From Polytrichum commune (Eukaryota; Streptophyta; Polytrichopsida; Polytrichales; Polytrichaceae): a DNA stretch of 64,000 bases. The stretch's first letter is position 1, and each line of letters starts with the position of its first letter. Made by a program: the position numbers and the translations under genes. The notes below the pieces were generated by a model, which saw only the letters and a list, made by a program, of their open reading frames with translations, was not told the DNA's origin and did no database searches. Where the stretch lies: the NCBI GenBank assembly GCA_950295325.1, contig OX485807.1:27127666-27191665 (forward strand), given 5' to 3'. Of the stretch, positions 1 to 64,000 are shown piece after piece.

Positions 1-3000
1 TATCTCCAAGTCCTCTTCATCCAGAGTAGCCTGATCCGGGTATGGTAGAGGTTTGGTATGTGAGGTCGTTCCTTGGTTAGAGGGGTTCAATAGAGGCTTT
101 GAAATATCCTTGTTTTGAGTTTGGGATTTCTTTGCCTTAATCTCTGCTTCCAACAGATGGCATGCTAGAATTTGTAAAGCATAAGCTTGAGTAGTCTCCG
201 GTTCTTGATATGGTTTGAGTTTGTTCATGTTAACTCGCCCCAACTTTTCTCCTTGTAAAGTGGTGACGTCCACCGATCCGTTGTCATAGAGTTGTTTAAT
301 CACGTATGGTCCTGCCCATCGTATTTTGAATTTGCCGGGCCCGGGTATTTTATGGCGTAAATGCCACAAGATTCGTTGGCCGGGGTAAAATCGTGGTTTG
401 AGTGTAGTCCCTTGCTCTGATTCTTTCTCCATGAGTGCGGATTCCTTAGCCTCATTTTGTGGTGGCTTGGTTGCTCCTTGTTTACATTGGTGACAACGTG
501 TCTTTGGTTTTGGATGGTCATGTCTTTCTTTGCGTAAGGTTTGCATGTGTCTCATGTTTTCTTCCGCTTCATGTCGGGTCAAATCCATAACTCTGAGTTG
601 TTCCATTCTCTTTTCGAGAATGGGATGAATTTCTTGGCTCCGTTTTTGGTACACATCAGGGTGAAGGTAAGCCATAGGCAATAAGGCTTCCGTACCAAAA
701 ACTAATGAAAATGGAGTGTGCTTTGTGGTAACCTTATAGGCTGTCCTATAGGCCCAAAGCGCTGCATGTAACTTGGTGTCCCAATCTGTTCGATTGGCAT
801 TCACCATCTTGGTCAAGGCAACTTTTATTACCTTGTTAGTACTTTCCGCTTGCCCGTTAGCCTGTGGGTAGTAAGTCGTTGATTTCCGATGTAAGATCAT
901 AAACTCTTGGGTGAGTACTTTGATAGTGTCATTAATAAAATGACTCCCTTGGTCGCTCACGAACTCCAAAGGACATCCAAATTTAGTGATTATTTCTTCA
1001 AAGAGAAATTTGGCCGTGGACTTCGCCGTGTTATCCTTCAAGGCTCTGGCCTCCACCCATTTGGTGGTGTAGTCGGTAGCTGTAATGATATATCGATTTT
1101 TGGTGCCTTTGGCTGGAGGATTGACCGGTCCAATGAAATCCAAACCCCATTTTTGAAACACCTCAGTAGGCATTGTAGGGTGTAAGGGTTGAAGGTTTGT
1201 GGATATTTTAGGGCCAACCCTTTGGCATATATCACATTGAGTGCAATATAAATGAACATCTCGCTTCATGGTGGGCCACCAATACAAAGCGGTCAAAATC
1301 TTGTGGAGGGTGATTCTAGCTGAAAAGTGTCCTCCGGCTATTCCCTCATGAGCTTCCGCAACGATAGCTGTAGTGACTGGTCCGGCCACGCATGTTCTCC
1401 GTATGCCGTCTGGACCTTCTTTAATGAGTGTCCCGTTTTGATTTAACATGAACGGTCGGCTACGTATTGCTATTTGTTGTCGTTGCGTAGTTGACGCCTC
1501 TGTGGTCAAGCGTCCATGTTTTAAGTAGTCAATGTAGGGGGTTCTCCAGTCTTGTTCGTTTTCCCCTTTTGCTGTGATCGTGGTGCACTCTACCATTCGC
1601 CCTGTGGTTTGCTCGGGCCAACAAATCTTGCAGTTTCTACATAAATAGTCAATATCAGGAGGGATTGTGGGCCACCAATATGGTCCCGTATTGACTTGTG
1701 AGGTTATCTCGTCCATTGAGAGATGTGGGCTCCCTTGATGGTGGATGGTCTCCAACCATTTAATCCCTTTGTCTTTGGAGATGCAAAGTTTAATGTCTCC
1801 ATTTGTGAGTCTCCGTTTTAGTTTCCCCTCTTGTAGGAAGTACTGGGGTAACTCTTCACGTGACACACCCAATTCCTCGTGGAAGGCAAAATTGCTAAGT
1901 TCCATGGGGTTTTTGAGGTGCTGGATGATTGGTTCTCTCCAGTCACGTGCCTTCTGGTTCCTTAAGATAGTTCCATAGTTTTCAATTTTAAAACCTGGTA
2001 GTAAGGTATCCTGGTGCCTTTTGTATTCGTCGATTGTATATTCCACGTCCCGGGGAATATTTGGCCACCAATAGGGGCCTTTATGTATTTCTATGAATAT
2101 TTCTTCTTTCGGAAGAGGAGGTACTTGATACTCATAGATTCTTTTTACCCAATCAATGGCATCCTCCTTAGTGATGCACATTTTTACAATTCCATTTGGT
2201 AATCGGTATTTCAGACCATCTTCAGTTACGAAGTAAGTCTCCGTGTCGAAACTAGTTAACCCCAATTCCTCTTGGGTGTCAATATGGTTTAGTTTCTCGA
2301 TGTTAGCTAGTTGTTGTATAACCAAAAGCCTCCAATCTGGCGCATGTGTTGGTTTTTGCGCAACCAAGTCTGGAGTTTCCACTGGTTGTGTTCCCATTCC
2401 TCTGCAAGTTTTGCAATCTCTTAGATAGTTGCACACATCAACTCCCCATGTTGGCCACCAATATTCTCCTGTGGCCACGGCCTTCCATGTTTCCATGGCG
2501 GCCAAATGAGGTTCAGTTTCTTCGTGAATCCTGGCCAAGTACATGGGTACGTGGGCCTCCGGAATGCAGCGTTGGTTATCCTTCCCACCTTTACGAATTC
2601 TTTGTAGAGTACCATTGGTAAACACAAAATATTTATGGCTGTGTTCCACAGCCGTTTTGTCTCCTGGTGTTAAGTCTTGGGTAAAGATTTTCTCGCATGT
2701 TAAGTATTCCATATAGGGACGTCTCCAATCCGTGGTGGGCGTTCCTTGGAATTCTTTCTTGCCTAGGTGTGATTGGTTTTGCTTGCCTTTTGAGTACTCC
2801 GGTTGGTTGCTGCAGGTCAAGCATTTATGATCGCATAAGTTTTTAATGTCAGCTCCGCATGTGGGCCACCAGTAGGGTCCAAATGTGACTAGGTGCCACA
2901 TCAACTCTATACTAAGGTGTTCTCCCGAGTCGGTGATATGTAAGTCTTTTAAGTGCTCGTCGATTTCTCGCCCGGCAATACATATCTTAATGTCTCCATT

Positions 3001-6000
3001 TGGGAATATCTTCTTTAGTTTCCCTTCTTCGATGAAATATTCTTGGCTTTGATGGGTTATTCTCTTGTGTTGATTTTTGGAGATACGGGGTCCTTTAAGG
3101 TATCCGTATGTGAGGTATTCCACCAATAACCTCCTCCAATCCTTGTTGTCCTGTGATTGTATGGCGATGGATCCACAAATTATATTATGGAGCGGGCGTT
3201 GAAATCGCGTGCGACAGGATGGGCAATCATACATAATATACATTTGTATGTCGCTTAGTCCCATCGTGGGCCACCAACGGTTTCCTTGCAAACATCGTAG
3301 CCAAGTCTGTTGATCAGTCAGATGTCTCTGTCGGTATACGTGCATTTTTCCAATCCAATGTTTAATTTGGTAATTGGCAATGCATATCTTTGTCATACCG
3401 TTTTTCTCGAGTTTTCGGAGCTTCCCCTTTTCCAAGGTGAAAATCTCACTATCTCGCATGAGTTCCCTCTGTCCTCTTTGGGTTTCTGCATCCATTTTGA
3501 ATCTCCCATGAGCCATGTATTCGACAAGGGGTGTTCTCCAATCGTTGAAGGTTTCTTTGTAAGGGATTATATCCATCTGTTCATCAGCGGTTGAAGAACT
3601 TCCTGCTGTGGGTAACTCTTCTCCCTGTCCTTTACATTCGGTGCATAGCGTGATGAATAGTGCAATATCTTCCGCTAACGTCGGCCACCAATAAGGGCCT
3701 TGTAGCGCCAGTTGGCCGGTGGCTGTTACTGAGAAGTGTCGATTTTCCTTTATATGGAGGGTCTTAATGTAACTCCTCACATATCTCCCAGGTATACATT
3801 TCTTTATGATGCCATTGTGAAACATGCGATGTAACTCCCCTTCCTTGAGTATGAAGAATCGACTGCGATATTCGATCAATCTTCTTTCCTCGAAGGGTAG
3901 GGAACTCACCCATGATCTACCGTACGTTTGACATGTTATATATTGGACATATGGAGTCGTCCAATCTGATTCCGCTTTTCCCGTCATATCCTCTTGTGCT
4001 TCTAAAGGTTGGACAGGAAGTGGGTCATCGTCGTCCTCAGAGTCATGTGGGGTGATGTCCCCAGTTACGTCACCTTTGTCTGACATCTTACATACTGAGC
4101 ATTCATCGCAATACTCCAGTACGTCCCTCCTCCGTGTAGGCCACCAATAAGGTGCGCATAATGTATAGTGCCATGTAGTAGACAGATTGTAGTGCACTCC
4201 GTCTTGTTCATGAGCCTCACTTATAAGCTCCTCGATGATGTCCCCGGCTACACATTCATGTATTTTGCCGGAGATACTAATTCGCATGAGCTTACCTTCG
4301 TCCAACATGAACGGCTCACTCAACTGCCTAATCCTTGTCTGTTCTTCTGGGGTAGCTAGAACGGACAACAATTTCCCGTGTGTAAGGTACTCGATAAAAG
4401 GTGCTCGCCAATCATCAAAAGGTTGCACATGTACCATGAATAGACTTGCATCTGGGAATTGGTCTTCGATCCCTGAGGGATTTTCTCCACTTTCTATCCG
4501 TGATAGGTGGTCAGCCATTACATGGCTTCTCCCAGGTTTGTACACTACTTCAAAGTCATATTCTTGAAGTAATAACATCCATCTAGCAATTCGGCCAGAT
4601 ACCACCGGTCGGTTGACTAGATATAGTAAAGCTTGGTGGTCCACGTAGAAAACCACGTGGTTGGCCAGAAGATAATGCCTAAATTTGCCGACTGAGTAGA
4701 TCATTGCCAAGGCTTCGCGCTCGGTGGTGCTGTAATTCTTCTCGGCATTGTTGAGAAGTCTGCTGGCATAGTATATTGGAGAATCCCTATCTCCGTGTAT
4801 GTTTTGGGCCAAGACTGCACCAATGGCTATGTTAGAAGCATCACAATGTACATGAAACTCCATAGACCAATTGGGGGTTATGAGTATAGGCGTAGTTGTG
4901 AGTCTTTTCTTCACCTCTTCAAACGCCTCCTGGCAAGCTTTAGTCCAGATGTATTTTTCTCCTTTCTTTAGGAGTAAGTAAAGTGGTCTGGTGACTTGTG
5001 CATACATCCAGATGAACTTCCGGTGATAAGTAGCTTGTCCTAAGAAGCTCCGGATTCCCCGCACTGTGGTTGGTGGAGGCAATTTTCCGATTACGTCCAC
5101 CTTTTTGGGGTCCACTAACAAGCCTTCTTGGCAAACCACATGTCCAAGGAGCCTTCCCGAATTTACACAGAAATAGCACTTCTCCGGGTTTAGGCTTACT
5201 CCGTTTTCACGGCACTTGATAAGGCATTTCTCCAAATGCTCAATATGGTCCGCCTTGGTTCCATAGACGGTAAAATCATCTAGAAATACTTTCATAAACT
5301 TATCAAGGTAATCTGCAAATATTTTCATCATTCCCCTTTGGAATGTGGCTGGGGCACACATCAAACCAAAGGGCATTACTCGGTATGCGAAAGCTCCATA
5401 CTCGGTAATAAAAGACGTCTTCAATTGATCCTCCAGTGCGATCATGATTTGGTTGTAACCACTGTACCCGTCCATCAACGTGTACATTTCATGTCCTGCA
5501 ACAGCTTCCAAAATTGATTCGGTAAAAGGTAGAGGGAAAGGGTCTACCTTGGTGACTGCGTTGAGTTTGCGGTAGTCAACGCACACTCGTAGTTTCCCGT
5601 TCTTCTTTGGCACAATCACGATGGGTGACAACCATTCTGTTTTATCAACGGGGTATATGAACCCTGCTTCCAAGTATTTATCAATTTCCTCCTTCACTTT
5701 GGCGGCATAATTGGGGTTCATCCTGTACCGCATCTGCCGCACCGGCTTGGCTTCCGGTTGTAACTCGATCTTGTGTTCACAAACATACGGGGGTATCCCT
5801 TTCATGTCTTTATATGTGAATGCGAACACATCTTTAAAACGTAGCAAAAGGTCTTTCACTTTAGCTTCGTATTCTCCCAAATCCTTAGCAATTTTCACCA
5901 ACTTAGGATCTTCAAGGGTTCCTAGGTTCAAATTTTTGACTAGGTCTTCATCTTCCACGGTCCATCCCGCTATCTTCTTCCCTTTTACTGCCTCCGTGGC

Positions 6001-9000
6001 AGGAGTACCGTCTACCGTTATATCTCCTTCCTTAACTTTGTAGAATTGGTCCGGATATACGGGTTTCTCTTCCATGGCCTCTTGCTCCTTCTTAGTAGCT
6101 TTTCGAGGTCGAGGTTTCTCTTGTTCGTCGGGGTTTGCTCTAGGCCTTCCCGGTTTCTTAGGGTTATCAACCCCCACTGTATTACAGCTTGACTCCTTCA
6201 ATTTCCTTAGGCTTTTCAAATCAAAGTCTCCCATAGGTAGCAACTCGGGAAATGCTTCATAGACTATTGCTTCCTCTTCATCAGATAGTCCCATCTCCCA
6301 GTCGTAGTCTTCCCAATTTAAGGGTCTCCTTCCCGGTGGTAGTGCCGGGGTTCTTTGAGTACTCAATTCCACCTTGCTTCCTCCTTGAGTCAAGGTTAAC
6401 TTGTTGAGGGGCCAATCATGTTGTGCTTGAGCCTCCTTCAACCATGGTCTTCCTAGTAATAGAGAGTAACTATCTTCGGTGCTCACCATGTCTATGACGG
6501 TGAGTGTTGTCCGGATCACGATGCCGCCGACATCAAGGCGTACATCCCTGATGATTCCTTTTGGCATGACCTTCCTTTGGTCAGCCATTTTGATGGTAAA
6601 TGGAGCGGGCTCTATTTTGTTAAGCCCTAATTTCTTCCTTAAGGTATTGGTGATGATGTTCACTCCTGAGCCACCATCGATCAAAACATTTGGAATCCTT
6701 CTGTTCTTAACAATTACTGATATCATGGGCATCTCTTCGTCGAATGCCTTTGCTGTTACGTGATAGGTAGAGGTCGGTTTCTCCGTTTCCTCCTCTTGGC
6801 TGGTAAGGGCCGCCATTACCCGTTTCTTGCAATAGGGGGCTATCTCTAGTAGCTGCCCTATTGAGATGTTTGCTTTTGTGTGATTCATCACATTTTCTAA
6901 AATTTTATCCACCCTTGCTCGGGTAGCTGTTGGGACGCCTCCCTTCTCGGGGCTCCGTTTCACGGGCTTCTCTGCCTCTTCTTTTTCTGGGTACCAAGGT
7001 GCGAACTCTTCTGGCGTGGGTAGAGCTTCGCCCTCTTCCTCCTGTATTTCATGGATAGTCTTACTCACCTCCCGGTGGACTTCCCTATCCGCTTTCCATT
7101 CTTCACTGTTGGCTCCTATCGGCCTTTCTTCAATCACTTTGTTGCGTTCATTATCCTCGAATGCGTCATCCCTTTCATCTTCGGAGTTCTCCTCCCTCTT
7201 TTGGTGGTCTTCTTGCTTTTCTGAGCTGCCACTGCTTGATTCATCATTGTCATCGCTGTCATCACTTTCACTATCTTCTTTGCCTTTCTCGGCTGCGGCC
7301 CGTTGGCCTCTGGTCATCACACAAACTGCAGGGGACACCACGTTGGCTCCTACTGCCGGTTTTGGGTTTCTAAATCCACTCAACTCCTGTTGGTGTTTAA
7401 TAAAGTGCGGACAATCCGGCTTCCGGTGCCCCTTCTGATGACAATAGAAACACTCGTCGGGGTTGCCATCTCGCTGTGGTCCGCCAGTGAACCCAGTTCT
7501 CGGCGCTGCCTTGGTGTTGTTATTATCCATCAGGCTCCTGGTATACTCATACCTGTCATGGTTAATAGGTCCTCTGGGGCCTCCTCGGTAGGGGTATCCA
7601 TCTTCCCTCCGGTAATCTTGGGTTTTGTAAGGGATATAACCTTCCCTTCTGAACTCATCTCGGTAGTTGTTGTTGGGCCTATAGTATGGCCGTTCCTCTC
7701 TGCGATATTCATTTCCCCGGTAGGGGCCTCCCGCCTCCCGCCGGTAATCGCCCTCCCTAAAGGGGGATCTTTCATCTCTCCGGAATTCTATCCTTGGTTC
7801 AAACCGAACCCTTCTTTCATTCATTTCTCGCCTAGGAGTTATCGCTCCTGGCCTATGATTAGCTTGGGGTTGTACTTGGTTTACCCCATATCTCCTATCT
7901 CGGGGCCTCCGAGATTCATGTCTTTCGTAAACACATTCACTTGTGTTGTGTGTTAGGCTGTTGCAGTTCGTGCACTGCTTCATTTGACACTCTTGAACAT
8001 AGTGTCCTTCATTTCGGCATCTCCGACATATGATGCCTGTTCGAAATTTTCTGCTCCCTAGAGCTAATTCTTCAATCTCTTCCCTGAGAGTCTTGATGTC
8101 ATCTTTGGTTGAATCGTTCCTTTTGCTCTTTGTCTTTTTCTTTTTCTTTTTCCGCTCTTCTTCAGAGTCATCGCTTGAGTCATCGCTGTTACTCTCATCA
8201 TGGAATCTTCCTTTTCTCATTTGTCCTAGCTCCAATTTCCGAGCTGAGGCTTTGGCTTCATCCAAGTCATCGGTTGGCATTAAATCAATATGCTTGGCAT
8301 ATTCTTTCTTTAGGCCGTTAAGGAACCATGCCTTTTTGAATTGATTGCTGGGTTGGGGATTAATTTTTGACGATTCCACCATAACCCGTTCATAGAATTC
8401 TTCAACCGTTTCGTCCTTCTTTTGTTTGAGGGAGCCTAAGCTTTCAATGACTTCCCCCTCCGATTTCTTTGATCTGAATCTCATAAGAAAAGCAGTTCCT
8501 AAAGTGGGCCAATCTGGAAAATGATTTGGGCCAAATTGGGAGTACCATTCTAATGCTCGCTTTTTCAAGGTGACTGGAAATAATTGCAACTTGATTGCAT
8601 CTGTGTCTTCCTGGTTGGCAAGACACACATTGTTAAATTCTTGCATGTAGGTGTCGGGATCTGTCTTACCTTTGTAGGTCGGTAAGGGAACCTTTGTTCT
8701 CCGTTGTTGTGCAGCCATGTTGGCTGAAGTGGTTGGGTTGTTTCCAACACCAGGTGGATTGTTGTTATTTGGAGGTGGTGGTGGTGGTGGGCTGACTCTG
8801 GTGTTAATTCCAAGGTTTTGGAATTGTTTAAGTCTTTCTTCAAATTTCCTCCTTAATTCGTCGAATTCTTCTTGTGTGATGGGCTTTTTGATTTCTTGGT
8901 CCGTTTGGTTCTGAGTGCTCCCTCCTGAGAAGCCGGAGTCCTCGTAGCTGAATTGTTCTTCAAAATTCCTTCTTAGTTTCTCCCAACTCCTTTGGTCGAA

Positions 9001-9489
9001 AATATCTTCCTCGGTCGTGTTTCCTTGATGGGTTTTGTCTTGCGCTTTATCTACTGGGGTATGCGTACCCGTGGTTTTACCTGTACCTTTTGTTCTCAAT
9101 ACGTAGGTTCCAGGAGGGGTTCCTATTATCAGATCATCCTCGTTTTCCTCGCTTTCTCCTTGATTCAAGTTTTCTTCATCCAAGTCTTCATGTTCTTTGC
9201 TTGTCTCACCATTACCTCCTCCTTCACTTTGACTTCTATGGTGGCTGGGCTTAGGGGTGTGGGAACCTATTGCCGGTGGTTCAGAAGCGTATCGGCTCTC
9301 TTCACTTCCTGTAGTTCTTTGTCTTGTACGCCTAGCGTACCTCTCTTCTCTTTCTCTCTTGAGTTGTTCAGTCCGCCTTATGCGGTCTTCTCTGGAATGC
9401 ATGCGCTCCACATGCTTCTTCTCTGCCTCCTGTTCTCTAGGAGTTGGTGATGTACTTCTCGTACTAGATGTATCCTCATGATCAACCAT
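1..9489 (-). CDS. gag-pol: Gag-Pol polyprotein of the truncated copy, residues 1-3163
   Basis: Same frame as 16975-26709, open from the start codon at 9489 to the window edge. Only the last 81 residues are missing, and this is a window cut, not a lesion. All domains listed for the complete copy are present, including the eight zinc-binding modules at about 1220-4420. Confidence 0.93.
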   Translation of the reverse strand, partial: MVDHEDTSSTRSTSPTPREQEAEKKHVERMHSREDRIRRTEQLKREREERYARRTRQRTTGSEESRYASEPPAIGSHTPKPSHHRSQSEGGGNGETSKEHEDLDEENLNQGESEENEDDLIIGTPPGTYVLRTKGTGKTTGTHTPVDKAQDKTHQGNTTEEDIFDQRSWEKLRRNFEEQFSYEDSGFSGGSTQNQTDQEIKKPITQEEFDELRRKFEERLKQFQNLGINTRVSPPPPPPPNNNNPPGVGNNPTTSANMAAQQRRTKVPLPTYKGKTDPDTYMQEFNNVCLANQEDTDAIKLQLFPVTLKKRALEWYSQFGPNHFPDWPTLGTAFLMRFRSKKSEGEVIESLGSLKQKKDETVEEFYERVMVESSKINPQPSNQFKKAWFLNGLKKEYAKHIDLMPTDDLDEAKASARKLELGQMRKGRFHDESNSDDSSDDSEEERKKKKKKTKSKRNDSTKDDIKTLREEIEELALGSRKFRTGIICRRCRNEGHYVQECQMKQCTNCNSLTHNTSECVYERHESRRPRDRRYGVNQVQPQANHRPGAITPRREMNERRVRFEPRIEFRRDERSPFREGDYRREAGGPYRGNEYRREERPYYRPNNNYRDEFRREGYIPYKTQDYRREDGYPYRGGPRGPINHDRYEYTRSLMDNNNTKAAPRTGFTGGPQRDGNPDECFYCHQKGHRKPDCPHFIKHQQELSGFRNPKPAVGANVVSPAVCVMTRGQRAAAEKGKEDSESDDSDDNDESSSGSSEKQEDHQKREENSEDERDDAFEDNERNKVIEERPIGANSEEWKADREVHREVSKTIHEIQEEEGEALPTPEEFAPWYPEKEEAEKPVKRSPEKGGVPTATRARVDKILENVMNHTKANISIGQLLEIAPYCKKRVMAALTSQEEETEKPTSTYHVTAKAFDEEMPMISVIVKNRRIPNVLIDGGSGVNIITNTLRKKLGLNKIEPAPFTIKMADQRKVMPKGIIRDVRLDVGGIVIRTTLTVIDMVSTEDSYSLLLGRPWLKEAQAQHDWPLNKLTLTQGGSKVELSTQRTPALPPGRRPLNWEDYDWEMGLSDEEEAIVYEAFPELLPMGDFDLKSLRKLKESSCNTVGVDNPKKPGRPRANPDEQEKPRPRKATKKEQEAMEEKPVYPDQFYKVKEGDITVDGTPATEAVKGKKIAGWTVEDEDLVKNLNLGTLEDPKLVKIAKDLGEYEAKVKDLLLRFKDVFAFTYKDMKGIPPYVCEHKIELQPEAKPVRQMRYRMNPNYAAKVKEEIDKYLEAGFIYPVDKTEWLSPIVIVPKKNGKLRVCVDYRKLNAVTKVDPFPLPFTESILEAVAGHEMYTLMDGYSGYNQIMIALEDQLKTSFITEYGAFAYRVMPFGLMCAPATFQRGMMKIFADYLDKFMKVFLDDFTVYGTKADHIEHLEKCLIKCRENGVSLNPEKCYFCVNSGRLLGHVVCQEGLLVDPKKVDVIGKLPPPTTVRGIRSFLGQATYHRKFIWMYAQVTRPLYLLLKKGEKYIWTKACQEAFEEVKKRLTTTPILITPNWSMEFHVHCDASNIAIGAVLAQNIHGDRDSPIYYASRLLNNAEKNYSTTEREALAMIYSVGKFRHYLLANHVVFYVDHQALLYLVNRPVVSGRIARWMLLLQEYDFEVVYKPGRSHVMADHLSRIESGENPSGIEDQFPDASLFMVHVQPFDDWRAPFIEYLTHGKLLSVLATPEEQTRIRQLSEPFMLDEGKLMRISISGKIHECVAGDIIEELISEAHEQDGVHYNLSTTWHYTLCAPYWWPTRRRDVLEYCDECSVCKMSDKGDVTGDITPHDSEDDDDPLPVQPLEAQEDMTGKAESDWTTPYVQYITCQTYGRSWVSSLPFEERRLIEYRSRFFILKEGELHRMFHNGIIKKCIPGRYVRSYIKTLHIKENRHFSVTATGQLALQGPYWWPTLAEDIALFITLCTECKGQGEELPTAGSSSTADEQMDIIPYKETFNDWRTPLVEYMAHGRFKMDAETQRGQRELMRDSEIFTLEKGKLRKLEKNGMTKICIANYQIKHWIGKMHVYRQRHLTDQQTWLRCLQGNRWWPTMGLSDIQMYIMYDCPSCRTRFQRPLHNIICGSIAIQSQDNKDWRRLLVEYLTYGYLKGPRISKNQHKRITHQSQEYFIEEGKLKKIFPNGDIKICIAGREIDEHLKDLHITDSGEHLSIELMWHLVTFGPYWWPTCGADIKNLCDHKCLTCSNQPEYSKGKQNQSHLGKKEFQGTPTTDWRRPYMEYLTCEKIFTQDLTPGDKTAVEHSHKYFVFTNGTLQRIRKGGKDNQRCIPEAHVPMYLARIHEETEPHLAAMETWKAVATGEYWWPTWGVDVCNYLRDCKTCRGMGTQPVETPDLVAQKPTHAPDWRLLVIQQLANIEKLNHIDTQEELGLTSFDTETYFVTEDGLKYRLPNGIVKMCITKEDAIDWVKRIYEYQVPPLPKEEIFIEIHKGPYWWPNIPRDVEYTIDEYKRHQDTLLPGFKIENYGTILRNQKARDWREPIIQHLKNPMELSNFAFHEELGVSREELPQYFLQEGKLKRRLTNGDIKLCISKDKGIKWLETIHHQGSPHLSMDEITSQVNTGPYWWPTIPPDIDYLCRNCKICWPEQTTGRMVECTTITAKGENEQDWRTPYIDYLKHGRLTTEASTTQRQQIAIRSRPFMLNQNGTLIKEGPDGIRRTCVAGPVTTAIVAEAHEGIAGGHFSARITLHKILTALYWWPTMKRDVHLYCTQCDICQRVGPKISTNLQPLHPTMPTEVFQKWGLDFIGPVNPPAKGTKNRYIITATDYTTKWVEARALKDNTAKSTAKFLFEEIITKFGCPLEFVSDQGSHFINDTIKVLTQEFMILHRKSTTYYPQANGQAESTNKVIKVALTKMVNANRTDWDTKLHAALWAYRTAYKVTTKHTPFSLVFGTEALLPMAYLHPDVYQKRSQEIHPILEKRMEQLRVMDLTRHEAEENMRHMQTLRKERHDHPKPKTRCHQCKQGATKPPQNEAKESALMEKESEQGTTLKPRFYPGQRILWHLRHKIPGPGKFKIRWAGPYVIKQLYDNGSVDVTTLQGEKLGRVNMNKLKPYQEPETTQAYALQILACHLLEAEIKAKKSQTQNKDISKPLLNPSNQGTTSHTKPLPYPDQATLDEEDLEI
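1220..4420 (-). repeat. Same eight-module zinc-binding array in the truncated copy
   Basis: Identical to 18440-21640. YWWP signatures lie at about 4136, 3681, 3266, 2861, 2451, 2061, 1668 and 1271. Confidence 0.92.
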
Positions 9490-9625
9490 GTACGCTACTG
9501 AGAGTGTTTCGGGGTCATGGTCTTGGCCGGCTCTCTCAGCTCTGACGCCTCAATGCACCCGTACTTCACCTGTTTGCCTATGGATGATTACTTGGATACT
9601 TGATTTAAGTTCTTGTTTCTTGTTC

Positions 9626-10243
9626 CTATTCCTGTTCCACATTCAAGTTCCCCACCCTACCATGCAAACCACCATACAAAGGTAAGAATATCTTTTTAAC
9701 ATACAAGTCATATAACAAACCCTCTTGTTTGTAATGGTATCCTCGATGGTGTGTTGCTCCTAACACATGAGCTCTAGTTCCTTCCTTTCCGTTGTTCCAT
9801 ACCTTGGAAAATATCAACGCCTGTAGCTCCTCTGGTAATTCGTCAATTCTCCTTTCTAACTGAGACCTATAAGCAAAACTTATCTCCTTTTCTCTAAATT
9901 GTTGCCATATTTTGTCTTCGTAAAATTTTTGCATATCCCACATGAGATCATGAAATTTCCTTGTTCCTTCCCATTCTCTTGAATTGGTTTCACCTTTGTT
10001 ATATTTTGGATAATCCCATGGCCATTTTCCTATGGCCAAAATGTCTTGTTGTTCCAAATTCTCTTCTCCTCTTTCTTCGCTCCCTTGTACAATAAATCCT
10101 CGTAGATTGAATTGTTCAAGTCTCCGCTGTACTGATCTTTCTATACGATCTTGCTTCCGAGGTCCATATGTTGCTGCCCACCTACGTCGCTCATTTGCCT
10201 CCTGTTGGCGCCTTCCATTATACTGATAGTATAAGTTTTCCAT
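9626..10243 (-). CDS. ORF1 of the truncated copy
   Basis: Identical 205-residue frame to the one at 26846-27463, in the same position between primer binding site and gag-pol. Function unknown. Confidence 0.7.
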   Translation of the reverse strand: MENLYYQYNGRRQQEANERRRWAATYGPRKQDRIERSVQRRLEQFNLRGFIVQGSEERGEENLEQQDILAIGKWPWDYPKYNKGETNSREWEGTRKFHDLMWDMQKFYEDKIWQQFREKEISFAYRSQLERRIDELPEELQALIFSKVWNNGKEGTRAHVLGATHHRGYHYKQEGLLYDLYVKKIFLPLYGGLHGRVGNLNVEQE

Positions 10244-10333
10244 CGATGCCTGCCATCCATCTCTTTCCCAAAATATTGTACGTTGTAAACTTTAACTTCT
10301 AATCTAGGTAAGTGTAACGTCCATGTGGCGTAG

Positions 10334-10351
10334 TCCCCAGCATGGTCGCCA
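10334..10351 (-). other. Primer binding site of the truncated copy
   Basis: Same 18-mer and same three-base gap to the LTR as in the complete copy. It shows that the shared LTR has an authentic 5' LTR junction on this side. Confidence 0.8.
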
Positions 10352-11511
10352 AAATGTCGAGGTCACCTTCAAACCCTCAGCAAACTTAGACGGTGTAACC
10401 CGCTGCTGACCGGTTTACATGGAAGTTACTCCCACCAAAATTAGATCCTTCATTTGATTTCCATTTCTGGTGAAGGTGTTTGCACTCATATAATCTTAAT
10501 TTTGTGATACAAAATCTTAATGCTCTTTTTGAATCCTCAAGGACAAATTGACCTAAGTTTTCAAGTTTATGTCCCCCGAAATCTAATGTCAAGGTTAGGT
10601 GATCCTAAACCTTCAAATAGATTTAACAACACAATACTTTTCGTAATCAAGAAAAGTGTTTCAAAATCCTTTTATAAATCCCTAAGGATAAAGTGTCCAA
10701 GTTGTCAAGTTTATGTTCCCCGAAATCTTAATGTCAGGGTTAAGTGTTTTAGGGAGAACATCATTCATACATACAATATCTTTCATGGTTTGAATGATCG
10801 TAAAATATCCTTAATCCATTAAGAATGTATGTTTATGATAAGTTCACGATTCCTTTGAAGGTCCAAACATACCCCCTCACTAAAGTATATTCATAAGATT
10901 TCATTCTTCTACTCAATTCCTAGAGTTTACATAATGTTCTCGTGAAAAGCTTTCATTAAATGTTTGTTCCGTATTCGAGTATTAATCTTCAATCATATCA
11001 CATGATTTTTGAGTTCTTTAAATCTATGAAGTAGAGTTTGAAATCCTAATCTTGCTCCGAGTTGAGAGGTTGATGAGGTTCCATTTGCCGGCCGCATTCC
11101 GTGTACACAAGTTGAAATGATTTCATGTTTTGATAATCTCCATGTCGCGTCCACCACGTTCTCTAGATCATGATTTCGACTTCGCCACCTAGCTCAATCT
11201 ACCTCAAATCACACTCGAGTAGCTCTAGGTATCCAATTTGGCTTTGCTCCATTTTTTAATTCTTTCGAGTACTGCCAATTTTGGCTTTACGCTTTCAAGT
11301 TTAATCAACTCTCAAATCAATGTCTCCAAAAGTTCCTCCGGTTTATTTGATTTTCCAAAATCTCAATTTTCTACGGATCCTTGATCCTCTTCGTGTTGAA
11401 GAAACTCTAAGATTTCCTATCCTCTAAAGTCTTGAATCATTTCGAGGATTCTTCAATCCTTTACGCCTTCAAGTTCGGGGATAATATCTCAATCCCTTTG
11501 AATTTGCAATT

Positions 11512-11704
11512 GCGAGGATTACAATCCTTTAGTCTTCAAATGCGAGGATAGGTTATATCCTTTAGTCTTCAAATGCGAGGATAGATTATATCCTTTAGTC
11601 TTCAACGCGAGGATAGGTTATATCCTTTAGTCTTCAAACGCGAGGATAGGTTATATCCTTTAGTCTTCGAATGCGAGGATAGGTTATATCCTTTAGTCTT
11701 CAAG
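11512..11704 (-). repeat. Same LTR minisatellite in the shared LTR
   Basis: Six units identical in number and order to those in the other LTR, so the array has not changed length since the copies diverged. Confidence 0.85.
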
Positions 11705-11770
11705 CGCGTCGTCCTCCACCTCGGATGGCTCGTGTTTAGAATGAGGTGAATTAGGTGCCATATGTGGCCC

Positions 11771-11781
11771 CTTTATATAGG
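11771..11781 (-). promoter_or_regulatory. TATA box of the shared LTR
   Basis: Identical CCTATATAAAG motif. In this LTR it would drive the truncated copy. Confidence 0.65.
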
Positions 11782-12618
11782 CTTCGAATTTAGGGTAATC
11801 TAAGATGTGGCGGTTAGGTCTTTAAATGTCTGTATTTACTAATTTTAGCCCTGAATGTTCATACAATCTAAATTCAGCCCTGTCCGATCTATTAATAGAC
11901 TGTCACGTGCTTAAATTAGCTCTACTAATGAGGTACATATGGGCATGTTCTAACCGCCTAGATGTGCCATTGGTAGTTGTCATCCCCTTTCCCCCATTCA
12001 TCCCAAAATAGGCTCATTGTTCATTGCCGGTAATGGAGTTGGTTAAGCCCATCCAAAATTTGTCATCCTTGTGTCCTTCCATCCATTCAACTAAGAGTTC
12101 ATCCCTTCTTCCATCCTTACTATGTCTACTTACTATCCTATTGAGCAACTTCTAACTCATTAGTGTAAGAGGTCACTAACGGGTTTGCTCAAGAGTGGTT
12201 CCTAACCTACTAATCCAAGGGCTCTCACTAATGGGTAGCCCGTAACCCTAATTACCTATGGTCTAGGTAGGTCGGTGGGCCCCATAAGAGGGAAAGGTGG
12301 CTGGCCTTTTCACACACAGTCTTCTCGGGCTCGCAGCCTCCCCCTTTGCTGGGCCTTCACGCCCCTGTCGCCACGTGGCTCGTCACTCTCTCTCCCGCTC
12401 CCAGTTTGCTCTCTGTCTCCTCCATTCGCTTCCGGTCCCTCCGGCTTCCTCCGAACAGCTCCCTCACTGCTCCGAGTTCGGCAGGCCCTCAGTCCCTTTG
12501 GCTCTCACTCTCCCCTGTTACACCCGTTGTGTTGTGCTTCCGAATTCCCTTGTCTTCGCTGGTCCGTCTCGCCCTGCCTGTAAGCTTGCTTGTTGTATTT
12601 GGATTCGGAGGCCCTACA

Positions 12619-12634
12619 TTTTATCCTCCCCTCC
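12619..12634 (-). other. Polypurine tract next to the 3' LTR
   Basis: The coding strand reads GGAGGGGAGGATAAAA immediately before the LTR start TGTAGGG. This is the expected plus-strand primer and fixes the LTR boundary to the base. It lies only 17 bases after the ORF3 stop codon. Confidence 0.9.
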
Positions 12635-12651
12635 GGAGAAAGAGCATGTCC

Positions 12652-15432
12652 CTATGCTCTTGCTTGATCTGTCTGCAGGATGGTACGTGGGCTGGGAGTA
12701 CCGAACCGCCGTGTGGAAATGGCAATTTCTTTTTCCCTGATCACCCTCAAAACATAGTCCTTGATTTGTTGTATTGTGTAGGGTCCTGGTACTTTGTGGG
12801 GATGTCGCTCTTGTAACCAGGTGAACTGCTGCACTGCTTCGTAGCAGATCGTTGTATCCTCGTCAATGAGAGTCTTCAGTGCTTGGCCGAAAGTAATGGG
12901 TTGATTCTTCACGAGTTCTTTGATTTGGTGAAAGGTAGTCTTCGGGTATGACTTGAGATTCGGTAATCGGTGCAATGGCGTGTGGCTGTAATAGTCGGCG
13001 TAGTGGCGACTAATGAATGTCAGAGCACGAAGCACGAACCTGCCCGCATAAAAGGGTGGAGATCCCGTCACGACTTCCATCACCCCTGTAGGTAACTTAA
13101 CCTCTCCTGTAACCCACATAAAGGTTAATGTATCCCTGGCTGTTGCATCTGCCATTTGCCACATCTGTTCGAACTGGGTTCGTGAGAGGAAAGTGCCTGG
13201 TTTGATAAGCGGTACCTTACTCACCAAAAGATTTAGCCCTTTTAGGGCGTGGTAATAGTGCATGATCGTTGTGAAAGGAGGAACATTGGCTGTGAATTGG
13301 TTGTAAATGGCAGCCTGGGGCAATGTGCTAGTCCTGGGGATGTCCGCTGGGCCGAGATTGTTGAGAATGGGGTCCGAGTTTGGGTCTGGAGGGTTTTCGA
13401 AGATCCTCTCCACCGTCTTCTGTAACTCATCCCGTTCTCTGGTAATGTGGCGGAGTTCTAGTTGTAACTCGGCAACCGAGCGTCGCTGGAACTCGGCTGG
13501 GTTCATCCTCTCCTCGATCATTGAGTAGAGTGCAGAGTTACCTGTAACACTGCCACTGGGTTGTGGTGTTGCCTCACCCGATCTGGGGGTGACTGGACTT
13601 GATACTTTCGGTGCCAGATGTAATTTGCGAAGCTCCTCTTCTGTGGTTGCTAAAAGATCTGTCTGTCTCTGGTGCCGGAGCTGCAATTCGGTGAACTGCT
13701 CCTGGGTGGATTCCAGTTCGGCTTCTGTAGCAGCCAACCTGTTATTCTGCTGGTTCAGATCCTCAGTAAGTTGGTCATATTTTGCTTGCTGTCTTTTGTT
13801 GGTTTCCGTGAGAGTGACCAATGCCTCCTCTGCTGTGGTCAATTGATCTTGGAGGTCAAAGGATACTTCGATCTGTTCATCGTAATTCTCATTGAGGGCT
13901 GCAAGTTGGTCAGTGAGTTTCCTGATCTCCATCTGTAACAAACCCTTCCCTACTGCATGCTCATTGTCAGTGAGGGCTTCTTTCTCCCTTAAGTTCTGCT
14001 TGAATTGCTGAGTAGCTTCCTGTTGGATTTTGTGGAATTCAGCGTCCATTGTTTTAATGAATTCTGACCCCGCTTTTCTGGTGAACGTGGTCAGCAGTTG
14101 TTCCAATCTGCGATGAGTAAAACAAATTTGGTTGATCATGCTGGACGTGTCGTCCGGCACTTGCCATTTTTCTGCTGCCTGGAGTACTCTCCTCTTCGGA
14201 GGCTCCCCTTCTGATTCCGTGTCGTGAGCCACCTGTGTGTGGTTGCTGGAGGGCTTGAACGGGTGGGAGGTCACTCGGATCACCGTGTTCAATTTGCCAC
14301 TCCCTGATGCTTCCCCTAATTTCCTCTTCCGGGGTGGTGGTGCTCTTTCCGTCATGGTTAGCCCGGCAGAAGTGCCAAACCCTGCTGTCTTTCTCTCCTG
14401 GCTGCCTAGGAAATTTGCCTCATCAATAATGAGGGTCAAATGAGGCCCAATAACAGTCCTGATGACCTTGGCCTTATCCTCCTGCTGATGTTTATGCAGG
14501 TTGAGCACCTCTGCCTTGAGTTCATCAAAGAACTCTAAGGGCCAATCCACTTTCTGTCCGTTTAGTGCTGCCAGCACTAAATTTGCAAAGTGGATGCTAA
14601 TACTGTACTGGCTCGAGGTATTGAGGCAAAAGAATGAACTCAATAGCCTTAAGGGCCGTTTTGATCCTGCAACCTTACAATCTCCCACTTTCACACTCTT
14701 TTGACTGTCTTGAATCGTTTCGAGGGAAGGAAACAAATCATGTAGCTGCAATTTTCCTCCCTCACCTTGCCCTTTAGGTGTCAAGTGAAAAACTTTGAGG
14801 AACAACTCTCTCCAGTCTTCAGAGAATAAGGGTAACACTTCACCTTTCAGGGTAACTTGCAGTGTGTCCTCTTGAAGCGTGTTGATGGCCTCTGCAGCTC
14901 TTACTGGATGCGTTACTCCCCACGGCACCTCGCACAAAAATCTTTCCAACCGGAGCTTGCGCAAGAAGGTGATTTCTTCCTTGCTGAACTGGGTGCTCCT
15001 AAATGCTGCATCTAAGCTGAAACTGAAAGATTCCATTGGTGTGTATGCTGTCAATCCGTGCATCAGCTTGAGGGTGGGGTAATTTTGCAGAAGCTTCGCA
15101 GCTTGCAAACTTGCCTGAACCAAAACATGTTGCCAGATATGCTGCTTGCATGTGGGTGGGTACAGCTTGTTGTTCTCAGTGCTGAAACCAATGGAGGCGA
15201 GGGCCTTGAGTGCTCCTGACTCAATGTGCTTCCAAGCTTCCCCTTGCTGCGAGTTTGTGTGTTTGGTGCGCTCATCTGCGGTGGCCATGGTGGTTACGAG
15301 CTTGAAAACGGCTAACCGGCTTACTGGTGCAACTGTCGGCTTCAGCTGAAAGGAAGTTGGACGAGGAGGAGGGAAAGGTCTTTGAACCCTAACTCCTGGG
15401 GTTGCGGTTCTTGGTCTCGCTGCCGTGGCCAA
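12652..15432 (-). CDS. ORF3, 926-residue coiled-coil protein in the env-like position
   Basis: A complete frame between pol and the polypurine tract. Residues 1-50 are Pro/Arg-rich. Residues ~60-360 look like a globular domain with many helices. A basic PPRKRKL motif near residue 365 could be a nuclear signal. Residues ~427-597 form a long heptad-rich coiled coil (EELRKL and LTDQLAALNENYDEQ types of sequence), with a second helix at ~650-680. Residues ~705-926 form another probable globular domain. No signal peptide, membrane span or furin-type site is visible, so the env-like label refers only to position. Athila elements carry a 3' ORF here too. I do not recognise the fold; a structural or nucleic-acid-packaging role is possible. 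Confidence 0.8.
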   Translation of the reverse strand: MATAARPRTATPGVRVQRPFPPPRPTSFQLKPTVAPVSRLAVFKLVTTMATADERTKHTNSQQGEAWKHIESGALKALASIGFSTENNKLYPPTCKQHIWQHVLVQASLQAAKLLQNYPTLKLMHGLTAYTPMESFSFSLDAAFRSTQFSKEEITFLRKLRLERFLCEVPWGVTHPVRAAEAINTLQEDTLQVTLKGEVLPLFSEDWRELFLKVFHLTPKGQGEGGKLQLHDLFPSLETIQDSQKSVKVGDCKVAGSKRPLRLLSSFFCLNTSSQYSISIHFANLVLAALNGQKVDWPLEFFDELKAEVLNLHKHQQEDKAKVIRTVIGPHLTLIIDEANFLGSQERKTAGFGTSAGLTMTERAPPPRKRKLGEASGSGKLNTVIRVTSHPFKPSSNHTQVAHDTESEGEPPKRRVLQAAEKWQVPDDTSSMINQICFTHRRLEQLLTTFTRKAGSEFIKTMDAEFHKIQQEATQQFKQNLREKEALTDNEHAVGKGLLQMEIRKLTDQLAALNENYDEQIEVSFDLQDQLTTAEEALVTLTETNKRQQAKYDQLTEDLNQQNNRLAATEAELESTQEQFTELQLRHQRQTDLLATTEEELRKLHLAPKVSSPVTPRSGEATPQPSGSVTGNSALYSMIEERMNPAEFQRRSVAELQLELRHITRERDELQKTVERIFENPPDPNSDPILNNLGPADIPRTSTLPQAAIYNQFTANVPPFTTIMHYYHALKGLNLLVSKVPLIKPGTFLSRTQFEQMWQMADATARDTLTFMWVTGEVKLPTGVMEVVTGSPPFYAGRFVLRALTFISRHYADYYSHTPLHRLPNLKSYPKTTFHQIKELVKNQPITFGQALKTLIDEDTTICYEAVQQFTWLQERHPHKVPGPYTIQQIKDYVLRVIREKEIAISTRRFGTPSPRTILQTDQARA

Positions 15433-16974
15433 CAGCTGGCGTTCGAGGTGGCAGACCGGTAAGTTCTCTGCTCCTTGCCTTTTTCTGCTGGTAAGTTTTT
15501 ATCTTAACTTTTTACTGACTTCTTGCCAGTGGTTTGATGTAGGTATCCTGGTTACCTCTTTAAGTGGGATTCGCCCTTCGGGGCTTGAATCCCCAATTTT
15601 CTTGGGGTCCACTTGTTGGACCCCTCCAATCAAAATTAAATTGGAGTTACTTGTTGGTCTCTATTTCGGCTTTGCCCTCCACTTGGAATTCTGCACTTGT
15701 AATATTTCTTGGAGTTTATGTAATAACATGTGCATATAGGTTATTTTCTTCTTTGCGTAGACTTCATGTCGTGGTAGAGATGATTCTGGAATTTTAGCTT
15801 TTGTATGTGAATATTTGGGCTGGGGAAGAATTTTAAAGGTTCGGAATCTGATGGATTCCTTTACTTGTTATGCAATGTGTTATCCCAATTCTTACTTGCC
15901 TTTCACCGTGCTTTTGTTGAGTTCTGGATGGAGGAATTTTCGATGGGTAACTGGGTAAATTTTGTGCTTGAAAATAAAATGTGAATCTGATGCAGCGTTT
16001 GGTTATACCCGGTTGATACTAGTGTCTGCCCGCCCAGTTAGTTACCCAGATACGTCCTCCTGTTTGTCCTTATGAATTCAGTCTTCATTCATAGCTGGCC
16101 TCCTCACAATAAAGTCCATTCTACAGTGACACCCGGATTTCATTCAACCAAGCCCCATCCAACTGTTCTATACTTCATCCGAGGTCATATCCAGTGCTCA
16201 TGCATTCGCTCTTGAGGTTTTATAGAAACAAGGTATCAAAACTTCATCCCGAACATTGCTCCATTTGTTAAGAGAAAAGTCCAGTCTTCATGAGAGTTTA
16301 CTTGCTTCGTAAAACACACATCTGCCCTCGCTGGTATTAATAAATCGCTAGCTGACGTCTCCATTCTTCTATCAACTCCGAACATTTCATCCATTTGTGG
16401 TAGACTATTCCTCCCGCATTCATATTCATCCGAATTCGCATTCATTTATTTTATGGAGATCTCCTTCCCCATATCGCTTCATTCATAAGTGCCTTCATTT
16501 CCACTGAAATCTATCCTTCAAACTTCATTCGATGTTGTTCTCATCCTTCATCTATCTTTGTTTCCATTTGTAAGTTTACTTCTCGAGGTGTTACTAACGA
16601 CACATTCGACGATTCTATTCCCGAACAACATTCATCCGTGACTTGTTCATCCGGTTACACAGTACTTGGTTCTCCGCGACTTTGCTTCCTCCAACATTTA
16701 TTTAATCATTCATTTGAGCATGATTGCTAAATTTATCCACACCCTTAAATTCATCATGTGGTCTTGGTTAGTTGTAGCATTCCACTTCCGAGTTTCGCGT
16801 GGTCTTGATTTCCTTCCTTGATTTGACCATTTGTTGTTGTTGTCGCATAAATATGTTATGGTCTATTCCCATTACTTTTCACCGCGTTTAGGTGGTAAAA
16901 AGGCTCTCACTGGTTACTAACCCAGTGTGTCGCCCTAAGCGAGCTTTTGCCTAGGGGGGGGTTGTGTGATTTTC
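15433..16974. other. 1.5 kb noncoding spacer between pol and ORF3
   Basis: No convincing frame on either strand. On the printed strand it is rich in CATTC/TTCATC pyrimidine motifs (16080-16700) and has an eight-G run near 16954-16961. It must contain whatever allows ORF3 expression (splice acceptor, internal promoter or re-initiation), but I cannot identify the signal. Confidence 0.6.
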
Positions 16975-19900
16975 TTATTCGAGGGGATGCACCTCCCTAC
17001 CCTCTTTCACATGGGTAAGGTCTTCATAGGCATGGTCCGCATCCCTTTGTACTTCTCCATCCAAGGTTGGCTTAGGTGGCGTAAATACATTTGTTCCTTT
17101 TGGTTTGACCAAATCGTTGGTTGACTGAGTGCCTTTGGTCCCATGGTTGTGTGGTCGTGTTACACCTTGCTCCCATAACTTTGTGGGTTGCGTGTAATAA
17201 CCTTCTAGCATGATACGATGTATCTCCAAGTCCTCTTCATCCAGAGTAGCCTGATCCGGGTATGGTAGAGGTTTGGTATGTGAGGTCGTTCCTTGGTTAG
17301 AGGGGTTCAATAGAGGCTTTGAAATATCCTTGTTTTGAGTTTGGGATTTCTTTGCCTTAATCTCTGCTTCCAACAGATGGCATGCTAGAATTTGTAAAGC
17401 ATAAGCTTGAGTAGTCTCCGGTTCTTGATATGGTTTGAGTTTGTTCATGTTAACTCGCCCCAACTTTTCTCCTTGTAAAGTGGTGACGTCCACCGATCCG
17501 TTGTCATAGAGTTGTTTAATCACGTATGGTCCTGCCCATCGTATTTTGAATTTGCCGGGCCCGGGTATTTTATGGCGTAAATGCCACAAGATTCGTTGGC
17601 CGGGGTAAAATCGTGGTTTGAGTGTAGTCCCTTGCTCTGATTCTTTCTCCATGAGTGCGGATTCCTTAGCCTCATTTTGTGGTGGCTTGGTTGCTCCTTG
17701 TTTACATTGGTGACAACGTGTCTTTGGTTTTGGATGGTCATGTCTTTCTTTGCGTAAGGTTTGCATGTGTCTCATGTTTTCTTCCGCTTCATGTCGGGTC
17801 AAATCCATAACTCTGAGTTGTTCCATTCTCTTTTCGAGAATGGGATGAATTTCTTGGCTCCGTTTTTGGTACACATCAGGGTGAAGGTAAGCCATAGGCA
17901 ATAAGGCTTCCGTACCAAAAACTAATGAAAATGGAGTGTGCTTTGTGGTAACCTTATAGGCTGTCCTATAGGCCCAAAGCGCTGCATGTAACTTGGTGTC
18001 CCAATCTGTTCGATTGGCATTCACCATCTTGGTCAAGGCAACTTTTATTACCTTGTTAGTACTTTCCGCTTGCCCGTTAGCCTGTGGGTAGTAAGTCGTT
18101 GATTTCCGATGTAAGATCATAAACTCTTGGGTGAGTACTTTGATAGTGTCATTAATAAAATGACTCCCTTGGTCGCTCACGAACTCCAAAGGACATCCAA
18201 ATTTAGTGATTATTTCTTCAAAGAGAAATTTGGCCGTGGACTTCGCCGTGTTATCCTTCAAGGCTCTGGCCTCCACCCATTTGGTGGTGTAGTCGGTAGC
18301 TGTAATGATATATCGATTTTTGGTGCCTTTGGCTGGAGGATTGACCGGTCCAATGAAATCCAAACCCCATTTTTGAAACACCTCAGTAGGCATTGTAGGG
18401 TGTAAGGGTTGAAGGTTTGTGGATATTTTAGGGCCAACCCTTTGGCATATATCACATTGAGTGCAATATAAATGAACATCTCGCTTCATGGTGGGCCACC
18501 AATACAAAGCGGTCAAAATCTTGTGGAGGGTGATTCTAGCTGAAAAGTGTCCTCCGGCTATTCCCTCATGAGCTTCCGCAACGATAGCTGTAGTGACTGG
18601 TCCGGCCACGCATGTTCTCCGTATGCCGTCTGGACCTTCTTTAATGAGTGTCCCGTTTTGATTTAACATGAACGGTCGGCTACGTATTGCTATTTGTTGT
18701 CGTTGCGTAGTTGACGCCTCTGTGGTCAAGCGTCCATGTTTTAAGTAGTCAATGTAGGGGGTTCTCCAGTCTTGTTCGTTTTCCCCTTTTGCTGTGATCG
18801 TGGTGCACTCTACCATTCGCCCTGTGGTTTGCTCGGGCCAACAAATCTTGCAGTTTCTACATAAATAGTCAATATCAGGAGGGATTGTGGGCCACCAATA
18901 TGGTCCCGTATTGACTTGTGAGGTTATCTCGTCCATTGAGAGATGTGGGCTCCCTTGATGGTGGATGGTCTCCAACCATTTAATCCCTTTGTCTTTGGAG
19001 ATGCAAAGTTTAATGTCTCCATTTGTGAGTCTCCGTTTTAGTTTCCCCTCTTGTAGGAAGTACTGGGGTAACTCTTCACGTGACACACCCAATTCCTCGT
19101 GGAAGGCAAAATTGCTAAGTTCCATGGGGTTTTTGAGGTGCTGGATGATTGGTTCTCTCCAGTCACGTGCCTTCTGGTTCCTTAAGATAGTTCCATAGTT
19201 TTCAATTTTAAAACCTGGTAGTAAGGTATCCTGGTGCCTTTTGTATTCGTCGATTGTATATTCCACGTCCCGGGGAATATTTGGCCACCAATAGGGGCCT
19301 TTATGTATTTCTATGAATATTTCTTCTTTCGGAAGAGGAGGTACTTGATACTCATAGATTCTTTTTACCCAATCAATGGCATCCTCCTTAGTGATGCACA
19401 TTTTTACAATTCCATTTGGTAATCGGTATTTCAGACCATCTTCAGTTACGAAGTAAGTCTCCGTGTCGAAACTAGTTAACCCCAATTCCTCTTGGGTGTC
19501 AATATGGTTTAGTTTCTCGATGTTAGCTAGTTGTTGTATAACCAAAAGCCTCCAATCTGGCGCATGTGTTGGTTTTTGCGCAACCAAGTCTGGAGTTTCC
19601 ACTGGTTGTGTTCCCATTCCTCTGCAAGTTTTGCAATCTCTTAGATAGTTGCACACATCAACTCCCCATGTTGGCCACCAATATTCTCCTGTGGCCACGG
19701 CCTTCCATGTTTCCATGGCGGCCAAATGAGGTTCAGTTTCTTCGTGAATCCTGGCCAAGTACATGGGTACGTGGGCCTCCGGAATGCAGCGTTGGTTATC
19801 CTTCCCACCTTTACGAATTCTTTGTAGAGTACCATTGGTAAACACAAAATATTTATGGCTGTGTTCCACAGCCGTTTTGTCTCCTGGTGTTAAGTCTTGG

Positions 19901-22900
19901 GTAAAGATTTTCTCGCATGTTAAGTATTCCATATAGGGACGTCTCCAATCCGTGGTGGGCGTTCCTTGGAATTCTTTCTTGCCTAGGTGTGATTGGTTTT
20001 GCTTGCCTTTTGAGTACTCCGGTTGGTTGCTGCAGGTCAAGCATTTATGATCGCATAAGTTTTTAATGTCAGCTCCGCATGTGGGCCACCAGTAGGGTCC
20101 AAATGTGACTAGGTGCCACATCAACTCTATACTAAGGTGTTCTCCCGAGTCGGTGATATGTAAGTCTTTTAAGTGCTCGTCGATTTCTCGCCCGGCAATA
20201 CATATCTTAATGTCTCCATTTGGGAATATCTTCTTTAGTTTCCCTTCTTCGATGAAATATTCTTGGCTTTGATGGGTTATTCTCTTGTGTTGATTTTTGG
20301 AGATACGGGGTCCTTTAAGGTATCCGTATGTGAGGTATTCCACCAATAACCTCCTCCAATCCTTGTTGTCCTGTGATTGTATGGCGATGGATCCACAAAT
20401 TATATTATGGAGCGGGCGTTGAAATCGCGTGCGACAGGATGGGCAATCATACATAATATACATTTGTATGTCGCTTAGTCCCATCGTGGGCCACCAACGG
20501 TTTCCTTGCAAACATCGTAGCCAAGTCTGTTGATCAGTCAGATGTCTCTGTCGGTATACGTGCATTTTTCCAATCCAATGTTTAATTTGGTAATTGGCAA
20601 TGCATATCTTTGTCATACCGTTTTTCTCGAGTTTTCGGAGCTTCCCCTTTTCCAAGGTGAAAATCTCACTATCTCGCATGAGTTCCCTCTGTCCTCTTTG
20701 GGTTTCTGCATCCATTTTGAATCTCCCATGAGCCATGTATTCGACAAGGGGTGTTCTCCAATCGTTGAAGGTTTCTTTGTAAGGGATTATATCCATCTGT
20801 TCATCAGCGGTTGAAGAACTTCCTGCTGTGGGTAACTCTTCTCCCTGTCCTTTACATTCGGTGCATAGCGTGATGAATAGTGCAATATCTTCCGCTAACG
20901 TCGGCCACCAATAAGGGCCTTGTAGCGCCAGTTGGCCGGTGGCTGTTACTGAGAAGTGTCGATTTTCCTTTATATGGAGGGTCTTAATGTAACTCCTCAC
21001 ATATCTCCCAGGTATACATTTCTTTATGATGCCATTGTGAAACATGCGATGTAACTCCCCTTCCTTGAGTATGAAGAATCGACTGCGATATTCGATCAAT
21101 CTTCTTTCCTCGAAGGGTAGGGAACTCACCCATGATCTACCGTACGTTTGACATGTTATATATTGGACATATGGAGTCGTCCAATCTGATTCCGCTTTTC
21201 CCGTCATATCCTCTTGTGCTTCTAAAGGTTGGACAGGAAGTGGGTCATCGTCGTCCTCAGAGTCATGTGGGGTGATGTCCCCAGTTACGTCACCTTTGTC
21301 TGACATCTTACATACTGAGCATTCATCGCAATACTCCAGTACGTCCCTCCTCCGTGTAGGCCACCAATAAGGTGCGCATAATGTATAGTGCCATGTAGTA
21401 GACAGATTGTAGTGCACTCCGTCTTGTTCATGAGCCTCACTTATAAGCTCCTCGATGATGTCCCCGGCTACACATTCATGTATTTTGCCGGAGATACTAA
21501 TTCGCATGAGCTTACCTTCGTCCAACATGAACGGCTCACTCAACTGCCTAATCCTTGTCTGTTCTTCTGGGGTAGCTAGAACGGACAACAATTTCCCGTG
21601 TGTAAGGTACTCGATAAAAGGTGCTCGCCAATCATCAAAAGGTTGCACATGTACCATGAATAGACTTGCATCTGGGAATTGGTCTTCGATCCCTGAGGGA
21701 TTTTCTCCACTTTCTATCCGTGATAGGTGGTCAGCCATTACATGGCTTCTCCCAGGTTTGTACACTACTTCAAAGTCATATTCTTGAAGTAATAACATCC
21801 ATCTAGCAATTCGGCCAGATACCACCGGTCGGTTGACTAGATATAGTAAAGCTTGGTGGTCCACGTAGAAAACCACGTGGTTGGCCAGAAGATAATGCCT
21901 AAATTTGCCGACTGAGTAGATCATTGCCAAGGCTTCGCGCTCGGTGGTGCTGTAATTCTTCTCGGCATTGTTGAGAAGTCTGCTGGCATAGTATATTGGA
22001 GAATCCCTATCTCCGTGTATGTTTTGGGCCAAGACTGCACCAATGGCTATGTTAGAAGCATCACAATGTACATGAAACTCCATAGACCAATTGGGGGTTA
22101 TGAGTATAGGCGTAGTTGTGAGTCTTTTCTTCACCTCTTCAAACGCCTCCTGGCAAGCTTTAGTCCAGATGTATTTTTCTCCTTTCTTTAGGAGTAAGTA
22201 AAGTGGTCTGGTGACTTGTGCATACATCCAGATGAACTTCCGGTGATAAGTAGCTTGTCCTAAGAAGCTCCGGATTCCCCGCACTGTGGTTGGTGGAGGC
22301 AATTTTCCGATTACGTCCACCTTTTTGGGGTCCACTAACAAGCCTTCTTGGCAAACCACATGTCCAAGGAGCCTTCCCGAATTTACACAGAAATAGCACT
22401 TCTCCGGGTTTAGGCTTACTCCGTTTTCACGGCACTTGATAAGGCATTTCTCCAAATGCTCAATATGGTCCGCCTTGGTTCCATAGACGGTAAAATCATC
22501 TAGAAATACTTTCATAAACTTATCAAGGTAATCTGCAAATATTTTCATCATTCCCCTTTGGAATGTGGCTGGGGCACACATCAAACCAAAGGGCATTACT
22601 CGGTATGCGAAAGCTCCATACTCGGTAATAAAAGACGTCTTCAATTGATCCTCCAGTGCGATCATGATTTGGTTGTAACCACTGTACCCGTCCATCAACG
22701 TGTACATTTCATGTCCTGCAACAGCTTCCAAAATTGATTCGGTAAAAGGTAGAGGGAAAGGGTCTACCTTGGTGACTGCGTTGAGTTTGCGGTAGTCAAC
22801 GCACACTCGTAGTTTCCCGTTCTTCTTTGGCACAATCACGATGGGTGACAACCATTCTGTTTTATCAACGGGGTATATGAACCCTGCTTCCAAGTATTTA

Positions 22901-25900
22901 TCAATTTCCTCCTTCACTTTGGCGGCATAATTGGGGTTCATCCTGTACCGCATCTGCCGCACCGGCTTGGCTTCCGGTTGTAACTCGATCTTGTGTTCAC
23001 AAACATACGGGGGTATCCCTTTCATGTCTTTATATGTGAATGCGAACACATCTTTAAAACGTAGCAAAAGGTCTTTCACTTTAGCTTCGTATTCTCCCAA
23101 ATCCTTAGCAATTTTCACCAACTTAGGATCTTCAAGGGTTCCTAGGTTCAAATTTTTGACTAGGTCTTCATCTTCCACGGTCCATCCCGCTATCTTCTTC
23201 CCTTTTACTGCCTCCGTGGCAGGAGTACCGTCTACCGTTATATCTCCTTCCTTAACTTTGTAGAATTGGTCCGGATATACGGGTTTCTCTTCCATGGCCT
23301 CTTGCTCCTTCTTAGTAGCTTTTCGAGGTCGAGGTTTCTCTTGTTCGTCGGGGTTTGCTCTAGGCCTTCCCGGTTTCTTAGGGTTATCAACCCCCACTGT
23401 ATTACAGCTTGACTCCTTCAATTTCCTTAGGCTTTTCAAATCAAAGTCTCCCATAGGTAGCAACTCGGGAAATGCTTCATAGACTATTGCTTCCTCTTCA
23501 TCAGATAGTCCCATCTCCCAGTCGTAGTCTTCCCAATTTAAGGGTCTCCTTCCCGGTGGTAGTGCCGGGGTTCTTTGAGTACTCAATTCCACCTTGCTTC
23601 CTCCTTGAGTCAAGGTTAACTTGTTGAGGGGCCAATCATGTTGTGCTTGAGCCTCCTTCAACCATGGTCTTCCTAGTAATAGAGAGTAACTATCTTCGGT
23701 GCTCACCATGTCTATGACGGTGAGTGTTGTCCGGATCACGATGCCGCCGACATCAAGGCGTACATCCCTGATGATTCCTTTTGGCATGACCTTCCTTTGG
23801 TCAGCCATTTTGATGGTAAATGGAGCGGGCTCTATTTTGTTAAGCCCTAATTTCTTCCTTAAGGTATTGGTGATGATGTTCACTCCTGAGCCACCATCGA
23901 TCAAAACATTTGGAATCCTTCTGTTCTTAACAATTACTGATATCATGGGCATCTCTTCGTCGAATGCCTTTGCTGTTACGTGATAGGTAGAGGTCGGTTT
24001 CTCCGTTTCCTCCTCTTGGCTGGTAAGGGCCGCCATTACCCGTTTCTTGCAATAGGGGGCTATCTCTAGTAGCTGCCCTATTGAGATGTTTGCTTTTGTG
24101 TGATTCATCACATTTTCTAAAATTTTATCCACCCTTGCTCGGGTAGCTGTTGGGACGCCTCCCTTCTCGGGGCTCCGTTTCACGGGCTTCTCTGCCTCTT
24201 CTTTTTCTGGGTACCAAGGTGCGAACTCTTCTGGCGTGGGTAGAGCTTCGCCCTCTTCCTCCTGTATTTCATGGATAGTCTTACTCACCTCCCGGTGGAC
24301 TTCCCTATCCGCTTTCCATTCTTCACTGTTGGCTCCTATCGGCCTTTCTTCAATCACTTTGTTGCGTTCATTATCCTCGAATGCGTCATCCCTTTCATCT
24401 TCGGAGTTCTCCTCCCTCTTTTGGTGGTCTTCTTGCTTTTCTGAGCTGCCACTGCTTGATTCATCATTGTCATCGCTGTCATCACTTTCACTATCTTCTT
24501 TGCCTTTCTCGGCTGCGGCCCGTTGGCCTCTGGTCATCACACAAACTGCAGGGGACACCACGTTGGCTCCTACTGCCGGTTTTGGGTTTCTAAATCCACT
24601 CAACTCCTGTTGGTGTTTAATAAAGTGCGGACAATCCGGCTTCCGGTGCCCCTTCTGATGACAATAGAAACACTCGTCGGGGTTGCCATCTCGCTGTGGT
24701 CCGCCAGTGAACCCAGTTCTCGGCGCTGCCTTGGTGTTGTTATTATCCATCAGGCTCCTGGTATACTCATACCTGTCATGGTTAATAGGTCCTCTGGGGC
24801 CTCCTCGGTAGGGGTATCCATCTTCCCTCCGGTAATCTTGGGTTTTGTAAGGGATATAACCTTCCCTTCTGAACTCATCTCGGTAGTTGTTGTTGGGCCT
24901 ATAGTATGGCCGTTCCTCTCTGCGATATTCATTTCCCCGGTAGGGGCCTCCCGCCTCCCGCCGGTAATCGCCCTCCCTAAAGGGGGATCTTTCATCTCTC
25001 CGGAATTCTATCCTTGGTTCAAACCGAACCCTTCTTTCATTCATTTCTCGCCTAGGAGTTATCGCTCCTGGCCTATGATTAGCTTGGGGTTGTACTTGGT
25101 TTACCCCATATCTCCTATCTCGGGGCCTCCGAGATTCATGTCTTTCGTAAACACATTCACTTGTGTTGTGTGTTAGGCTGTTGCAGTTCGTGCACTGCTT
25201 CATTTGACACTCTTGAACATAGTGTCCTTCATTTCGGCATCTCCGACATATGATGCCTGTTCGAAATTTTCTGCTCCCTAGAGCTAATTCTTCAATCTCT
25301 TCCCTGAGAGTCTTGATGTCATCTTTGGTTGAATCGTTCCTTTTGCTCTTTGTCTTTTTCTTTTTCTTTTTCCGCTCTTCTTCAGAGTCATCGCTTGAGT
25401 CATCGCTGTTACTCTCATCATGGAATCTTCCTTTTCTCATTTGTCCTAGCTCCAATTTCCGAGCTGAGGCTTTGGCTTCATCCAAGTCATCGGTTGGCAT
25501 TAAATCAATATGCTTGGCATATTCTTTCTTTAGGCCGTTAAGGAACCATGCCTTTTTGAATTGATTGCTGGGTTGGGGATTAATTTTTGACGATTCCACC
25601 ATAACCCGTTCATAGAATTCTTCAACCGTTTCGTCCTTCTTTTGTTTGAGGGAGCCTAAGCTTTCAATGACTTCCCCCTCCGATTTCTTTGATCTGAATC
25701 TCATAAGAAAAGCAGTTCCTAAAGTGGGCCAATCTGGAAAATGATTTGGGCCAAATTGGGAGTACCATTCTAATGCTCGCTTTTTCAAGGTGACTGGAAA
25801 TAATTGCAACTTGATTGCATCTGTGTCTTCCTGGTTGGCAAGACACACATTGTTAAATTCTTGCATGTAGGTGTCGGGATCTGTCTTACCTTTGTAGGTC

Positions 25901-26709
25901 GGTAAGGGAACCTTTGTTCTCCGTTGTTGTGCAGCCATGTTGGCTGAAGTGGTTGGGTTGTTTCCAACACCAGGTGGATTGTTGTTATTTGGAGGTGGTG
26001 GTGGTGGTGGGCTGACTCTGGTGTTAATTCCAAGGTTTTGGAATTGTTTAAGTCTTTCTTCAAATTTCCTCCTTAATTCGTCGAATTCTTCTTGTGTGAT
26101 GGGCTTTTTGATTTCTTGGTCCGTTTGGTTCTGAGTGCTCCCTCCTGAGAAGCCGGAGTCCTCGTAGCTGAATTGTTCTTCAAAATTCCTTCTTAGTTTC
26201 TCCCAACTCCTTTGGTCGAAAATATCTTCCTCGGTCGTGTTTCCTTGATGGGTTTTGTCTTGCGCTTTATCTACTGGGGTATGCGTACCCGTGGTTTTAC
26301 CTGTACCTTTTGTTCTCAATACGTAGGTTCCAGGAGGGGTTCCTATTATCAGATCATCCTCGTTTTCCTCGCTTTCTCCTTGATTCAAGTTTTCTTCATC
26401 CAAGTCTTCATGTTCTTTGCTTGTCTCACCATTACCTCCTCCTTCACTTTGACTTCTATGGTGGCTGGGCTTAGGGGTGTGGGAACCTATTGCCGGTGGT
26501 TCAGAAGCGTATCGGCTCTCTTCACTTCCTGTAGTTCTTTGTCTTGTACGCCTAGCGTACCTCTCTTCTCTTTCTCTCTTGAGTTGTTCAGTCCGCCTTA
26601 TGCGGTCTTCTCTGGAATGCATGCGCTCCACATGCTTCTTCTCTGCCTCCTGTTCTCTAGGAGTTGGTGATGTACTTCTCGTACTAGATGTATCCTCATG
26701 ATCAACCAT
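16975..26709 (-). CDS. gag-pol: Gag-Pol polyprotein with eight H2C2 zinc-binding modules (3244 residues)
   Basis: One uninterrupted frame. Residues 1-257 are charged and low in complexity, with a Pro run. Residues ~275-400 are a retrotransposon Gag domain. CCHC knuckles lie at ~488-520 (two) and ~680, separated by an Arg/Tyr/Gly-rich basic tract. The protease has LIDGGSGVNII at ~935. Reverse transcriptase follows with VCVDYRKLNA and the catalytic FLDD at ~1402. RNase H has HCDAS at ~1549 and ends near VMADHLSR. Residues ~1690-2755 are eight repeats, each DWR...YL...YWWPT...CxxC. The integrase core has D at ~2784, D at ~2845 and E 35 residues after the second D, then a GPY-type module (WAGPYVI) and a ~130-residue tail. 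A usual polyprotein of this type has one H2C2 module, so this one is roughly 900 residues longer than expected. No chromodomain is seen. The full frame suggests the element is autonomous. Confidence 0.95.
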   Translation of the reverse strand: MVDHEDTSSTRSTSPTPREQEAEKKHVERMHSREDRIRRTEQLKREREERYARRTRQRTTGSEESRYASEPPAIGSHTPKPSHHRSQSEGGGNGETSKEHEDLDEENLNQGESEENEDDLIIGTPPGTYVLRTKGTGKTTGTHTPVDKAQDKTHQGNTTEEDIFDQRSWEKLRRNFEEQFSYEDSGFSGGSTQNQTDQEIKKPITQEEFDELRRKFEERLKQFQNLGINTRVSPPPPPPPNNNNPPGVGNNPTTSANMAAQQRRTKVPLPTYKGKTDPDTYMQEFNNVCLANQEDTDAIKLQLFPVTLKKRALEWYSQFGPNHFPDWPTLGTAFLMRFRSKKSEGEVIESLGSLKQKKDETVEEFYERVMVESSKINPQPSNQFKKAWFLNGLKKEYAKHIDLMPTDDLDEAKASARKLELGQMRKGRFHDESNSDDSSDDSEEERKKKKKKTKSKRNDSTKDDIKTLREEIEELALGSRKFRTGIICRRCRNEGHYVQECQMKQCTNCNSLTHNTSECVYERHESRRPRDRRYGVNQVQPQANHRPGAITPRREMNERRVRFEPRIEFRRDERSPFREGDYRREAGGPYRGNEYRREERPYYRPNNNYRDEFRREGYIPYKTQDYRREDGYPYRGGPRGPINHDRYEYTRSLMDNNNTKAAPRTGFTGGPQRDGNPDECFYCHQKGHRKPDCPHFIKHQQELSGFRNPKPAVGANVVSPAVCVMTRGQRAAAEKGKEDSESDDSDDNDESSSGSSEKQEDHQKREENSEDERDDAFEDNERNKVIEERPIGANSEEWKADREVHREVSKTIHEIQEEEGEALPTPEEFAPWYPEKEEAEKPVKRSPEKGGVPTATRARVDKILENVMNHTKANISIGQLLEIAPYCKKRVMAALTSQEEETEKPTSTYHVTAKAFDEEMPMISVIVKNRRIPNVLIDGGSGVNIITNTLRKKLGLNKIEPAPFTIKMADQRKVMPKGIIRDVRLDVGGIVIRTTLTVIDMVSTEDSYSLLLGRPWLKEAQAQHDWPLNKLTLTQGGSKVELSTQRTPALPPGRRPLNWEDYDWEMGLSDEEEAIVYEAFPELLPMGDFDLKSLRKLKESSCNTVGVDNPKKPGRPRANPDEQEKPRPRKATKKEQEAMEEKPVYPDQFYKVKEGDITVDGTPATEAVKGKKIAGWTVEDEDLVKNLNLGTLEDPKLVKIAKDLGEYEAKVKDLLLRFKDVFAFTYKDMKGIPPYVCEHKIELQPEAKPVRQMRYRMNPNYAAKVKEEIDKYLEAGFIYPVDKTEWLSPIVIVPKKNGKLRVCVDYRKLNAVTKVDPFPLPFTESILEAVAGHEMYTLMDGYSGYNQIMIALEDQLKTSFITEYGAFAYRVMPFGLMCAPATFQRGMMKIFADYLDKFMKVFLDDFTVYGTKADHIEHLEKCLIKCRENGVSLNPEKCYFCVNSGRLLGHVVCQEGLLVDPKKVDVIGKLPPPTTVRGIRSFLGQATYHRKFIWMYAQVTRPLYLLLKKGEKYIWTKACQEAFEEVKKRLTTTPILITPNWSMEFHVHCDASNIAIGAVLAQNIHGDRDSPIYYASRLLNNAEKNYSTTEREALAMIYSVGKFRHYLLANHVVFYVDHQALLYLVNRPVVSGRIARWMLLLQEYDFEVVYKPGRSHVMADHLSRIESGENPSGIEDQFPDASLFMVHVQPFDDWRAPFIEYLTHGKLLSVLATPEEQTRIRQLSEPFMLDEGKLMRISISGKIHECVAGDIIEELISEAHEQDGVHYNLSTTWHYTLCAPYWWPTRRRDVLEYCDECSVCKMSDKGDVTGDITPHDSEDDDDPLPVQPLEAQEDMTGKAESDWTTPYVQYITCQTYGRSWVSSLPFEERRLIEYRSRFFILKEGELHRMFHNGIIKKCIPGRYVRSYIKTLHIKENRHFSVTATGQLALQGPYWWPTLAEDIALFITLCTECKGQGEELPTAGSSSTADEQMDIIPYKETFNDWRTPLVEYMAHGRFKMDAETQRGQRELMRDSEIFTLEKGKLRKLEKNGMTKICIANYQIKHWIGKMHVYRQRHLTDQQTWLRCLQGNRWWPTMGLSDIQMYIMYDCPSCRTRFQRPLHNIICGSIAIQSQDNKDWRRLLVEYLTYGYLKGPRISKNQHKRITHQSQEYFIEEGKLKKIFPNGDIKICIAGREIDEHLKDLHITDSGEHLSIELMWHLVTFGPYWWPTCGADIKNLCDHKCLTCSNQPEYSKGKQNQSHLGKKEFQGTPTTDWRRPYMEYLTCEKIFTQDLTPGDKTAVEHSHKYFVFTNGTLQRIRKGGKDNQRCIPEAHVPMYLARIHEETEPHLAAMETWKAVATGEYWWPTWGVDVCNYLRDCKTCRGMGTQPVETPDLVAQKPTHAPDWRLLVIQQLANIEKLNHIDTQEELGLTSFDTETYFVTEDGLKYRLPNGIVKMCITKEDAIDWVKRIYEYQVPPLPKEEIFIEIHKGPYWWPNIPRDVEYTIDEYKRHQDTLLPGFKIENYGTILRNQKARDWREPIIQHLKNPMELSNFAFHEELGVSREELPQYFLQEGKLKRRLTNGDIKLCISKDKGIKWLETIHHQGSPHLSMDEITSQVNTGPYWWPTIPPDIDYLCRNCKICWPEQTTGRMVECTTITAKGENEQDWRTPYIDYLKHGRLTTEASTTQRQQIAIRSRPFMLNQNGTLIKEGPDGIRRTCVAGPVTTAIVAEAHEGIAGGHFSARITLHKILTALYWWPTMKRDVHLYCTQCDICQRVGPKISTNLQPLHPTMPTEVFQKWGLDFIGPVNPPAKGTKNRYIITATDYTTKWVEARALKDNTAKSTAKFLFEEIITKFGCPLEFVSDQGSHFINDTIKVLTQEFMILHRKSTTYYPQANGQAESTNKVIKVALTKMVNANRTDWDTKLHAALWAYRTAYKVTTKHTPFSLVFGTEALLPMAYLHPDVYQKRSQEIHPILEKRMEQLRVMDLTRHEAEENMRHMQTLRKERHDHPKPKTRCHQCKQGATKPPQNEAKESALMEKESEQGTTLKPRFYPGQRILWHLRHKIPGPGKFKIRWAGPYVIKQLYDNGSVDVTTLQGEKLGRVNMNKLKPYQEPETTQAYALQILACHLLEAEIKAKKSQTQNKDISKPLLNPSNQGTTSHTKPLPYPDQATLDEEDLEIHRIMLEGYYTQPTKLWEQGVTRPHNHGTKGTQSTNDLVKPKGTNVFTPPKPTLDGEVQRDADHAYEDLTHVKEGREVHPLE
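18440..21640 (-). repeat. Array of eight diverged linker + H2C2 zinc-binding modules inside pol
   Basis: Eight in-frame modules of about 130-150 residues lie between RNase H and the integrase core. Each starts with a DW(R/T) motif and YL or related residues. It continues with a short strand such as GKLKR or GELHR, a Cys-Ile/Val motif, a His-containing helix and Y/R-WWP, then Cys-x2-Cys. The YWWP signatures fall at about 21356, 20901, 20486, 20081, 19671, 19281, 18888 and 18491. His and CxxC ligands are visible in seven modules; the sixth (near 19281) has lost them. The eighth, next to the core, looks most canonical (AHEGIAGGHFS ... CTQCDIC). Modules share structure but little identity, so the duplications are old. 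Confidence 0.92.
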
Positions 26710-26845
26710 GTACGCTACTGAGAGTGTTTCGGGGTCATGGTCTTGGCCGGCTCTCTCAGCTCTGACGCCTCAATGCACCCGTACTTCACCTGTTTGCCTA
26801 TGGATGATTACTTGGATACTTGATTTAAGTTCTTGTTTCTTGTTC

Positions 26846-27463
26846 CTATTCCTGTTCCACATTCAAGTTCCCCACCCTACCATGCAAACCACCATACAAA
26901 GGTAAGAATATCTTTTTAACATACAAGTCATATAACAAACCCTCTTGTTTGTAATGGTATCCTCGATGGTGTGTTGCTCCTAACACATGAGCTCTAGTTC
27001 CTTCCTTTCCGTTGTTCCATACCTTGGAAAATATCAACGCCTGTAGCTCCTCTGGTAATTCGTCAATTCTCCTTTCTAACTGAGACCTATAAGCAAAACT
27101 TATCTCCTTTTCTCTAAATTGTTGCCATATTTTGTCTTCGTAAAATTTTTGCATATCCCACATGAGATCATGAAATTTCCTTGTTCCTTCCCATTCTCTT
27201 GAATTGGTTTCACCTTTGTTATATTTTGGATAATCCCATGGCCATTTTCCTATGGCCAAAATGTCTTGTTGTTCCAAATTCTCTTCTCCTCTTTCTTCGC
27301 TCCCTTGTACAATAAATCCTCGTAGATTGAATTGTTCAAGTCTCCGCTGTACTGATCTTTCTATACGATCTTGCTTCCGAGGTCCATATGTTGCTGCCCA
27401 CCTACGTCGCTCATTTGCCTCCTGTTGGCGCCTTCCATTATACTGATAGTATAAGTTTTCCAT
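26846..27463 (-). CDS. ORF1, 205-residue charged protein upstream of gag
   Basis: A complete frame starts about 90 bases after the primer binding site and ends 136 bases before the gag-pol start. The product is very rich in Arg, Glu and Gln (RRQQEANERRRW near the N terminus, RKQDRIERSVQRRLEQF around residue 30) with an aromatic middle (KWPWDYPKY). It ends in a Gly-Tyr-Leu-rich segment. I recognise no domain, signal peptide or membrane segment. Ogre/Tat elements of plants also carry an ORF1 of unknown function in this position, so it may be a counterpart, but I see no motif that proves it. Its intactness in both copies argues that it is a real gene. Confidence 0.7.
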   Translation of the reverse strand: MENLYYQYNGRRQQEANERRRWAATYGPRKQDRIERSVQRRLEQFNLRGFIVQGSEERGEENLEQQDILAIGKWPWDYPKYNKGETNSREWEGTRKFHDLMWDMQKFYEDKIWQQFREKEISFAYRSQLERRIDELPEELQALIFSKVWNNGKEGTRAHVLGATHHRGYHYKQEGLLYDLYVKKIFLPLYGGLHGRVGNLNVEQE

Positions 27464-27553
27464 CGATGCCTGCCATCCATCTCTTTCCCAAAATATTGTA
27501 CGTTGTAAACTTTAACTTCTAATCTAGGTAAGTGTAACGTCCATGTGGCGTAG

Positions 27554-27571
27554 TCCCCAGCATGGTCGCCA
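27554..27571 (-). other. Primer binding site
   Basis: Three bases after the LTR end the coding strand reads TGGCGACCATGCTGGGGA, an 18-mer beginning TGG as expected for pairing to a tRNA 3' CCA end. It resembles the TGGCG...GGGGA sites of plant Athila/Tat elements. Asp or Arg tRNA is the likely primer, but I could not match it to a specific tRNA. Confidence 0.8.
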
Positions 27572-28731
27572 AAATGTCGAGGTCACCTTCAAACCCTCAG
27601 CAAACTTAGACGGTGTAACCCGCTGCTGACCGGTTTACATGGAAGTTACTCCCACCAAAATTAGATCCTTCATTTGATTTCCATTTCTGGTGAAGGTGTT
27701 TGCACTCATATAATCTTAATTTTGTGATACAAAATCTTAATGCTCTTTTTGAATCCTCAAGGACAAATTGACCTAAGTTTTCAAGTTTATGTCCCCCGAA
27801 ATCTAATGTCAAGGTTAGGTGATCCTAAACCTTCAAATAGATTTAACAACACAATACTTTTCGTAATCAAGAAAAGTGTTTCAAAATCCTTTTATAAATC
27901 CCTAAGGATAAAGTGTCCAAGTTGTCAAGTTTATGTTCCCCGAAATCTTAATGTCAGGGTTAAGTGTTTTAGGGAGAACATCATTCATACATACAATATC
28001 TTTCATGGTTTGAATGATCGTAAAATATCCTTAATCCATTAAGAATGTATGTTTATGATAAGTTCACGATTCCTTTGAAGGTCCAAACATACCCCCTCAC
28101 TAAAGTATATTCATAAGATTTCATTCTTCTACTCAATTCCTAGAGTTTACATAATGTTCTCGTGAAAAGCTTTCATTAAATGTTTGTTCCGTATTCGAGT
28201 ATTAATCTTCAATCATATCACATGATTTTTGAGTTCTTTAAATCTATGAAGTAGAGTTTGAAATCCTAATCTTGCTCCGAGTTGAGAGGTTGATGAGGTT
28301 CCATTTGCCGGCCGCATTCCGTGTACACAAGTTGAAATGATTTCATGTTTTGATAATCTCCATGTCGCGTCCACCACGTTCTCTAGATCATGATTTCGAC
28401 TTCGCCACCTAGCTCAATCTACCTCAAATCACACTCGAGTAGCTCTAGGTATCCAATTTGGCTTTGCTCCATTTTTTAATTCTTTCGAGTACTGCCAATT
28501 TTGGCTTTACGCTTTCAAGTTTAATCAACTCTCAAATCAATGTCTCCAAAAGTTCCTCCGGTTTATTTGATTTTCCAAAATCTCAATTTTCTACGGATCC
28601 TTGATCCTCTTCGTGTTGAAGAAACTCTAAGATTTCCTATCCTCTAAAGTCTTGAATCATTTCGAGGATTCTTCAATCCTTTACGCCTTCAAGTTCGGGG
28701 ATAATATCTCAATCCCTTTGAATTTGCAATT

Positions 28732-28924
28732 GCGAGGATTACAATCCTTTAGTCTTCAAATGCGAGGATAGGTTATATCCTTTAGTCTTCAAATGCGAGG
28801 ATAGATTATATCCTTTAGTCTTCAACGCGAGGATAGGTTATATCCTTTAGTCTTCAAACGCGAGGATAGGTTATATCCTTTAGTCTTCGAATGCGAGGAT
28901 AGGTTATATCCTTTAGTCTTCAAG
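28732..28924 (-). repeat. LTR minisatellite, six ~33 bp units with a hairpin core
   Basis: Six head-to-tail units share the core GCGAGGATAGGTTATATCC followed by TTTAGTCTTCAA. Each unit contains the inverted pair GGATA...TATCC. More degenerate units precede the array. It lies downstream of the TATA box, so it is probably in the 5' untranslated leader. Confidence 0.85.
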
Positions 28925-28990
28925 CGCGTCGTCCTCCACCTCGGATGGCTCGTGTTTAGAATGAGGTGAATTAGGTGCCATATGTGGCCC

Positions 28991-29001
28991 CTTTATATAG
29001 G
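28991..29001 (-). promoter_or_regulatory. TATA box of the 5' LTR
   Basis: The coding strand reads CCTATATAAAG, a strong plant TATA match in mid-LTR. Transcription would start roughly 30 bases downstream (near 28965), placing the LTR minisatellite in the transcribed leader. Inferred from sequence only. Confidence 0.65.
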
Positions 29002-29838
29002 CTTCGAATTTAGGGTAATCTAAGATGTGGCGGTTAGGTCTTTAAATGTCTGTATTTACTAATTTTAGCCCTGAATGTTCATACAATCTAAATTCAGCCC
29101 TGTCCGATCTATTAATAGACTGTCACGTGCTTAAATTAGCTCTACTAATGAGGTACATATGGGCATGTTCTAACCGCCTAGATGTGCCATTGGTAGTTGT
29201 CATCCCCTTTCCCCCATTCATCCCAAAATAGGCTCATTGTTCATTGCCGGTAATGGAGTTGGTTAAGCCCATCCAAAATTTGTCATCCTTGTGTCCTTCC
29301 ATCCATTCAACTAAGAGTTCATCCCTTCTTCCATCCTTACTATGTCTACTTACTATCCTATTGAGCAACTTCTAACTCATTAGTGTAAGAGGTCACTAAC
29401 GGGTTTGCTCAAGAGTGGTTCCTAACCTACTAATCCAAGGGCTCTCACTAATGGGTAGCCCGTAACCCTAATTACCTATGGTCTAGGTAGGTCGGTGGGC
29501 CCCATAAGAGGGAAAGGTGGCTGGCCTTTTCACACACAGTCTTCTCGGGCTCGCAGCCTCCCCCTTTGCTGGGCCTTCACGCCCCTGTCGCCACGTGGCT
29601 CGTCACTCTCTCTCCCGCTCCCAGTTTGCTCTCTGTCTCCTCCATTCGCTTCCGGTCCCTCCGGCTTCCTCCGAACAGCTCCCTCACTGCTCCGAGTTCG
29701 GCAGGCCCTCAGTCCCTTTGGCTCTCACTCTCCCCTGTTACACCCGTTGTGTTGTGCTTCCGAATTCCCTTGTCTTCGCTGGTCCGTCTCGCCCTGCCTG
29801 TAAGCTTGCTTGTTGTATTTGGATTCGGAGGCCCTACA

Positions 29839-30183
29839 GTCCCCAAAACTTTTTGCATAAGATAATCAAGATCCATCTTTATTGAATATAAACCCTAAAA
29901 TTTGGTTTCTTGAGGCTCAAAAGTTGGGACTATGTCCCCATGTGGGGGCTTGCTAACATGAGTGGGACTTTAGACTTGGGACCCCACGTGAACCGGCCCT
30001 TACTGGGTACGCATGAGTGCTCTTGTTCCTAGTATCTTATTTTAGAACAAGAACCTTACAATCAAAATGTACGACGTTAAGAAAGACGTGCTTCCTTTAC
30101 CGTCTACCGTGTGTGTGTGTGTAGCTCAAAGCCCCATAGACCTCATGTTGATTGTGGGCAGAGTTTGGTTGACGTATTTGTGG
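29839..30183. other. Right flank of the retrotransposon, no gene seen
   Basis: Unique-looking sequence starting exactly at the end of the LTR. It holds a short GT microsatellite near 30108-30122 and no coding potential. The five bases after the LTR are GTCCC, half of a possible target duplication. Confidence 0.5.
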
Positions 30184-30958
30184 GACCACTGTCCGGGGAG
30201 AACTGGCGGTTAGTTACATATGAATTGGTTGAGTTTGAGAAATAACCGGTTGAAGTTGGAGACTTCCGGAGAATTACCGACCTTTTTAGAGGAATCTATG
30301 GAAGAATATACCTCCAATGAATGAAAGCAAAACCAGAAGATGTTAGTTGCAGATGAACCGGTTGAGTTTGAGAAATAACCACCGGCTGAAGTTGGAGACT
30401 TGAGGAGAATTAATGATCATTTTAGAGGAATCTATGGAAGAATATACCTCCAATGAATGAAAGCAAAACTGGAAGATGTTAGTTGCAAATGAACCGGTTG
30501 AGTTTGAGAAATAACCGGCTGAAGTTGGAGACTTGAGAAGAATTACCGACCGTTTTAGAGGAATCTATGGAAGAATATACCTCAAATGAATGAAAGCAAA
30601 ACCGGAAGATGTTAGTTGCAGATGAACCGGTTGAGTTTGAGAAATAACCACCGGCTGAAGTTGGAGACTTGAGAAGAATTACCGACCGTTTTAGAGGAAT
30701 CTATGGAAGAATATACCTCAAATGAATGAAAGCAAAACCGGAAGATGTTAGTTGCAGATGAACCGGTTGAGTTTGAGAAATAACCACCGGCTGAAGTTGG
30801 AGACTTGAGGAGGATTACTGATCGTTTCAGAGGAATCTATGGAAGAATATACCTCCTCCAATGAATGAAAGCCCAACCGGAAGATGATGTGAACATGTAA
30901 GCGGTTGGAAGTTGAGGAAGTATAATAAGTTATGTACCCAAGCACTTCCCGGGCACTG
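30184..30958 (+). repeat. Family A repeat with five internal tandem units
   Basis: It starts CTGTCCGGGGAGAAC and ends near CTTCCCGGGCACTG, an imperfect terminal inverted repeat. The core containing GTTGAGTTTGAGAAATAACC recurs at about 30229, 30361, 30498, 30629 and 30766, giving 131-137 bp units. Other family copies in the window have one unit, so this copy expanded internally. No coding capacity; it behaves like a MITE. Confidence 0.75.
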
Positions 30959-31119
30959 AGCTAGGGAGGCAGGGGCAGGGCCAGTGCCAGAGGATGCATG
31001 TGGCTAGTTTCCTTGGGCAGAAAGGTCAACAAGTAAGGGAGGAGTAGTATCATGTGCTTTGGACCTCAGCCTTCCAGTCAGTACACTCATACATATACAG
31101 TGGACTGATGTCTAAAGTA

Positions 31120-31677
31120 AAAGCACATGAAACCATGGACCATGATGTCGTCCCAAGGCCCTCTAAAATCTGCGATTGGTTGTTCAACTTGTCCCGGGAC
31201 CACTTCGGTTTACACCAAGGAAACCATGTCAGAGAGACCATGGAGTTCGAGGTTCCCAAAAGACATATTTTGAGGCCCATATTAGTCACTGGCGTGGTCC
31301 AACAGGTTGTGCGGTGGGAGAGGCAAAAGAGGTGCTTGGGTAGAGAACGGTAGGGGTCCATGGCAGAGAAATGTTGCTAGAATGGTTTTAATTGAAATTT
31401 GTTTTGGGGAAGAGAAGATGAAGACAAGAGAATGATCACACTTGATTGATTTGATTGATTGATTTTCCACAACTGCCTTTTTTGGGCATGTATTTAAGAA
31501 AAGTGACGTATTCATTTTTTGGGTGCATGGTGTCATTCCTCTTGGTCCACATTCGGTGTACACCTACTGAGGGGCCCAAAGGATTTGACAATTGATTTTT
31601 GAAGAAATCAGACCATGTAAGTTGGACCATGGAAAAAGGCCATCTTACATGGTTTGACTTCATGGTCCTTTGTGTTA
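31120..31677. repeat. Family B nonautonomous DNA element, older copy
   Basis: Shares both ends and the sub-terminal block (GTCGTCCCAAGGCC, CGGGACCACTTC) with the copy at 57829-58718. The terminal inverted repeats are degraded. Frames inside it are short and not conserved between copies. Confidence 0.55.
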
Positions 31678-31719
31678 ATTCCCGTAAACTCAAGCTTTGA
31701 GACTAAGTCACCGAGTCTT

Positions 31720-32049
31720 CATAATGCTTCAATTACCATACACAAAGAGTGGTGTCAGGCTATAAAAAAAAACAACCAGTTTTCTAGCTTATCGTACTAT
31801 CTAGGATGGGTGGGCCAAGTTAGCCTTGCACATGCTGATCCAAAATGTAAGATGGTAGGTCCCATGTGCATACCCTATTTGAGGTCATGAAATTCTCTTA
31901 AAGTTTAAGAGGTTAGAAGAGGAGGCTCCAGAAGTTGTACCCAACTTTTGGAATAGGTTCCGATGCACGACGAGCTAATGAACTTTTAATGTCATATTTT
32001 TCTCAAAGAAGGATCAAAGTCATGGTTTGGCCTCTCTTTGAGGAACTTT
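31720..32049 (+). repeat. Dispersed repeat G, copy 1
   Basis: Shares ACCATACACAAAGAGT, GACGAGCTAATGAACT and AAAGAAGGATCAAA blocks in the same order with 61905-62260. The origin is unknown and neither copy is coding. Confidence 0.6.
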
Positions 32050-32250
32050 ACGGATACCTCTAGTGTTTGGGGAGGATTTTGAGTAGAATTTCCAAGTCCA
32101 ACCGTTACACGTTGTGATCTTTCAGTTTTTTCTTTATGAAATCGGGTAATTTTCTAGAAGTCGTGCACTTCAACCAGCCATTTCTCAAACTTAACTAGTT
32201 CATCTATAACTAGCGGTCCGGTCGGTTCTCCATGTTCATTGTTGACATAC
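32050..32250 (-). repeat. Family A copy, diverged
   Basis: Matches the reverse complement of family A (CATTTCTCAAACTTAACTAG core, CGGTCGGTTCTCC end). No gene. Confidence 0.6.
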
Positions 32251-32500
32251 ATGTGCAATTAGGTTGGCCCATACTAAGATATCGACAATCCACACTATTT
32301 TGAAACTATGTCACCACCACAAGAAAATACATGAATCATTTTTTCTTGTGTTTGAACCGAGGTTGCTCTATGGAAGAATAAACAAAGTTTCTAAGTTTTG
32401 CGATCGATTTTTGATCCAAGGTAATGTACATGGGTAAAGAGGCATTCTATTAACAAAGGCAACCTAATCACACATACAATTGTACACCTTTTACACCTAA
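32245..32500 (+). repeat. Dispersed repeat H, copy 1
   Basis: Blocks such as TGCAATTAGGTT, ACAAAG.TCTAAGTT and CAAAGGCAACCT recur in order at about 37790-38030. Noncoding old repeat. Confidence 0.5.
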
Positions 32501-34714
32501 TACCGTGATTACTAAATAAATAAATAACCAACGTTGGGCAATCTGACATGGATTAAGGTCCATGGGCCCTACCCTACTCAAGAATCCTCTTGGTGCAAGG
32601 CGGGATTTATTGCCTACCTTGTTGTGGGTGGGCTCTTGGCTTCCTACCTACCTACCTAGTTTTTTTTTTCGTCAAGTAGAGAGAAGATTTCACAACATGA
32701 ATCAAACCACCAACCACTCCATTAAAAAATGGCTACTTCTCCAGTATCACCCGGTAACTTAGGGTCGTCTCGGGCCCTACTGTTACCCACTATAATTTTG
32801 ACGGGGGCATTCACGGTTGGGGTACTACTTTTGGGACAAAGGACTTAAGGACTTTGTCGCATTGATCTTGGTTTTTATCATGATTTATTATTATTTGATC
32901 AATAAATTTTACATAAATAAGTAGATAGTTCATAAGCTTTATCAAGAAAGATTTTTATTATTATTTAATAATCACCCTAAACCCTAAACCCTAAACCCTA
33001 GGCCACATCAGTGACATTTTTTTGCTATTTAGGTGTGCATTGGTGGTCAATTATTTCCTGTTATGTATCTTGGTACCTTGGTAAAAGTGTCATGTGTCCA
33101 TTCATATAATTTTTTTTGTCCAATTCTAATACTAGACGTTCCTTTTACGTGTGGCCGTGAGTATATGTATATTTGGACATGTTTGGTGCCACATGTAAAG
33201 TTGGGCAATTGCTATTCAACACATATTTGGTTCTATTGGTACACACTTGAACGATAATTGTGAGGAAAAAAATTGGGATCATTTCAATTAATTCTTGTTG
33301 TCCTTTTCGTTCCTTGATCCTAAGGTCAGGAAGTAAGACAACACTCCTGAATGTCCTTTAAGGAATCAAATGGATATCATAGATGACCCTATTCCTTCTA
33401 AATTAACTTTGTCGTTGTACTCAATATGGAGGATGAAATGTAGGTATGATCCAAAATATGCTCCACAATACAAATCCAATTATACCAAGTATGTGAAGTT
33501 ATCAAAAAAAGTCCTTAAACCGTTAGACACCCAAAAGTAGTACCCCAACCGTGAATGGCCCCTGACATATTCCAATAATTTAGGTGAATGCAACTTTTCT
33601 TGATCCGCATCGTTTTGAACTCGGAGTAACATATGTTCAAAGCTAGGAATATGAAAATCAAAGTTTTCAACACGAACAAGATACATCATGGGTTAAAAGT
33701 TATGACTTCAACATTACACAAGAAACCTCGTTTTGTTCAAAATCTCACCATTTAGTATTCGGCTATTGATATTTTAGTGACCTTCAAAATTTTCGCTCAC
33801 GCTCCAATTATTGAGGACCATGACGGTGTTTTCTACCCATGCTAACTTTCAACCTACGGTAAGAGGTGTAGCTATTATGTAAGTTGCTGCCAAAATTACA
33901 CCCTATTGTTCCAAACATGCTCTGATTTTGTGACATTAAGAAAATTGTTTTGTTTTTTTATTAGTCCATGGCATGCACAAACGTTCTGATTACTGACAAC
34001 TCGGAATCCCTAAAGTCTGTATGCTCTATGATCAGGGCCACTTCACACCTATGTTCCGGGAAAACTGATGGCTAGTTCATTATCAGCCGATGGATTTCCC
34101 CTCATGGCCAGTCCAAATTTCCAACCATCGGATGGCAATCCGACTGTAATTTCAATCCTCCGGCAATTAGCCGATGAACCAAAAAATGTCCTGGAAATGT
34201 AGCCGATTATTCTTGTGAGTTATTGGATTTCAGCCGGAAGCATTCAGAGCGCTATTTGTCTGGGGCATCTGATGATGCACTTGAGGAAGTACCCTAAACC
34301 TTAAACTTTTTGAATTATGCAACCTTTCCATGACCAAATCCAATTGCTTCTATGAAGAATTGGGGGACCCTTGGCCTTCAAGTGGTGAAGGCATTACTAG
34401 GTTCAATTCCTACCAAAGACATTAACTCTTCAATTTTAAAGTTTTGAACATGCCTTTCTTTTCAGTTATTCAAGATTTTGTATTAAGAAATTATTTCTAA
34501 TAACTTTTCATACATTTTTTAAACAATTAGTGCGGATATGAATTCCATTTAATCGGATATTGGCCAATGAAAATATGAAAATATAGGCAATTGGCCAATT
34601 GATTTTACAAAAGACCGGCTCTTGCCGATGTAAATTGGAAAAAATCCGACCCATCCTAGCAACTACCGGCAATTAGCCACTAAGGCTTCGAAAACTTCCC
34701 GAACTCTGCTTCAC
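32500..34714. other. Intergenic DNA, no gene recognised
   Basis: AT-rich sequence without a supportable gene. It includes a short telomere-like run at 32981-33000. An imperfectly palindromic block lies at about 34040-34706 (GTTCCGGGAAAACTG at the left, TTCCCGAACTC at the right) that may be another degenerate transposon. Confidence 0.5.
32981..33000 (+). repeat. Interstitial telomere-like repeat
   Basis: About three CCCTAAA units in a row. CCCTAAA/TTTAGGG is the usual plant telomere repeat, which supports a plant origin. The run is too short to be a chromosome end. Confidence 0.8.
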
Positions 34715-34948
34715 ACCAATGATCCGGGAGAACCGGCAGTTAGTTACAAATGAAGCGGTTGAGTTTGAGAAATAACCGGTTGAAGTTCATCAAGACTGCA
34801 GGAAAATTACCCATCATTCTAGAGAAATTTATAGAATATACCCCAATTTAATAAAGGGAAACCGGAGGATGTCAACATGTAATTGGTTGGACTAGCAAAC
34901 ACTGATATGTCAACCGATTATGTCCAAAAATCTCCCCGATCACTGCTT
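34715..34948 (+). repeat. Family A MITE-like repeat, single unit
   Basis: About 230 bp with ATCCGGGAGAACCGG at the left and AAATCTCCCCGATCACTG at the right, plus the shared GTTGAGTTTGAGAAATAACC core. It directly adjoins a family C element on its right. Confidence 0.7.
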
Positions 34949-35441
34949 CACACACAAGCCAAGAGCCGTGACCATGAAATTATGAGAGCCCAAAAGAAAG
35001 TGTCCAAAGGCCATCGTCCCAACACACCTCCAACATCATGAAGTGTGATCACGGACCCTCAAGTGTAGTGTGAAGTCATATGTGACCGGGCCCTCAACCA
35101 AATGCTATTTCAATGAATTTCTATTCATACGGATTCTCACACATGGTGAAGTAGAGTAAATCAATGATTGTGAGTGTTCGGAGTGCCATGATCTCCCAGT
35201 TTTGTGTTAGGCCTACCTCCAACAGGTGGTTTTTGAAGATAGTCCAAGTGACCATGAACCATGATCCATTTGATGCCATGTAGGAGTCCATGTAGACTCT
35301 ACATCCACCCTGCATTCACATACTCCGTTGGTCCCTCAAGCATAGTGTGAAGCGAACTTGGACCGGCTCCGCCTTTTCCACCAATGAGAGTGCTTGAAGT
35401 GCAATGGTCACGGGCTCTCAGTCTCGTGTGTGAAGTGGCCC
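34940..35441. mobile_element. Family C Harbinger-like MITE adjoining family A
   Basis: About 500 bp with CTTCACACACAAGCC at the left and CTCGTGTGTGAAGTGGCCC at the right. The left end is merged with the end of the neighbouring family A repeat. Confidence 0.75.
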
Positions 35442-35454
35442 TCAGTGTCCTTGG

Positions 35455-35982
35455 AGATTGATTTGTGGGCATAATTCAATCGGTCAAAATCCCAGTGTTT
35501 TCAAGTCCCATTGGTTTACATGTTGTGTGATCTTTCAGTTTTTCCTTCACTAATTTGAGGTATATTCCATAGATTCCTCTAAAATGTTCTATAATTTTCC
35601 TGCAGTCTTGAACATTAGCTGGCTATTTCTCAAACTCAATTGGTTCAAACTCAATTGGTTCATATGTAACTAGCGATCAATTCTCCCCGTTCATTATTGT
35701 CCATGACTCAATTTTTTTTTTCTCTCTCCCGACAAATGCCAGAATGTCGAGGAGTTTCATGCCAATGAACGGAGAGAACTAACAAATGAATTGGTGGAGT
35801 TTGAGAAATAACCGGCTGGAAGTTTAAGACTTTGGGAGAATATGCCTATCATTTTGGAGGAATCTATGGAATATACCTCAAATTAATGAAAAAAAACTCA
35901 AAGATCGCAACATGCAACCGGTGGGACTTGGAAACACTAGGATTTTGACCGATCATGTCCAAAATTCTCCCCGGACAATGTT
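35455..35982. repeat. Two family A copies in inverted orientation
   Basis: About 35455-35700 is a minus-strand copy (core seen as TATTTCTCAAACTCAATTGG) and about 35755-35982 a plus-strand copy ending TCTCCCCGGACAATG. The pair forms a long imperfect palindrome. Confidence 0.65.
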
Positions 35983-36239
35983 TTTTTTTTGCAAGGGTGG
36001 TGTCCTACGTGGAGGTGCTTATATTCATATTTATATTTAGATGGTTGGCATACCAAAGACCATCAAAATAAGCACTGAGAACAATTTATATTGTTGAAAC
36101 CGAGGGGTTTTTGCAATTTTGTTATTTGTAACTTGCAAGTTCAAGAGGATTCCAATGTATTGAAGAACACGTCATTTGGATATCACATGCAAAAGTGATG
36201 AGTGTTCAAAGTTTTATTTTGTAATTGACCTAAGTAGAA

Positions 36240-36480
36240 GAAAGGGAATTGTCGCATAAGAGCAACATTCTCATTCATCCAACATACAAGCCTTGAAATA
36301 GTATGCAGCATGAGGGTTACTTTTTAAGTTGAATTGGCATCTAAATGAATTTTGAAGACTTTGCATTAGTCCAGTCCAAATCATTTGAGATGAGATGGTC
36401 ATAAACCTACAAGGTCGATTTTTACGTGGGATGGGTGTTAGGTACTCTTGTATGTGGTCATTCCTTCTCTCCACCTAAAA
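36240..36480. repeat. Family E MITE-like repeat
   Basis: Contains TCATTCATCCAACATACAAG at one end and GTGGGATGGGTG...GGTACTCTTGTATG at the other. The same layout occurs at 38880-39120, with partial copies at 53430-53540, 54880-55100 and 55290-55510. Noncoding. Confidence 0.55.
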
Positions 36481-37789
36481 CCAACACCCAAATCAAGTGT
36501 TCGTGTGACGTACATTGTTAAATCAAGATGCATCCATTATGCAAGCTATTTAAGAGTTGGGTTTAGGTCAATGATGATTTTGGGTATATATACCTCATGT
36601 AGGTGTGTGTGTGTGTTTTGAAGTACAACCCTTAAAGGTCATACTAAAATTGATGTAGTCTACCCCATAGTTTGTACAAGCGACACACAAGAATAAACAA
36701 TCAAATTCTAGTTGGCAAATGAGAATAAAACTATATTTAGGATATCATTCTACAAGGAGGAAGTGAGAGTAGGGTCATTTGTGTTATGTAACATGTGCAC
36801 TCTACATGCAAGTACATGCCACACTGTAGTTTCATACACTTGCATTTGGACTTGGTGTATTATGTAATCATGAATTTCCCAATCCTTGAGTTTCAATATA
36901 TGTTTGCTTCAAGTGGAGGAATGCAATTGCAAAATGGATCAATCCTAGATGAGTTCACTTGTGACATAATTAAAACGAAGTAGCAATGACTCACCTTAAA
37001 CATCTCGAGGTATGACCTTTGAGGAATAACCCTTAAACAACCAGAGGTAGTGTTTACACAAAACATGTGATGTTTGGTACGAACCCACAACTAGTTTCAA
37101 AACAATATCTTATCGGGTCTATGGCATTGATTCCATATTTCGCACAACCTATTAAAAAGAGGTTGTGAAAATAGAGTCACGTGTGACAAAGGTGATTAAA
37201 TGTACGTAGTTTGTACTTGAGTCAAGGTCATTTATATGAACTCAAATCTCCCTATAATTCATTTTACATGTATGAATGCTTTGATTAAGACAGTGCATGT
37301 GATAAATGAGATGATTCCATATAGGGTCGTTTTTAACACTTATAGCCTAATACATGCTGATAAGTAATATTGAACCTGTTCATATGGGGTCCGTATGACA
37401 TCTTGAGGCCTGGATTGACCCGCTCCGACTTACAAGGGTTAACCATTGAAAAGGTGCCTTGATCGCATGGAACCTTTGATGCTTCGAAAAATCATAAGAG
37501 CAACTCCATTGGTCATTGGAAAATGATGAACTTTTTCAAAGTTTTTTGGACCATTGTTGCATGCTCATAATTGTCCCCAAAAAGCCTATAAATCCAAAAT
37601 TTGACAAGAGCGTCTTACAAAGAATGATGGACATCCTCTAACTGTAGCTAGGTCAAGGTAGACTTTAGCCACTACATATCCTATTTTAATTGATGCAACA
37701 TGTGAATGAGAGCAACCTTCATGACTCGTCTTGTAAACAACAAGTGTCCCATGTCACCTTCTCTAGTGCCACCTACACTTATGCAAGAC
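36481..37789. other. Intergenic DNA, no gene recognised
   Basis: Short open frames only, none with a recognisable motif or compositional support. A GT microsatellite lies near 36604-36615. Confidence 0.5.
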
Positions 37790-38030
37790 TTATCTATGCA
37801 ATTAGGTTTCCCCACACTAATTTCATCAACAGTCCACATTATTTGGAATATTTAATACCACGGTAAGAAGCACACCTTAATCCTTTTGCAACCATAGTTG
37901 CTATACACATCAATAAAACAAAGCTCTAAGTTGTTGTGATTTGACTTCAACCCTAGGTAATGTGCATAGGTAAAGAGACAACCTATTTGCAAAGGCAACC
38001 TTAATTGCACACATCATCGCAAGGATTACA
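37790..38030 (+). repeat. Dispersed repeat H, copy 2
   Basis: Diverged direct repeat of 32245-32500; no coding frame. Confidence 0.5.
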
Positions 38031-38114
38031 AGAGCATTTACGTGGGCCACCAGGTGTGTACTATGGGCCACACTAAACTAGATGTATAAAGTAGTGTGGG
38101 CCACACTAAACCTA

Positions 38115-38312
38115 AACCAATGAACCGGGAGATCCGACTACGGTACTAGTTACAAATGAACCGATTTACGTTCACCGATCATTTTATAGGAATCTATGCA
38201 AGATACCACAAATTACTACGGAACAACCGAAAGTTCACAACATGTAATTGGTTGTAGTTGGAAACACTAGGATTTTGACCGATCACGTCCAAAAATCTCC
38301 CGGACACTTGCA
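38115..38312 (+). repeat. Family A copy, shortened
   Basis: Begins AACCGGGAGATCC and ends TCTCCCGGACACTTG. The interior is partly deleted, but ATTTTGACCGATCACGTCC is shared with the other copies. Confidence 0.6.
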
Positions 38313-38614
38313 CTAAACTAGATGTATAGAGTAGTACGATGCCCACTACCTCCAATTATTAGCCACCGTCATTTCGGTTGCAAGTTGGGGACACTATTGG
38401 AGTCATGGATTCCACTCCCTCTCTAGTACAAGCCCAACAACATGTGCATGTTCCATTGCCAACATGGTGGCTATGTCACGTCGTCACTCAAAATAAAACG
38501 TAAACCATATACATGAACAAGAACAAGTGCGATTGTTGATGCAACACTAGCACAATCGTGTTTGATTGTTCATGCGAAACATGCAAATTCCATGAATATG
38601 CTTTTGTGAGCATA

Positions 38615-38830
38615 ACATTTTCCAGCTCCTTGGTTGCGTTCAGTTGGACCAGGTATCGGGATAGCATGATTGTCCTTTACTTTCGAGATTCCATGTTTAT
38701 AGGAAGCATTCAAGTTGTGTATTGTAGGGGGGTTTTTGACATGCTGCTATAATTTATCATATTTTTTGAATTGTAGCCTCTTTCTTTGGAAAAAGATCAT
38801 CATCTAGTTGCTTAATTATGTTATGGGAAC
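38615..38830 (+). repeat. Dispersed repeat I, copy 1
   Basis: CAGCTCCTTGGTT, ATTGTCCT and ATCATCATCTAG blocks recur in order at 57608-57815. Old noncoding repeat. Confidence 0.5.
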
Positions 38831-38879
38831 TGCAAAGGTGTGTGGGCCCATTATTGTGAGTATTGTCAACTCCACGTTC

Positions 38880-39120
38880 GTAAAGGGGGAAATGATTGTA
38901 CACGAGCGTACCTCTCATTTGTCCAACATGAAAACCCTTCAATAGTATGCAGAATGAAGGGCACTTTTATTTTAGTTGATTTGACGTTGGAAATTGGTTT
39001 TTAAGATCCCAAATTAGTCTAGTCATTTGCGATGAATCGGCCATAACCCTATAGGGAGTCAAGTTGGACTTATGTGGGATGGGTAAGAGGTATGTTTGTA
39101 TGCGACGATTTCCTCTCTCT
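38880..39120. repeat. Family E MITE-like repeat
   Basis: Starts near CGAGCGTACCTCTCATTTGT and ends near GGGATGGGTAAGAGGTATG, a loose inverted pair. It is followed by a 17-base C run at about 39121-39137. Confidence 0.55.
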
Positions 39121-39137
39121 CCCCCCCCCCCCCCCCC

Positions 39138-40159
39138 ATATATGGCCTTTAGATTGGCGTTGGATTTGTTTCATTCACCAAACAAGGATTGCATTTTTTA
39201 GAATATGAGTTGGTATGCAAAAAGTCATGGGAGATCAAAGTGAAGATTCTTTTTCCCTTTAATCAATTGCATGGGCCTTCCCAAATGCATATACTACCAA
39301 TCTTAGTACGGGGTCTATGTCTTCAACACATAATTGAATCTCATTGCAACACATGTCTTTTGGTGGCCGTTCTCAATTACAGCCATGCCATAAACCACTC
39401 AAATAAATGTATCTGATACCACAAAAGGCCCTCCACATACCTTATGTCATGCCTAGTGTTGCATTGTTTAATTCTAGAGGCCGGAGGCGGCACTGTAAAA
39501 TACATTTTAAAATATTTCAAAACAATTCATTTTATTTTTATTGAAAATCATTGAAGACGTCGATCCGTGAGGTCCTTTATGGCAAATCATTGTTGAAAAT
39601 ATTTCCTCTTCCATGATGAGTTCTTCGAGCTCTACTCCGCCCAAGTATTAATCCAAGATTCGTGTGGCAAGGCTCAAGACTCAAGACTCAAGCACCGCAG
39701 TTGAGTTTAATTATACTAATGCTATATGGTAATATGGAACAATTGGAGAAGTTGCGCGTGTCTCTATTCAACCTTCTGGCCTAGACTGACTGTAGTAGTG
39801 AATTTATATTTTTGATAAACATTAAAAAATGCCTCAAAATTTGCCGAGTATTTTTAAATGCATTCGGAAATGCATATTTTCTAATAAATTGAAAATAAAT
39901 GCACCCATAGTTATACCAATGAAGTTTATCCATAAAAAGGGCACAAAATGTAAGAAAGGACAAATAAGAGGACCTAGTACAACAACCGCCTTGCCAACAC
40001 AAAAGACTTTCGGTTGCCAACCAAAATGGGTTGTCTTATGCCTCCCAAGTGTTGAAGCACCATGATATGGTGGTTAAAGGGGAGTCATAAACAAACAAAT
40101 TTGTGTATGCCCGTCCAATTTAAAGGTCAAGTTAGTCAACACATCCAACCCCCCCCCCC

Positions 40160-40195
<36 letters not shown>

Positions 40196-41104
40196 GGATG
40201 GGTACATGCCTACTTTGTGTACCATCCCATGCATATGACGCACTTTAGTGCCATCCACGTGTACCCTCACATCAATGCTTATTCAAGTGTAATTTTGAAA
40301 AGAAAAAAGAAAATGAAACATGAATGGCTTTCTCCACATGGAAGTGTTGTGCTTTAGAATGGACGATGTCACTTGTTTAAATTGAGACTAATCAACCAAC
40401 CATCGTTTCACGATATCTAGAGAGTACACTAAATAGTCATACTATTGTCGGCGATAGTAATTTTCTAGAGCCCACATTAATTCCCATGACGAGATTAACG
40501 TGGGCCACATCAACTCTCACCCACGTTAAATTTCTTGTAGAAAATTCGGAGGGGTCGTGATAACTGTTTTTCTAGAAAATGAATGTGTGGGGTTGTTTGT
40601 TTTTGTACTACTTTGGATGTAAGATGACTATTTTGTTTTATAAAAGATGTCGGTTGAATGTCTTCATGAAGATTTAGGGGAAGACCTAGGGTCTTGGACC
40701 CACGGAAAATCCACCTTGACTAGAAAGTTAGTGTGGTCCACGTGTGATAATTTTTTTCCATGTCAGGTGACATGAGGTCGCTAGTTATTTTGTATTAGGT
40801 GAGTTGTTTTTATACTAATTTAGATTATTACCTATTTTACAAACTAAGTATGTTAATGACATGACCGATTATCGAACCATGCCATGAGTGGAAAGCATCC
40901 CAGTTGTTAACCATGCCACTTTATGGAGCCATGTCACCCCGTTTGTGACATGCCTCTCATTGATAGAGCCTAAGCCCACCCGATAAGCATTATCCACGAA
41001 ACAAAGACTAAATTGCTTCAATGGACCCTAAATCCTCAACCAATGAGGGTTCATGTGGTGAGGTCCAGGGGCCCTCACGTTCTAATTGTCTCATATACTT
41101 GTTG
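39138..41104. other. Intergenic DNA with a C/A homopolymer block, no gene recognised
   Basis: No convincing gene. At about 40149-40192 a run of eleven or so C is followed by more than thirty A. It could be the tail of a retroposed sequence or a simple-repeat expansion; I cannot find a body for a LINE or SINE in front of it. Confidence 0.45.
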
Positions 41105-42515
41105 TTCTAGTGGCACAAATTACGTCTCCTCCACTCTAAATCCCTCGAGGTGTTTTATTTAGTTGGTCGACTTTTGGAGGACAATGTGGCTGTCCCCGTA
41201 GTTTTTGTAGCTCATGCATTGGTAAACTCTCCCTCTCGAGTCACAAAGATAGACATGGGAACTTTGAAATTCCAACTTGATGAAGAGGCTATCATTGCCT
41301 TCAAAGAACACAAAGATGATTCATCCGTCTCAACTTCTATGTTGGAGGCCCATTTTGAAGCCGCATACATGTCTCAAGTTGTGGCTAGACCCTAGGGAGA
41401 GCAAAAACGCCTCACCCATGGAGTTATGCAATTGGCCAACTATAATGGCATTTTTAGGGTTGCCCGTACTTAGGAGAATCATATGACTGCTAAACCATTT
41501 TAGATTCTACTTGATAGTGGGGCCCAACCAGTGATGATTGGCAAAAACTTTGCTTAGAAGTTAGGCATATGAACCGTTGACTTGGAGCCTTGTCCATTGT
41601 CCATTCTTACTTTGGTTGGCGGCAAGGAATTTGTCACGGGCCAAACTAAGGTTGCTTTGCATTTGGTTTTCCTCATAGGCAATGATCCACCGATGCTCAA
41701 TTTTCATTGAAGTGCATAGTTACAGGGGCCACCAACTATAACATCTTGATTGGCCAACATGTCTTATATCCCCCTCATTTGACTTGGACAATTGGACCGA
41801 GGAGGCTTGGATAGGCCCAGGATCGTCCACATGCGATGGCAAAAATGAATCTTTGCATGTTAAATTTCCCATTTCAACTATGATCATGATGGCAACATCT
41901 ATGTTTGGTCGTTCAATTCCACGGACACGTTGCCATCATTTCAAGTGTTTTTTTGGCAAGTTTTACAATCTTGGGTGTCTTATCGGAAGATGTGCGGAAT
42001 TTGCCACCTCCCAGAGTTCTTTGGCACTATCCCAAGGATCCTATTCCACCATGGGGCAGATAGATAGATAGATAGAAACTCCGGTCCCTTTTTAGCAAGG
42101 GGCCGACGTGAATAACGTGTCCGTTCGTAATGTCAATGACCCGATGCCCATCACCATGGGGCACACTTGACCTGCTTACGAATACATGTGAGTCATTAGT
42201 TAAGGACTTAACGCTGAAGGTGGTACCGTGCATTGAACCTTCTCCGTTGCTCTCACAAGTTGTGAGGTGGCAACCCTATGTAGTGGGCATTACTTTGATG
42301 GAGTTTTTTGGAGGTATCTCCACTAGGCCAACCGCCATGCTAGAGGCAATCCTTCGAAGTTTACGTTCCATTTATATTGGCTCTATTGTTGTTTCTCCCA
42401 AGGCCCACTCGGCATCACATCCAACAGTGGCTAGCCCAATATCCTAAGCAATTAATGTCCTCAGTTGTTTCTACATGCTTTATCTTGCTCCTCAAGATAT
42501 ACATGAATGCACAAA
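41105..42515 (+). pseudogene. Ancient relic of the protease-DNMT region of the methyltransferase retroelement
   Basis: It aligns in order with the open frame at 47900-50338. It has the LVGRLLE segment (41156-41180, compare LVGRILE), a clear protease active-site remnant (LLDSGAQPVMIGK-like codons near 41510-41545) and NWTEEAWI near 41785. Methyltransferase motif I (GITLMEFFGGI, near 42286-42320) is followed by remnants up to about 42515. Many stops and frameshifts interrupt it, and a GATA microsatellite lies at 42058-42076. The catalytic PCQ region, RT and IN are missing. It is far more diverged than the 45-53 kb element. Confidence 0.8.
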
Positions 42516-43364
42516 AAGGGTATTAATTTGAACATTCTTGGACTACGTATACATAGGCTACACAAATTATAATGCATTATAATGTACATGTATGGAGGAC
42601 CTTTAAAAATAAATATAACATTTGTTGTATGGTTGGGTCATTAGACTTAATGGGACAGTTGTTTAGTTTTAGATGAAATGAGCATGAACAATTTCTCGAT
42701 TCCTTATCTCATCCATGTATGTATGGAAGAGGCAATATTAGGGTTTTGGAAGGAGTGCTTTTTGGAAGAATTGGTTTGTTGGGAGAGATTATAGGATGCT
42801 TAGGAAATTTGGTATTCATTGGATGGAGTATAGAGATCCAATTGACTTGATGAAGTGTCCATCAAACATGACGATTGGTTTATGTCAGCATCAATTAGGA
42901 ACCGACAACAAGTGGACTTGTGATCTTATTCAATTACTTTTCTCAATCTAGGACATGTATTTGATTGGTGTGTGGTTCAGTGAGGATTAAAGAGCGAACA
43001 CCACAAATAGACACATTTAAAAGAGATCGGACTACGAATTTAGAAATTGTTAATTTTTCCAGATTCAATGGTGAACACATTTGGGCAGACCTATGTATAT
43101 CATGAAGAAATCAACAAACACGCACTTCATATTACCACAACTAAATAAGGGGAGGACCAATTTTCAAGCCGATTTTTGCTGATGCTTCAAGTTTTATTGT
43201 GTAAATCTTATTGGTAGTAGTTGATGAACATGAACAACAAATTGAATGACATCCATTTACCTTAAATCGTTTTTCCTCATGGCCCTTGGTCAAGCATATA
43301 AAACGACCCTAAGTGATTGGTGTGGATGACATTAAGACCATAATCTACACAAGACAAATCACCC
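42516..43364. other. Intergenic DNA, no gene recognised
   Basis: AT-rich sequence without gene or repeat matches that I can see within the window. Confidence 0.5.
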
Positions 43365-45214
43365 TGTCACGGTATGCGGCGTCGACGGCCGCATGCACCT
43401 TATCCGTTGGGTTTCATCCATCTAGATTTGGATGGATGAATCTAGATGTGGAGAGGAAGGCTCCTAAGTGAGGAGCCTCCTCCTTGGCTTGGCATTCTTG
43501 CCAAGTCAAGTCTTGTGAGTTAGTGTGTGGAGAGAGCTTGTGTGAGGTGTAGATTGCATGATTTTGCAATAAATCTTAAGTTCTTCTTCCCCTACTTACA
43601 CTCTTGGATTCTCCCTTGGTGGAGTGAGAGATAGCTTGACTAGTTGTGTGCATTTGGAGAGAAATTAGAGCTCTTATGAGTGTTCTACTCTCTTCCTTCT
43701 CACTTGGCAAGAATTGCTTCATTTTTTATGTTTTCTTCTTCATTCTTGAGATTTAACGCGCTATGAAGGGCGTGAAGTCAAGAAGTGACGAAGTGTCAGA
43801 GTTGTGGAGTGGAGAACACCAACAATTCATGAAACAACAAGAAGAAACACGCTTGCTTGTGAATGTCACAATGAGGTGAATTGTGATGACAAATTCTTCA
43901 ATTTTCCAAGGAATTTCATGTTATTTGGCTCGAATTCAAGCTTGAATTCGTGACATTGAATTTTGGAAGCGGATTTATGATTCTAAGTGCAAGAATTTGT
44001 GAATCAAACACAATTTTTTTGTGAAACAAATAAAATAAAATAAATTTGAAGGGAAGAAGAGGGAGGCGACCTGCCTTCCTCTACTGTCGGACTTGCTGTG
44101 ACAGCAGGTCTGCTGCCTGGCCTGCTCGCGGCGACGGCCTGCCTGCCTGCCTGCCTGCCATCCTGTCAGCCTGCAAGGCAGCAAAGGCAGCAAACTCTCA
44201 AGTAACTTAATAACCTCGACACGGGTAGTGATCGGGGAGATTCTTGTATGGGCGTGATTGGTTGAGTTTCGGGTGTTTGCAAGTCCAACCATTTACGTAT
44301 TAACAATCATTTTTATTTTTATTTTTATTTTAATTAATTAATTAATTTTTGTTTTAAATTTTTGTTTTAAATTTTTGTTTTAAATTTAATTAATTTAATT
44401 AATTAATGTTTACTTGCAACTTCTAATCTTTCCTTTTATCTTTAAGAGGTTAATTTCTTAAGGATTGAAAAAGACGGATTTTGGTGTCAATTGTGTTTTT
44501 TTTTAATCAATGACACAAGGAAGAACACTTAAGTTGTTATGAAATATTAAACATACTTGGGATTTCTTTTTAAGGGTTATGTTGTATGAAATTTCTAAGA
44601 AGAATGTCATTAGAAATTGGGCGGCATGTGAAATTCCGTTCGGCCTAAAATAAATTATTATTAGGGTCGAATTGTGTTTGTCAACACATATTCCCGGCAT
44701 TTTTCTGAGGAGGGATTCTTAGGTTGTAGTGGGAAGATGAGAAATGTGCATAGGTAGCATTTCTTTTTCTTAAGCAACAGGGGTTTTTTATTGTTGACCA
44801 CCAACTGCAGGCGGGTGCCAGTTGGTTGCGGTCGGTTTCAATTTCTGCTTGAATATTGTTTTGGGGAAGAGGATCCAGTGTTGTTCTTGCATTGTTCCTT
44901 GTATTTTGTTTTGGTACCTTCCCCTGTGGCAGGCTGTAGTACTGGAGTGTTCTAGCACTGCTCCATTTTGTGTAGTCCTAGATTGTGATAGGGTACTGTG
45001 GAGGTGAGGTCGGATTAATGACCGACGGGACCTTTGTTTGTGCACCAAGTGGGCGGTGCTTGTTTTCACTTGTGGTGAGGCTGGGTTAATGACCAGCAGA
45101 CCATAAGTTTTGGTGGTGGTTGCAGGTGCAGGTTGCCTTTGACCCTTTTTCTCTTTGTACCTGGATACTAATTCATTTGGATTGTTGATTCGGTGACCAT
45201 CCCATTGTGGGTTT
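43365..45214 (+). other. Candidate 5' LTR and leader of the methyltransferase retroelement
   Basis: At 43365 a TGTCACGG start is followed by a GC-rich inverted motif (GCGGC...GTCGACGGCCGC). An AATAAA lies at about 43569, and gag begins at 45215. No matching 3' LTR is present and no primer binding site was found, so the boundary is tentative. A GCCT microsatellite (44134-44159), a family A fragment (44227-44300) and an AT-rich TTTTGTTTTAAAT repeat (44320-44410) interrupt it. Confidence 0.35.
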
Positions 45215-46754
45215 ATGGTTACAACTCGTACTCAATACTATCGTTCTCCGTCCCCATGAGCATCGGAAGGTCATCCCTCGGACCTCTCAGACGTTGAACC
45301 AGTGGTAACACCCAACGAGGCTTTTCAGCCTACTTCGGCGTGGGGGACTATTACTCGGTCTCACATCCTGTGGATGGGAACCTTTGACGATATGGAGGAG
45401 GAGACTAGGGGAGGGATACGGGACCGGTTTTCCGGTCGAGCAGGGACCATTTCTCTGCAAGACTGGAAAATCCGGTTTCGTACGTGGATGCGAGAGAAAC
45501 GCCAACGCAATACCAATTTTAACGATTGATATGCGTTTGAGCTTCTGCCTCAGCATTTGGAGCATGAAGCTTTCCAAACTTATGAGCAGTGGACGGAGGC
45601 TCATTGGATGGAGCTGCGCCATGTGGAGCGGTACTAGGAGACTCGGGTTGAGTTGGTATCCGCATTGAAGGAAGGCGCAGCTTCCAGTTTCATGGCCGTC
45701 CCTGAGGTTAAATCGGAGGTGCCGGAGGGAGTATTTGTGGTGGACGTGGAGGGAGTTTCTCCTGGTGAACCCAAGGATAAGGGTTCTGCTCCCGCTGTGG
45801 CGAGTACGTCGAGCCCCATTCTTCCACTTTCCCGTTATGCCCAGGCTACCCAGGCGGCTTTAGCCTCTTTGGGGGCTCCGCCAGTTTTTGAGCCGTTGCG
45901 GGCATTTGAGCTGCATCTACATGAGGAATACGGAGGTTTCCGTCGGGACCAGATGCAGCGGATAGAAGATTTTAGACGGGAGAAGGACGATACACCTCGT
46001 ACCATGTATACGAGGTTGGCGAGGTTTGCCAGAGAATCTGGAGGTGTGTTTGCGGAAAGTCAATTGGTGAAGGTGTTTTTGTCCAAGATTGACAAACGCC
46101 TCCTTGACTTGGCACTGCCCAGGATCATCATGGATTATGGTGGTCGGGCGACATTCGCAGAGGCATTCGCCATTGTGGAGCAGTGTGATCGTGCATTGTG
46201 TCAGCACGACGCCACTGATTTGGTGTCCCTGCTAGTAGATTCTAGCAAATCCCGAAGAGTTCCGGTTGCGGCTGCGGGATTGGCGGAGGCCGAGATAGAC
46301 AAGACCATGTATTGTTGGTCTTGTGGGCAGGCCGGCCACGCTAAGAAGGATTGTCCTTCGAAGCAAAGGCAAGCCCAGACCGTCACTACTCCGAAGCGGA
46401 AACCATTTGTTTCAGCTAAGGGCTCGGCGAAGGGGACGACGGGTAATAAGTTACCCAAGCAGTTGAAGTGTTCTCATTGTGTCTGGAACAATCACGCGGT
46501 AGAGAACTGCTTTGTTCTCCATCCTGAGAAACGTTCTTCTTCCGACCGGGAGAAGACGTTGGAGGCGAAGATTGGAGCCATGGAGGAGAGGTTCCACTAG
46601 TAGAAAATTTTGCATCCGGATCAACAGAAAGGCGTTGGTCGCGGTTGTTACTTAGGACGCGTTGACCTGGACATGATGTAACACAATTTTGTTGATTTTT
46701 TCTGTTGATATGGTCACAAAAATATTTTTTTAAAAAAACTTATTACATATATAT

Positions 46755-46975
46755 ATATATAACATTAAAAAATAAAAAATGAATAAATGTCAGGTCTGCA
46801 ATTCCTAACCCCTTTCAAGTAGCCCTCAACATATACCTCACCTACAAGTATAGACTACCTACCACTCACATACGTGGCAAAGCCAAGGCCGAAGGTGTCG
46901 GCCACGGGAATCGAACCTTGCACCTAGTGATACCCACACATGTGCCTTAACCACTAGGTCATCACATCACACATG
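46755..46975 (-). mobile_element. tRNA-derived SINE candidate inside the CACTA element
   Basis: On the minus strand an A-box-like TGACCTAGTGGTTAAGGC (46944-46961) is followed about 26 bases later by a B box GGTTCGATTCCCG (46905-46917). This resembles the two halves of a tRNA-Ser-type pol III promoter. The body runs toward a T/A-rich tail near 46755-46785. No cloverleaf can be completed, so it is not a tRNA gene. I could not find target duplications. Confidence 0.6.
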
Positions 46976-47039
46976 ATATAAACGGAGTGTTTTAAACCTT
47001 TCTAGAATAAGGCCATTAATTTCTCTTTACTACCTACTT

Positions 47040-47480
47040 GATGTATATATTTACAGTAAATATATACAGTATATAATTACAGTAAATATGTACTGTATAT
47101 AATTACAGTAAATATATACTGTATATATTTACTGTAAATGTATACTGTATATATTTACTGTAAATGTATACTGTATATATTTACTGTAAATGTATACTGT
47201 ATATATTTACTGTAAATGTATACATATTTATATATTATATATTATATACATACATGTTACATATATTATATGCATATATGTTACATATATTATATATATA
47301 CATATATTATATATATACATATATTATATATATACATATATACATACATATACATATATACATACATATATATACATACATACATACATACATATATATA
47401 CATATATACATACATATATACACATATACATATATTATATATATTATATGTTACATATATTATATATATTATTAACTATC
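47040..47480. repeat. AT-rich satellite inside the CACTA element
   Basis: Tandem ~26 bp units of the type TATACTGTATATATTTACTG (47040-47225) change into TA/CATA dinucleotide-like repeats (47225-47480). Tyr/Ile-rich open frames across it are by-products of the repeat. Confidence 0.9.
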
Positions 47481-47878
47481 AACTAATATAATATTTATAA
47501 TATTTAAACACCTTTGAATTCGTAATTATTTCCATACCCATACACTTACAAGTCCATAAATTGCAAAAAATTAAAAAGATTTTACAATATTCCAATAGAT
47601 CCTAGAATATTTCAAAAAAGATTCAAAAAAGATTTCACATTTACTAAAATTTTGTTGATTTGCTCATTGTACTATTCTAATCAACAAAAATGTAGGCAGT
47701 AAACTGTTGATTTTTACAAAAATTCAAAAATCAGTGAAATCGGTCATTGCAGTGCCCGGATCGACAAAGATCTGTTGATTTTTTGTTGATTTGGTCATGA
47801 TTTTCTAGTAGTGTTCAAAAGTATGGCGTCATCCGGCCAAATCTTGGCCTCACCGTCTTCCTCCGGAGCTCAGGCTAG

Positions 47879-47927
47879 TTTTCCACTCCGGATTACTATA
47901 TGTTCGGAGCCTCGGGCGAGGTGGTGA
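47879..47927 (+). promoter_or_regulatory. Gag / protease-DNMT overlap, possible -1 frameshift region
   Basis: If the CACTA insertion is ignored, the gag phase stays open to a TGA at 47925-47927. The protease-DNMT phase, shifted by -1, opens after a TAG at 47876-47878. The 49-base overlap is where a Gag to Gag-Pro -1 frameshift would have to occur. A textbook slippery heptamer is not evident, so an old single-base indel is an alternative. Confidence 0.4.
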
Positions 47928-50338
47928 GTTCCGCGGCCGTGACACGTGCTCAAGCCGTGTCACAATTCATATCTTCGACCACAAATGAATATGTGGCAAG
48001 CTCGCGGGCTCGGGACAATGCGCCCGCGGACCAAATTGGTCAGGCACGACTATCATTATCTTTTGGATTGGCCGATGCCGTCCAATCTGTCAGTGTTCGT
48101 CATCCGAACGATGAAGGTTCACAATCAGCGACCGATGTGGCGCACAAGTTGGCATCCAAGGTATTGCACACACCTTTGTTCACGGCCATGGAGTGGTCAT
48201 CGCCAGAGTTCCAACCTGCTAAGGTTTTTCACTTAGTAGGTAGGATTTTGGAAGGGAAGGCATCCTTACCTTCTCTGACCGTGGCTCAAGCCACTACGGA
48301 CATCCCTGCTTCTGAAGATCCTGAGGATGTGGCCAAACGGCGAGCGAGACTTGCGGCAGAGACCATTGCGTCTTTTGACGCACACGCCTCAGATGACAAG
48401 GCACCGACCACGTTTCATGACTCACCAGTATCCGCGGGTGCAGCCTATTTGTCCGATGTCGCTGCTAGACCTGTCTGTGAGCGTCGCGGCATTCGACCCG
48501 GCGTTGTGCGTATGGTGAATGATACCGGAATTTTGGTGGTCAGTCGCACTGGGAGCAATGCTACTCGGGTTGCTCCCCGTTGTGTGATGATGGATTCAGG
48601 GGCACAACCAGTTATGATCGGCAAGAGGCTTGCCCAAGAGTTGACGTTGACGGCCGAGGATTTGGCTCCCTATCCATTCACCATTGTCACATCCATGGGT
48701 CACGTGGAGCGGACCATGGGTTATACTCGAGAGCCATTACAGCTTAGCTTCCGAGTGAAGCCTGGAGATTCACCCGCACCTCTTCTTCTTAGGTGTGCGG
48801 TGACGGATGCGACCAACTATGACATTTTAGTTGGTCAGCAAGCACTTTACCCTCTTGGTTTTGGTTTGGACAACTGGACTGAGGAGGCGTGGATCCGACC
48901 AGGTTGGTCGGCTGGGGATGGCCGCAGGGAACTTATTCCCGTGGCTTTCGCGGCGGCCGCGACCATAGCACCATTATCTATGGTTTTTGGATGTGGTGCT
49001 ATGGTGGACACATTGCCTTATGGTTCCGCATTGTTGGAGGAGTCATTGGCATTCATGGGGAGTACAGACGATCAACGGGATATGGCACCTAAGGGTGCAT
49101 TGGTGCACCATCCCAAGGATCCCCTTCCTCCTTGGCGTGATTCCGCCGAGCTATTTCGGAGGTGCGAGGATATTGTTCACTCTCTCAGTCCTAGGACACC
49201 GGTCATACCGGGTGTCCTTTCGGCATTGGCACATCCCATTTTATGGCAGCCGCCAGACACGGGGATTACTTTGGTGGAACTCTTTGGGGGCATCGGCACA
49301 AGCTTAGCAGCCGTATTGGAGTCTGGCCTCACAGTCAGACGGTATGTCTATGTGGACAACTCTCCAGTGTCCATCCGTGTGGCTCGTCACCATCTTCACC
49401 AGTTGATGGTATTGTACCCCCAGCAGTTACACCCAACTGCCATTCATGGGTGTTTTTCACGTCTTCCTCGTGATGTTACACTCATCAGTGAGGCCGACTT
49501 ACGACACTTGGGCCCGGTGGATATGGTGATTGCGGGATGGCCATGCCAAGGCCACTCACGTGTTGGAGCAGGCCGAGGTTTAGAGGATCCCAGGTCTAGC
49601 CTTTTCTGGGACCTCATCCGGCTTATGCAGTGGTGGGTTACCCACCAACCTTCCCCTCGAGGGTATATCTTCGAGAATGTACCTTTGTTGGGAGACTATC
49701 GGGACAAGGTGTTGGAAGGCGGTCATTATGTTTGTCAACACCTTGGAGATCCCATATTTGTGGATGCCGCGAGTATTGGTTCTTATGCCCACCGACCTCG
49801 GTGGATTTGGACCAACCTCGCACCATCATCTACTTTAGTTGCAGCATTTTCTGCAGTGCCTCGACCTTTTGATCAAAAGGTGGATGACATCTTGAATCCA
49901 AACCGGACTTCTTTGCCAGTTGTCCGAGATGATTTACCCCCGTTGGCATTGGTCAACAAAATGGGGGCACCACGGCAGGCCTTTCCCACATTTATGACGT
50001 TTCCACAGTCATTTGCTTTCCGCGATAGGGGGCCGGGTATGGTGTGGGATATTCACACCGAACCATTGGCTGACGAACGGGAACGTGCCATGGGATTCCG
50101 CACTGGCACCACCACAGCTCCCAGCCTTTCTGAGGGCCAACGACGCTTCGTGTTGGGCCAAGCTATGGATTTTCATACTATGGTGTGGACTATTGCTTTA
50201 TGCCTTTCATTGCAAAGGCATCGTGGTGACCAGTGGTTGTCTCTGGGGGCAGAGGACTCTGGTCAGGGGGCACAGCGGTCCACACCCATGGAGGAGGGAA
50301 TTCAGGCCATGGTTGGAGAAGCTGAACGAATTTTTTAA
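47900..50338 (+). CDS. Protease - cytosine-5 DNA methyltransferase fusion of a retrotransposon (812 residues)
   Basis: Residues 1-215 are a linker of unknown function. Residues ~215-330 are a retropepsin-like protease with the active-site triad D232-S-G and a downstream ILVGQQALYPLG strand. Residues ~455-775 are a C5-methyltransferase, which would transfer a methyl group from S-adenosylmethionine to cytosine. It has motif I LVELFGGIGTS at 458 and motif IV GWPCQGHS with catalytic C549. Motif VI FENV has E592, motif VIII is RPR at 632-634, an ERAMGF target-region motif follows, and motif X GQAMD is at 753. All expected catalytic residues are present. A short tail links to RT. The frame has no lesion, unlike gag and RT-IN. 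The start is the first ATG; translation in the living element probably continued from gag. PCQ and a GLEDPRSSLF segment resemble Dnmt1/bacterial-type enzymes, but the subfamily is not decided. Confidence 0.92.
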   Translation: MFGASGEVVSSAAVTRAQAVSQFISSTTNEYVASSRARDNAPADQIGQARLSLSFGLADAVQSVSVRHPNDEGSQSATDVAHKLASKVLHTPLFTAMEWSSPEFQPAKVFHLVGRILEGKASLPSLTVAQATTDIPASEDPEDVAKRRARLAAETIASFDAHASDDKAPTTFHDSPVSAGAAYLSDVAARPVCERRGIRPGVVRMVNDTGILVVSRTGSNATRVAPRCVMMDSGAQPVMIGKRLAQELTLTAEDLAPYPFTIVTSMGHVERTMGYTREPLQLSFRVKPGDSPAPLLLRCAVTDATNYDILVGQQALYPLGFGLDNWTEEAWIRPGWSAGDGRRELIPVAFAAAATIAPLSMVFGCGAMVDTLPYGSALLEESLAFMGSTDDQRDMAPKGALVHHPKDPLPPWRDSAELFRRCEDIVHSLSPRTPVIPGVLSALAHPILWQPPDTGITLVELFGGIGTSLAAVLESGLTVRRYVYVDNSPVSIRVARHHLHQLMVLYPQQLHPTAIHGCFSRLPRDVTLISEADLRHLGPVDMVIAGWPCQGHSRVGAGRGLEDPRSSLFWDLIRLMQWWVTHQPSPRGYIFENVPLLGDYRDKVLEGGHYVCQHLGDPIFVDAASIGSYAHRPRWIWTNLAPSSTLVAAFSAVPRPFDQKVDDILNPNRTSLPVVRDDLPPLALVNKMGAPRQAFPTFMTFPQSFAFRDRGPGMVWDIHTEPLADERERAMGFRTGTTTAPSLSEGQRRFVLGQAMDFHTMVWTIALCLSLQRHRGDQWLSLGAEDSGQGAQRSTPMEEGIQAMVGEAERIF

Positions 50339-51141
50339 TTCGAGCAGCATGTGATGGAGGAGCTTCGAGCTTAACATCTTTACACTGCTTCGGTTTCTTC
50401 GCCTCCGGTGGTGGCTTTATCATCACATATTGGTGGTGATGAAGAAATGTCAGACTCTAGTACTAGCACCGAGACTGGGGGCATGGTTAATGCCCCCTCC
50501 TCTCATTAGCAATTAGAGTCTGTGCCAGCATCAGGTGGTTCTCCTTTGTGGAGAGGGAGACTACAGAGTTTGATGATTGGCCACTTGAATTAGGCCCTCG
50601 TCTCACTGGTGCTGAGGCACGGAAGGTACGAGCATTTATTCGCTTGTACCGTAGATGTTTTGCTTTTAGCCTTCAGGATCTTGAAGGTTATAAAGGAAAA
50701 CCCATCCACATTCAGTTGGAGGACGACCATCCCATTTTTCGGAGACCTTACAGGCTAAGTGTTTCCGAGCGGATTGGCGTTCAGGCTCGTTGCCGAGAGC
50801 TCTTGGCAGCAGGACTAATCGAACTTTCCAATGGAGAGTATGTTTGTGCTACGGTTATGCCATCGAAGAAGGATATCTTTGGCAACTGGACGGAGAAGCG
50901 GATGTGTGGGGATTACCGTCCAGTTAATCAAAAAACCAAGTCGGATCGGTATCCCATGCCGATCCCGGAGGAGTTGTTCGATGCCATCGGATTTTCTCGG
51001 GTCTTTAGCACCTTGGACTTGAGATCCGGATATCACCAACTTCCATTACTTACGGGAGATCGGGTGAAGACCGCATTTTGGGGAGTTGATCAAGATGGAA
51101 AAGATCAACTTTATCATTGGAAGTTTCTTCCATTTGCCTGA
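50339..51141 (+). pseudogene. pol: N-terminal part of reverse transcriptase, broken
   Basis: The frame after the methyltransferase has stops at 50336, 50372 and 50507. It then shifts phase near 50540. From 50548 it encodes the linker and RT fingers/palm: RCFAFSLQDLEGYKG, IHIQLEDDHPIFRRPYR and MCGDYRPVNQKTKSDRYP, up to WKFLPFA. It ends at a TGA at 51139, created by a one-base loss at about 51138. Confidence 0.88.
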
Positions 51142-52136
51142 AGAATGCACCCGCTGAGTTTCAACGGGTGATGGATCAAGTTCTCTCTGGTTTGTCCTTT
51201 GCTCGGTGTTATATAGATGATGTGATCATCTTCAGCACAATACCACAAGAGCATGTGAGGCATCTGCAAGCCGTTTTTGAACGGTTGCAGCGGTGGGGAT
51301 TGCGCTTGTACCACGGCAAGTGCAAGTTTTTCCATGACCGGCTGGCATATCTAGGGCATATGATTGTTCCAGAAGGTCTTGGGGTACAACAAGCTAAGGT
51401 GGACGCCTTACAGAAGATTCCGGCACCGGTTGATGTGCCGAGACTTCGTGCTTTCTTGGGCTTGGCGAATTACTATCGGCGATTCGTAAAGAACTTTAGT
51501 TTGATCGCCAAGCCTCTCACCATTCTCACGAGCAAGGACCAACCGTGGACTTGGGGTCGTGAGCAACAACAGGCGTTTGAGACATTGAAGCAGAAACTGG
51601 ATACGGCTCCAGTGCTTCGACGTCCAGATGTCTCCAAATCTTTTTAGTCGCATACAGATTGGAGTTCATTGGGTTTGGGAGCAGTTCTCACTCAGAAAGA
51701 TGATTTTGGCCGGGAATATGTTGTTGCTTACGCTTCGCGAAGCAATAACAGGGCGGAGGCTAATTATTCATCCTACGAGGGAGAAGCATTGGCGACAGTA
51801 TGGGCTATTGCCCATTTTCGGCCGTATCTTTATGGTCAGCACTTTACTTTAGTGACTGACCATCAGCCGTTACGGTGGCTCATGGAGTCGGATAAGCTTA
51901 CTGGCAAGCTTGCCAGGTGGGTTTTGTTGCTCCAGGAGTATGACTTTGAGGTGGTACACCGTGCTAGAATTACCAACATGGATGCAGATGGACTCTCACG
52001 CAATCCAAGTCTTTCGGATGAGGACTTGACCGGGGCTAGGTGGCATGGAGATTGTGATCGAGAGGCGGTTCCAGGTTGGCATGCGGCTGCCTACCTCACT
52101 TTATTTTCTGGTGCATCTGTTGAGATTCCGATATAG
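51117..52136 (+). pseudogene. pol: RT palm (YIDD) and RNase H, interrupted by a stop
   Basis: It continues RT in a new phase with KNAPAEFQRVMDQVL, the catalytic YIDDVIIFS near 51211 and LGLANYYRRFVKNF. A TAG at 51645 interrupts it before RNase H. RNase H then continues in the same phase from 51669 (LGAVLTQKDDFGREYVVAYAS, TDHQPLRWLM, NMDADGLSRNP). A TAG at 52134 ends the frame. Confidence 0.9.
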
Positions 52137-52159
52137 GGCTCGGATGATGAGACTGATCG

Positions 52160-53290
52160 GCCTCAAGCTATTGGGATATATGGGAGGATCTTCCCGTATT
52201 GCATAAGCTTCAACAGGGTACCTTTCCTTTGTCTATTTCGGCGATGGAAAGGGATAGGATTGGACATCGAATAACAAAGTTCCGTTGGGAGAACGGTTTG
52301 TTATTTCGATTGTGGCCGGATGGGACAAGGCGTATTGTTCCTAGGCCGGATCAGAGGGCCTCCTTGGTGCGACAAGTGCACGAGGAACTAGGCCATTTTG
52401 GCATACGCAAGACACATTCGATGTTGCGTGGCCAATATTGGTGGACTGGCATGTATCAGCAGGTGGATGCCTATGTCGGGAGGTGTGAAGTTTGTGACCG
52501 GGTCAGGTCTAGCTTTAACACCTTATCACCTCAGTTACAGCCCTTACCTATCATGGGATTGGGCTACCGTTGGTCGCTGGACTTTGTAGGGCCGTTGGTG
52601 GTTACACCACGTGGAGCAAAGTACGTTTTGGTGATGGTGGAGCATTTTAGCAAGTGGATTGAACTTGTTGCTCTACCCCAAAACTCTGCAGAGTTGGCGG
52701 CGGGCGCCTTTTTGGATCGTGTGTTAGCACGTTTTGGAGCACCGGCTGAGGTGTTGACGGACCAAGGGAAGGAGCTCCTTGGTGTTTTTGAGGAATTATG
52801 CACTAAGGCGCTCATAGATCACCGTACCACCTCTCGGGATCATCCGGAGGCAGATGGCTTGGCTGAACGAGTTGTTCAGACAACCAAGCGTGGCTTGAGG
52901 AAGTATGGATTACTTCGGGGAAGCCACCGGGATTGGAACCTTATGTTGCCTTGGATTGCTATGGGCTATCGATTTAGTAGGCAGGCCTCTTTGGCTTCCT
53001 ACAGCCCGTATCAGTTGTTGTATGGACGTGAGCCTATACTCCCGAGTTCTATTCGGGAAAAACTAGCTCTTGTTGTGAACTTGGATGACCCAGACCTTTG
53101 GGCAGAGTGTTTGTATGAGCGGGCTCAATTCTTCCAGAGGGCCATGCCTATGGCCATGGAGAATTTGTCCATTGCTCAGCACCGTGATACATTGCGTTAT
53201 GCACGCATTCGCAGTGGTGCTTACTGACCTCAGTTGCAGAGATTCCGGCATCGAGGTGTGTTGTTTATGTGTGACTTTGCTATGTTTTAG
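52160..53290 (+). pseudogene. pol: Integrase, phase-shifted and truncated
   Basis: After a phase change near 52170, the frame from about 52199 encodes one ordinary H2C2 finger (HEELGHFGIRKTH ... YWWTGM ... CEVC). The integrase core follows with D in SLDFVGPL, D in LTDQGKELLG and E in DGLAERVV, 34 residues after the second D. Stops at 53225 and 53288 break the C-terminal region, and similarity fades after that. This element has a single H2C2 module, in contrast to the eight in the 17 kb element. Confidence 0.9.
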
Positions 53291-53400
53291 TGTTATTTGT
53301 TAGTGGTGGTTGGTACTCGAGCTGCAGTGGCACACGATCGCTATTTACACGACAACCCGTCGAGGACAATCCAAGCTACATGTCCACTTTCCATTGGATA

Positions 53401-54879
53401 GCCTCCCATACAATCACTTTGAATGTTGAAGAAGGGGAACTCTCGTGTATGAGCGTACCTCTCATCTATCCAACATTAAAACTTGAGCCCCTATAGACTT
53501 CATCTCAAATGACCTCAACTACACTATTTTAGGGTCTTCAACACGGGTAGATCACTTAGTACATTTTAAAAACGGCGTGCGGCATAATATAGAGAGGATT
53601 AAAATCATTTGAATTAAAAATTATAAAGGAATTCCAAATAATGAAGGGGCCATTAAATGTAGACAATCCCATTATAAGTAAGTTAGATGGACATAAAACG
53701 TGGGCCATTATTTTTTTGTAAAATTAATATAGGGGCTGAAGATAAGGATCCTAGAAGGTATGTTTAGTATGGTATGTAAATGGGTTTAGGACTCACGGGG
53801 ATGGATGATAATTGGGATTCCCGTCTGTCCAAAATTACTTAAAAGGAATATAGAGTACAAAAAATTGCAACGACGTGGACAATATAAGTAATGGAAGGGT
53901 GCAAACAAATGGGCCAATTTTGAAATTTAAGTAATTATAGGGAGGCTTAAATTCAACCCTTGAAGGTAAATAGCCCCAAAACAAAAAACCCCCAGCCGCA
54001 CGTGGTGCACAAAAATGCCTTAGAGTGATCTACCTGTGGTCTTCAATGCTCATTGTGGTTTTAATCAACCTAAGAAAAAATCTCCAAGATGCATACTATT
54101 TGAGGGCTTTGTTAGTGTTGGATGAATGTTGTTAGCAACCTAAAAAAATAACCTCTGGGATGCATACTATTTGAGGGCTTTATTAGTGTTGGATGAATGT
54201 TGTGGCTGGCCGTTGAATTAAAAATCAACTCGGGGATATTCATCTCACGTACTAATTAAGTTAGGTCTCATAGTACTCATAGTTGTCAAAATAATTTTTG
54301 CGTGCAACTTCGTGACTACTTATGATCCTATGGATACAACTATAGCGTGTTAAGATGGTTCTCAAAACCTCAACCCCTAAGGCCAAGGCGGATGTTTTCG
54401 TTTGGGCAATCATCATTGCTCAACAATACCAACATAATCTTCTGATATGTTGTAACATGTTACAAATCATATATGTCATCATATGATGTTATAATCTTTT
54501 AATTTAGGACACATGGACTACCAAATATTTGTGTGAACAAATATTTATACAATAATATCTATCATAAGAGGTGCAAATTCTTTGGAATGTACTTCTAAAT
54601 TGGATTGAATTGTTTCAAGCAATGTTGGGGCAATGTTGCTTTGGCCTTTGGGGGTTTAGCGATAAACATGCATACATTTAAAAGGTTTTCAGTTACAACA
54701 ATTGATATGGACTCCAAATGCACCAAAGTATGTCTTCTTTGAATGTAATATTAGCATACATGGTCGACACTTAATGTATGAGCATACTAACTATGATGGC
54801 GGTTTTAGGACCACGTACCTTGCTAGTTGGAATTGTGGCCATGGCTAAGGAAAAAACTTAGCAGTTGCTTCAAAGGAAG
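53401..54879. other. Intergenic DNA with family E fragments, no gene recognised
   Basis: Contains a partial family E copy (53430-53540). Two direct blocks at about 54065-54135 and 54140-54205 share GATGCATACTATTTGAGGGC and TGTTGGATGAATGTTGT. No supported gene. Confidence 0.5.
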
Positions 54880-55510
54880 AGAAGGAGTTGTTCCATACAA
54901 GCGTACCTCTCATCCGTCCAATATAAAATTCTTGACCCCTATAAGTTAATGATCAATTCATCTCGAATAACTTGGACTTGACTGATTCAAAGCCTTTGAA
55001 ACTAGTGTTGGTGTCAAAACATCTTCCAAAAACTTACCCTCTAACTGCATATTCTCTCATGTTGCTTACATCCAATGAATGAGGGGTACACTCCTATGCA
55101 GTGATCGGGGAGATTTTTGGGCATAATCGGTTGAGATCTTAGTGTTTGCAAGTCCAACCAGTTACATGTTGATGACATCCTTCGGTAATATATGATCGGT
55201 AAGCTTACTGCAATCTTGAACTTCAACCGGTTATTTCTCAAACTCAACCGGTTCCTTTGTAACAAACTACCGGTTCTTCCGACCATAGCTCCTATGGAAA
55301 GAAGGAAACCACTCATCCATCCAACATAAAAACTTGACCCCTTGTAAGTTTATGATCGATTCATCTCAAATGACCTCAAGTAGACTAATTCAGCATCTTT
55401 GAAACTCACTCCAATGTCAAAACACCTTAAAAAAGAAACCTCCAAGATGCACACTATTTGCAGGCTTTTAATGTTGGATGAATGAGGGTACAATCGGTTT
55501 GCGAAAATTC
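54880..55510. repeat. Family E copies flanking a family A copy
   Basis: AAGCGTACCTCTCATCCGTC begins one family E copy (54895-55100). A related sequence (CATCCATCCAACATAAAAAC) resumes after the family A repeat at 55290-55510, so family A appears to be inserted into or next to family E. Confidence 0.5.
55103..55290 (-). repeat. Family A copy
   Basis: Minus-strand copy: GTGATCGGGGAGATTTTTGG at the left and TATTTCTCAAACTCAACCGG inside. A short further fragment (GTGATCGGGGAGATTC) lies at 44227-44300. Confidence 0.6.
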
Positions 55511-55754
55511 ACTCTCACCCACCCTTTCTGAAGCTTGTGAAGCCCAAATAATAAGTTACTGCAAGCAGTGGCAGGTGCCAGCATAGTGAATGGGTTCAGG
55601 AGCATCTTCTAAGTCTAACTTAAGTGCCAGCCTTTAGGTACGGCCTTAAGAGGGACTCCAACTTGCCAATAAATTAAAGATACGGACCCTTTCCGGAACC
55701 ATCGATCATTTACTTTTACGGTCAACTAGACCCGTATAAAGTAGATGGGTCTTA

Positions 55755-56264
55755 GGGTCACTTCACACACGAGCCAAGAGCCGTGACCGTGAGATTGTGA
55801 GAGCCCAAAAGAAAGTGCCCAAAGGCCATCGTCCCAACACACCTCCAACATCATGTAGTGTGGTCACAGACCCTCAAGTGTAGTGTGAAGTCGTATGTGA
55901 TTGGGCCCTCAACCAAATGCTATTTCAATGGATTTCTATTCATGCGGGTCTTCGTACATGATATAATAGAATAAATCAAGTGTTGTGAGCGTTTGGAGTG
56001 CCGTGGTCTCTTGGTTTTGTGTTAGGCCTGCCTCCAAGAGGTGGTTTTTGAAAATAGTCCAAGTGGTGGTCACGAAACATGATTCATTCGATGCCATGTA
56101 GGAATCCATGTAGACTTCACATCCATTTTGCCATTCAGGTGCATTCTCCGTTGGTCCCTCGAGCGTAGTGTGAAGCGGCGAACTTGGACCGGCTCCGCCT
56201 TTTCCACCAATGAGAGTGCTTGAAGTGGAACGGTCACGGGCTCTCAGTCTCGTGTGTGGAGTGG
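55755..56264. mobile_element. Family C Harbinger-like MITE
   Basis: About 510 bp, left end GGGTCACTTCACACACGAG preceded by TTA. The right end is mutated (TCGTGTGTGGAGTGG). It serves as the empty-site reference for the nested copy at 62384-63240. Confidence 0.8.
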
Positions 56265-57607
56265 AGAACATGAAAAACAAACAAACTAGCACCCCACATA
56301 CGTTAGGTGGTATAGACAAGACCGTATGAAAATACCAAGTGAGACGGAGCTTATGGTCGAGCCCTTAGTTAGGAAGAATCTTATGGTTGGATGTGTTTTT
56401 AGTTTTGGAATTGAAGTGCAAGATGCGGAATCTTGATCCAGTTTTAGCCTGAATTAGTGTTGAATTAGTGTAGTGGAAGGGAGACAAATTACGAGTTGGG
56501 TTTACTAGGGTTACAAAGACAACAAGCTTCAAATTAAAGCTCGAGTAACATTATGCAATGTGTATTCGATACACAACATTCTAAATCGTTTTTTTTTTTT
56601 TTTGGTTTTTTAGGGTTTGGCTACAATACTTCGTTTGGGTCCCGAGCCTAATGTGGGATTAGAGTTTTATTTTTAGTGTCAGTTGAGGCACTAGAAGTGA
56701 AGAAAACCCACCACATCCTATTGGTCGTTGGTTCATGTGCCAATGTGAACCATGGGAAGGAAGCGGACTTTGCATAGTAATTTTTATCTTTAAAGGCCCA
56801 AGAGGTCCATCATGGGCCTCAAGGCAACACACAAAGATGCTCAAGGCTACTTGTTTCTAGTCTTATGTGTAAATGTCAAAAGTGACCCCAAACAAAACCA
56901 AAAAGAAAACAACCAAAAAGAAAAAGAACCACTTATCAATTGCATTGTATATGTAGGAAGACATGTATATGCAAAGAAAGTGTTGGAAGATTTGGACATG
57001 TGTAAATGACATAGATTCAAATATGTATCATGTGTATGTTAACACCGTTGTTGCTTACAATTGTATGTACACTTCCTTTTTGAAATGGGTGGTAACTTAT
57101 GTTCATTCTTTTTTTTGTCAAACTTTCAATCTCACAAATCAAGTTTTTTTTATAGCTTCAATACTTGTTGGGGACTTGTATAAACTATCACTATAGAATG
57201 CATACCGACCTCTTCAAAGAGATTGTCCATAGTGAGTAGGAAAAAAATGACTTCCAAGTAGGTTAAATCGCTCCAACACTCAATTGCTTGAGAACAAAAG
57301 GCAACCGTGTGGAGACGTACAAGACAACAACCTTTCTTAAAGAAGACTTCTTTTTTTGCATTACCTAACTTACTGCAGTCACACACACACACACATATAT
57401 ATATAGAAAAGCTTGCACGTGAATTGTGTGGGTGGGGGGTACTTCAAATTTGATCATTATACATATCTTTTGTATTATTTGGGGGGTTTTTTTTGTTGTT
57501 GTTTTTTTTGTAAAACCGTTTTGGCATGGGAGTAGGGTAGGTGGGTACTGAACTTAGGTAGTGTTAAATATTAATGGGATCGAGTTAAGGGACTCAACAA
57601 TAACATA
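56265..57607. other. Intergenic DNA, no gene recognised
   Basis: T-rich runs (56588-56602, 57484-57510) and a CA/TA microsatellite (57379-57404). Short frames only. Confidence 0.5.
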
Positions 57608-57815
57608 ACTCAGCTCCTTGGTTACAGTTCATGAGACCATGTATCATGAAAGCATAATTGTCCTCTAATTTCAAGATTCCCCATTTATGGGGAGCACTCA
57701 AGTTGCGTACTTAATTTAGAACATTCGATGAGCAATTGTGATTTTTCAATTTTTCTTTTTGAATCTCGTCCTCTTTATTTGGAGAGAGACCATCATCTAG
57801 CTCCTTAACTTGGGG
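57608..57815 (+). repeat. Dispersed repeat I, copy 2
   Basis: Diverged direct repeat of 38615-38830, immediately left of a family B element. Confidence 0.5.
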
Positions 57816-57828
57816 GTTGTTTACACCG

Positions 57829-58718
57829 TGGACCGTGAAGTCGTCCCAAGGCCTTGTAAAATCTACGAACCGGCCGTTGAACTCATCCCGGGACCACTTC
57901 AGTTTACGCCAAGGAGAAAAATGTTAGAGTGACCATGGAGTTTGAGATCCCCAAACGACATTTTTTATTTAAGGCCTACAATAACCACTGACACGGTCCC
58001 CAGGTTTTATGGTGGGACATGCAAAAAAGGTACTCTCGTGGAAAAATGCAAGAGCCCATGGTAGAGAAATGTTGTAGACAAAACAAGACAAGAGAACGGT
58101 AAAAAAAAATTATTTTCTTTTTCCCCCAAAACTGTCCTTTTGGAACACATATATAAGGTAGGGGTGGCAATTTCCGTGTGGGTCCTAAAGTCGACCCCTA
58201 GGGTCGGAAGCACCTATCAAGGTGCTTTTACTTGGGTTTACAAAGCACCTATCAAGGTGCTTTTACCGTTCCCAACACTACCAACATTTCATTGGCTGCC
58301 AGCGGTCGGTTTTAGAAATCTAGCCTATAGATATACCACATACCCTATGTGCGAGCGTTGGTCACTCTACAAGGTTTCCTTTAAAAATTTGTAGGAAATC
58401 ATAGACATGCTGGAAAATTTTGATTTTTTTCATAGTTGCTCTTGCACTAGCTTTGCGGAGCGCTCAAAATTTATAAAAAAAATAATTTCAGCATCCCAAC
58501 TAGGCACATCTGAAATTTGGACGGAAATTGCCACCCCTACCTTATCAAACAAATGAACACATTCACTTGTTGGTGCATGGTCATTCCTCTTGGTCCACAT
58601 TCAGATTACACCTAGCGAGGGGTTCCCAAAGGCTCTTTGTAAATCAATTTCTTAAGAAACCGGACCATGGGAAAAGGCCCTCTTTCGTGGTCCGACTTCA
58701 CGGTCCTTGGTGTAGACC
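57829..58718. repeat. Family B nonautonomous DNA element with a MITE inside
   Basis: Left end TTTACACCGTGGACCGTGAA; the right end, read in reverse, is CTACACCAAGGACCGTGAAG, a good terminal inverted repeat. A 387 bp family F MITE is inserted at 58156-58542. No transposase. Confidence 0.65.
58156..58542. mobile_element. Family F MITE (TA target duplication)
   Basis: Ends are AGGTAGGGGTGGCAATTTCC and its inverted copy, flanked by TA on both sides. It is nested in a family B element. A TA duplication is typical of Tc1/mariner-type elements; the superfamily is inference. Confidence 0.8.
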
Positions 58719-59439
58719 GGCCGTTTAGATGAACTGCAGAAAGTGAACGGTGTGATGGAGGGGGACGGGGGGGGGTACATCAAGTACAGGTGTCAGCTAA
58801 GCACAGGCTGTGACAGCTTTAAATATTAAGTGGAACGGCGTGCATACAGGTGAAGGTACCTTACAACCAGACATGTTGACAAAACAGAACACTTTCCGGA
58901 TCTGTCCCCTTTATTATGTTCAGGTGTTGAAGGCCCCTAACATCACGGCCTAAGGTAAGGTAAGGTAAGGTAGAAATAGCATAACCCATGAAAATAAGGT
59001 GATTTTATCACATTGAAGATGTGGTCTTACAATCACGAGATAATTTTCCAAGATAGACGAGAAGGATTCATGAAGAATGCAAGTTGTTTCATGTTTTTCT
59101 GCCCTATACAAAAAATGCTACAATTTTTCAAAGTGGAAAGTTGTCCAAACCCCTACTGGTTCACTAGATGCTCTCTACACCGAACACGGTACTCCGCATT
59201 TCCATACTGAACATCGCCTAAATCAGTTACCTCATGAGTACATTAACACTTGACTCCCACTGGCTACACTAAGTGTGCACGCATTGAAGTTGCCGCCGAG
59301 CCATAATCGGTTTCAGAAAATGACACTTCACCATTATGACAGCGGTCTAGTGCACTGCTAGAGGGTGGTTAACGGGTTATGGGTATTTCTACCTTAGATG
59401 ATGGGGTTTCTGAACGGTCGTTTTTTTTCCCAACTAGCC
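58719..59439. other. Intergenic DNA, no gene recognised
   Basis: Contains a G run (about 58769-58775) and a GGTAA-type microsatellite (58953-58971). No supported gene. Confidence 0.5.
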
Positions 59440-60860
59440 CACTTCTCCTAGGATACAAAACGCGGCACAATGGTTGGGAAATCCAAATCATCAAAGGCCG
59501 TAGCCTCGTAATTTTCAGAGGCTCGTATGCATATCTTTACCAACCAACAAAAGTGAAGATTCTCGTGCTCATCAAGTGTGCGTATAAAGTCCCCTTCATT
59601 GTGTTGATCGTTGGTTTTGTAATGGTTATCATGTTTTGAGTATGTAGTCCACTCTCTTTCAAACACGTGTCTTTTGGGTATCCGTTCTTGGAGCCACATC
59701 TAACTGCGTACCATTCAGATACAAGTGTATGATTAAGATAAGTTGCCAAATCATAAAAGCCATAGCCACTTTCCTCGTAATTTTCGGAGCTCGTATGAAT
59801 ATCTTTAACTACCAACAATGTGAAGATTCTTGCGCTCATCAAGTGTTCGTATAAAGTCCCCTTCATTGTGTTGATCGTTGGTTTTGTAATGGTTATCATG
59901 TTTTGAGTATGTAGTCCACTCTCTTTCAAACATGTGTCTTTTGAGTATCCGTTCTTGGAGCCACATCTAACCACGTACCATTCAGATACAGGTGTATGAT
60001 TAAGATAAGTTGCCAAATCATAAAAGTTGTAGCCACTTTCCTCGTAATGTTTGGAGCTCGTATGAATATCCTTAACTATTATCAAAGTGAAGATTCTTGT
60101 GCTCATCAAGTGATCATATACGTCCCCTTCATTGTGTTGATTGTTGAACCTATAATGGTTATCATGTTTCGAGTGTGTAGTCCACACGTCTGTTGGGTAT
60201 CCGTTTTTGGAGCCACATCTAACTGTATATCACTCACATATAGGTGTCTGATTAAGATAAGTAACCAAATTCAGCATGTCTACATTGGGCAGGTTAGGTT
60301 ATTGTAAGTTGATTGTGTATTATGAAGGGTCAATTACGCGTAAGTTAGCTTGAGCTCAAGGTTGGAAGTTTGGTGGCTTAAGGGAAAAGAGTATGGATCG
60401 GGTTTCTAAATGGTTGTTTTTCCAACTAGCCCACTTCTCCTAGGATATGAAGCACGAGACAATGGTTGGCAAATCCAAATCGTCGAGGCCGAAGTCACTT
60501 TCCTCGTGATTTTCGGAGCTCGTATGAATATCTTTAACTATTATCACAGTGAAGATTCTCATGCTCATTAAGTGATCCTATAAGTCCCCTTCATTGTGTT
60601 GATTGTTGCACCTATGATGGTTTTCATGTTTTATGTATGTAGTCCACATGTATGTTGGGTATCCATTCTTGGAGCCACATCTAACCACGTACCACTTAGA
60701 TATAGGTGTCTAATTAAGATAAGTTACCATATTTGGCATGTCTACCTTAGGTAGGTTAGGTATTGTAAGTTAGTTCTGTATTATGAAGGGCCTTCCACGC
60801 GTAAGTAAGCTTAAGCTCAAGGTTGCAAGTTTGGTGGTTTAAGGGAAAGAATTTGGATGC
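59440..60860 (-). repeat. Tandem array of ~260 bp units plus a partial higher-order repeat
   Basis: Units carrying GGAGCCACATCTAAC occur at about 59690, 59957, 60210 and 60671, giving periods of 267, 253 and 461 bp. The longer last interval includes a second block (ATTATGAAGGGTC, GCTCAAGGTTGGAAGTTTGG) that also recurs at about 60780-60850. An open frame crosses two units on the minus strand with an 89-residue period, but the reading frame is not kept across all units. Confidence 0.75.
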
Positions 60861-60895
60861 TTAGAACACATAGGTAGTCGTCATCTTGAAATTTA

Positions 60896-61397
60896 GGGCC
60901 GCTTTACACCTAGAGGCCGGGCCAATTCCCCTTGAGGCCGATTACATGAAATTTCAGCCCTTTTTGGGTTGGAGCCGGTCTCAACTACATATTATAATAA
61001 GATTATAGTGGGGGCCAATTTTCCCATATGTGAAGGCCTTAGGGCCAAGAAGCTAGGCCGATGCAATAAATCTAGCATAATCTAGCATAGAGCCGTTCAT
61101 AATCCAATGGATACGGTTTGCTAAAAAATTCATATTTTTATTAAAGAGAAGTTTTTTTTTTGTTTTTTTTATTATTGAAATTTGACATTGGCCTTCCATT
61201 TTGGGTGCACCCAATTCAATGAGCTCGGGGTGTGTCATATCATGCATTTTTTGATTAAAAATTTCATACCACCAAATCGGCCCAACCTCTAGGTGTAAAG
61301 AGATTGGGGCCGATTTCAGCCTTTTGACCAATCACAAGTGAGGATTTCAAGCCTCTTACACAACGAATTGGCCCGGGCTCTAGGTGTAAAGTGGCCC
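60896..61397. mobile_element. Family D Harbinger-like MITE
   Basis: 502 bp with perfect TTA flanks (60893-60895, 61398-61400). The left end is GGGCCGCTTTACACCTAGAG; the right end in reverse is GGGCCACTTTACACCTAGAG. The interior contains several further inverted GGCCGATT/CCAAATCGGCC motifs. Noncoding. Confidence 0.88.
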
Positions 61398-61400
61398 TTA

Positions 61401-61904
61401 CTAGAGCTTCCATGAACACAATGTATATGAGTGCAGGGGAGAGACCATGAAAAACCGTAATTAAAGTGAGAAGGAAGGGAGAGACATAGAGGAGGAGAGG
61501 AGAGGAAGGAAGGGAGCGAGGGGGTGTCTAGGTGGCAAATAATTGATTTTGTGATTGGATTATAGTAGTCTTCTTTAAATGATACAACAACCCTAAAGAT
61601 TTTTCATCCTCTTTATATTTGCCGGGTATTTTGAAGGGGGGGTTCACTATTGAACCATTAATAACTATTGATAAACCATTGGTTAATGTGTGTTTTTAAT
61701 TGTCCGCCTATGGAGATTGTTGCTTAAGTTTATTCCTTCTCCATTTGATCCCTAGGGAGTCATTAGATGGCTTCATTTTTTTTAATACAAAATTTCTTTA
61801 GGTGCCAATAATAATGGAGTTTTCCGCAAAGTAAAGTAGATGAAACCATGGGTTTAGTCCTAAATCCAAGATTTTGAGAATATTAACAAACTCAACCCTT
61901 TTTA
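61401..61904. other. Intergenic DNA, no gene recognised
   Basis: A GA-rich stretch (61463-61530, GGAGAGGAGAGG-type) then AT-rich sequence. No gene. Confidence 0.5.
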
Positions 61905-62260
61905 AAGCTTAAATTACCATACACAAAGAGTAAGTGTTGGGCTTATAAAAATATACATAATATATTTGATTTATATTGTTTTGTTATTGTCTTAAAAAAG
62001 GGTTGATGCTAGTTTTTCCTACTAGATAGATGATGAACCAAGCTAACGAAATAACAAGTCCCATGTACATACCGCTATTTTCAAATTATAAAATTCTCTC
62101 AAAGCTTGAGAGGTGGAAAGAAGAAGTCCCAAAAAGTTTCACCTAACTTTTGAAATAGGCTCTAGTACATGACGAGCTAATGAACTCTTGATAGGAAGTT
62201 TTCTTAAAGAAGGATCAAACCCACGGTTTCAACCCTCTTTGAGGGACTTCACGGATTAAT
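61905..62260 (+). repeat. Dispersed repeat G, copy 2
   Basis: Direct repeat of 31720-32049 with many substitutions and indels, so an old duplication or transposon remnant. Confidence 0.6.
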
Positions 62261-62383
62261 AAGTTTAAAAACATGCCTAGCCCACAAGTTTAAATTATGT
62301 CAACATGACGCATATGGACCTTCCTCCATACGTAGATGAGAGAGTGTGAGTAACTATATCTACTTGCACACTACCCCTACTTA

Positions 62384-63240
62384 GGGCCACTTCACACACG
62401 AGACTGAGAGCCCATGACCGTTCCACTTCAAGCACTCTCCTTGGTGGAAAAAGGCGGAGCCGGTCCAAGTTTGCTTCACACTACGCTTGAGGGACCAATG
62501 GAGTATGTGAATGCAAGATGGATGTAAAGTCTACATGGACTCCTACATGGCATCGAATGGATCATGCTTCACGGTCACTTGGACTATTTTCAAAAACCAC
62601 CTCTGGGAGGTAGGTCTAACACAAAACCGGGAGACCATGGCAGTCTCAATGTTCACAACCGTTGATTTATATTATTTTATCATGTGTGAGAACCCGCATG
62701 AATAGAAATTCATTGAAATAGTATTTGCTTGAGGAACCGGTCACATATGACTTCACACTACACTTGAGGATCCATGACCACACTAAGGTAGGGGTGCCGA
62801 TTTCCGTGTGGGTCCTAAAGTCGACCCCTAGGGTAGGAAGCACTTATCAAGGTGCTTTTACCGTTCACAACGCTGCCATCATTTCATTGGCTGCCAGCGG
62901 TCGGTTTTAGAAATCCACCATGTGGATATACCACGTACCCTATGTGCGAGTGTTGGTCACTCTACAAGGTTTCCTTGCAAAATTTGTAGGAAATCATAGA
63001 CATGCTGGAAAATTTTGATTTTTTCATAGTTACTCTTGCACCAGCTTTGCGGAGTGCTCAAAATTTATTAAAAAAATAGTTTCAGCATCCCAACTAAGCA
63101 CATCTGAAATTTGGACAGAAATTGGCACCGCTACCTTACATGGTTTTGGAGGTGTGTCGGGACGATGGCCTTTGGACACTTTTCTTTTGGGCTCTCACAA
63201 TTTCATGGTCACGGCTCTTGGCTCGTGTGTGAAGTGGCTC
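62384..63240. mobile_element. Family C Harbinger-like MITE (interrupted copy)
   Basis: Terminal inverted repeat GGGCCACTTCACACACGAG, flanked on both sides by TTA (62381-62383 and 63241-63243). Length without the nested family F element is about 500 bp. TTA duplications and GGGCC ends fit PIF/Harbinger Tourist-type MITEs. No transposase. Confidence 0.85.
62786..63136. mobile_element. Family F MITE nested in a family C MITE
   Basis: Second copy (351 bp). Comparison with the uninterrupted family C copy near 55852-55866 gives the empty site CACACTACATG, so the target duplication is exactly TA. The ends are slightly diverged (GGTGCCGATTTCCG). Confidence 0.85.
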
Positions 63241-63243
63241 TTA

Positions 63244-64000
63244 CTACACTCTGTGGTTTGTAAGTTAACTTTAAGTACTACGGAAAGTGATGAAAAAAAC
63301 TTACAATTCAGCCTTCGAGACGACTCCAGTGAGTGCCAGCATTTAACTTATATGTACTCCCCAAGTCCACAAAGTTTTCATTCAACTTAGGGCCTAGAAC
63401 TAAGGAAATGTAAAAAAATGCCCAAGGAACGATGCAAGTAATAAGGCAGATGTAGTGATGTAGTAACGCGACTTCCAAGAGGTTTGGCCTCGTTCAATGT
63501 GCAATAAATCTAGGACATTGGTTTTCCAATTGATAAGCAAATGTTGTTTAAGTTCAATGTCATAAGAATGAGATTGAGATAATTCAACCTTGCTTTATGA
63601 TGGATCTCAAAGAGCATGCTGGTGATTTCCTTAAGTGGTTATACAGGTGTGCCTGATGTGACTAGCGTTGAGAGGATGTTGAGTGTTGACTCTTTTTCAC
63701 GATCCCAATTGATGAATCGGATCATCAATCCTTGGATGAATATTGCAAATGTTTTGTTTTATGATAATATTGAGTCGTTTTGCACCCAAAAGTACGTTTT
63801 CAACAAGACATGTCTATAGTTAGCGAAGGATGAAATGTTGGTTTGTAGAGTGTAAACTAGGGTTTATGCATTTTATATATGCGTCACACTAGATCACGTT
63901 AATTTATGGGTTGGGGGTTACATTGTTTATTGGGTTTCGATATCATTGGCATCTCATGCCTAGTACTTTGTGAATTATTCATGGACGCACCCATATGAGT
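63244..64000. other. Intergenic DNA to the window end, no gene recognised
   Basis: No repeat family matches that I can see. A 67-residue frame at 63616-63819 has no recognisable motif and no support. Confidence 0.45.

What the first reader, a model, noticed from the sequence alone, without database searches (positions are those of the whole stretch)
18440..21640. Eight tandem H2C2 zinc-binding modules between RNase H and integrase in one Ty3/gypsy polyprotein
Ty3/gypsy integrases have one N-terminal HHCC module preceded by a DW...YL linker. Here that whole linker-plus-finger unit occurs eight times in frame (DWR ... YWWPT ... CxxC), adding about 900 residues. Seven modules keep His and CxxC ligands despite strong divergence, which suggests selection over a long time rather than a recent slippage event. 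The array could be a nucleic-acid or chromatin-reading domain that guides integration, or a scaffold in the particle. I know of no described retrotransposon with such an array. The same array is present in the truncated copy at 1220-4420.
Basis: partly seen in the sequence, partly recalled or inferred. Interest (0 to 1): 0.92.

Follow-up and report, generated by a model that had tools for sequence, protein, structure and literature searches.

The report
Retrotransposon with amplified integrase zinc domains
A family of plant-type jumping genes has multiplied one small zinc-binding part of its insertion enzyme into a string of eight (three, five or eleven in relatives), and selection has kept the copies in working order, a build for which I found no earlier description.

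Summary
The 3244-residue polyprotein (window 16975-26709, minus) carries eight copies of a ~114-residue unit between RNase H and integrase core. Each unit is the whole N-terminal region of a Ty3/foamy-type integrase (extension domain plus HHCC domain, NED-NTD). A profile of internal modules alone matches foamy-virus integrase (E 2.7e-6). Module 3, missed by Pfam, is modelled with confidence and aligns best with foamy and Ty3 integrases. Seven of eight modules keep H-H-C-C.

It is neither slippage nor artefact. In this genome 22 listed copies hold all eight modules; 7 of them have eleven. Related classes have five modules (2 loci), three (one decayed locus) and one (one locus); on the RT tree the multi-module classes form one clade. 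Every module tested is under purifying selection (dN/dS 0.07-0.31), including the three extra ones.

The array model suggests beads on flexible linkers (weak model); the modules differ consistently in charge. Best mechanism, inferred: a multivalent docking arm on integrase, basic modules holding nucleic acid, acidic ones holding protein partners. Rivals: target reading, particle scaffold, mere persistence. Five literature searches on the subject showed no earlier description.

The parts
16975..26709 (-). Intact 3244-residue gag-pol polyprotein ORF: gag, PR-like region, RT, RNase H, eight NED-NTD modules, integrase core, C-terminal region
25528..25806 (-). Retrotrans_gag match (residues 302-394)
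   Evidence: 34.2 bits, cut-off 24.1
22357..22833 (-). Reverse transcriptase (residues 1293-1451)
   Evidence: 91.4 bits
21778..22167 (-). RNase H (residues 1515-1644)
   Evidence: RT_RNaseH_2 115.2 bits and RT_RNaseH 113.6 bits
18433..21633 (-). Whole array of eight modules (1067 residues)
21292..21633 (-). Module 1 core: HHCC; acidic (-7)
20836..21186 (-). Module 2 core: HHCC
20422..20763 (-). Module 3 core: HHCC, no Pfam H2C2 match, strongly basic (+8); modelled as NED-NTD
20017..20361 (-). Module 4 core: HHCC (H2C2 25.3 bits, just under the cut-off)
19606..19950 (-). Module 5 core: HHCC
19216..19557 (-). Module 6 core: ligands lost here (Y, P, Y, H), kept in L020, L023, L026, L027, L029, L031; acidic (-8)
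18823..19164 (-). Module 7 core: HHCC
18427..18771 (-). Module 8 core: the ordinary integrase NED-NTD, HHCC, 56.7 bits, slowest evolving (dN/dS 0.07)
18085..18387 (-). Integrase catalytic core (rve, residues 2775-2875)
   Evidence: 39.2 bits, cut-off 32.6
27575..29838 (-). 5' LTR (2264 bp, TG...CA in sense)
   Evidence: identical to the other two LTRs
10355..12618 (-). LTR shared by the two tandem units
29839..29843 (.). 5-bp target-site duplication GTCCC; the same five bases precede the left end of the tandem (window coordinate -6870 to -6866, in L009)
26846..27463 (-). Extra ORF upstream of gag (205 aa), no Pfam match
12652..15432 (-). Extra ORF downstream of pol (926 aa), no Pfam match over its cut-off
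1..9489 (-). Second, 100% identical tandem unit's polyprotein ORF, cut by the window edge; its array lies at 1213-4413

Best explanation
What it is (shown by comparison): a Ty3/gypsy retrotransposon whose integrase N-terminal region, the extension domain plus HHCC zinc domain (NED-NTD), has been amplified in frame. Module 8 is the ordinary integrase domain; modules 1-7 descend from it or from an earlier copy. The array grew within one clade: relatives in the same genome have one, three (one decayed locus), five, eight and eleven modules. Every module examined is held by purifying selection, ligands included. How it works (inferred): the modules are separate beads on flexible linkers ahead of the integrase core, with fixed, different charges. 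I take the array to be a multivalent docking arm of integrase: basic modules (3, 8, in most copies 5) hold the element's nucleic acid, as NED-NTD does in foamy and Ty3 intasomes, while acidic modules (1, 6, 7) hold protein partners, either other integrase subunits or a host factor. The result would be a higher-avidity pre-integration complex. I put the identity at about 0.97 and this mechanism at about 0.35-0.4.
Against: No biochemical evidence; nothing shows that the array stays attached to integrase after protease cleavage. The window array is net acidic (-12), so it is not simply a nucleic-acid binder. Foldseek gave no hit with E<=0.001 (best 2.9e-3). The eight-module model is weak: mean pLDDT 62.3, pTM 0.24, the other four models 26.6-42.8. 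Modules 1-7 evolve faster than module 8 and RT-RH, linkers are constrained too (0.31), and the sublineage of the window lost the ligands of module 6, so not every bead is indispensable. PMC3738965 also says that the NED has no role in PFV in vitro activity.
Confidence: 0.42

Rival explanations
1. Target reader: the extra modules recognise a host chromatin or transcription factor (as reported for Ty3 NED and TFIIIC) and steer integration; module number and sequence change with the target.
For: Ty3 passages; faster evolution of modules 1-7 than of module 8 and RT-RH; no Pfam chromodomain in the polyprotein.
Against: No target preference could be tested: the LTR-end search found only 9 matches, too few for a site logo. 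Copies lie on seven chromosomes' contigs without an evident common site (not tested statistically).
Confidence: 0.25
2. Particle scaffold: the array acts before integration, inside the particle, packing integrase or genomic RNA.
For: Beads-on-string layout, mixed charges; the element has a very large polyprotein. A solved HIV-1 integrase filament in native cores appears among the fold matches, only as a title.
Against: No direct evidence; the array sits in Pol, and its units are those that touch DNA in intasomes.
Confidence: 0.2
3. Ratchet without benefit: in-frame duplications by template switching accumulate and are kept because a misfolded module would harm the polyprotein, not because the array does anything.
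For: Module number varies widely (1, 3, 5, 8, 11); module 6 and class-B module 3 lost ligands without loss of the module; the eleven-module form arose from one duplication carrying the RNase H-integrase linker peptide.
Against: Zinc ligands, spacing and per-module charge are kept over long divergence; no copy listed that spans the query has lost an internal module, though one duplication shows that unequal exchange happens; purifying selection of 0.07-0.27 on each module. Selection against misfolding alone would not obviously keep module-specific charge.
Confidence: 0.12
4. Assembly artefact or recent slippage.
For: The window holds two 100% identical tandem units.
Against: Modules are 19-42% identical; 22 copies at separate places have all eight; proteins from other public contigs carry them too; the tandem is bounded by a target-site duplication.
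Confidence: 0.01

Closest known systems
Ty3 integrase (7q5b; PMC8632968)
   Different: One NED-NTD instead of eight; Ty3 has a chromodomain (paper legend), none found here by Pfam.
Prototype foamy virus integrase
   Same: Best sequence and fold match of the internal modules.
   Different: One NED-NTD.
Single-module Ty3/gypsy elements of bryophyte type (L043 in this genome; P0029, named by its source as Riccia sorocarpa; P0009, P0022)
   Same: Sister side of the RT tree; RT of the 1-module class 53-58% identical.
   Different: One integrase module.
Plant OTA elements (Athila, Tat/Ogre, Retand; PMC6317226)
   Same: Very large, with extra ORFs on either side of the polyprotein; 5-bp target duplication.
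   Different: No module array mentioned in the passages seen; the paper defines Tat by an archaeal-type second RNase H, for which no Pfam match appeared here.
CCHC zinc-knuckle arrays of nucleocapsid (PMC2774666)
   Same: A zinc module whose number varies between retroelement lineages (passages).
   Different: Lies in Gag, small knuckles; here the integrase N-terminal domain is multiplied.

Membership tests
Ty3/gypsy LTR retrotransposon | Domain order gag-RT-RNase H-integrase in one pol | tested here: met
Ty3/gypsy LTR retrotransposon | LTRs with TG..CA ends and 4-6 bp target-site duplication | tested here: met
   2264-bp LTRs, GTCCC
Ty3/gypsy LTR retrotransposon | tRNA primer binding site after the 5' LTR | not tested
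   The stretch was printed but not matched to a tRNA
Integrase NED-NTD (H2C2) domain, modules 1-7 | H-H-C-C zinc ligands | tested here: met
   6 of 7 internal modules in the window copy; 125 of 136 distinct internal class-A modules; module 6 not met in this copy
Integrase NED-NTD (H2C2) domain, modules 1-7 | Match to Pfam Integrase_H2C2 | tested here: inconclusive
   5 of 7 internal modules at E<0.001, 3 of 7 over the cut-off; 81 of 95 modules at E<=0.01 in a set that includes ordinary terminal ones
Integrase NED-NTD (H2C2) domain, modules 1-7 | NED-NTD fold | tested here: met
   Module 3 model; other modules only in the weak array model
Integrase NED-NTD (H2C2) domain, modules 1-7 | Binds zinc | not testable with these tools
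   Needs protein
Chromovirus | C-terminal chromodomain | tested here: inconclusive
   No Pfam chromodomain match up to E 10; divergent ones could be missed
Tat/Ogre | Second, archaeal-type RNase H (per PMC6317226) | tested here: inconclusive
   No such Pfam match in the polyprotein up to E 10; no tree with Tat elements was made

The most novel reading that the evidence does not exclude
Retrotransposon integrases can evolve by counting: the NED-NTD module has become an extendable repeat, like fingers in a zinc-finger array, whose members have specialised to different partners, so that the array is a modular address or assembly code for integration and grows by exchange between element copies. 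In the eleven-module elements the duplicated RNase H-integrase linker peptide might even give a second cleavage point and release a three-module protein.
Probability: 0.2. Interest if true: 0.9.

Novelty: new variant of a known kind. Interest (0 to 1): 0.78.

Why it matters
Integrase has been described, from retroviruses to yeast Ty3, with one N-terminal zinc domain per subunit. Here a clade keeps 3 to 11, with graded relatives in one genome, so the growth of a repeat inside an essential enzyme can be followed step by step. What the NED-NTD does beyond holding DNA ends is unsettled (in PFV the outer subunits' NTDs are of unknown function, PMC3738965); a family that has multiplied and specialised this domain is a natural experiment on that question.

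Tried and rejected
Homologue search with the whole-protein length rule: no hit at E<=0.001 among 3710 candidates; the length window excluded shorter proteins, so it says little, and the array alone was searched instead. Viral contigs: 10 stretches matched a pattern, none confirmed. Target-site analysis: the LTR-end search gave 9 matches, 3 of them the window tandem, too few; not pursued. L044 (RT 71%) breaks off inside module 1 and L041 (class B) shows three modules and part of a fourth before a deletion; neither was used as a count. L045 is broken, its terminal module interrupted by about 2 kb; its count of three is by eye over three frames. Only one locus of the one-module class was read (L043); L050 and L052 entered the RT tree only. 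The module tree has few columns for its rows and warns of long branches meeting; the orthology of modules 2-5 between classes is unresolved. dN/dS was by Nei-Gojobori counts; many distant pairs are saturated (dS over 1, some not computable), so one search used four closer pairs; some of those copies carry stops, which works against the result; sites were treated as independent and copies recombine. Species not identified; a guess at a moss by chromosome number was not confirmed. Slippage and assembly artefact rejected (see rivals).
Full report
Setting. The window lies at G000:C5:27127666-27191665 of an unnamed 408-Mb eukaryotic assembly of 64 contigs. A Ty3/gypsy element on the minus strand occurs as two units of 17,220 bases with three identical 2264-bp LTRs; the tandem is bordered by the 5-bp duplication GTCCC. 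So it is a real insertion, and a young one by LTR identity, later or at once doubled. The left unit is complete outside the window (open frame of 3264 residues).

The array. The 3244-residue ORF holds gag, RT, RNase H, H2C2 and rve matches over their Pfam cut-offs; the protease and zinc-knuckle matches are under theirs. Between RNase H and rve are eight units. Six of eight match Integrase_H2C2 at E<0.001 when scanned alone, four over the cut-off. An alignment shows D-W at the start, an invariant Cys in the middle, H..H, WWP and CxxC. DW-to-YWWP distance is 87-91 residues in all class-A modules tabulated, although modules of the window copy share only 19-42% identity.

Copies and counts. A search of the own genome with the array gave 45 matches from 43 scored candidates of 1196 first-look ones, so counts are lower bounds. 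Twenty-two rows span the query from residue 1 or 2 to 1067, the two window units included, at 67-100% identity; 22 of 22 show eight WWP anchors. Of these, 7 (L013, L015-L018, L026, L027) carry three more modules upstream, joined by a second copy of the linker peptide ASLFMVHVQPFE; in 14 RNase H lies directly upstream; L025 is cut off upstream. The extra trio of L015 and L027 group together module by module for modules 1' and 2' (100/100) and weakly for 3' (69/56), as one duplication would give. L015, L016 and L017, on three chromosomes, are 98-99% identical in the array, so eleven-module elements have spread recently.

Relatives. An RT search gave 96 matches (94 candidates scored of 4010) in steps: 86-100%, 70-77% and 53-58% identity. 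I read four loci of the middle class and its 70% neighbour beyond RT: L040 and L042 have five modules; L041 is deleted after three and a half; L044 breaks off in module 1; L045, decayed, shows three. The one lower-class locus read (L043) has one. On the RT tree the multi-module rows form one clade (100/99); the three- and five-module rows group at 89/88; L043 falls with P0009 and P0029, the latter named by its source as Riccia sorocarpa. The module tree puts the terminal modules beside the single-module outgroups and all internal modules in one group (100/99); A1 pairs with B1 (94/86), and A6 and A7 with B4 (98/96). Thus the array began once and grew: 1, 3, 5, 8, 11 are observed states, though a strictly ordered series is inference. 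Related proteins with several modules also occur on other public contigs (P0002-P0008; P0010, P0011, P0013-P0017, P0019, by eye).

Selection. Over four independent pairs of copies dN/dS is 0.19, 0.17, 0.14, 0.11, 0.21, 0.27, 0.16 and 0.07 for modules 1 to 8, 0.31 for pooled linkers, 0.08, 0.08 and 0.21 for the three extra modules, and 0.10-0.31 for the five modules of class B. RT-RH gives 0.01-0.09 where computable. So the extra modules are kept, less strictly than module 8. HHCC is intact in 125 of 136 distinct internal class-A modules; 5 of the 11 exceptions are module 6. Module 6 lost its ligands in the branch of L010, L013 and L015 but keeps them in L020, L023, L026, L027, L029 and L031; class-B module 3 lost three of four.

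Charge. In five class-A copies module 1 is acidic (-3 to -10), module 3 basic (+5 to +9), module 6 acidic (-3 to -9), module 7 acidic or neutral (-10 to 0), module 8 basic (+4 to +6); the window array sums to -12. This speaks for specialised modules, not for eight equal DNA binders.

Mechanism. Shown: homology, spread, selection, differentiation. Inferred: attachment to integrase in the mature particle, zinc binding, partners. Passages of PMC8632968 say that the Ty3 NED stabilises LTR contacts and has been reported to bind TFIIIC; passages of PMC3738965 say that the PFV NED is essential for complexing viral DNA, yet without role in vitro, and that the NTDs of outer subunits have unknown function. 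I favour a docking arm that joins nucleic-acid and protein contacts, then target reading, then particle scaffolding.

Novelty. Searches listed no paper on tandem integrase zinc modules; of the listed papers I saw titles, abstract starts and, for PMC6317226, PMC6338049 and PMC2774666, passages. The library lacks most subscription journals. I rate it a new variant of a known kind.

Noticed in passing
window 45653-53227 (+): A second Ty3/gypsy element with a gag zinc knuckle (just under its cut-off), an 812-residue ORF (47900-50338) matching C-5 cytosine DNA methylase (E 5.1e-11), then RT, RNase H and an ordinary one-module integrase in separate ORFs: a retrotransposon that seems to carry a DNA methyltransferase, as passages of PMC5890265 describe for Klebsormidium.
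   Followed up: partly
window -6870 (L009) to 29843: LTR-internal-LTR-internal-LTR tandem, 100% identical over 17,220 bases and flanked by one 5-bp target duplication; unequal LTR exchange or an assembly doubling cannot be told apart.
   Followed up: partly
L013, L015-L018, L026, L027, just upstream of the eight-module part: The linker peptide before module 1 (ASLFMVHVQPFE) is duplicated with the three extra modules; if it holds the RNase H-integrase cleavage point there would be two.
   Followed up: no
window 12652-15432 and 26846-27463 (-): Two extra ORFs of the element, after pol and before gag, without Pfam match over a cut-off.
   Followed up: partly
window 30209-30886, 59504-60185, 32974-33000: 136-bp and 267-bp tandem arrays and a short telomere-like ACCCTAA run.
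   Followed up: no
G000:C4:58311024-58312367 and 58347417-58348760; C5:13221659-13224870 and 13233810-13237021: Pairs of equally scoring copies in opposite orientation close together, perhaps inverted duplications.
   Followed up: no
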